DNA from: a virus | IMG/VR virus record: IMGVR_UViG_3300027851_000110 | Span: 1 to 27,381 of that record | DNA: 27,381 bases | Reading direction: 5' to 3' (one strand) | In this document: positions 1 to 27,381 of the stretch, piece by piece | Numbering within the stretch: the first letter of the stretch is position 1 | Layout: each line of letters opens with the position of its first letter | Notes under the pieces: model-generated | What the model was told of the DNA's origin: nothing | What the model saw: only the letters and a program-made list of their open reading frames with translations | The model's database searches: none | Position numbers and translations under genes: made by a program

Positions 1-92
1 GGGTAGAGGTCTTTCATTGAACTACCACCTGACTTACCTAGTTTGAAGTCTTGCCATTCTTCGGTGTTTTGTGCGATATTAATTACTTTCAT
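1..92 (-). CDS. YqaJ/lambda-exonuclease-like recombination nuclease, N-terminal fragment
   Basis: This is the first 30 codons of a gene that runs off the left edge of the window. The visible protein starts MKVINIAQNTEEWQDFKLGK and continues with a Ser/Gly-rich turn (SGGSSMKDLYP). The pattern Q-N-T-x-E-W...GK...G is how YqaJ-type viral recombinases and lambda-type 5'-3' exonucleases begin. In that family this segment precedes the catalytic core, which is not in the window. The start overlaps the end of the Rad52-like gene by 14 bases, so the two are translated together. An annealing protein next to an exonuclease is the usual two-component phage recombination module. The assignment rests on a short N-terminus plus context, so confidence is moderate. 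Confidence 0.6.
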   Translation of the reverse strand, partial: MKVINIAQNTEEWQDFKLGKSGGSSMKDLY

Positions 93-732
93 CTAGTTCT
101 GCCTTTTTATCGTTTTTAGCTTTAATGACTTCTGGTATTACACGAACGCTTGCTTTTAGGTTCATGAATATTTGCCGCAAGGCTTCAGTGTTTTTTGCTT
201 GTTTTATCTTTTCTATTGCTTCTTTTGCTAGTTCTTTAGATTTATCGGTATACATTGGGCTAAACTCTAAAGTGTCTTTACGATTCAGATTACCGCCAAA
301 AATGTCACCAATTTTATCTGCCGCGTCTTTGATTGCAAAACTTTCTGCTGCTGGTAGGCCTTTAGCGATTGCATCACTTTTAATGTGGATTAAGTCTGCT
401 GCGCTTTCTCCTTTATCGGTTTGGATTGCAATAGCTCCAGTACCGTCTTGGTAAGTCCATCCGCCGATAGGTTGCTTGTAGTGAAGCCTAACGGTGACAT
501 AGATAGAATTAAGCATTTGTCCTTCACGCAAAATTTCAACTTTATATTCTTGAAATATCCGCTTTAAAAGGAGCTCTACTTTATCAATCGGTAGATAGTC
601 TACATTCTTTGCAAGTGGGTGTTCTTTAATCCAGCTTTTTGGTGGTGCTTGGTTGATAAACTCCAAAAACTTGTCCATCTTTTCAAATTGGATAAGTTCG
701 TTACTTTCAACGAGCTTAATTAGTTCACTCAT
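79..732 (-). CDS. Rad52-like single-strand annealing protein (phage recombinase)
   Basis: The 217-residue product looks like a phage Rad52/Sak-type single-strand annealing protein, which pairs complementary strands made by a partner exonuclease. The visible marks are a segment around residues 46-70 (YLPIDKVELLLKRIF then KVEIL), a beta-hairpin region with GGWTYQDGTGAIAIQ at 90-104, and the family-like helix AESFAIKDAADKIGDIFGGNL at about 129-149, matching the Rad52 pattern A..A.K.AA...G..FG..L. The C-terminal third is Lys-rich and charged. ATG at 732 has the ribosome site AAAGGA five bases upstream and a good promoter at 767-795. The next gene, an exonuclease fragment, overlaps its end. The family call is from pattern recognition; ERF or RecT-like annealers are the alternatives. 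Confidence 0.72.
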   Translation of the reverse strand: MSELIKLVESNELIQFEKMDKFLEFINQAPPKSWIKEHPLAKNVDYLPIDKVELLLKRIFQEYKVEILREGQMLNSIYVTVRLHYKQPIGGWTYQDGTGAIAIQTDKGESAADLIHIKSDAIAKGLPAAESFAIKDAADKIGDIFGGNLNRKDTLEFSPMYTDKSKELAKEAIEKIKQAKNTEALRQIFMNLKASVRVIPEVIKAKNDKKAELDESN

Positions 733-766
733 GTAATCCTTTCGTCATAAACCTTTATACTCTCTA

Positions 767-795
767 ATTTTAGCACAAGGGTATAAATAAAGCAA
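767..795 (-). promoter_or_regulatory. Promoter of the annealing protein/exonuclease operon
   Basis: On the minus strand, TTGCTT (790-795) and TAAAAT (767-772) are separated by exactly 17 bases, with the start codon about 35 bases further on. This is one of the few promoters in the window with a recognisable -35 box. Its -35 lies just beside and back to back with a plus-strand extended -10 site (799-807), so firing of the two divergent promoters may interfere. Confidence 0.6.
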
Positions 796-798
796 GTG

Positions 799-807
799 TG
801 ATATAAT
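799..807 (+). promoter_or_regulatory. Extended -10 promoter for a candidate small RNA
   Basis: TGATATAAT is a full extended -10 motif (TGn plus TATAAT at 802-807) on the plus strand. No good -35 box is visible, as is usual for extended -10 promoters. The predicted transcript would start near 814, directly before a stem-forming segment and an intrinsic terminator at 868-897, with no ORF of note in between. Confidence 0.5.
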
Positions 808-813
808 GCTTTT

Positions 814-897
814 AGGCGAGACTTTCACTCTTTTTGCGTGATGTCATAAACCTTGTCTCGTCTACTGCCCCTGGTTGCCCACCTGCTAGGGGTTTTT
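814..897 (+). ncRNA. Candidate small structured RNA (about 84 nt)
   Basis: The segment begins about seven bases after a TGnTATAAT promoter. GCGAGAC at 816-822 can pair with GTCTCGT at 855-861. CCCCTGG (868-874) pairs with CTAGGGG (886-892) and is followed by TTTTT (893-897), an intrinsic terminator. No ribosome site plus ORF was found inside. Promoter, closed stem and terminator together suggest a short independent transcript opposite the recombination operon. It matches no RNA family I recognise. Confidence 0.42.
868..897 (+). terminator. Intrinsic terminator of the candidate small RNA
   Basis: A seven-base-pair stem, CCCCTGG/CTAGGGG (one G-T wobble), with an 11-base loop, is followed directly by five T residues on the plus strand. 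Confidence 0.55.
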
Positions 898-1021
898 ATG
901 TTGCTTTTGAAATCAACTTATGCTTAAATCAACACATAGCCTAGACTCGTACTTTACCCACCTTTTAGGACAATGATATGTACCACTAATCTAGGTAACA
1001 GTGGGCAAACAAACAATTTAT

Positions 1022-1063
1022 AATAGGACGCGAACTATGCACTACATATAGCGTCCTATTTTT
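1022..1063 (+). terminator. Perfect 10-bp inverted repeat with T-run, probable terminator
   Basis: AATAGGACGC (1022-1031) and GCGTCCTATT (1051-1060) are perfect complements with a 19-base loop, and the plus strand continues as a run of T (1059-1063). On the minus strand the tail is less T-rich, so plus-strand termination is more likely. It stands just before the DnaA box at 1073 and could instead be a binding or cruciform site of a replication origin. No gene is nearby for it to terminate except the small RNA region upstream. Confidence 0.5.
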
Positions 1064-1097
1064 GTACCCATTTTATCCACAACAAACTTATGGCTAC

Positions 1098-1126
1098 TTG
1101 TAATGAATGATTATTTACTGTACAAT
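1098..1126 (+). promoter_or_regulatory. Possible plus-strand promoter in the control region
   Basis: TTGTAA (1098-1103) and TACAAT (1121-1126) are separated by 17 bases. The predicted start is near 1133 and the next terminator is at 1241-1269. The direct repeats at 1102-1113 and 1124-1135 overlap the spacer and the -10, as an operator pair would. Confidence 0.38.
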
Positions 1127-1135
1127 GAATGACTA
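1102..1135 (+). repeat. Pair of 12-base direct repeats (AATGAATGAyTA), 22-base period
   Basis: AATGAATGATTA at 1102-1113 and AATGAATGACTA at 1124-1135 differ at one position. Their starts are 22 bases apart, about two helical turns, so a protein could bind both on one face of the DNA. They overlap a possible promoter and follow the DnaA box at 1073. Confidence 0.55.
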
Positions 1136-1269
1136 AGCAGGCATTTACGTCAAATAGTGTAAGCCCTGCCCAAGATAACGCCAGTTAGGGGTTGCATTAT
1201 TGTCCACACTCGTATATATTAAGAGGTGACGTAGATGCCGACCGCCTAGCAATAGGCGGTTTATCTTTT
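1133..1269 (+). ncRNA. Candidate control-region transcript ending at a strong hairpin
   Basis: The segment lies between a possible promoter (TTGTAA-17-TACAAT) and a clean intrinsic terminator. Inside, GCAGG (1137-1141) can pair with CCTGC (1165-1169). A GAGGTG ribosome-like site at 1224-1229 precedes a four-codon ORF (ATGCCGACCGCCTAG, M-P-T-A) that runs into the terminator stem, so a tiny leader peptide cannot be excluded. No longer ORF is present. An antisense, copy-control or attenuator RNA for the downstream plus-strand gene is possible but unproven. Confidence 0.33.
1241..1269 (+). terminator. Intrinsic terminator (8-bp perfect stem, GCAA tetraloop)
   Basis: ACCGCCTA (1241-1248), loop GCAA (a stable GNRA tetraloop) and TAGGCGGT (1253-1260), followed by TTATCTTTT. 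The stem would be perfect on either strand, but the T-rich tail is on the plus strand. Confidence 0.65.
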
Positions 1270-1349
1270 GCCAAAGCTACGATCGGGCTAAAGGCAACCA
1301 TAATCAATATTAGTCTTACCCCCAACAAACGGGCTTTTTAAGGATGCTT

Positions 1350-1637
1350 ATGACAACTAGGAAAGAACTTCTTGAGAGCGAGTACCGAACAACTGTACAG
1401 CTGTCAACTGAACAATTGGGATTAAAACCAACTGTACAACTGTCAACTGATAATAATGAGGTGGACCAGCTCTACGCACAACTTAAGGACTTGGTGAACG
1501 ATAAATTCAAGCCATGGTACTGTAAACAGTTTTATAACTTAGGACGCGATAGGACGCTCATACTAGCCGCACAGGCAAGGGCTGACTACACAACAAGCCC
1601 CCAAAGGCTGTTCAGCTACCTACTTAAAAGAGGATAG
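1350..1637 (+). CDS. Unknown protein with an internal TVQLST repeat; only plus-strand gene
   Basis: The protein has 95 residues if it starts at ATG 1350, which has AAGGA (1340-1344) at good spacing. The in-frame ATG at 1344 overlaps that ribosome site and is less likely. Near the N-terminus there are two 13-residue repeats (TTVQLSTEQLGLK and PTVQLSTDNNEVD), encoded by a nearly exact 22-base DNA repeat. The C-terminal half (KFKPWYCKQFYNLGRDRTLI...QRLFSYLLKRG) is basic and aromatic and could bind nucleic acid. It follows the DnaA boxes and repeats and is the only gene facing right, so a replication or control role is plausible. I do not recognise the family. A terminator follows at 1667-1694. 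Confidence 0.6.
   Translation: MTTRKELLESEYRTTVQLSTEQLGLKPTVQLSTDNNEVDQLYAQLKDLVNDKFKPWYCKQFYNLGRDRTLILAAQARADYTTSPQRLFSYLLKRG
1390..1450 (+). repeat. Two 22-base direct repeats inside a coding region (39-base period)
   Basis: The sequences at 1390-1411 and 1429-1450 match at 21 of 22 positions. They share CAACTGTACA, then G or A, then CTGTCAACTGA. The period is 39 bases, so the repeat also keeps the reading frame (13 codons). Each copy contains TGTACA, and the first contains the palindrome ACAGCTGT. Codon-level identity this high suggests either recent duplication or a DNA-level role such as an iteron or operator. Confidence 0.7.
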
Positions 1638-1666
1638 TGCTATAATTACCAAGGCAGTAAAAAGTA

Positions 1667-1694
1667 AACCCCCGTACAAAGCGGGGGTTCTTTT
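1667..1694. terminator. Bidirectional terminator between converging genes
   Basis: AACCCCCG (1667-1674) and CGGGGGTT (1682-1689) form a perfect GC-rich 8-bp stem with a 7-base loop. The plus side continues CTTTT, and the minus side continues into TTTACTTTTT. It lies exactly where the plus-strand gene (ending at 1637) and the minus-strand gene (ending at 1693) converge, so it probably serves both. Confidence 0.8.
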
Positions 1695-2055
1695 AATCCC
1701 AGCGAGGGTTGTTACCTTTTAGGATAGGTCTTTGTAAGTCGATCGCCTGTACAGCAAGCATAGCAAGGTCTGACTCTATTTTATGTGAGCGTGGGTCTCT
1801 TGCGGCTGCTTCCATTGCAAACATTAAGTTGTCCATAGACGAGAACAACTCAGGAGTAGGCTGAAACTCTCTGATAGTCCTTCTGAGAGCGTGAAAGCCT
1901 AAGATAGGGACAGGAGGACATACGCGGTGTATTTCATTGTGTACGTCTCTGTCTATTCTTGGTATGAGTGACGGTGTTTCTCTAAGTGCTTTGGCTTCGG
2001 GGCGCAATGACCACTCTTGTTTGTTATGTAAGATGTGGTGTCCGTCCCTCTGCAT
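1693..2055 (-). CDS. Unknown His-rich protein, possibly HNH-fold-like
   Basis: The 120-residue protein has a histidine cluster, HHILH at residues 6-10, and a second motif, DVHNEIHRVCPPVP, at about 37-50 (H39, N40, H43, C46). The spacing of the two His clusters recalls a degenerate HNH/beta-beta-alpha metal site, but a full HNH signature is not present, so this is only a structural guess. The C-terminal half is helical and acidic. ATG at 2055 overlaps the TGA of the upstream 44-residue gene (TGATG), indicating translational coupling, and no separate ribosome site is obvious. It ends at the bidirectional terminator at 1667-1694. Lying outside the lysis operon, with its own promoter, it may be an accessory or early gene. 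Confidence 0.6.
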   Translation of the reverse strand: MQRDGHHILHNKQEWSLRPEAKALRETPSLIPRIDRDVHNEIHRVCPPVPILGFHALRRTIREFQPTPELFSSMDNLMFAMEAAARDPRSHKIESDLAMLAVQAIDLQRPILKGNNPRWD

Positions 2056-2189
2056 CAGTCCGAGCCTAAGATAATGTTATTATTCTCGACAGCTATAATA
2101 GCCTCACCACCAAGTAGTCGTCGATATAAGTCGTGGTTAGCTATGTTTAGCTCTGAGACTGGTTCAAGGAGGTTGAGGTCTTTTTCCAT
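2055..2189 (-). CDS. Small unknown protein (44 aa), probably leaderless
   Basis: The ORF encodes MEKDLNLLEPVSELNIANHD and continues to ...IIAVENNNIILGSD (44 residues). It is coupled through TGATG to the histidine-rich gene downstream, so the two form one unit. A TATAAT box ends exactly six bases before the ATG, which places transcription start on the A of the start codon. There is no ribosome site, consistent with leaderless translation. I do not recognise the protein. Its small acidic, helix-like first half could be a partner of the downstream product. Confidence 0.58.
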   Translation of the reverse strand: MEKDLNLLEPVSELNIANHDLYRRLLGGEAIIAVENNNIILGSD

Positions 2190-2195
2190 AGTTTC

Positions 2196-2201
2196 ATTAT
2201 A
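2196..2201 (-). promoter_or_regulatory. -10 box of a predicted leaderless promoter
   Basis: A perfect TATAAT lies six bases before the ATG at 2189. TTGACA at 2209-2214 is only 7 bases upstream and cannot be its -35. It lies just downstream of the terminator at 2213-2248, so the two-gene unit is separated from the lysis operon. Confidence 0.5.
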
Positions 2202-2212
2202 CTACTTGTGTC

Positions 2213-2248
2213 AAATAAAATAAGCCCCTTTCTGAATGAGGCTTATTT
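2213..2248 (-). terminator. Terminator of the lysis operon / small RNA
   Basis: On the minus strand AAATAAGCC (2240-2248) and GGCTTATTT (2218-2226) form a perfect 9-bp stem, and the transcript continues TTTTATTTG. It also works weakly on the plus strand. It closes the long minus-strand transcription from the tail and lysis genes. Confidence 0.75.
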
Positions 2249-2352
2249 CTGGTACAGCATTGGCTAACCTGTGGATGCCTAGCCTTTTGTTAAAGCTAGT
2301 ATGGGATTGTGTCCCCCGTCTCCAATGTGGTCTGTACCGTGTAATTCACACC
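2213..2352 (-). ncRNA. Candidate structured small RNA at the end of the lysis operon
   Basis: On the minus strand an extended -10 promoter (2359-2388) predicts a start near 2352. The RNA would contain a near-palindrome (GTGTGAATTACAC), then an 88-base domain (2251-2338) closed by the perfect 7-bp pair GGTACAG/CTGTACC and continued inside by CCAAT/ATTGG. Within it, CTAGC and GCTAG can pair. It ends at the terminator at 2213-2248. The closing stem looks like a tRNA acceptor, but no T-arm or anticodon arm can be drawn. No good ORF is present. Alternatively it is the structured 3' untranslated region of the holin mRNA. Confidence 0.45.
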
Positions 2353-2358
2353 ACGTTC

Positions 2359-2388
2359 ATAATAGCAACAACCCCCCTGATTAATCAA
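2359..2388 (-). promoter_or_regulatory. Extended -10 promoter (TTGATT-18-TATTAT)
   Basis: On the minus strand TTGATT (2383-2388) and TATTAT (2359-2364) are 18 bases apart, and TGC precedes the -10. The same TGCTATTAT occurs before the gene at 19189-19527. It lies downstream of the holin stop and before the structured RNA segment. Confidence 0.5.
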
Positions 2389-2393
2389 GAGGG
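2366..2393 (-). terminator. Possible terminator after the holin gene
   Basis: On the minus strand CCCTCTTGA (2385-2393) pairs with TCAGGGGGG (2372-2380), including G-T wobbles, around a TTAA loop. It is followed by the weak T-tract TTGTTG. The wobble pairs favour the minus strand. The hairpin overlaps the -35 box of the promoter above, so both cannot act on the same molecule at once. Confidence 0.4.
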
Positions 2394-2439
2394 ATTATTA
2401 CTTATCTGGACGATACCCCGGAACACTCTTAGTATACCA

Positions 2440-2676
2440 CTATTTATAGTCAGGTGTAGTGGCTTTTCCTAAAAGAATACCAAGCTTAGGCCACTTCTTT
2501 TCAAGCAAGCGAACAACCGTATAGTAAACGGCTGTCAGAAGCCCTGTAAGCCCCACTATAAGCCCTGTCTGTGTTTCAGCGTCTATTTGTACTCCTAGTG
2601 TTACAAGCCACGTTACGAGTGCTCCTACGACTATAGGCACAACGGTTCTAATAAGTGACGTAAAATAGTTGTTCAT
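2440..2676 (-). CDS. Holin-like small membrane protein
   Basis: This 78-residue protein has two predicted membrane helices, about residues 8-28 (LIRTVVPIVVGALVTWLVTL) and 36-57 (TGLIVGLTGLLTAVYYTVVRLL), a short polar turn, and a basic C-terminus. That is the size and layout of a class II phage holin, which opens the membrane to let the endolysin out. The gene starts immediately after the endolysin stop codon, with GGAGG eight bases before ATG. The adjacent CHAP endolysin supports the role. Two other small membrane proteins lie upstream, so which one sets the lysis time is not certain. Confidence 0.72.
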   Translation of the reverse strand: MNNYFTSLIRTVVPIVVGALVTWLVTLGVQIDAETQTGLIVGLTGLLTAVYYTVVRLLEKKWPKLGILLGKATTPDYK

Positions 2677-3333
2677 TTACTTGTCCTCCACGTAGAGCGT
2701 TGCTCCATCGTACTTTTTAAATTTACTCGGCTTGGTTAAAGTATCTTGTTTAAAAGTATATAAGTCGTCAATGACGGGAAGTACAAGTGTACCGTTTGAC
2801 TTCATATCTGTTTTCCATGCTTTAGAGCGAACAACTGCGTCTTTGTATGGTGCAGCATCTAACCCTATCTCTTTCCACTTCTTATAGTCTTCGTATTCTG
2901 CGGGTGTTAAGTACACGTCGTTACCTCCTTTTGGTCTAAGAATACCAATAACCTTACTTGGGTCAATCTTTCGCTTCCTAATAGCGTCTCCGCCTTTCCC
3001 TTGTCCATTTCCTGTCTGTCCGTTCTGTTCAAGGATTTGTGAGCCTTCTAACCCTACACCGATATGTTCTGGACTAGTACCAGCTGTATCAATAATAACA
3101 ATGTCACCAGGACGTATACTCTTGTCTGTTACCTTGTCGAATTTAGCAAGAACAGAAGGTTTCGTCTTGATCCAATACTCTATAGCGTCACCATACGCCC
3201 CAATAGGAAGTCCAAAGACTTCATTTAGGTAAACTGTTGTAAGGTCTGTGCATTGGTAAATAGCACCTTCAGGGTAGTTGTCTATGTCTACCCTTTTGCC
3301 TTCCCACCTATTTACGAAGTCGTTTAGAGCCAT
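2677..3333 (-). CDS. Endolysin with N-terminal CHAP domain
   Basis: The 218-residue product carries an N-terminal CHAP (Cys/His amidase-peptidase) domain that cuts peptidoglycan peptides. The catalytic Cys is C28 in AIYQCTDL, the His is H90 in SPEHIGVGL, and QNGQ at 103-106 supplies the usual third polar residue. The RPGDIVII strand lies between them. The domain ends near residue 135 (GILRP). The remaining 80 residues, Lys- and Tyr-rich, are unrecognised and may bind the cell wall. The ATG at 3333 has GAAGGG upstream and is a better start than the upstream in-frame codons. It overlaps the membrane protein gene by 26 bases and is followed directly by the holin. No signal peptide is seen, so export needs a holin. 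Confidence 0.85.
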   Translation of the reverse strand: MALNDFVNRWEGKRVDIDNYPEGAIYQCTDLTTVYLNEVFGLPIGAYGDAIEYWIKTKPSVLAKFDKVTDKSIRPGDIVIIDTAGTSPEHIGVGLEGSQILEQNGQTGNGQGKGGDAIRKRKIDPSKVIGILRPKGGNDVYLTPAEYEDYKKWKEIGLDAAPYKDAVVRSKAWKTDMKSNGTLVLPVIDDLYTFKQDTLTKPSKFKKYDGATLYVEDK

Positions 3334-3673
3334 TGTTTTTACCCTTCGGTGGTATATTGTAGATTGATATAACAAAGGCAACTAACCCAGCAAACACCCA
3401 TGCTAGACTACCTACCACAAAGTTTACGCTCCTGAGCAGTTCTAGCTGGTCCATAGGCGCTCCAATACTTAATAGGTATAAGTAAGCAATTCCAGGCATA
3501 TTTGTCACTACAACGCTTGAAAGTAAGAATGTTACCATTACTCGAATAAAGTTAAATCTGTCATCTTTCGCGTCAAAGTTCGCCATTAGCTGACGAGTAA
3601 GAACAATGGAGAACAAAACAACCGCAAGACTTCTACTAATAAGTGCAAATAACACTTCATTAAATTCGTTCAT
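3308..3673 (-). CDS. Membrane protein with three predicted helices, lysis region
   Basis: This 121-residue protein has hydrophobic segments at roughly 8-26 (LFALISRSLAVVLFSIVLT), 44-70 (VMVTFLLSSVVVTNMPGIAYLYLL) and 85-105 (VVGSLAWVFAGLVAFVISIYN), and a basic tail rich in Lys, Asn and Gly. It sits just before the endolysin and overlaps the upstream gene by ATGA, with GGGAGG before its start. The position and topology fit a holin, antiholin or membrane partner for lysis, but no family is recognised. Confidence 0.6.
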   Translation of the reverse strand: MNEFNEVLFALISRSLAVVLFSIVLTRQLMANFDAKDDRFNFIRVMVTFLLSSVVVTNMPGIAYLYLLSIGAPMDQLELLRSVNFVVGSLAWVFAGLVAFVISIYNIPPKGKNNGSKRLRK

Positions 3674-3867
3674 TTTCGCCTCCCCATCGCATAATACAAC
3701 TTAACTGCTAGGTCTCTAGAGTCTACACGGTCTATGGCTTTATTAGCCTTAGTCATTACAACAGTTGCTTTGTCTAACTTTTTGAGGGTTGCAGCCATAA
3801 TATTATCGGCTTCTTTTTTCTTAGCTTCGTCATATTCACGACGTTTTTTCGCGTTGAAAAAAAACAT
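3670..3867 (-). CDS. Small charged coiled-coil protein
   Basis: The 65-residue product, MFFFNAKKRREYDEAKKKEADN and onward, is mostly a charged helix rich in Lys, Asp and Ala, with a short hydrophobic start. The start at 3867 is chosen because GGGGTAAG lies just upstream and the ATG follows the previous stop by one base. Its end overlaps the membrane protein gene by ATGA. A peripheral membrane or spanin-like partner is possible from context only. Confidence 0.5.
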   Translation of the reverse strand: MFFFNAKKRREYDEAKKKEADNIMAATLKKLDKATVVMTKANKAIDRVDSRDLAVKLYYAMGRRK

Positions 3868-3868
3868 A

Positions 3869-4123
3869 CTACTTACCCCGCTTATCGTTAAGCTTGAGGA
3901 CTTCATTGAGCCTCGCTCCAAACGCTACTGTTTTTTCTACCAACACAGCGGCTTTGTCGCTGAAGTCTTTGGCATCCTGTACCCGCGCTGCTGATGTTAA
4001 GTCTTTGTCTTTGTTGACCTTCACAAGCTCGCGCCAGAGTATACCAATAACTGTGAGTAAAGGAGTTAGTATCGCCACTATGACTGCGATTTCTTCGGTC
4101 GTAAAGTTGATACCGCCCTGCAT
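3869..4123 (-). CDS. Single-pass membrane protein with cytoplasmic coiled coil
   Basis: The 84-residue protein has one N-terminal hydrophobic helix (about residues 11-29, EIAVIVAILTPLLTVIGIL) followed by a charged helical region with many Lys, Asp and Glu residues. This layout resembles phage haemolysin/XhlA-like or i-spanin-like lysis proteins, but no motif proves it. The ATG overlaps the TAA of a 34-residue ORF (TAATG), and GGAG lies seven bases upstream. It belongs to the chain of small lysis-region genes ending in endolysin and holin. Confidence 0.6.
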   Translation of the reverse strand: MQGGINFTTEEIAVIVAILTPLLTVIGILWRELVKVNKDKDLTSAARVQDAKDFSDKAAVLVEKTVAFGARLNEVLKLNDKRGK

Positions 4124-4227
4124 TAGTCATCTCCATCCCCTAAAACCGTAAATGGTTGCCATCGTCTATCACCTATGTTTCTCCAGAACGAGTTACCCTC
4201 GGAGTCTTGTGCCAGATTATCAACCAT
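4123..4227 (-). CDS. Small unknown ORF (34 aa) before the lysis genes
   Basis: The ORF reads MVDNLAQDSEGNSFWRNIGD and ends ...QPFTVLGDGDD. It fills the gap between the fibre-like gene and the membrane protein and ends with a TAATG overlap. A GGAGGG site lies 12 bases before its ATG, which is farther than ideal. A GTG eight bases from the same site opens a competing 19-codon frame. The composition looks protein-like, but reality as a gene is uncertain. Confidence 0.42.
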   Translation of the reverse strand: MVDNLAQDSEGNSFWRNIGDRRWQPFTVLGDGDD

Positions 4228-4244
4228 TTCACATACTTACCCTC

Positions 4245-4835
4245 CTAGACTATCTCGCCCATAACGAAGGCTGAAATGTACGCGCCGTTAGTATTGATTG
4301 AAGGACTTGCTGCAGATGTGAGGGTAAGCCCTGCAGAAACGGTATTAGAACCAGACGCAAGGTCAATAACAGCAGAGAAGCTACGAACCGTAGCACGTGA
4401 TGAAGCGTTACCAGCTGCTGCAGAAGGAGTAAAGCTGGCAACAACTGTACCACCAAGTCGTATTTGAGGTTGAAATTCAAAGTCGGTCGTCGAAGAACAT
4501 CCAATACTGACTGTAACCAAGGCTTTACATGCTGTAGCAGTATTGAAGCTTAAAGATAGTCCGTTTGCTGCTAAGTTTTGGCTTGAGTTAGTAGGAGTAA
4601 TAATAGACCCATTTGTTGCAGATAGCATGTTAGCCTGTAGGGTAGACCAGTCAATCTTAGAGTCAGTCACTGAAGTGTTTGCTAACTTTGAACCAGCAAT
4701 AGCAGCACCAGATGCGATATTAGAATTATCTAAGTTACCGTTAATCTCACTTACGATAGTGGTGATAGGGGTATTATAATCTGCCGCGTCGATCGTTTCA
4801 CCGTCGCTAGGCAGAGATACAGATATATTAGCCAT
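4245..4835 (-). CDS. Fibre-like virion protein (beta-sandwich C-terminus)
   Basis: The 196-residue protein is rich in Ser, Thr, Ala and Gly. Its N-terminal half has a short-repeat style common in phage fibres (NSNIASGAAIAGSKLANTSV). The C-terminal part is a series of hydrophobic/polar beta strands ending ISAFVMGEIV, as in small receptor-binding or head-decoration domains. AAGGAGG lies seven bases before ATG. It lies between the internal virion proteins and the lysis genes, a common place for receptor-binding proteins. The specific target cannot be told. Confidence 0.6.
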   Translation of the reverse strand: MANISVSLPSDGETIDAADYNTPITTIVSEINGNLDNSNIASGAAIAGSKLANTSVTDSKIDWSTLQANMLSATNGSIITPTNSSQNLAANGLSLSFNTATACKALVTVSIGCSSTTDFEFQPQIRLGGTVVASFTPSAAAGNASSRATVRSFSAVIDLASGSNTVSAGLTLTSAASPSINTNGAYISAFVMGEIV

Positions 4836-6896
4836 TTAAAAGCCTCCTTGTTGCATTAGTGCTTGTTCTAGTGATGTGGGTGCTGTTCCGCCTTGACCGT
4901 AGAACATGACATTCTCGCGTGCAGCGTTAAGTCGTTGCCTTAGAGCGTTAAACTTAGCCTGCGCCTCCTCTGGCGAGTCCTGTAACGTCGGAAGTGCCTG
5001 GATAATAACACGTGCATCAGCGTCCGATACTGTTCCAGCTCCAGAACCAGCCAAAGCCTTAGCAATTTGAGTAACACTTGCCTGTGAAAGACTGTTATAT
5101 ACGCTTGCGTTCTTGTCAAAGCCAGCAGAACCAGCAATATTTTGGATAAAGCCACCAACACGTCCTGAGCCGCCACCAGCGCTATTAAATAAATCCTCAA
5201 GCTGGTTAAGGGTGTTCTCTGCGTTGTCTGCGCTTGCAAGGGCGCTTTGGTTAGACTGTGAAAGTTCAGGCTGTTCTATTGCTGATGCGCCAAAGACTTG
5301 TTCTAGCGTCTGGTAATAGTTGATGTACTGGTCAGCATTAGCAGGGTCACGTTGAATATCGTAAAGAAGGTTATCACGACCGTAAGGGCTTGCATTTTGA
5401 GGCTGATTAGTGTACGATTGACCCATGTTAGCAGCCATTGGAACATTCATACTTTGTGCAGTATTAGTCGCCATTGGGTTGCTTATACCTAACGACGACT
5501 GATTAATGTTGCCTAAAGTAGGTTGACCTTCTCCCTGTAGCGCATCAAATCCAGTTGATACTAAATCTGCACCGAACTGTCGTCCAGCGACCCTCGGAAG
5601 GCTCATTGTGTTGACAGTGCCTTGACCTAATTGAGATAGTCTTGAACTTAAGCTTTCAGCTCCTTGGTTAAGTGCGCGTCGCCCAGCTTGACTGTTAATG
5701 GCTTTAGTAGCCGCAAATCCAGCAGCAGCGCCAATAGGGTTAGCAGTTGCACCGCCAGCAACACCTGCGCCAAGCAAACCTGTAAGGTTAGCAGGTAAGC
5801 TACCGCGACCAAGTTCATCCTGTTTAAGGGCTATATCCTGCAGCTGTCGAAGCTTACTCAACTCTTGACCGACGTTTTTAAGAGTTCCCGTTGGGTCAGA
5901 CTTCTGCAGAACTTCTCGTATTGCATCGGCACTACGTTTATTAACGTTATACCTAGCAGGGTTAGCGGCTTGCTGCGTGTAGTTAACTAAACTATCGAAC
6001 TCTCGGCGGATAGCGTTAAGAGTAGTCCCGTCAACAACGGCATTTTGACCGAACTGCTGTAGCACCGTTTGTTTTTGTGATTCAAGGGCGTTAGCCAGGT
6101 TCTTATTGTCTTGCACGGCCGACTTTTTAAGAGTAGCTATTTTAGTGTCAAAAGCCCTTGCAACGTCATCGCGCGATACTTGACCGATATTTTGGGTTAG
6201 TTGTGTAAACTGTTCTTGTAGTGGGTTAATGCCTTTAACGCTAATATCATCCGCTGTAGCGAACCCATAGCGGTTAATTGTTTTTCCTGCGTCCTCACCA
6301 AACTTCTTTTTAAAGTTAGACGTTTGGCTTGGGCTAAGCCTAAACTGTTTAACTGCAAGATCGTCGGTAACTCCTGCGAGCCTTTGTCCACTTTGGCCAA
6401 TAGTTCGTGATAATAGCCCAGGTCGAGTCAAAGCTGTTTCAGCAGCAGTTCGTGCGGCTTGTCCACCTGCGCCTGTAACTAGGGCTTTACCAGCTCCGCC
6501 GATCGCCCGTGCAGCTCGAATAGGAGGCGCAGCAAATGCACCGCCTAGTAAAGCTTCTTGACCTACGTTTTTAAGTACATCCTTCTCGCCAGTAATAACG
6601 TTCTCTGCAAGCTCACCTGCACCAGAACCAGCACTACCGCCAAGGATAGCACCAAGGAGTCCACCAATAGCCGTTCCCACAACAGGGACGACAGAACCAA
6701 TAGCAGCTCCACCAGCAGCACCAGCAAGAGAACCAGCAATACCACCACCCGTAGATAGTTGGTCAGTCCAGAACCCTTTTTTAGGTTGACTAGACGGCCT
6801 AGTTGATTTAAGTGACTGGCTTACCTGTGCAAGTGGGTTATTGACGTTGTCTCCTGGTCGTCCACCAAGCGATATAGGCCCTCTATCCTGCCACAT
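4836..6896 (-). CDS. Large internal virion / DNA ejection-type protein
   Basis: The 686-residue protein has a disordered start, then a striking Gly/Ala-rich hydrophobic segment (about 49-93: GGGIAGSLAGAAGGAAIGS, then VVPVVGTAIGGLLGAILGG) that could insert in a membrane. A long helical, Gln-rich body follows, then a second Ala/Gly-rich stretch (about 368-400) and a Gln/Asn/Ser-rich tail. Podovirus internal core and ejection proteins have this composition and extend into the envelope to carry DNA inside. It starts by TAATG overlap after the 250-residue gene, which is probably a second internal protein. There is no lytic transglycosylase motif that I can see. The role is inferred from composition and position. 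Confidence 0.6.
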   Translation of the reverse strand: MWQDRGPISLGGRPGDNVNNPLAQVSQSLKSTRPSSQPKKGFWTDQLSTGGGIAGSLAGAAGGAAIGSVVPVVGTAIGGLLGAILGGSAGSGAGELAENVITGEKDVLKNVGQEALLGGAFAAPPIRAARAIGGAGKALVTGAGGQAARTAAETALTRPGLLSRTIGQSGQRLAGVTDDLAVKQFRLSPSQTSNFKKKFGEDAGKTINRYGFATADDISVKGINPLQEQFTQLTQNIGQVSRDDVARAFDTKIATLKKSAVQDNKNLANALESQKQTVLQQFGQNAVVDGTTLNAIRREFDSLVNYTQQAANPARYNVNKRSADAIREVLQKSDPTGTLKNVGQELSKLRQLQDIALKQDELGRGSLPANLTGLLGAGVAGGATANPIGAAAGFAATKAINSQAGRRALNQGAESLSSRLSQLGQGTVNTMSLPRVAGRQFGADLVSTGFDALQGEGQPTLGNINQSSLGISNPMATNTAQSMNVPMAANMGQSYTNQPQNASPYGRDNLLYDIQRDPANADQYINYYQTLEQVFGASAIEQPELSQSNQSALASADNAENTLNQLEDLFNSAGGGSGRVGGFIQNIAGSAGFDKNASVYNSLSQASVTQIAKALAGSGAGTVSDADARVIIQALPTLQDSPEEAQAKFNALRQRLNAARENVMFYGQGGTAPTSLEQALMQQGGF

Positions 6897-7648
6897 TATG
6901 CTATTCTCCCAAAGTCAGTTGTCCTCGGTGCTTGATAGCCGCTAAAGACGTAAGGATATCGTTGAGTAAAGTATTGAATAGCTGTTTCAAATTGTCGAGG
7001 TTCTTGAATGGTTCGTAGCTTATTGTAAATGTCTGCGGCGACCTTGTTACCACCCGAACCAATAGTGTAGAGAACATCTCGGATGTCCTGACCTGTTTCG
7101 CTTGCGTACTGACCAGCGGTAATTGGTTGTCCAGACGCGCTAAAGAACTTATAATTTCCGCCCGTACCCTCAACACGAGGTGCGGCTGTTTGACCACCGC
7201 CAAGAATGCTCTGCAAAGAGCCTAGTGTTGGTGATGCAGAAGCGGCTGCGCTTGCTGCGTTTGCCCGTGCAGTTTCAGCCCTGTCTTGTTCAGTCTGGTA
7301 AATGCTCTGCGCTAGCGTATCTCTACGTTCGTTGATGCCTAGGATTGCGTCTTGGAGTCCCATAGCTTTCTGTTGGCCTTGTTGTCGTAAGCCTGCAAGT
7401 GCAGGGGCGTAAGTTGTAGCAGCGTATTTTGCTTGCTCACCAAGAGGTATTCCAGAAAATCCTAGCCCTCTGCGTCTAGCACCAGATACTATGTCGTCGT
7501 AAGCAACGTCTTTTTGGGCATTTAAAGCTTGCTCTTGAGACGCAATCTCTTGAGGTATAAGCTGTTGTTGGCTTTGCAGAGACTTGACCTGAGGGTCAAA
7601 AGTTGAGCTTAGTTCCGAAACAATCTGTTGTAGTGTTCGAGCTGCCAT
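6896..7648 (-). CDS. Internal virion protein, helical
   Basis: The 250-residue protein is helical and Gln/Ala-rich in its first 140 residues (long coiled-coil-like run with QSQQQLIPQEIASQEQ), then a Gly/Ser linker, then a compact end with YIF/aromatic residues (IQYFTQRYPYVFSGYQ). It is cotranscribed with the larger membrane-interacting protein next door. AGGAA lies before the ATG, within a promoter leader that carries the shared ACATGGGCTA element. An internal or tail-ejection protein is the best guess; no enzymatic motif is visible. Confidence 0.55.
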   Translation of the reverse strand: MAARTLQQIVSELSSTFDPQVKSLQSQQQLIPQEIASQEQALNAQKDVAYDDIVSGARRRGLGFSGIPLGEQAKYAATTYAPALAGLRQQGQQKAMGLQDAILGINERRDTLAQSIYQTEQDRAETARANAASAAASASPTLGSLQSILGGGQTAAPRVEGTGGNYKFFSASGQPITAGQYASETGQDIRDVLYTIGSGGNKVAADIYNKLRTIQEPRQFETAIQYFTQRYPYVFSGYQAPRTTDFGRIA

Positions 7649-7659
7649 ATATTCCTACA

Positions 7660-7685
7660 TAGCCCATGTTACTGTAATTATATCA
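7660..7685 (-). promoter_or_regulatory. Promoter with shared ACATGGGCTA leader, copy 1
   Basis: On the minus strand TGATATAAT (-10 at 7677-7682) is followed seven bases later by ACATGGGCTA (7660-7669). The predicted start is about 7670, so the mRNA would begin AACATGGGCTA. TTGCAC lies upstream at 15-base spacing. It drives the internal virion protein genes at 7648 and below. Confidence 0.65.
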
Positions 7686-7712
7686 CGAAAAACGTAAGTG
7701 CAATACGATTTA

Positions 7713-8138
7713 TCAAAAAGGTGCAAGAAAAGTTCTTGCGTATCCAGTAATGGTTCTCGCTGTTGACTCAGTTGTAAGTGGGTCGCTATAAGGGTTTCTA
7801 ATAGTTGCTTGCATTCTAATGCTAGCACTGTTGAGCCTGTATATCAGTACCTCTATGGAGTATAGGGCATTTGGGTCTCCTAAAACAGTACCATTTGTTG
7901 CATAGGAGAATGTTCCGTTTGGGATTGAGTAAACTGTATCGTTTGTCGATATTTTAATGGAATATATCGTGACCGATCCAAGGTTGCCTATAGCTAAGTC
8001 GCTAATGTAAGTAACGGCTGCGGAGGCTGCTAAAACAACAGAACCAGGAATACTAAGAGCAATGCTTTGTACACTTGCATCGTTTTTTAACGAAGCAAAG
8101 TCGCTAGTTATTTGCATTTTTTTAACTGCTTGACCCAT
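7713..8138 (-). CDS. Beta-rich tail/fibre-associated protein
   Basis: The 141-residue protein is almost all predicted beta strand with polar turns (VTIYSIKIS, TVYSIPNGTFSYA, YSIEVLIYRL). It has no charged helix except a short start. It overlaps the preceding gene at TAATG, so it is translated with it. The spacing within the tail cassette, between nozzle-associated genes and internal proteins, suggests a small decoration or tail-appendage protein. No family is recognised. Confidence 0.52.
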   Translation of the reverse strand: MGQAVKKMQITSDFASLKNDASVQSIALSIPGSVVLAASAAVTYISDLAIGNLGSVTIYSIKISTNDTVYSIPNGTFSYATNGTVLGDPNALYSIEVLIYRLNSASIRMQATIRNPYSDPLTTESTARTITGYARTFLAPF

Positions 8139-8839
8139 TACGTAGTACCGTCCTCTAAGTATATTCTATACTCTATTGCGTCGTAGTTATCGGCGTTGTT
8201 TCTTGTTATTTGTGTTGTCGACACTGATATCCCTGCTTCAGCAAAAGAAAATGGCGGTATGTATTGAGTTAAAACGTTAGGGCTATAAGAACCAGATAAA
8301 CTAATATAGCCCCATCTTAAAACTGTTGGTATGTAACCAAGGTTATGGTCAAACGACTGGTTAAGTCCATCCAAGTTTCCGACAAAAGCCAGCTTCATAT
8401 AGTTAAAATCAGTTGACAGTATAAGATTATCCGATTGATTACTGGTGTTTTCAACAACTGCGTCAATACTAGCAGTACTTGGTATATAGCATATGACTCG
8501 GTAGTAAACAGTTTGCGTCGAGCCAGAGTTATTATACCTAGTAATCGTTACGTTTGTTGAATCTGCTTTAATATCGTAGTACTGACCACTTGGAAAAGTA
8601 ACAAAACTTCCAACGCTTTGAGCGTAGGTTGCATCAAAATTATTATTAACCGTTGAAAAGCTAGAATCGTTACTCCAAAAAAGCAACGGCAATGGAGCAA
8701 AAGGTAGACCATGCGGAATAGTTATTGGTGTAAGGTCGTTGGTCGTTCCGTCTGGCACAGATTGGCTTCCTTCACGTAAGAATACTATTTGGTCGTTTGG
8801 GTAGTCAGAGTTAAGCAAAAACTTCTTGGGGTCGGTCAT
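8138..8839 (-). CDS. Tail/fibre protein with two tandem related domains
   Basis: The 233-residue protein appears to contain one fold twice. Residues about 5-120 (FLLNSDYPNDQIVFL ... IPHGLPFAPLPLLFW ... TRYNNS) and about 137-230 (LILSTDFNYMKLAFVG ... FDHNLGYIPTVLRWGY ... ITRNNAD) share a repeated order: a start with S-D-Y or T-D-F, a mid His/Asn-Gly/Pro turn followed by aromatic strand, and a late TITR/QITR strand ending in YR. This repeat order is typical of phage receptor-binding or tail-spike modules. It overlaps both neighbours by one codon or less. Function is inferred. Confidence 0.58.
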   Translation of the reverse strand: MTDPKKFLLNSDYPNDQIVFLREGSQSVPDGTTNDLTPITIPHGLPFAPLPLLFWSNDSSFSTVNNNFDATYAQSVGSFVTFPSGQYYDIKADSTNVTITRYNNSGSTQTVYYRVICYIPSTASIDAVVENTSNQSDNLILSTDFNYMKLAFVGNLDGLNQSFDHNLGYIPTVLRWGYISLSGSYSPNVLTQYIPPFSFAEAGISVSTTQITRNNADNYDAIEYRIYLEDGTT

Positions 8840-9126
8840 TATGCACTCAATTCGTCAATTACGTCTACCCCGTCTATAGATATCCATGAACCAGGGCGAC
8901 CGTCTACGGGGTGTTGCCCGAACAGCGCTCGTCTTAACCCAGTATCGTCACTAATAAGAAGCCCATAGCGCCCTTCCATGTATTTCCCCGTGATTACGGC
9001 GTTTACGTTATTAGCTGACTTAAATACTTTTACTTGCTGTTCTTTGTTAAGGGTGCGAATCATGTCGTTCACTTGACCATAGTTTTGGTTTGTAGAGTTG
9101 CTTGTATTCAGAGGACGAAGGCTCAT
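8839..9126 (-). CDS. Small tail protein (95 aa), unknown
   Basis: The protein has an N-terminal helix (NQNYGQVNDMIRTLNKEQQ) and a compact C-terminal beta part with an unusual run, GKYMEGRYGLLISDDTGLRRALFGQHPVDGRPG. It overlaps the nozzle gene by ATGA and the next gene by one base. Small proteins of this kind, with a coiled start and a beta end, often trimerise as adaptors that join fibres to the tail. That role is an inference from composition and neighbours. Confidence 0.5.
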   Translation of the reverse strand: MSLRPLNTSNSTNQNYGQVNDMIRTLNKEQQVKVFKSANNVNAVITGKYMEGRYGLLISDDTGLRRALFGQHPVDGRPGSWISIDGVDVIDELSA

Positions 9127-11108
9127 CGTAGTCTCCTGGTTTGCTGAACTAAAGTATGTCCAAGGAATAGATTTGGTTGCCTTGTGGCGTTATGCGTGTA
9201 TCTAATGGCAGTACGGCGGTATTCGCCAGGAATATAGAGATATGACTGCGTTTCGGCTGATGCACCATACGTTGCGCCGCCGCCATAAATCACGCCTGAG
9301 CCGTATGTTAGTCCTGAGCCCTGTACATTGGGGTTATCGTAAGTCGTCCAGTTATCTCTTAAATCGTAAGCATACTGACAGGTAATTGTATAGTTACCAC
9401 TTTGTCCACCAAAGCGCGGTTGCCAATCTCTTGTTTCCTTGAGAACTGCAGGTGATAACCCAATAATATAATGTGTCTTAAGCTCAAAGTCTATGTCGCC
9501 GCCCAAGTTCGTATAGTCGTTTGACGGGTTCTCCTGCCAGTAGACTTGACCTATCTTAGAACTTGCAACAAGTAAAGCGTCGTCGTCTCTGTAGGCACTA
9601 AACGCTCTTTGTACAAAACTATTTGTGTCGTAGCTTTCGGTTGTTCCTCCGTCATCTCCGTAGTTAAGAGAGAACACGTAACAGGCGCTATTAGACGACT
9701 CCCCTGCGGGCGTGGACCACACATACAGTCGCCCGTTATTGACTACCAAACAGGCATCGTCTTTGTTCGGCATATCCACAATCTCTTGGTAAATGTCAGC
9801 ACTCATTATTTGCGCTTCTGAACCGTTTGAACGATATACCCCGTCACTAGACAAAAAGTATATGAAGTTGTTATCAGCAGTTACCGTCTCTTGCGAGTAT
9901 GTGCCTTTTTGGTCTGGCGCTTCGTCCAGTGAAAAGGTGGCGTTATCATCACCAGCTAAAATGAACTTATTTTTAAGTGTTTGTATAATCAAGTATCCGT
10001 TTAGAGACTTTAAGGCTACAACGGGATCGCCCGTTTTTGGAGATGGTGCGTAGATAAAGTCAGTTGAGGTAAAAGTCTCGTAGTCTGCAAAATTTGAGTA
10101 AGCAACCTTGTTTGGGTCAGACGACTCTACTAGGAACAGAAGCCCCTTGTGTATACAAAGAGTTGTGTAGTTTGTTGAGTTGACTTGCGATTCAGTTGTG
10201 AAGTCCCACTTACGAAGCCCATCGTATCCGTTAACGTAGTAAACTATGTCGTTTACTGTTACGAACCTGTAGTGTGTGGCAGAGGAGCTTAGCCCAGATT
10301 TAATGGTAGTAAGTGCGCCTGTTACATCGTCAACAGAGTAAAGTACTGTTCCTTGTACAAATAGGGTCTTTTTTGTGCCGTCGCTCTTGTATGCGCGGTG
10401 CAAGCCCTTAATACCACCGCTTGTTGCGTAGTGTTGCCTAAAGTTCATAGCATAAGACGTAGACGACCAAGTTACACCAGAGTCAGTAGAGGCAAGCGCC
10501 GTTGTTTCAGCGGTAGTGCTAGACCAACTATACGTGTTGCTTCCAATAGCTTGCACGTACACAACTATCCAGTAGTTACTGGTGGCGGTTAGTTCGGGTG
10601 CTTCTGCAAACCTTGCTGTTAGGTATTGATAGCTGCTTGTTATGTCTGAGGCTTTGATTGATGACCTAGCTAGTCTTACGCCTGGGGCGCTTGATACGTT
10701 GCTCCATACCTCGACAATGACCGTTCCAGTTGCCCCTGTGGTGTTTTTTAGGTTCACTTCTATCTTTTCAAGTCGCTGTGTAACTGCAGAGGTAAAAACT
10801 TGAGCAAATCTTATAGTAGTGCTAAAGTCTTTATCTGCCGCGCCCGTTGTTGACGTTATTGCGTCGTCCTGAGTTGACCCTGCCGCTGCTGAGTGAAAAT
10901 CTATTCCCTTTCGGGTTTCGTATTCACCAAGAGTAAGTATTCTTGCGTTCTTAGCAAGCCGCCACTGGTTAACACCCCCACTTTTTAGGTTAAACTTGTC
11001 GTTTGATAAAAAAGAGTTATACCCAAGGCTATAGTCGTTCAGCTCATACGTCTGAGTAGGGCTTGTAATCCTTGGAACACTAACTGATGCGCGTTTAGCC
11101 CAGGGCAT
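9123..11108 (-). CDS. Tail nozzle / stabilization protein, propeller-like
   Basis: The 661-residue protein resembles P22 gp10/T7 gp12-type nozzle proteins that form the distal short tail. The N-terminus (about 1-75) sets up a conserved start (YELNDYSLGYNSFLSNDKF). Residues about 90-230 form an extra beta-sandwich (FAQVFTSAVTQRLEKIEVNL to SNYWIVVYVQA). From about 235 on, repeated blades follow, each with a phrase such as GLHRAYKSDGTKKTLFVQG or NDIVYYVNGYDGLRKW, ending near residue 550. The tail end contains Gly-rich loops (SGLTYGSGVIYGGGATYG). It lies just after the adaptor, which fits a podovirus tail. Confidence 0.68.
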   Translation of the reverse strand: MPWAKRASVSVPRITSPTQTYELNDYSLGYNSFLSNDKFNLKSGGVNQWRLAKNARILTLGEYETRKGIDFHSAAAGSTQDDAITSTTGAADKDFSTTIRFAQVFTSAVTQRLEKIEVNLKNTTGATGTVIVEVWSNVSSAPGVRLARSSIKASDITSSYQYLTARFAEAPELTATSNYWIVVYVQAIGSNTYSWSSTTAETTALASTDSGVTWSSTSYAMNFRQHYATSGGIKGLHRAYKSDGTKKTLFVQGTVLYSVDDVTGALTTIKSGLSSSATHYRFVTVNDIVYYVNGYDGLRKWDFTTESQVNSTNYTTLCIHKGLLFLVESSDPNKVAYSNFADYETFTSTDFIYAPSPKTGDPVVALKSLNGYLIIQTLKNKFILAGDDNATFSLDEAPDQKGTYSQETVTADNNFIYFLSSDGVYRSNGSEAQIMSADIYQEIVDMPNKDDACLVVNNGRLYVWSTPAGESSNSACYVFSLNYGDDGGTTESYDTNSFVQRAFSAYRDDDALLVASSKIGQVYWQENPSNDYTNLGGDIDFELKTHYIIGLSPAVLKETRDWQPRFGGQSGNYTITCQYAYDLRDNWTTYDNPNVQGSGLTYGSGVIYGGGATYGASAETQSYLYIPGEYRRTAIRYTHNATRQPNLFLGHTLVQQTRRLR

Positions 11109-11119
11109 ATGTGGCCTCC

Positions 11120-11803
11120 TTAAAACAGTCTCTTGCCAACAGCATACTTGTTAATTCTCATTCGGGTTGGCATACCAACCTGTGCTTGGCTATACTTAAC
11201 AACAAGTTTTTGGAGGATTTCATCGTACTTGTTTTGCAGTATTGCTGCTTGGTCATAATTATCTTTCACTTGAAGCACCCGATATGCAGCGCCCATGACA
11301 AGTAACTCCTCAAACTCGCTTGGTAGGTCTGGGACATCACCGTCTACTGTTAATAGAGCAGGCTTTTTGTAGTATCGGAGCGTTACGGAGTAGGTGTTAG
11401 CTGGAGACGGAAATACGTTAATAGTTTCAGCAAAGTAATACCACTTGCTAGGAATGTTAGGTGGCCATGTTGTTGTGTTACTTACATTTGGGTAAAGAGC
11501 GTCAATCTGGCTCACATCCATATACTGGATAACCTGCTGTGTACCCGCGTTGTTAAGCACTAAGTCAAGTGCCTGTACGTAGTTAGATGGTAGACCGCTG
11601 CCGTTTGTGATGTCAGCTACGCCAGTTGCTAGAGTGTAGTTTTGAGAGGCTTGAGTAAAAGGTAAACGATATTCGTTAAAGACATCGTTTTGTGCATCGT
11701 TCAAGTAACTAATAATTTCAGTGCTTGAATAGCCTGTGTCCCTTACTCTTTGCTGTACTCGGGTTACTAAATCGCCTGTAGTGTAAGCCACAAGATGCTC
11801 CAT
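11120..11803 (-). CDS. Head-tail adaptor / connector (P22 gp4 or T7 gp11-like role)
   Basis: The 227-residue protein begins with a helical segment (DLVTRVQQRVRDTGYSSTEI, ISYLNDAQNDVFNEYRLPF) typical of podovirus adaptors. A beta region follows (YYFAETINVFPSPANTYSVT, LRYYKKPALLTVDGDVPDLP), then a helix-rich end (EFEELLVMGAAYRVLQVKDN). In the family this protein joins portal to nozzle. It is followed in the same operon by the nozzle. The start lies about 11 bases from the predicted transcription start and has no ribosome site, so translation may be nearly leaderless. Confidence 0.66.
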   Translation of the reverse strand: MEHLVAYTTGDLVTRVQQRVRDTGYSSTEIISYLNDAQNDVFNEYRLPFTQASQNYTLATGVADITNGSGLPSNYVQALDLVLNNAGTQQVIQYMDVSQIDALYPNVSNTTTWPPNIPSKWYYFAETINVFPSPANTYSVTLRYYKKPALLTVDGDVPDLPSEFEELLVMGAAYRVLQVKDNYDQAAILQNKYDEILQKLVVKYSQAQVGMPTRMRINKYAVGKRLF

Positions 11804-11829
11804 AGCCCATGTATGATTGTATTATAGCA
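11803..11829 (-). promoter_or_regulatory. Promoter with shared ACATGGGCTA leader, copy 2
   Basis: On the minus strand TGCTATAAT (-10 at 11821-11826) is followed eight bases later by ACATGGGCTA (11803-11812), whose last base is the A of the start codon. The predicted mRNA start is about 11812-11814. No -35 box is clear. It drives the adaptor and nozzle genes. Confidence 0.65.
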
Positions 11830-11834
11830 TAAAC

Positions 11835-12256
11835 TTAGTCACCGAGAACAAGTAGATTACACTTTACCCCATTTGATGCCGACTGAAACTGTAAAAGTCC
11901 TAAGAGAACGGCCGTTGACTGTGTGATTGTCGCCGTAATACTCTTTTTGTCTCCTGATACGGTTGGGGCAGATACTTGGTAAGCCGCAGCATTACCGTAC
12001 GGTGTAATGGTTATTGTATCAGCGTAAATATTTGTGTAAACAGCGTTACCCGAAGATAGACCGTTATCTGTGATGTAAAACGTTACTGTACCACTAGAAG
12101 TATTCGCAGTGTAGCATTATATACTGCTAAATCTGCGTGGTATGCAGCACTTTCAGATGGAATTTGGTCGATTGTGTCCGTCATAGGTATACCGTTGTTG
12201 ACTTGATACCACTTTACTGACTGACTTTCACTTGGTCCTGAAACTTCTAAAGTTAT
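11835..12256 (-). pseudogene. Broken or mis-assembled tail protein gene (ATA start, one-base frameshift)
   Basis: A coherent 140-residue beta-rich protein can be read only by joining two frames. Frame one gives TLEVSGPSESQSVKWYQVNN through AAYHADLAVYNAT, up to about 12112. After skipping a missing base (12105-12112) the next frame continues ANTSSGTVTFYITDNG to the end, LLQFQSASNGVKCNLLVLGD then TAA at 11835. Without the shift the first frame stops soon after. GGAGG stands four bases before ATA at 12256 where ATG would be expected, so the start is also altered. No slippery heptamer is visible at the junction. Either the gene is decaying, or two sequencing errors fall in it. Confidence 0.6.
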
Positions 12257-12265
12257 ACTTCCTCC

Positions 12266-12784
12266 TTACAGTGGTACTACCGTTATACGTCGCTCGAAAA
12301 ACTGAGCCGTTCCTGATACAGTTTTAAACTTCATAGTAAATGTGTTGCTGCCCGCAGTAAGACCCGTGAATAAGTGTGTCGTACTCTGAGTGCCTATGAA
12401 GGTTGCTCCATCGTTACGTATTGAGTACGTGTCGTCAGCCGCAACTGTGCTCGCTCCTGATACAGCAACGCTTGCCCTTTTTGCTGCAGCGACATTGTAT
12501 GTACCACAAGACCAGGTCACAAGGGCAAGTCCGTTTGCCCCAATAGTTGCTGTCGCTGACGTGACAGTAGCAAGGTCTGTATACGACGTGCTGGTAGTAC
12601 CTTGGTCTGTAGCTGTGTAAGCAGTAACTGGCGAAAGAGCGAGTTTAGAGGCTGTAATAATACCGTTATTTACATTTGTAACCGTAGGAGATGCAGCTGT
12701 GCCTCCTAAATGACCTGTAAGCTGAACCTTACCTTTAGTGGTCGAAGTAGCGTCTGGTGTCGGTTGGTTTTGCGATAACGCCAT
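12266..12784 (-). CDS. Fibre-like virion protein (172 aa)
   Basis: The protein begins with phage fibre phrases (TTKGKVQLTGHLGGTAASPT, then VTNVNNGIITASKLALS) and ends with a beta domain (IGTQSTTHLFTGLTAGSNTF, TMKFKTVSGTAQFFERRITV). Similar N-terminal phrases, with repeated Gly, Thr and Ser, join head or tail fibres to the particle. It shares the style of the product at 4245-4835 (IASGAAIAGSKL), so the phage carries at least two related small fibres. It overlaps the 700-residue structural gene by one base. Confidence 0.6.
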   Translation of the reverse strand: MALSQNQPTPDATSTTKGKVQLTGHLGGTAASPTVTNVNNGIITASKLALSPVTAYTATDQGTTSTSYTDLATVTSATATIGANGLALVTWSCGTYNVAAAKRASVAVSGASTVAADDTYSIRNDGATFIGTQSTTHLFTGLTAGSNTFTMKFKTVSGTAQFFERRITVVPL

Positions 12785-14886
12785 TATACTGTCTCCGTTA
12801 CACGCATGTTACCCGTTGCGCTATTCCAGATGGCGTCTATACGCCCTGCGTAGTCTTCACCGTTAAGTGAGAAGCTACCTAGAGCTGCCAAAAAGATAGT
12901 GAACGAGCTTGTAGAGGCTGTAGTACCAAACTTAACGTAACAGTCTGACGATGAGTCATTATAGAACACCGCGAGCCGTCGAGCTGCGTTTGCTGCTAGA
13001 ACAGTCACAGAGGTAGCAGAAGCTGCCACGTTTGAAGTAGTAGCTGTGTTTGCTGGTACTGGTCGGTTGAATAGCGCTCCGTTTGCATCTACGGAGAGTT
13101 GAGAGTAGTCACCGTTTGCTGAAGTTGGTGCTGTCGCTGCATTGTCGTTTCGGACGCCCCATACTGCAACACCAGTGTCACCAGACGCGGCTACGGCATC
13201 CTCTGCCTTACCAAGAGATGTTGCACCTGTACCACCAGTACCTAAGTTAGCGGTTACTGTACCCGTAACTGTCGTGGTTGGAGCTGAAGCTACGCTCACT
13301 ATTTGTTGGCTAAACTGTGCGCTAGGCTCGATAAGGACGTTTGCCGTACCAGAAGTGTACGCGGTTGCTCGTACGCGGAACTGTTGTACACCAAACAGCG
13401 GTGCTACGTTCCAAACGTTAGTTGAGTTAGTAGTTAATACACCTGTCGCAGTAACAATAGTAGGAGTTGCTGTAGTCGCCTGTTGTGCTGGAATCGTGAA
13501 CCAAATAGTACCGTCCAGCGTGCCTTCGAAGGTGACGTTTACGCCTGCGTACGTGCCCGAGATTTGTACCGTTGCAGCACCAACACCCGACAAGTCCGTA
13601 GCAACTACTGTTGAGGTTGAGGTCGTAATTGTCCCAGCGGTAGCTCCCAAGTCAGTTGCGAGTTTTGTCTTAACAGTCGTCTGATTGGATGCAATGACTA
13701 CAGGTGTACTTGCCCCCATTAGTTGTTGACCAACTGGAAGTGAAAGTACATCAACATCACCAATATTGTTTGTACCCGCAGGAAGTGACCCCGTAAGACT
13801 TACAGAGCCGTCAACGGTGATAGAGTTACCGCCATCCTGGATGTTAACAGCCGAGGCCCCTGAAGCGTTGTTAATCGTTACATCACCAATATCTACGCCA
13901 GAGTTAGCCTGTCCAATAACTTTAAGGTTGCGGTTTACGTCCATTGCAAGAACACCTACGTCGCCAGAGTTGACAGTGTCAGAGGTAGCAAAGCCCATGA
14001 TCGGCGTACCTGAGTCAGTACCAGCGGTAAACGCAGAGTCGTCTACTGAAGATGTGCCGCCCCCACCTCCGCCACCACCAGTAATATCGTCACCATCAGA
14101 CTGGAGAGCTACTAAACCGTATGTGCCAGGGTTAGCAGTTGACTCAACAACGTTTGCACCTACTGCACTGTTAACAAAGTCGAGAATTGCACCGTTGCCA
14201 CCTCCACCGCCACCACCGCCTGTGGTTGGTATATTGCCATTTGAGTCTAACTGAACCTGAACAGCTTTCCCGTTTATATCTCGAAAAGGCAAGATGTAGT
14301 TGGCTGTCGGAAATACTAGTCCTGTGACTGCTCGTTCAACACTACGTACAGCGTTCTCAAGCTCACTCATATCAGACTTAGGTATTTCCACCTTACTCTC
14401 TTTGATAGCCTTTTCAAGACTCTTAATAAGCGTTTCAAGTGGTTTCAAGTTAACTTCTGGAGCGTTAATGGTAGGTGATAGGTCTTTGCTTTGAACACTT
14501 TTAGCAATTTCTTCAAGGTAAGGGATAAGAGATTCTGATTTATCAGTCTCTGCCACCTGTGCTGGTAGGTCACGCATTGCCTGTAACAGCTTGCTAAATG
14601 TATCGGGGATTACTTCTAGGTCGACAGTTTTAAAGTTATCAGACGATCGCCTGATAGACTCGATAAGTTCAGCTAAGTTACTTGCTACTTCAGCTAGTTT
14701 AGGGTCTTTCCCAATAAGTGTAGCCATGAGGATGTCGTGCATAGCAGAGGAGAGAGAGTCTTTCGTCTCCCCTCCACTACTTTTAACGGCATCAATTATA
14801 GATTGGGTTCGGTCGCTTTCAGCTTTTGCAGCGGCGTCAGCGGCTCGCTTGTTCTGAATACGCGAAATTGGGTCGTCTTTATCCAT
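12784..14886 (-). CDS. Large structural/fibre protein with poly-Gly linkers
   Basis: The 700-residue protein has three parts. Residues 1-190 are helical and charged, with a probable coiled coil. Then comes a beta segment and two poly-Gly runs (about 223-230 and 270-277) that look like flexible hinges. The rest is Ser/Thr/Ala-rich beta repeat (phrases such as LPVGQQLMGASTPVVIAS and VWGVRNDNAATAPTSANGDY). The C-terminal 90 residues (NDSSSDCYVKFGTTASTSSF) look like a fibre tip domain. The start has AAGGGT five bases upstream and lies 20 bases after a promoter leader. It is probably a long tail fibre or head fibre. Ser/Thr abundance makes it a possible target for the neighbouring glycosyltransferases, which is speculation. 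Confidence 0.6.
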   Translation of the reverse strand: MDKDDPISRIQNKRAADAAAKAESDRTQSIIDAVKSSGGETKDSLSSAMHDILMATLIGKDPKLAEVASNLAELIESIRRSSDNFKTVDLEVIPDTFSKLLQAMRDLPAQVAETDKSESLIPYLEEIAKSVQSKDLSPTINAPEVNLKPLETLIKSLEKAIKESKVEIPKSDMSELENAVRSVERAVTGLVFPTANYILPFRDINGKAVQVQLDSNGNIPTTGGGGGGGGNGAILDFVNSAVGANVVESTANPGTYGLVALQSDGDDITGGGGGGGGTSSVDDSAFTAGTDSGTPIMGFATSDTVNSGDVGVLAMDVNRNLKVIGQANSGVDIGDVTINNASGASAVNIQDGGNSITVDGSVSLTGSLPAGTNNIGDVDVLSLPVGQQLMGASTPVVIASNQTTVKTKLATDLGATAGTITTSTSTVVATDLSGVGAATVQISGTYAGVNVTFEGTLDGTIWFTIPAQQATTATPTIVTATGVLTTNSTNVWNVAPLFGVQQFRVRATAYTSGTANVLIEPSAQFSQQIVSVASAPTTTVTGTVTANLGTGGTGATSLGKAEDAVAASGDTGVAVWGVRNDNAATAPTSANGDYSQLSVDANGALFNRPVPANTATTSNVAASATSVTVLAANAARRLAVFYNDSSSDCYVKFGTTASTSSFTIFLAALGSFSLNGEDYAGRIDAIWNSATGNMRVTETV

Positions 14887-14895
14887 AGTTACCCT

Positions 14896-14921
14896 TAGCC
14901 CATGTTAGCTTGATTATAGCA
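14896..14921 (-). promoter_or_regulatory. Promoter with shared ACATGGGCTA leader, copy 3
   Basis: On the minus strand TGCTATAAT (-10 at 14913-14918) is followed seven bases later by ACATGGGCTA (14896-14905). The -10 overlaps the last codons and stop of the glycosyltransferase upstream. The predicted start is about 14906. It drives the fibre genes at 14886 and below. Confidence 0.65.
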
Positions 14922-15567
14922 TACCATTGTTGTATTTCTCGTAATATACTTTGCTGTTATTATTAAGAATTTGTGAAACGTCTCCCAAAAGCTGTAAAGT
15001 CTGACTTTCTAGATGCTTTACCATAACGTCTGTGGTCACTAAAATACTTCCTCCAGCATTGTATACACGCCGTGCGTAGTCGTTATCCTCCCAAGTGCCA
15101 AGTAAAAACTGCTGATCGAATAAGCCTACTTTGTCGATACACTCTCTTGAGAGTAACCAGCAAACAGCAGGAAAGAACTGTGCTTGATATAGTCCCTCTC
15201 GAATTTCGTTCACCATATAGTTACTCAGTTCCGTCTTGTCGTTAACTGGCGATACGACGAACGACTTGGTGTCTTCGGCTATCTCTAGTAGTTTTTCTAG
15301 CCACCCGTCGTCTGGAAACACATCATTACCTATTACACATACGTAATCTCCAGTCGCCTCTTTTATACCTGCGTTCATAGAGTTAGAAAAACTTTTGTTC
15401 TCTGGTAAGTCAACCCTCTTAGTAACGATTGGATGTTCTATCTTTTTCGAGCCTGCATTAACGAGTATTAACTCTGTGCCCTCTGGTAGTTTCCCCTCTA
15501 GGTTATCTAAGAAGTCTTTGGTCATGTCCTCCAGTTGGTAGTACGCAGAAACAATACTAACTTTCAT
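14914..15567 (-). CDS. Glycosyltransferase family 2-like protein
   Basis: The 217-residue protein reads as a GT-A glycosyltransferase: N-terminal beta-alpha-beta MKVSIVSAYYQLEDM, a second strand ELILVNAGS, then GDYVCVIGNDVFPDDGWL at about 73-90. GNDV takes the place of the DxD metal-binding motif, and a later acidic TWEDNDYARR may supply the catalytic base. The start is probably 15567 or 15573 (AGGA upstream favours the first ATG of the pair). It is the last gene of the sugar block and overlaps the membrane protein gene before it. The substrate is unknown. Confidence 0.68.
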   Translation of the reverse strand: MKVSIVSAYYQLEDMTKDFLDNLEGKLPEGTELILVNAGSKKIEHPIVTKRVDLPENKSFSNSMNAGIKEATGDYVCVIGNDVFPDDGWLEKLLEIAEDTKSFVVSPVNDKTELSNYMVNEIREGLYQAQFFPAVCWLLSRECIDKVGLFDQQFLLGTWEDNDYARRVYNAGGSILVTTDVMVKHLESQTLQLLGDVSQILNNNSKVYYEKYNNGML

Positions 15568-15718
15568 TATCATAATTTCCTGAGATAACAAGAATAACAA
15601 ACGCAACTACAATACCCACAGTAAACAGTAGTAGTAACCAATTAGCAGTTACGATAGCTATAATAGTTGTTAGTAAAACGAGTACAATCCCGCTAGCTAG
15701 AAACAGTAAGAACCTCAT
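15557..15718 (-). CDS. Small membrane protein (53 aa) in the sugar block
   Basis: The product is MRFLLFLASGIVLVLLTTII then AIVTANWLLLLFTVGIVVAF, that is, two tight hydrophobic helices with a short turn and a polar end. The start at 15718 is chosen because AGGAGG lies just before it. The longer in-frame ORF starting at 15793 would overlap the previous gene heavily. It overlaps the following glycosyltransferase. A membrane anchor for sugar modification, or an extra holin-like protein, is possible. Confidence 0.55.
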   Translation of the reverse strand: MRFLLFLASGIVLVLLTTIIAIVTANWLLLLFTVGIVVAFVILVISGNYDNES

Positions 15719-16262
15719 GTTGCCTCCTATCGACCTCGTCGACCATATCAATGTCCCACGAGCCTTTCCATTTTTTAAAGTATTTACCCTCAAGAATCAT
15801 ATTCCTGCGTCCGTGTTTCTCCTCAAACTCCTCAAACGTATCAGTCATAACTTCAAGCTGTACAAAATAAGGGTCAGCGTTTCTGTATAAGTGATTCCAC
15901 ATTTGCTCTCCTAGTAGTACGTCGTCCCTTTTTGAGTTGACCTGTGGAAAGTGTGTTTGTTCGACGTACTTTCTAAGGTATTTTCCAAGAAACATAAGGT
16001 ACTTATCACCTATCGCTACGCCTTGACCTTCGTAGTCTTTAAACACTATATCCCATATAGCGTTATCTTTGACTATCATAGATTCGTTTAAGAAGAATAA
16101 CTCGTCATAGTCGGTTGTATCGAACATCTTTTTAATAGCAGGGAGCATCCAGCCGTTATGGTTAGTAATGAGCACAGGGTAGTCGGTATCAATCGACGTA
16201 AGTAAATCATTAAGCCAAGGACTGTTACCTCTGTTATGGATAACAACTATCGCCTGTTTCAC
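15693..16262 (-). CDS. Divergent glycosyltransferase-like protein
   Basis: The 189-residue product begins like a GT-A enzyme (AIVVIHNRGNSPWLNDLLTS, then YPVLITNHNG) and has FFLNESM at about 56-62 in the place where a DxD strand lies in the neighbours, but with an altered acidic motif. The C-terminal part is highly charged. It begins with GTG inside a GTGA overlap with the gene before, GGAGGG six bases upstream. It may be a nucleotide-sugar or host-glycan-binding relative; enzymatic activity is uncertain because no full DxD is visible. Confidence 0.55.
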   Translation of the reverse strand: MKQAIVVIHNRGNSPWLNDLLTSIDTDYPVLITNHNGWMLPAIKKMFDTTDYDELFFLNESMIVKDNAIWDIVFKDYEGQGVAIGDKYLMFLGKYLRKYVEQTHFPQVNSKRDDVLLGEQMWNHLYRNADPYFVQLEVMTDTFEEFEEKHGRRNMILEGKYFKKWKGSWDIDMVDEVDRRQHEVLTVSS

Positions 16263-16972
16263 TTTAAACCCTCCAAGTATTTTACGTTGTCGTAATACCC
16301 TCGGTCTTGCATAGTCTTCTTGTAGTACTCAGGATAGTCAGACCAGTTATCTTTATTGGCAAACGTCCAACTAAGCCTTTCGTCCATGTGACCAACTATC
16401 CAGCCGTCGTTCTTTACTTTTCGAGAAAATCGAGAGTCCTCTTGAATCTTTGAACCGCTGTTCTCCCACCTATCCTCATCGTACCGTATCCCTGAGTCGA
16501 ATATCTCCCTACGGATAATACTAGGGCCACCAACGCAACCAGGCCACTCTACAACGCCCATTCCGTTATAAAACTGAGGAACTTTATTTTCTCCGCCGTC
16601 GAAGTCCAGCCCTAGCTGACCTAGCCTATCAATAGTTTTAAAGTACTCGTCAGCCTTAGCGTCCCAGCCTTTCTTAAAGTGCATATCGTTGTCAATCCTT
16701 GCAAGGTGAGTAGCTTGTGGGTAGTCTTTTAAACTTTCAGCCCAAGCTATGTTTGTGGCTTTACCTGGGTAGTAGTTGTCTGGGTTAAGAATCAGTTTAT
16801 CTATCCTACCTCTTTTGAGTAGTGTTTTAAGATATTCCTGCGTACCGTCGTTTGAATTATTGTCTGCCACTACTAGGTAATATGGTTGTTCTAAAGTGTC
16901 CCATAACGCTCTAAGGGTACGCTTCGTATAAGCTAGACGGTTGTAGGTGATAACTACGGCTAGAAGTTTCAC
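16259..16972 (-). CDS. Glycosyltransferase family 2 protein
   Basis: The 237-residue protein has a GT-A signature: MKLLAVVITYNRLAYTKRTL (strand and first helix), YYLVVADNNSNDGTQEYL (nucleotide-binding strand, about 31-47) and HLARIDNDMHFKKGW (DxD-like D-N-D at about 94-96). A later acidic KIQEDSRFS may be the catalytic-base region. The start is GTG with GGAGG seven bases upstream, overlapping the preceding stop (GTGA). It is one of at least four sugar-transfer genes here. Possible roles are virion glycosylation or alteration of host surface sugars. Confidence 0.75.
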   Translation of the reverse strand: MKLLAVVITYNRLAYTKRTLRALWDTLEQPYYLVVADNNSNDGTQEYLKTLLKRGRIDKLILNPDNYYPGKATNIAWAESLKDYPQATHLARIDNDMHFKKGWDAKADEYFKTIDRLGQLGLDFDGGENKVPQFYNGMGVVEWPGCVGGPSIIRREIFDSGIRYDEDRWENSGSKIQEDSRFSRKVKNDGWIVGHMDERLSWTFANKDNWSDYPEYYKKTMQDRGYYDNVKYLEGLK

Positions 16973-17235
16973 TTTACGACCTCCGTAAGGTCAATTCTGC
17001 GTCTTACCCATGTCTTTGGTATTTTCATAAGATGTTTGAACTGCTCTACACACAGTTCGTCTTCTGGTTTCCAAACAGATGCAATGACTAAGTACTCTTT
17101 AGTTTCCCCGACTAGCCAGCCCATTTCTCTTACGACCCATTCAGACTTCTTGCCCCAGTCTTTAACAACTTCGGCGTCTGCCCACTCTAAACCACTTGCA
17201 ATAGCATCGCACCATTCAATATATACTGGTTTCAC
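16969..17235 (-). CDS. Unknown small protein (88 aa)
   Basis: The protein, MKPVYIEWCDAIASGLEWAD and onward, is acidic with many Trp residues, a middle strand (YLVIASVWKPEDE) and a basic C-terminus (RRRIDLTEVVK). The GTG at 17235 is preferred because GAGGAG lies eight bases upstream and it forms a GTGA overlap with the zinc-ribbon gene before it. Small phage proteins with this MKPVYIEW start and a late I-P-K...RR segment look familiar, but I cannot assign a function. Confidence 0.55.
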   Translation of the reverse strand: MKPVYIEWCDAIASGLEWADAEVVKDWGKKSEWVVREMGWLVGETKEYLVIASVWKPEDELCVEQFKHLMKIPKTWVRRRIDLTEVVK

Positions 17236-17369
17236 AGCTCGCACTCCTCACAGTTACTACCTACAACCTTTATGCCGTTCTTAATTTCAATAGACTTAAT
17301 AACCGTCGATGTCTGACCGTGCTTATAACAGTTCGCTTCACCTACAACGTCACCAACTTTTTGACTCAT
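17232..17369 (-). CDS. Small zinc-ribbon-like protein (45 aa)
   Basis: The ORF encodes MSQKVGDVVGEANCYKHGQT and ends ...IKVVGSNCEECEL. The pairs C-Y-K-H and C-E-E-C are spaced like a single zinc knuckle. GGAGG lies eight bases before the ATG, and the ATG overlaps the glycosyltransferase stop (ATGA). The end overlaps the next gene (GTGA). These tight overlaps make it a real gene despite its size. Confidence 0.65.
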   Translation of the reverse strand: MSQKVGDVVGEANCYKHGQTSTVIKSIEIKNGIKVVGSNCEECEL

Positions 17370-18202
17370 ATTTCAACCTCCGAATCGTCAATTATTGTGT
17401 ACCTTCTTAGTGGATAGGTTGCCATTCCTTGTTTGATGAGACTTTCGGCGTGGCTGCGGCTTGTTGTAACGCCTCCTGTGGGCGTGTCTACAGTTACAAG
17501 CTTACTCTTTGCGCCTGTTGCCAAAGGTTGCGCTAGAACAGCGTCTAAGCGCTTATCCTTGACTATCTTACGCCATATCTCTATGTTGTGTGCGCCGTTA
17601 TTTGAACCTGTTTTACCTAAAGCAACTAGCTTACGTTGCCCTAGCTTTTGTTTTATCACTTTAACCTTAACGCCCGTATTCCATAGCTTAATAGCAAAAG
17701 TAATATCATGCGTTCCATAGCCCGTATCGCCGTAAATACCTGTCATTTTGATAGATTCACCGTAGTTTAAGAGATTCCAACGTATTTTATCGGTAAAGTA
17801 AGGCCTTTTAAGGCTCTTGAACACCTCTTTTCTAACCAAAAGGCAACCTGTACCACAAAACACCACGTTTCGACCTTTATCGTAGAATACTGACCCTCTG
17901 CCGTCTTTAGTAACAGGATAGTCAGCAGTAACAGCGTTTGCATCCTCGTCTAATAGCTTCTGCAGCGTATCAGGACGGAGTATCATGTCATCTTCAACGA
18001 ACCATAAGTGGGTGATTGTAGGGTCTTTAAGGGCTTCTTTTGTAGGCGTTTCAAAGCAGTCAGGTATTGGCTTACCGTGCGAGAAGTATATTTTGTATAA
18101 ATGCCCCTTCAGGTTATCCAGTAGTTCTTGCGCTGTCTCACTGAACACAAGCCCACGGCTAGGAAAGATAACGGCTATCTTAACGTGCTTATTCGACGAC
18201 AT
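17366..18202 (-). CDS. Glycosyltransferase-like protein, paralogue of the next gene upstream
   Basis: This 278-residue GT-A-like enzyme shares with its upstream neighbour (18388-19188) the N-terminal order KIAVIFPSRGLVFSET, then HGKPIPDCFETPTKEALKDP, then HLWFVEDDMI (E-D-D-M at about 70-73, the DxD site), and later GTGCLLVRKEVF and HDITFAIKLWNTGV. The last 60 residues (GGVTTSRSHAESLIKQGMAT) are an extension not in the paralogue. Start 18202 has GGTGG upstream and overlaps the zinc-ribbon gene. The tandem pair suggests duplication and later divergence of sugar or acceptor specificity. Confidence 0.7.
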   Translation of the reverse strand: MSSNKHVKIAVIFPSRGLVFSETAQELLDNLKGHLYKIYFSHGKPIPDCFETPTKEALKDPTITHLWFVEDDMILRPDTLQKLLDEDANAVTADYPVTKDGRGSVFYDKGRNVVFCGTGCLLVRKEVFKSLKRPYFTDKIRWNLLNYGESIKMTGIYGDTGYGTHDITFAIKLWNTGVKVKVIKQKLGQRKLVALGKTGSNNGAHNIEIWRKIVKDKRLDAVLAQPLATGAKSKLVTVDTPTGGVTTSRSHAESLIKQGMATYPLRRYTIIDDSEVEI

Positions 18203-18374
18203 TATGACCACCAACAATTAAGTTATTACCGCAGTTTGGACAGTCCGATTTTTCACCATCTACAGGTTCGGGGATGCCCTTAACGGCTTTCAGTTGTGAA
18301 GCTTCTATGCTATCGCCAGCATAAACATCTCTAGTAAAGTCATAGAGTATTGTGTCACATTGAGAACATTGCAT
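18189..18374 (-). CDS. Zinc-ribbon protein (61 aa)
   Basis: The product starts MQCSQCDTILYDFTRDVYAG and ends DCPNCGNNLIVGGHNVVE. C-x2-C at both ends of a short beta core is a zinc ribbon. The start at 18374 is preferred for AAAGG seven bases upstream and its place just after the previous stop. Start 18401 (70 residues) is the alternative. It is placed between two paralogous glycosyltransferases and overlaps the second. Small zinc-ribbon proteins often bind nucleic acid or other proteins; the role is unknown. Confidence 0.65.
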   Translation of the reverse strand: MQCSQCDTILYDFTRDVYAGDSIEASQLKAVKGIPEPVDGEKSDCPNCGNNLIVGGHNVVE

Positions 18375-18387
18375 CTTATTGCCTTTT

Positions 18388-19188
18388 TTAGCGTACAACA
18401 TTAAACTCTCTCCCATCATTTAAATAAGGTTGGTCTCGATCATCATAAGAGATAAAAGGCGGCACATCTTCCCAAAACTGTACATTTTTAATACGGTTCA
18501 ACGCCCCTCTAAACATCTCTGAGTTCTCAGGGGTAATCATACCAGATACTAAGTCCCTGCCAACTACAGTAAGGTCATATATATCGTGTGCGCCTTTGTT
18601 TGTATGCTTCTCCCCTAACGCCCTAAGCTTATGCTGGCCGCCAGTCTTATCCATAACCATAATAGGCAGTCCAGATGAGTAGAGAACAAGCCCAAAGTTA
18701 AGATCGTGTAAGCCGTAGTGAACGCCTGTGAGCTTTCTAGGCCAGAAGTGAATAGTATCTTTATCAACAAACGGGTCAAAGGTTCGGTCAGTTCTCCAAA
18801 TAGGTTTCGAGAGTCCTTCAAGCACCTGCCTTGCTACTAACAAAAATCCCGTACCAGTCCAATATGCGTAGCCCTCTGGGTCGTGTAACACTGTCGAGTC
18901 GCCGTCCTGTTTAAACGGGTAATCCATAGCTACAACGGGGTAGTTCTGTTTGAACATCTCTTTAAGCATACCCTTAGGGATAATCATATCGTCCTCACAA
19001 AAAAGCACTGCATAGACATCAGGGTCAGCAAGTGCTTGTTCTGTGGGTATGTTGAAACAGTCAGGGAGTGCTTTGCCATGCGCCCAAAAGATTTCGTAGT
19101 CAAAGTCCTTCAACTCATCAAGAAGGTTCTCTAGGGTTTGCGAGAACATCAACCCCCTAGAGGGGACGATAACCGCAAGCTTTTCCAC
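18388..19188 (-). CDS. Glycosyltransferase-like protein
   Basis: The 266-residue protein has the GT-A order: KLAVIVPSRGLMFSQTLENL (strand and helix), HGKALPDCFNIPTEQALADP, then AVLFCEDDMIIPKGML (E-D-D-M at about 65-68). Later WTGTGFLLVARQVL and the HYGLHDLNFGLVLYSSGLPI stretch follow. GQHKLRALGEKHTNKGAHDI matches the paralogue's GQRKLVALGKTGSNNGAHNI. It starts just after the 112-residue gene and is followed by the zinc-ribbon gene. Its sugar donor and acceptor cannot be told from sequence. Confidence 0.72.
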   Translation of the reverse strand: MEKLAVIVPSRGLMFSQTLENLLDELKDFDYEIFWAHGKALPDCFNIPTEQALADPDVYAVLFCEDDMIIPKGMLKEMFKQNYPVVAMDYPFKQDGDSTVLHDPEGYAYWTGTGFLLVARQVLEGLSKPIWRTDRTFDPFVDKDTIHFWPRKLTGVHYGLHDLNFGLVLYSSGLPIMVMDKTGGQHKLRALGEKHTNKGAHDIYDLTVVGRDLVSGMITPENSEMFRGALNRIKNVQFWEDVPPFISYDDRDQPYLNDGREFNVVR

Positions 19189-19527
19189 TTATACCTCGTC
19201 TGGGTGTGTACCAGGTTCGTTGACACCAGTATCTTTTTTGATTTCGTCGATAAGCTTATTAAGCATTAAGATAGCACCAGTGAACTGCTGTACCTGGTTC
19301 TTGTGTTCACCGATGTTCTGTAGACCCTTATTGCGTAGTGCTTCGATAGGGCTTTCAGTAAGGCGTGTAGCGTGGAGAACGTCTACCCTTGCCCGCCACT
19401 GGGCTGATTTAAGTTCTTGTAATTGTGCTTCAAGGAATGCAAGCTTTTGGCGTGGGTGAAGTTCCACGTCCTTAGGTAGGTCAAACTCTTTAACTAATGC
19501 TTTATCAATCGCTAGGGGGCTTTTCAT
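19189..19527 (-). CDS. Small helical protein, unknown
   Basis: The 112-residue protein is mostly charged helix (LHPRQKLAFLEAQLQELKSA, then NIGEHKNQVQQFTGAILMLN), with two long segments likely to form a coiled coil. AAGGAG lies six bases before ATG. It is the first gene after the promoter at 19550-19558 and so heads the glycosyltransferase block. No family recognised. Position after the coat protein might suggest a head-completion protein, but the terminator separates it from the coat gene. Confidence 0.55.
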   Translation of the reverse strand: MKSPLAIDKALVKEFDLPKDVELHPRQKLAFLEAQLQELKSAQWRARVDVLHATRLTESPIEALRNKGLQNIGEHKNQVQQFTGAILMLNKLIDEIKKDTGVNEPGTHPDEV

Positions 19528-19549
19528 ATATTCTCCTTATTTCACCTCT

Positions 19550-19558
19550 ATAATAGCA
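19550..19558 (-). promoter_or_regulatory. Extended -10 promoter of the glycosyltransferase block
   Basis: On the minus strand TGCTATTAT (-10 at 19550-19555) lies about 23 bases before the ATG at 19527. No clear -35. The transcript would begin near 19543 with GAGGTGAAATAAGGAG. The same TGCTATTAT occurs at 2359-2367. Confidence 0.5.
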
Positions 19559-19594
19559 TAAACATAACTACAATAGTGTAACTTTTTTAACAAC

Positions 19595-19658
19595 AAAAAA
19601 GACAACCCTGCCGTAGTGTTCTGGGATTACTCCTACACTATCAGTGGCGTGGTTGTCT
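19595..19658 (-). terminator. Strong terminator after the coat gene, branched stem
   Basis: On the minus strand AGACAACC (19651-19658) pairs with GGTTGTCT (19600-19607), followed by TTTTTT. Inside the loop TAGTGT (19635-19640) pairs with ACACTA (19614-19619), giving a second stem. It lies just after the capsid stop at 19674 and before the promoter for the next block. Confidence 0.8.
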
Positions 19659-19673
19659 AATTGTGTTTAGTTA

Positions 19674-20555
19674 CTAAGACTTAACAACGTAACCAAAGCC
19701 GTTTCGCAGTTGAGTGTGTCCGTAAAGAACATCAACTGTGACAAGCCAGCCAAGGTACTCTTGCTTGTACTGTGCTTGGGTTCGTGGTTGTAGCTGAAGC
19801 GCAACAGCCCATGCTTCTTTGTGGAACATGAGGTGGTTGTATTCGTCAGTAGCCGTGTCAAGTGATACAAGGTTCTGTGACATGAATACGTCAACGCCGT
19901 AAATACGACCAATCTTACCGTTCTTGATGCTGTTGTCATCACCGCCAACACCAAGCGCGTCGTAACGAACATACTTGTCAATAGCGAGTAGTTCGGCTTC
20001 ACCCTTAGGATGTACAACGAGTGAACGATCTGAACGTGGGGCTTTAGCTTCACTTAGGTATCGGTTGACAGTAAGAATTAGGATGTCATTCAATGCTGTT
20101 CCGTATGCACCGTAAGCGTCGCCGTCGGCTTTCCAGGTAGTTGTCATGCTAGTAGCAATGCTTGAGTCAATCTTTTCAGCAATAGCGTACGCAGCAGCTT
20201 GTGTGTAGTCGCTTCGTAGTTCGTATGCTGCCTGAACCTTTACCAAGTCCTCGATAATAAACGAGCTTTCGTAGTGTTGGTTCAAGGTGATTGTTGTCTT
20301 TGTTTCAGTGTTGTAGTTCAAGGTAACTACTGTATTTTGTGCTTTTAGGTTAGCTGTGATAGCTGAGACGTTTGGAATCTCCAAAGTCTGTCCACCTGAT
20401 TGTACGTCTGCGTCGTAGTGCTTGATGAGTGGCAAGAGAACGAGGTTGCTCTTGACAAACATGAGGGCTTCTTTTGACCAGACATTAGGTCGGAATACGT
20501 TGGCTGCGGTTGCACCAATGTTTACGTTTCCTGAGCCGTATGCTCCTGATACCAT
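19674..20555 (-). CDS. Major capsid protein (HK97-fold)
   Basis: The 293-residue product is a coat protein of the HK97 fold. Visible family features are an N-terminal arm, E-loop-like polar stretch (TETKTTITLNQHYESSFIIE), a long helix (AAYELRSDYTQAAAYAIAEK), the Gly-rich loop NGKIGRIYGVDVFMSQNL and a C-terminal ending KQEYLGWLVTVDVLYGHTQL. The start at 20555 is preferred because GGAG lies nine bases upstream; a TTG five codons further upstream is the alternative. It follows the scaffold gene and is followed by a strong terminator, as expected for the most expressed gene. Confidence 0.82.
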   Translation of the reverse strand: MVSGAYGSGNVNIGATAANVFRPNVWSKEALMFVKSNLVLLPLIKHYDADVQSGGQTLEIPNVSAITANLKAQNTVVTLNYNTETKTTITLNQHYESSFIIEDLVKVQAAYELRSDYTQAAAYAIAEKIDSSIATSMTTTWKADGDAYGAYGTALNDILILTVNRYLSEAKAPRSDRSLVVHPKGEAELLAIDKYVRYDALGVGGDDNSIKNGKIGRIYGVDVFMSQNLVSLDTATDEYNHLMFHKEAWAVALQLQPRTQAQYKQEYLGWLVTVDVLYGHTQLRNGFGYVVKS

Positions 20556-20579
20556 GTTGTTATTCTCCAAGTTAAGTTA

Positions 20580-21377
20580 TTAGCCAGCCATAGCTTTGTT
20601 GATTGCATCGTAGTTCTGCACGAACCATTCCTGGCTGTTCTGAGCTACTAAACGGTCAACATTCTGTGGGGTAATCGTGTTACTCGTCATAGACGAATTA
20701 ACCGCATTCCCCGTTGGTACGGCGGCTTGTTGTTTTTGGGCCAGGGATTTAAGTGCTTCTTGCTTCCCCTGCGACTTGAGAATATCAGCGTTATTACTAA
20801 CTGCCATAGCGTAACTAGCTTTGAGGATTGCTTCTGGTGAACCGTAAAGCCCTGCTGTTTGTGCAATCTCCGCCATCTCTGACTCGTACTGCCTTGCACC
20901 AGGATTAGCGTCCCAAAACTCACGAATAGAGTCTTTAACCTCCATACGCTGAAGTCGTTTAAGAACTTCTGGGTTTTGTCCAGTTGCTTGCGCCACTTGG
21001 GTAGCTGAATCATCGGACATTTGCCCCATGGTTCGCTCAAGTTCGCTCGCCCTCTTAGTTTTGTCATGCATCAGCTTTTCGGCGTTCATAGCCATCTTAG
21101 CTGCTTTTCTAGCGTTATCGCTATCGAGTTCTAAGCCCTTTGCTTGGGCGAACTTTGCGAGTTGTTCATCTTCACTAGACACTTCTGCCCGTGATTCTGG
21201 CTCGGCTGTCGCTTCTGCGGCTTGTTCCTCAGGTTCGCTGGTTGTTGTAACCGCCTCAGCTGATTCCGTCTCCTCTGGTTCTGCAATCGCCATGCCCTGG
21301 TCATCTATAGCGATGCCGTTGACACTTTGTACTGCGCCAGATTCAACAGGAGCTTCGGTTGTGGCTTCTCCGTCCAT
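20580..21377 (-). CDS. Scaffolding protein
   Basis: The 265-residue product has an acidic, Glu/Ala/Thr-rich disordered N-terminus (about 1-85, TESAEAVTTTSEPEEQAAEA), then a Lys/Arg helix region (KAAKMAMNAEKLMHDKTKRA, coiled-coil) and a C-terminal helical end. That is the layout of phage scaffold proteins, which guide coat assembly and then leave. It sits directly before the coat gene. The ATG at 21377 with AAAGG seven bases upstream is preferred to the upstream GTG. Its leader carries long inverted repeats (21397-21461) that could set its expression. Confidence 0.72.
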   Translation of the reverse strand: MDGEATTEAPVESGAVQSVNGIAIDDQGMAIAEPEETESAEAVTTTSEPEEQAAEATAEPESRAEVSSEDEQLAKFAQAKGLELDSDNARKAAKMAMNAEKLMHDKTKRASELERTMGQMSDDSATQVAQATGQNPEVLKRLQRMEVKDSIREFWDANPGARQYESEMAEIAQTAGLYGSPEAILKASYAMAVSNNADILKSQGKQEALKSLAQKQQAAVPTGNAVNSSMTSNTITPQNVDRLVAQNSQEWFVQNYDAINKAMAG

Positions 21378-21396
21378 GTTGTACCTTTCTCTTATC

Positions 21397-21461
21397 ACAC
21401 GCCCAGATTGTGGTTAGATTTAACATGGGCGTGTTAAATAATGTTCTAACCACAATCTGGG
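21397..21461 (-). promoter_or_regulatory. Interleaved inverted repeats in the scaffold leader
   Basis: On the minus strand CCCAGATTGTGGTTAGA (21445-21461) and TCTAACCACAATCTGGG (21402-21418) are perfect 17-bp complements. Between them ACACGCCCA (21426-21434) is complementary to TGGGCGTGT (21397-21405), which overlaps the end of the second 17-mer. The order is B, A, B', A', then the ribosome site of the scaffold gene (start 21377). The RNA could form a stem-loop with loop-tail pairing or two exclusive hairpins, changing access to the ribosome site or making a processing site between portal and scaffold mRNA. No T-run follows, so it is not a usual terminator. Confidence 0.75.
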
Positions 21462-21468
21462 AGTACGA

Positions 21469-21696
21469 CTACAGAGGCTTACCTTTCTTTATTTCAGTTG
21501 TAACAGACAGGATGTGTTCTTTAACTTGTCGGACTCCCTTGGCTTGCTGTGTGAAGTCGCGTGAAGCATCGGCGTTATTCTCAGCCCTTTCGTGCATACT
21601 CTCTATAAGACGGTCTAGTTCTGCAACAAAAGCCCTGCCCTCCTCGGATTTAATAAAGAAGTTCTGATAGGGTACTTTCAGTTTTAGGCCTTTCAT
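21469..21696 (-). CDS. Small helical protein after the portal
   Basis: The 75-residue product has helices with many charged residues (EGRAFVAELDRLIESMHERA, then QQAKGVRQVKEHILSVTTEI). It begins within the portal stop (ATGA), with no separate strong ribosome site, so it is coupled to portal translation. It lies before the long inverted repeats of the scaffold leader. A head-assembly chaperone is a guess from position. Confidence 0.55.
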   Translation of the reverse strand: MKGLKLKVPYQNFFIKSEEGRAFVAELDRLIESMHERAENNADASRDFTQQAKGVRQVKEHILSVTTEIKKGKPL

Positions 21697-23531
21697 AACT
21701 GCGCCCTTTGTAGTTCAGCTACTTTTTTAGCCATCTCTATTTCGTGCTTCTCTTGAGCGTTATCTAAAGCCTGTTGCTCACGTGCTGCTTTTAGCTCGGC
21801 CACAGGGTCAACTGGCGGCATATCCATTGGCATCTCTGGCGGCATTCCAGGCATCATCTCAGGAGGCATCATTGCCATAGGGTCAGTCGGCATAGCCATT
21901 GGGTCACCATCCATTCCAGGCATTCCTTCTATTTCAGGAGCAGGGGATGTTAGTTGCTCAACTTCGTCAGGATCGAGGTCAAATGAACGCTGCAAGACAA
22001 GCTTCTTTAGCTCTAACTGGTTCACGTCTGGGTCGCCAAGGAACGCACCAAGAAGTTCTTTAGCATCGTTGGCTTGCTTTTGTTTTTCGTTATTAATAGA
22101 TGTCTCAAGCTGTACCCGTGGTTCGTAGTCACCTTTAAAGTCAGAAGGGTCAAACTCCTCCCACCTTGCACCGTCTTTTCCGACAATCCTTACCATCATT
22201 GGTTCTGTAACGTAAAGCTGAACCATTTTTAAGACAATCTTAGCAACCTGGTAAAAGTAACCATTTTCAATTTGTGTCACCTTTAGGCTAAAGCGTTGAC
22301 CAGCGCCAGCTATCTGGGCGTTAATCTCTGTAGCCGTAGACTTAGCACCTTCAGCAGATGTACCTCGGATAACCTCGCTCGATGCGGTCGTCTCTCGGAT
22401 TTCGTTCTTGATGTTAGTTCGCTCTAGGAAAGCATCAGGGGGGATTGGGCGTTGTGCAATAGGGTTCAATGCACCTGCCTCTACTGGGTAAACAGCACCA
22501 GGTAAGTTCTCAATCTCACTCAAGAGATGTGCGTACTTAGGGTCAAGCGTATACATTTGGTTGAGGGTGTAGGTGATAGAGTCTATATTCTGGTTAGTGA
22601 TGTCGTTAAGAAGCTCCTGTTGGTCTGCGATAATGTCAATCTCACCCTTAGCGTAGAATAATGACTCGTCTACATAATCTCGCGCATCAGCAAACGGCAA
22701 CATTCCGTCTGGGTATTCCTGACCGTTTGATTCAGCTTTGAGCTTAAAGTAGTTAACAGAATCTTCGATAACGACTGACCTATTAGCAACGGATATAGTC
22801 TTATCTTTTGTCCAGTATTCGATGACTTCTATTTGTTTGTCTTGGGGTTCAGTAAGAGTAGAACCATACCACATATCTTTCTCTTGCTTGTCAGTGTTCT
22901 CCCCTTTTCCACCACCGCCATTGGCTATTTTATCCAGGTTGGTGTATTTTTTCTTCATTGGGTAGTTGCCGTCTGCGTCTGGTTCAGCATCTAAGTCTAC
23001 GATTTCAAATGATTCAAGTTCTTGTTTAGTTGTCAGATACCTACGTCCGCAGTAACTAGCAGTCTCAAGGCTTGAGGCGTTAGGGTCGATAAAGAAGTCA
23101 CGGATAGGCACGTTTATAAGGCAAGGATGATCGCCAGCCCAATAAAAGTAGTCAACGGCTGTTCCTAGTTTGAACATATTGCGACCAGTATTAATGACTT
23201 TTAAGCTCCACTGGTCTTTCTCCCAGTAGTAGTCAAGTAGCGAATTAAGAATGTCAGTCTTTTGGTCTTGCTTATCTTGTGGCGCAAGGTAGCCGAACTT
23301 AGGTTTAGAACCAAAAAGCCCAGACGTTAGAGTTTCAACGGTAGAAAAGGCCATAGGGACAAATGTATCTGTGATACCTACGTATCCACGTTTAACACGA
23401 TTCCCATTGTAAAGGTATTGGTTATTTTGCCAGCGCTGATGCCATGCACCTTGCACGTATTCCCAAGAGGCGTTGAAGTCTCCCACAACCTGATTAAGAC
23501 TGTCCTGCTTGTTTGCGCGTTTTGTGGGCAT
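21693..23531 (-). CDS. Portal protein (P22/T7-like podovirus type)
   Basis: The 612-residue protein is a phage portal, the dodecameric ring at the packaging vertex. It has an N-terminal helix region (SWEYVQGAWHQRWQNNQYLY), stem and wing strands with a motif-like VIRGTSAEGAKSTATEINAQ at about 389-408, and a long crown helix (QRFSLKVTQIENGYFYQVAK onward). Residues about 536-580 are a Met/Pro-rich low-complexity stretch, then a charged helical end (EQQALDNAQEKHEIEMAKKV). It follows terminase and precedes the scaffold, the classic order. The start at 23531 has TAGGAT upstream. The Met/Pro-rich tail is unusual for the family. Confidence 0.8.
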   Translation of the reverse strand: MPTKRANKQDSLNQVVGDFNASWEYVQGAWHQRWQNNQYLYNGNRVKRGYVGITDTFVPMAFSTVETLTSGLFGSKPKFGYLAPQDKQDQKTDILNSLLDYYWEKDQWSLKVINTGRNMFKLGTAVDYFYWAGDHPCLINVPIRDFFIDPNASSLETASYCGRRYLTTKQELESFEIVDLDAEPDADGNYPMKKKYTNLDKIANGGGGKGENTDKQEKDMWYGSTLTEPQDKQIEVIEYWTKDKTISVANRSVVIEDSVNYFKLKAESNGQEYPDGMLPFADARDYVDESLFYAKGEIDIIADQQELLNDITNQNIDSITYTLNQMYTLDPKYAHLLSEIENLPGAVYPVEAGALNPIAQRPIPPDAFLERTNIKNEIRETTASSEVIRGTSAEGAKSTATEINAQIAGAGQRFSLKVTQIENGYFYQVAKIVLKMVQLYVTEPMMVRIVGKDGARWEEFDPSDFKGDYEPRVQLETSINNEKQKQANDAKELLGAFLGDPDVNQLELKKLVLQRSFDLDPDEVEQLTSPAPEIEGMPGMDGDPMAMPTDPMAMMPPEMMPGMPPEMPMDMPPVDPVAELKAAREQQALDNAQEKHEIEMAKKVAELQRAQL

Positions 23532-23546
23532 TAAATATCCTATACC

Positions 23547-23655
23547 CGTGTCCGATATAGCTAGTATAGCATTAACGGTTTATAAGTAAATAGTAACTTT
23601 ATTTAGCACAGGCTCGGACACGAAGCAATTTATTACTTAGTACCTGTGCTAAATA
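23547..23655 (-). promoter_or_regulatory. Interleaved inverted repeats in the portal leader
   Basis: On the minus strand TATTTAGCACAGG (23643-23655) and CCTGTGCTAAATA (23600-23612) are perfect 13-bp complements. In the loop CGTGTCCGA (23614-23622) is complementary to TCGGACACG (23547-23555), which lies just before the portal ribosome site. The order is B, A, B', A', ribosome site, as in the scaffold leader, though the sequences are unrelated. It could form a pseudoknot. An internal promoter (23563-23571) would give a transcript that keeps only A'. Confidence 0.72.
23563..23571 (-). promoter_or_regulatory. Extended -10 promoter of the portal gene
   Basis: On the minus strand TGCTATACT (-10 at 23563-23568) lies between B' and A' of the inverted-repeat set. 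The predicted transcript starts near 23556, just ahead of TCGGACACG. No good -35. Confidence 0.45.
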
Positions 23656-23661
23656 GAACCA

Positions 23662-25095
23662 CTATCTTTGCGCCGCCTTTCTACTCATCATGTCTTTAGG
23701 TTTAAACGAGTGAATAGCACGACTCGTCACCCCCTCGCCTGTTACTAACTCGTAAATGCCCGACAATACGTCAGGCGCATCGTCGTGTTCATTTTTGCCC
23801 TTACGCTGATATGTGAGAAGCTGCGTAGCAAACCCAGGCCACTTACTCATCCAGCCTATTGGCATTAATACGTTTTTAGATACCCAGGCACTTGAGGATA
23901 TAATCCTTGAGTCTTTGTTGCCTAGCTGAACCTTGTCGTTGATTACACATTTCATGTAGCCAGACTCTTTCATCAATCTGTCTATATTGCGGCCAAAGCC
24001 ACGACCACCGTTATTGGACTCTATCGTTGCCACGTTCACATTATTCCTAATAAGCATTTCAGCTACGTTTGGCTCTGTTTCCTCCATCGGCTCATCGCTA
24101 AACTCAACATCAAGCAGGTACACTTTACCGTTAGATTCTCCGTAGACGACTGAACATAGGTAGTCTTTACCTTTATCGGCTGTGTCTGTGTAGTTATGTC
24201 TTACCTCAAAATCAGGCAGCTCATCGTAGGTATAAAAACCATCATACAATCGTCCTTCTACGTCAATAGGCTTCTGATTATAGTTAGCTTCAACAATCTC
24301 CCGTGACATCTCTTTAGTTTTGATCGTGTAACTCTCTTTGTTTAGAATATCATCACAAAGCATTGTTCCGTCGTCCTGTACTGCTTTAAATGTGATAACT
24401 TCCACCATGTCGCCGTAGTGGTCAATGATTTTTCCTGATAAGTCCTCTTGCGCCCAACGAGTCATAACAGCAATAACCTTCCAGTCGTTTCCCTCAGTAC
24501 GAGATAGCATTGTGTTAGTAAGCCACTCCCAATCTTTCTCAAGCTTAACTGGGTTATAAGCTTCCTCGGCGTTTTTGATAATGTCGTCAAGAATGATGTA
24601 GTTAGCACCAAAACCAGTGGCCGTACCTGTCGGAGAAGTTGCAAGATAGTTGTCCTGGCTGCTTCCCTCAAGCGACCAGAGAGACTTAGACGCTTGACCA
24701 TACTTAATCTTTGTTTTAGGGAATACGTCACCGTAGACATCGATACCTTCGCTTTTCTTTTCGTCGATGCTGTCCCGTACCTTGCGTGCAAACGTAGTCG
24801 ACAGGGTTTCGTTATATGAGCCTGTCATAACTTTCATATACGGGTTTAAACCAAAAAGCCACTCGACTAGGTTAGTAGCCGTAAGTGACTTTAGGTGACG
24901 AGGAGGTAGGTTAATCACTAAAAACTGCTTTTCGTTTTGTTCAGTAAAAGCTTGTATACGATCACAAACCTCTTTTAAGTATGTACGATCTTCAGCGTAA
25001 AGAGTAGGGAATCTAAGTTGACAGTAATCGTAAAAGCTACGACGAGCAAGTTCTTTCTTTGCCTCCCCTTTTACCTCAAGAGGGATTATCGCCAT
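23662..25095 (-). CDS. terL: Terminase large subunit
   Basis: The 477-residue protein is the packaging motor with ATPase and nuclease domains. The Walker A variant is LPPRHLKS (about 63-70), and Walker B is YIILDD (166-171) with its acidic end D170-D171. The coupling motif is VMTRW (210-214). In the nuclease half DTADKGKDYL carries the first acidic site (D304, D307), TIESNNGG (358-364) a second, and HDDAPDVL (437-444) the C-terminal acid pair. The start overlaps the terS gene by 20 bases. Length and order are normal for a complete TerL. Confidence 0.9.
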   Translation of the reverse strand: MAIIPLEVKGEAKKELARRSFYDYCQLRFPTLYAEDRTYLKEVCDRIQAFTEQNEKQFLVINLPPRHLKSLTATNLVEWLFGLNPYMKVMTGSYNETLSTTFARKVRDSIDEKKSEGIDVYGDVFPKTKIKYGQASKSLWSLEGSSQDNYLATSPTGTATGFGANYIILDDIIKNAEEAYNPVKLEKDWEWLTNTMLSRTEGNDWKVIAVMTRWAQEDLSGKIIDHYGDMVEVITFKAVQDDGTMLCDDILNKESYTIKTKEMSREIVEANYNQKPIDVEGRLYDGFYTYDELPDFEVRHNYTDTADKGKDYLCSVVYGESNGKVYLLDVEFSDEPMEETEPNVAEMLIRNNVNVATIESNNGGRGFGRNIDRLMKESGYMKCVINDKVQLGNKDSRIISSSAWVSKNVLMPIGWMSKWPGFATQLLTYQRKGKNEHDDAPDVLSGIYELVTGEGVTSRAIHSFKPKDMMSRKAAQR

Positions 25096-25492
25096 TTACA
25101 AGTTTCCGTAGTTCTTCTGTTGATAAGTTAGCATAGGGATTTATTCCCTCGCCTTTAGAGGTGATATCCGTAGCGCTTTGCTCTACATAGCCATGTTTGC
25201 CGCTAAGAATAAGTTTAGCGATAGACGCATTGTACTTATTGTTAAGGGCATTCTGTATAAGCTTTTGTGCCTGTTTTGCTCGTAGTTCACTAACGATGTA
25301 GGAAAACTCTTTGTTTTCTTTCTCCCAATCGTAAACAGTATCTCTACTAATAGAAAGTTCTATCGCTAGTCCCTCTATAGTAGGGAGTTGAGTATCAGTA
25401 GAGTCATCCATACCATTTAGGTATTCTCTAGCTAGTTCAATAACTTCGTCCGTAAGTTTTGTTGGTCGTCCGCCTGGGTGCTTATCGCTCAT
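25076..25492 (-). CDS. terS: Terminase small subunit
   Basis: The 138-residue protein begins GGRPTKLTDEVIELAREYLN and has a helix-turn-helix-like LPTIEGLAIELSISRDTVYD, then WEKENKEFSYIVSELRAKQA and LIQNALNNKYNASIAKLILS. This is the style of small terminases of the P22 gp3/packaging family, which recognise phage DNA and feed TerL. A TATAAT box ends six bases before its ATG and no ribosome site is visible, predicting leaderless mRNA. TerL overlaps its end. Confidence 0.85.
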   Translation of the reverse strand: MSDKHPGGRPTKLTDEVIELAREYLNGMDDSTDTQLPTIEGLAIELSISRDTVYDWEKENKEFSYIVSELRAKQAQKLIQNALNNKYNASIAKLILSGKHGYVEQSATDITSKGEGINPYANLSTEELRKLVNGDNPS

Positions 25493-25498
25493 GGTTGC

Positions 25499-25507
25499 AT
25501 TATACCA
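25499..25507 (-). promoter_or_regulatory. Extended -10 promoter of the terminase genes, predicted leaderless
   Basis: On the minus strand TGGTATAAT (-10 at 25499-25504) ends six bases before the terS ATG (25492), so the first transcribed base is predicted to be the A of ATG. It overlaps the sequence after the 10-residue ORF stop. Confidence 0.55.
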
Positions 25508-25516
25508 TAACTAGTA

Positions 25517-25549
25517 TTAGTAGCTTTTCTTTTTTTTCTTGCCGTACAT
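25517..25549 (-). CDS. Micro-ORF: 10-residue basic peptide MYGKKKKKSY
   Basis: An ATG preceded by a strong ribosome site (AAGGAG, 7 bases before ATG) opens a 10-codon frame, MYGKKKKKSY, between the 85-residue gene and the terminase promoter. The clean ribosome site is unlikely to be chance. Short Lys-rich peptides can bind DNA or RNA or condense nucleic acids. It is too short for homology. It could also be a translated spacer. Confidence 0.48.
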   Translation of the reverse strand: MYGKKKKKSY

Positions 25550-25559
25550 AGTATTCTCC

Positions 25560-25817
25560 TTACTTATCTTTAGCTTTTGTAGCTGTTTGATGATCTATTG
25601 GTTTTAGCTCGAATTTGTGGTCCACTGGCTTAACTTCTATATCTAAGTACGTGAGCAGTGCATCAAGCTTGTCTTCTAGCCTGTAGACCCTCTCAGTGAT
25701 GGGTAAGTAGTTGTGTTGGTATGCGAAAGGTGACTGATAGGAAATATCTTCTTTTACGCTTGCAAGGTCTTCTCTTAAAAATGCTATGTCTCTTTGTAGT
25801 TTTTTAATTCGTCCCAT
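25560..25817 (-). CDS. Small coiled-coil protein (85 aa), unknown
   Basis: The product starts MGRIKKLQRDIAFLREDLAS and continues with VKEDISYQS, then a second helix (TERVYRLEDKLDALLTYLDI) and a polar tail rich in Lys, Asp and His. It is a probable coiled-coil with a hinge. AGGAG lies six bases before ATG, and an extended -10 promoter lies just upstream (25838-25846). It is cotranscribed with the micro-ORFs and precedes the terminase. No family recognised. Confidence 0.55.
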   Translation of the reverse strand: MGRIKKLQRDIAFLREDLASVKEDISYQSPFAYQHNYLPITERVYRLEDKLDALLTYLDIEVKPVDHKFELKPIDHQTATKAKDK

Positions 25818-25830
25818 AGTATCTCCTATT

Positions 25831-25890
25831 TTAGTTTATTATACCACGCTTACGGTTTATTGTACTACTCCTTAGTTGTTGGTGGTTCAT
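25831..25890 (-). CDS. Micro-ORF: 19-residue peptide MNHQQLRSSTINRKRGIIN
   Basis: The ORF has GAGGAG six bases before ATG, in the tail of the preceding 17-residue ORF, and ends inside the promoter of the 85-residue gene. The peptide is basic and hydrophilic. Part of a chain of micro-ORFs; function unknown, and the dual use as promoter DNA could mean it is not a real protein. Confidence 0.4.
   Translation of the reverse strand: MNHQQLRSSTINRKRGIIN
25838..25846 (-). promoter_or_regulatory. Extended -10 promoter of the 85-residue gene
   Basis: On the minus strand TGGTATAAT (-10 at 25838-25843) lies 20 bases before the ATG at 25817 and has the same TGG extension as the terminase promoter. It overlaps codons of the 19-residue micro-ORF. 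Confidence 0.5.
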
Positions 25891-25893
25891 AGG

Positions 25894-25947
25894 TTACTCC
25901 TCTCCCTCTGCTTGAAATTCGTCTGATAGTAGGTGTGATGCGGTCAT
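25894..25947 (-). CDS. Micro-ORF: 17-residue peptide MTASHLLSDEFQAEGEE
   Basis: Its ATG overlaps the TGA of the 29-residue ORF (ATGA), and its last codons supply the ribosome site for the next micro-ORF. The peptide is acidic and helix-prone. The coupling at both ends suggests translated ORFs rather than random ones. No function can be inferred. Confidence 0.42.
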   Translation of the reverse strand: MTASHLLSDEFQAEGEE

Positions 25948-26033
25948 GAGTTAGCCCCTTGTGTCAGTGGCTTGTACTCCCACTTGGTTACTTCATATAC
26001 TTGGCGACATAACTCTATCAATTCTTTGTCCAT
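25944..26033 (-). CDS. Small protein (29 aa), paralogue of the fragment before the HNH gene
   Basis: The ORF reads MDKELIELCRQVYEVTKWEY then KPLTQGANS. GAGG lies seven bases before the ATG, within the end of the HNH gene. It is related to the 14-codon ORF on the other side of the HNH gene (MDNELLELCKEVYA), with mostly silent or conservative changes, so the pair derives from one small gene. It is coupled to the 17-residue ORF through ATGA. Confidence 0.5.
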   Translation of the reverse strand: MDKELIELCRQVYEVTKWEYKPLTQGANS

Positions 26034-26034
26034 C

Positions 26035-26661
26035 TCATACCTCTATCTTATTTAATCTTGCATATTCTTTGTGATACTTCAAAGCTGCGCTGTTGTACGC
26101 CTTAGCTGCATCTATTTCGTTATCAAAGTATCCTAGGTGTGTAAGTGTATGGTCGTGACCAATCTTTGAATACCACTTGTGACTTGCTTTATGGTAATAG
26201 ACGCCCTTATAAGCCGAGGGAGTAGAACGTTTTATCGCAGCTCTATTAACATTATTTTTACCTCGTGTAACAAGTCTTAGGCTTTCTCTGCGATTGTCTA
26301 ACTTATCTCCGTTCTTATGGTCTACTACAAGCCCATTCTTTTCGCCCATGACAATATCGTGCAAGTATGTAGTCCTGCCTCTTTCAATATCATTACGAAT
26401 AACGTAATTTCCAGCATCTAAATGCCATTTATAAGGTTCGATTTGTGGCAGACACTCAATATCAGCCAGTGCATAATTTCCCATAGCCTTGCCGCCCAAT
26501 GGTATTTTGATAACATCACCTTCTATAACTAGTGGTCGTGCATCAAACCCAGTAGGTTTAAAAGGGTCTTTCCCTCTGTAAGACCGTAAGTAATGCATAC
26601 GACAAAAACCTTTCGCAAGATATTTGCGTTCACAGCCATCAACAACACACTGTCTAGGCAT
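26035..26661 (-). CDS. HNH endonuclease with AP2-like DNA-binding domain
   Basis: The 208-residue protein is a phage HNH homing-type nuclease. The N-terminal segment has a C-x4-C...C-x2-H metal knuckle (CVVDGCERKYLAKGFCRMHY). HNH core follows at about 113-135: VVDHKNGDKLDNRRESLRLV, with the last residues GKNN. The C-terminal domain (SAYKGVYYHKASHKWYSKIG onward, then HLGYFDNEIDAAKAYNSAAL) is an AP2-type DNA-binding domain. The start at 26661 has AAGGA inside the 14-codon ORF before it. It is flanked by related small-gene starts, as expected of a mobile gene inserted into a host phage gene. Confidence 0.85.
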   Translation of the reverse strand: MPRQCVVDGCERKYLAKGFCRMHYLRSYRGKDPFKPTGFDARPLVIEGDVIKIPLGGKAMGNYALADIECLPQIEPYKWHLDAGNYVIRNDIERGRTTYLHDIVMGEKNGLVVDHKNGDKLDNRRESLRLVTRGKNNVNRAAIKRSTPSAYKGVYYHKASHKWYSKIGHDHTLTHLGYFDNEIDAAKAYNSAALKYHKEYARLNKIEV

Positions 26662-26698
26662 ACACTTCCTTACACAGCTCTAATAGTTCGTTATCCAT
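26654..26698 (-). CDS. Truncated small ORF (14 aa), MDNELLELCKEVYA, at the HNH insertion
   Basis: The ORF starts at 26698, overlapping the TGA of the 103-residue gene (TGATG), with a strong ribosome site, GGAGGGG. It stops after 14 codons, within the first codons of the HNH gene. The same start, diverged, occurs after the HNH gene in the 29-residue ORF. A real start followed by a short end suggests a truncated gene, whose codons now supply AAGGA as ribosome site for the HNH gene. Confidence 0.5.
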   Translation of the reverse strand: MDNELLELCKEVYA

Positions 26699-27009
26699 CA
26701 CTTCCCCTCCTTCTTATTAAGTTGTGCTTGAAGCTCAGAGCGGTATTTTCTTAGGTCAACCTGAAGTTGGTACGTAATTTCATCGCTTGGCATTTCGTCT
26801 GATAAGTACTGCTGTAGTACGTCGTAAGTGCTGTTTGTCTCGTCTATCCTTGCCTCAACTACCTTTTCTTGTACGTATTGGTCGATGAGGGCGAGACCCT
26901 GTTCAACAGTCAACCCTTGTGACTTCTCGTAGTCTCCGTTCCAGCCTTTCAGCCTTACCGCTTCAAGAACCCAAGCAACACCTTCTTCTGTATTCGTATT
27001 AGTCTTCAT
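26698..27009 (-). CDS. Small unknown protein (103 aa)
   Basis: The protein starts MKTNTNTEEGVAWVLEAVRL and continues in helices with many charged residues (LTVEQGLALIDQYVQEKVVE). The start overlaps the preceding gene by 11 bases, with AAAGGCGG upstream. It shares its first five residues, MKTNT, with the preceding gene product. No family recognised; probably part of an early-gene cluster. Confidence 0.55.
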   Translation of the reverse strand: MKTNTNTEEGVAWVLEAVRLKGWNGDYEKSQGLTVEQGLALIDQYVQEKVVEARIDETNSTYDVLQQYLSDEMPSDEITYQLQVDLRKYRSELQAQLNKKEGK

Positions 27010-27247
27010 GGTTGCCGCCTTTGATTATTGCTCGTTGCTCAACCCTTAGCTCTTCCCAGTGTTTACAGGTTTCCGTTGCACAGTGAGAGTAGGGACAATG
27101 GTTTGGTTTATTTATCACATCATTCAGTACAAGGTCTGTAATTGCGTAAACAAGCCAGTCTGCGTTGTGAAATCTAGCGTTCATCTCAATGTTCGAGAAG
27201 TCATCAGCGAGTGCGTAAAGCTTTTCTTCAAATGTATTAGTCTTCAT
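26999..27247 (-). CDS. Small unknown protein with Cys/His cluster (82 aa)
   Basis: The protein begins MKTNTFEEKLYALADDFSNI and has a Cys/His-rich part near the end (NKPNHCPYSHCATETCKHWE), with C-x4-C-x4-C and several His that could bind zinc or iron. AAAGGAG lies seven bases before the ATG, which overlaps the stop of the gene before (ATGA). No family recognised. Confidence 0.55.
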   Translation of the reverse strand: MKTNTFEEKLYALADDFSNIEMNARFHNADWLVYAITDLVLNDVINKPNHCPYSHCATETCKHWEELRVEQRAIIKGGNHED

Positions 27248-27381
27248 TGGGGGTCTCCTTTAGTTGGGCTGAACTTTTCTTGGTAATCATCATATAGTTT
27301 TGCCATTTTTCTTTTCAGATAAGGGCGTTTTGTGATGCTGCCAATGTAGTCAATATCCTCTTTAGTAGCGCTATTATTTAC
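27244..27381 (-). CDS. C-terminal fragment of a gene running off the right edge
   Basis: The 45 visible codons end NNSATKEDIDYIGSITKRPY then LKRKMAKLYDDYQEKFSPTK and stop at TGA (27244-27246), overlapping the next start by ATGA. The end is basic, with a helical motif that could bind nucleic acid. The N-terminal part is outside the window, so no family can be assigned. Confidence 0.5.
   Translation of the reverse strand, partial: VNNSATKEDIDYIGSITKRPYLKRKMAKLYDDYQEKFSPTKGDPQ

Follow-up and report, generated by a model that had tools for sequence, protein, structure and literature searches.

Introduction

Late genes of tailed phages are, in the usual account, controlled by proteins, namely new polymerases, sigma factors, antiterminators and activators. 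Promoters of the T7 type take in the first transcribed bases, often GGG, while phage put RNAs and the CI RNA of satellite phage P4, a small structured phage RNA with antisense loop segments, act on transcription. Short repeated elements are also known, such as the start-associated sequences (SAS) of Cluster K mycobacteriophages, which contain the ribosome site just before start codons, and the stoperators of Cluster A mycobacteriophages, with their lineage-specific coevolution and orientation. Stoperators are described as asymmetric short repeated sites that are bound by the repressor of the same phage (PMC9283540, PMC6550527). The c4 RNA differs between phages P1 and P7 (heteroimmunity), and the lambda OOP and aQ RNAs and P22 sar RNA are phage-encoded and regulate phage mRNAs via pairing (PMC12197685).

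The window analysed here, 27,381 nucleotides, is the entire IMG/VR record IMGVR_UViG_3300027851_000110, which is probably an incomplete genome. For this locus, the comparative evidence points to an RNA that would read a short tag common to the late mRNAs.

Results

Late promoters of the window and of its relatives

The exact decamer ACATGGGCTA occurs three times in the whole window, always on the minus strand (7660-7669, 11803-11812 and 14896-14905) and always at a predicted late mRNA start, at spacings of 7, 8 and 7 bases from a -10 that has TG one base upstream (TGnTATAAT). No further exact copy was found anywhere in the window, and only about 0.05 copies are expected by chance (base count, 27 kb, both strands). 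An earlier note on this DNA had reported both the three exact decamers at these spacings and the lack of any other exact copy, and the window scan bears it out on both points. Sequences with up to two mismatches are present in ordinary numbers (28 found, 21.9 expected), so the signal is carried by the exact copies only. Of the 8-mer core there is one more copy, the fourth, which reads on the other strand (21423-21430) and falls within the structured RNA described below. Most core 8-mers are located at extended -10 promoters, the remainder being the RNA copy or about the number expected by chance.

All of the features that follow are on the minus strand. Late promoter 1 (14896..14921; TGC-TATAAT, -10 at 14913-14918, predicted +1 A at 14906) precedes a gene of 700 aa with no family match (12784..14886), and 9 nt (14898-14906) of its element AACATGGGCTA (14896-14906) are antisense to the guide segment of the RNA, with a duplex energy of -15.9 kcal/mol. 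Late promoter 2 (11803..11829; TGC-TATAAT, -10 at 11821-11826, predicted +1 A at 11814) carries ATACATGGGCTA, with 8 nt (11805-11812) antisense to the guide (duplex -14.8), and is followed by an adaptor/tail structural gene (11120..11803; phrog_399, phrog_10775), whose true start probably lies further in than 11803, the longest-ORF start. Late promoter 3 (7660..7685; TGA-TATAAT, -10 at 7677-7682, predicted +1 A at 7670) again carries AACATGGGCTA, with 9 nt (7662-7670) antisense to the guide (duplex -16.3), and precedes a gene of 250 aa (6896..7648), next to which comes a lysin-like virion protein (4836-6896). The promoter of the portal operon (23541..23571; TGC-TATACT, +1 at about 23556), upstream of an SU10-type portal protein (21693..23531; PF23899), has a diverged element, ATCGGACACGGGTATA, shifted by 4-5 nt. 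This leader pairs weakly to moderately with the RNA (-10.3), whereas the portal leaders of relatives pair strongly.

The pattern TATAATN{5,10}ACATGGGCTA, a search that the earlier note had proposed, gives 3 matches in the window and 0 when read backwards. Across IMG/VR the exact pattern stands at chance level (99 stretches against about 165 expected, a rough count), never with two matches per contig; in relatives the element has diverged. Annotated relatives at the DNA level were not found, and the annotated matches to the phage are remote and confined to the portal (e.g. MW202692, cyanophages). The element versions of the relatives differ from that of the window, and the signal emerges only when relatives are compared gene by gene.

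Throughout this large clade of uncultivated podoviruses, the late promoters have an element, spanning +1 to about +12, which is common within one phage and different between phages (AACATGGGC, AATACGGGC, AACACGGGC, AACAAGGCGGG, AACTGAGTG and others). In the relatives, 56/56 late promoters have A at +1, and 98% have a pyrimidine at -1. Late operons of one phage have the transcribed element in common (z = 8.0), while the sequence upstream of the -10 (z = -0.2) and the six bases between -10 and tag show no sharing. The mRNA-start element proposed earlier thus stands and extends to the late (virion) operons of the relatives. A start codon in the tag was considered and rejected, as other lineages lack the AUG found in the window's version.

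These transcribed bases might be a part of the promoter read by RNA polymerase itself, either as a host preference or by a T7-like single-subunit phage polymerase, for which T7-type promoters offer a precedent. We regard this as highly improbable: no rigid motif runs through the start, the spacing from TGnTATAAT is variable with six unconserved bases between, and the antisense loop of the RNA would be left unexplained. A single-subunit polymerase was not found in 22 related records, many of them partial, in a search without a positive control. Among 295 Saccharimonadia genomes, a host assignment that is itself weak, the element search gave 17 matches against 6 for the control, and apart from leaderless ATGGGC genes and one tRNA the host genes do not have the element; a host promoter feature was accordingly rejected for Saccharimonadia.

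A structured RNA upstream of the scaffold-like gene

A small gene 3' of the portal gene is followed, right behind its stop codon, by a structured RNA domain of about 80 nt (21390..21470, minus strand), consisting of P0, P1, P2 and a pseudoknot. Immediately downstream lies the scaffold-like gene (fam5; 20580..21377, minus strand, ATG at 21377), whose putative role is taken from its place before the gene for the major capsid protein (19674..20570, minus strand; PF19821). Covariation and folding define, on the minus strand, the 5' arm (CCCAGATTGTGGTTAGA, 21445..21461) and 3' arm (TCTAACCACAATCTGGG, 21402..21418) of P1 and the P2 hairpin TTTAACA-CGCCCA-TGTTAAA (21419..21438). The guide GCCCATGTT (RNA form GCCCAUGUU; 21422..21430), made up of loop and P2 3' arm, is the exact antisense of the late-start sequence AACATGGGC. 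The pseudoknot strand GGGCGT (21399..21404) pairs with the loop ACGCCC (21427-21432) and has the 5' flank as an alternative partner, in a P0 extension.

The window RNA has a fold z of -8.15, and scores 70.8 bits with a covariance model of which it is itself one of the 17 sequences. The alignment contains 101 compensatory cells against 30 when shuffled (0/500), with two-sided changes in 19/29 pairs; 93% of cells are paired, compared with 74% in shuffled and at most 45% in slid versions. The pseudoknot covaries by lineage (own score 255 vs 181, sd 12.7, 0/20000). In Rfam no family came near the gathering score, the best matches being eukaryotic miRNA hairpins far below threshold, and the predicted fold is that of a previously undescribed RNA, a structured class without an Rfam entry. 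G021 and G022 have a weak version by the covariance model (24 bits, E 0.004), with which the fam4 leader AATCGGGCT pairs; in the 295 Saccharimonadia genomes, searched without a positive control, the RNA was not found.

No promoter or terminator of the RNA's own was seen in the window, and the RNA does not resemble an intrinsic terminator, being followed there by GUGUGAUAAGAGAAAGG with no U run after the hairpin. Two distant members, G005 and L198, have a site resembling an extended -10 immediately 5' of the RNA. Pseudoknot-driven read-through of the stop codon was rejected, as the frame beyond the upstream gene meets a stop no more than about 17 codons on (G001, by eye).

The position of the RNA would also suit a switch in cis, in which the RNA is the leader of the scaffold and capsid genes, and 5' ends of tail-operon mRNAs, or short abortive transcripts, open the pseudoknot and so tune head-protein synthesis to late transcription. 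In all examined relatives that have it, the RNA immediately precedes the scaffold-like gene, except in G005, where a gene is inserted between. Its tail strand covaries with two partners, loop and 5' flank, which points to a bistable RNA, and the P0 5' arm shares bases with the preceding gene's stop codon, which could couple translation to folding. In the window, however, the Shine-Dalgarno sequence and start of the scaffold-like gene are outside the structure, the hairpin has no terminator after it, and an mRNA of few copies would be an unusual ligand; overall we consider such a switch unlikely.

Late mRNA starts match the loop of the RNA

In each phage, the RNA of that phage has an apical loop and loop-side stem complementary to the late element. 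Late starts form better duplexes with the RNA of their own phage than with swapped RNAs, both for the P2 hairpin (z = -6.8, 0/20000) and for the whole RNA (z = -6.1, 0/20000), and the preference recurs in a controlled rerun (z = -6.7, 0/20000) and in held-out contigs (n = 14; z = -3.4, 4/20000). Windows near the promoter show no own-phage preference (+17 to +32, z = -0.4; upstream, z = -0.3 and 0.5), nor do the starts of other promoters (z = 0.7). The reverse complement of the element gives z = -1.0, and the reversed element, a control for composition, is weakly positive (z = -2.8).

The match extends to versions of the element that look unrelated: AACTGAGTG with CGCTCAGTT in G006, AAGGCGGG with CCTGCCTT in G018, CGGGCGAG with CTCGCCCG in L243 and, among distant members, GGGTAGGTG with CACCTACCC in L274, GGACGGG with CCCGTCC in L262, and AACTAGGACGGGCT with the own RNA in L281. 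Pairing is weak or absent for the portal leader of G005 and L198, for fam4 and fam7 of G020, and for fam2/fam8 of G021, which are leaderless. In late leaders the pairing region stops short of the Shine-Dalgarno sequence. From the leaders of contigs G009, G012 and L066 (AACAUGGGCU, AUACGGGCU and AUCACGGGC), we predict RNAs with the loop AGCCCGUGUU. Within the RNA, P2 and the pseudoknot compete against pairing in trans.

A rival explanation is that promoter cassettes were duplicated in each genome and that the match to the loop arose by chance: short GGGC/GCCC cores are widespread, many chance sites elsewhere in each genome score equally well and the reversed element is weakly positive. The swap permutations and held-out tests contradict coincidence or common descent, and neither the six bases between -10 and tag nor the upstream sequence is common between promoters, leaving this explanation with a negligible probability.

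A further alternative is a DNA-level element, with a phage protein, activator or roadblock repressor, binding the duplex from +1 to +12 and the copy in the RNA gene being a reversed site. That the element goes with extended -10 promoters from a single temporal class and differs by lineage is as expected for a coevolving factor, but the reversed copy sits in the loop of a covarying, pseudoknotted RNA, and the element of the portal promoter has moved 4-5 bp with respect to the -10. Departures from exact complementarity also lean to changes that keep G-U pairs (37 vs 17, in sequences that are not independent), and no regulator family is common to these phages among the early genes of three genomes. 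We judge this alternative very unlikely. A protein regulator common to all members was rejected, the early genes being too divergent, with nothing shared by all; among 72 early proteins, scans against Pfam and PHROG turned up NinG, Rad52/Erf, YqaJ, HNH, one WhiB, one CopG-type RHH and one integrase.

As the element tracks the antisense loop lineage by lineage, it is most likely an RNA tag and not a site for RNA polymerase. Two of the causes offered in the earlier note, an RNA-polymerase modifier and a binding site in the initially transcribed region, taken as a DNA site, are therefore not supported. Its third, an mRNA element at the 5' end, comes nearest: the position holds, and the match to an RNA is added. 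The note took relatives that keep the promoters and lack the element as evidence against its idea. Such relatives occur, and coevolution explains them, because the different element of each one matches its own RNA.

Discussion

The RNA structure, the pseudoknot, the complementarity, the lineage covariation and the link to late promoters are strongly supported by sequence comparison. We propose, with a probability of about 0.6, that the decamer is a 5'-terminal tag of late mRNAs, read by a pseudoknotted phage RNA that controls the late operons together after transcription. The RNA would lie in the late transcript, after the portal-proximal genes and before those for scaffold and capsid. Its apical loop and loop-side stem, GCCCAUGUU, would base-pair with the tag, AACAUGGGC (+1 to +9). 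The 3' tail, GGGCGU, could occupy the loop as a pseudoknot or pair with the 5' flank and free it, and with these two alternative partners the loop would be closed, or open to late mRNAs. By pairing in trans, the RNA might seal or mark late mRNAs at their 5' ends, a few bases ahead of the Shine-Dalgarno sequence, and so set stability and/or translation across the late operons together. We infer that this pairing takes place inside infected cells and acts post-transcriptionally, with a stabilising or activating effect likelier than a repressing one, given the abundant late products.

The same pairing could act on transcription, if the RNA catches late transcripts that are just emerging from RNA polymerase and causes antitermination, pausing or attenuation, much as put RNAs and P4 CI RNA do. 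The tag, at the very 5' end, is the part that emerges first, and the targets are long late operons, yet no terminator or pause site has been demonstrated close downstream of the tags, and we hold this to be quite unlikely. Under the post-transcriptional reading, the messages from which the virion is built are probably recognised by one RNA, which coordinates them. More tentatively, and with some doubt, the RNA in the head-gene mRNA might be a viral hub of a new class that recognises the 5'-terminal tag on every late mRNA and gathers or licenses these messages, loop and tags changing together as a private address in each lineage of this large uncultivated family.

The analysis provides a structured RNA class with a covariance model, dozens of examples and a predicted pairing partner, and by matching tag to loop, late operons and fragments that belong to one uncultivated phage could be linked.

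Compared with known systems, the tags resemble stoperators in being short asymmetric repeats within a genome that are read, or here would be read, by a factor of their own phage. A stoperator is double-stranded DNA, bound at positions across the genome by a monomeric repressor protein, whereas here late transcript starts match an RNA loop, and the sites are not spread independently of promoters. Like SAS, the tag is a short conserved sequence repeated at gene starts; unlike SAS, it opens the transcript, ahead of the ribosome site, and is matched by an antisense RNA. The proposed regulation of phage mRNAs by pairing is shared with OOP, aQ and sar, each transcribed across from, or next to, just one target gene, while the targets here are dispersed and would be reached through a short tag. 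A further likeness is to the c4 RNA of P1/P7, also a small structured phage RNA in which antisense loop segments pair with phage transcripts (PMC12197685). As in c4 and CI RNAs, a loop segment is complementary to transcripts of the same genome; in contrast to them, the window RNA lies within the late transcript itself, has a pseudoknot that competes for the same loop and has no Rfam match. Antirepressor repression and immunity do not appear among its targets, which by position are virion-gene operons. c4 and P4 CI RNA act on a single leader or gene, in lysogeny or immunity; in this phage, several late virion operons begin with 5'-terminal sequence that matches one and the same loop.

Late promoters share a lineage-specific transcript start

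Within the window, which takes up an entire IMG/VR virus record (27,381 bases), the decamer ACATGGGCTA has three exact copies and no more, at 7660-7669, 11803-11812 and 14896-14905, always on the minus strand and 7-8 bases 3′ of a TGnTATAAT, as the earlier note had described, while the promoter-plus-element pattern read backward gave no match in the window. Among the window's genes are tail genes and those for a T7-type terminase, an SU10-type portal and a capsid protein; the window showed no DNA-level similarity to annotated phages, and its relatives among them are remote, via the portal only. Glycosyltransferase-like genes lie amid the virion genes (15693-16972 and 14914-15606), and, as judged by eye from sequence, HNH/AP2-type homing-endonuclease-like genes (family 17) are present at 26035-26661 and, at varying places, in relatives.

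Many related uncultivated podovirus contigs (G- and L-numbers) were gathered from IMG/VR by protein searches. In nearly all of these, TGnTATAAT precedes the same late genes and is followed by six free bases, an A at +1 and then a short stretch that is conserved. The proposed transcript-start element extends beyond the window as a feature of late promoters, but its letters vary by lineage: AACATGGGC in the window, AATACGGGC in G001-G003, AACACGGGC in G007, AACAAGGCGGG in G011/G018, AACATAGGCTGG in G008 and AACTGAGTG in G006. All 56 late promoters have A at +1, and 98% of them have a pyrimidine (C or T) at −1. The placement of +1 is supported by several leaderless-looking non-late genes, with TATAAT, six bases and an ATG at the predicted +1 (window 25504, minus strand; G003 32206; G008 4586; G011 34623; G018 23561). 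The separate late operons of one phage carry a common start stretch, with a within-genome similarity (permutation test) of z = 8.0 for the transcribed stretch vs −0.2 upstream of the −10. Element-like sequence is found at 46/56 late promoters, compared with 13/47 other extended −10 promoters, several of these 13 also sitting before virion genes. In the distant group L263-L272 the late genes are leaderless.

A structured RNA carries the antisense of the element

When each genome was searched with the core of its own version, one non-promoter copy recurred, on the opposite strand, just 5′ of a scaffold-like gene (21423-21430 in the window, opposite in strand to the promoter copies). Read on the transcript strand, this copy runs antisense to the element and lies within a strong hairpin, and the region folds with z = −8.15. 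In an alignment of 17 relatives, 93% of cells are paired (74% shuffled, ≤45% slid), two-sided changes occur at 19/29 pairs, and there are 101 compensatory cells vs 30 shuffled (0/500). The domain (21390-21470, minus strand) is built from stems P0 (closing) and P1 (long), an inner hairpin P2 and a 3′ tail; in 17/17 sequences this tail forms a 6-8 bp pseudoknot with the P2 loop. This match is lineage-specific (255 vs 181, sd 12.7, 0/20000). The tail also covaries with the 5′ flank (columns 8-84 and 9-83), and since its pairs covary with both partners, two mutually exclusive states are conserved.

An Rfam search with the RNA revealed nothing alike. A covariance model generally finds a single copy of the domain in each contig, invariably at this position; the exceptions are weaker matches to the same hairpin on the mirror strand and a faint additional hit. 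From this position the RNA may act in cis on the scaffold gene. No hairpin of this kind was seen in L263 and L266, the two members of the leaderless group that were read. In the distant relative G005 (L185; region 7433-9549), a virion-type gene cassette lies between RNA and scaffold gene, the RNA tail is repeated ahead of that gene, and an extended −10 stands just 5′ of the RNA.

Late mRNA starts are predicted to pair preferentially with their own phage's RNA

For each late mRNA start (+1 to +16), duplexes were computed in silico with the RNA from its own phage and with those from other phages. With the P2 hairpin, duplex energies are −15.4 kcal/mol for own partners, compared with −11.7 kcal/mol after swapping (z −6.8, 0/20000; z −5.8 with one genome per lineage). 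The whole RNA, with which the site is not chosen, gives z −6.1 (0/20000), and its best duplexes nearly all involve the loop and the 3′ arm of P2. These permutation counts are not strict probabilities, because the sequences are kin, while the partner swaps hold composition constant. Controls from the same promoters (+17 to +32, z −0.4; upstream, z −0.3 and 0.5), other promoters' starts (z 0.7) and the reverse complement (z −1.0) lie near zero, the reversed element (z −2.8) being the sole control away from it. In fourteen contigs fetched later, for which the RNA region was assigned automatically, z is −3.4 (4/20000). Departures from full complementarity favour G-U-keeping changes (37 vs 17, not independent).

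Pairing is poor for the G005/L198 portal leader, two G020 leaders and the leaderless G021 genes. In the portal leaders of L107-L109 and G001-G004 the tag is displaced by 4-5 nt and accompanied by additional bases (UYGG), which are also able to pair with the P1 3′ arm. In G011, late-strand sequence at 22991 (minus strand) contains another 16-base stretch antisense to the RNA loop, CACAAGGCAGGGTGTT.

The tag-loop pattern recurs with different letters in very distant relatives, with portal identities of 37-39%: leaders GGGTAGGTG and loop CACCTACCC in L274, leader GGACGGG and loop CCCGTCC in L262, and AACTAGGACGGGCT matched by CGGCCCGTCACCTGGTT in L281. The four distant cases were chosen by eye and are illustrations outside the pairing test.

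Host and lifestyle

A host habit as the source of the element was not borne out: it is rare in 295 Saccharimonadia genomes, where occurrences are mostly explained by leaderless ATGGGC-starting genes and one tRNA. Host assignment is uncertain, as two Saccharimonadia MAGs contain distant relatives, whereas WhiB-like genes, typical of actinobacterial phages, are present in two relatives (G011 5130-5402, G018 29678-29950), and Actinobacteria may belong to the host range. The G007 contig (L217) carries a tyrosine integrase gene (63-548), and part of the group may be temperate.

Proposed mechanism and comparison with known systems

The shared decamer is most likely an mRNA 5′ tag. A phage RNA would present a loop antisense to it, and the RNA's own tail, mimicking part of the tag, could shut this loop. 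On each late mRNA, pairing would occupy roughly +1 to +10 without covering the Shine-Dalgarno sequence; such a 5′-terminal duplex might also shield the mRNA from 5′-end-dependent decay. The simplest function would be to control the stability or translation of late mRNAs in a coordinated way, although the RNA may act on nascent transcripts. All evidence is computed from DNA, and the RNA as a separate molecule is putative.

The observation partly recalls stoperators, SAS and T7-type promoters, but each of these departs from it in features that were tested. Nearest in working principle are the phage antisense RNAs c4, sar, OOP and aQ (review PMC12197685), which have no sequence kinship to the RNA described here; c4, moreover, has an immunity-type, single-target role that this RNA does not share.
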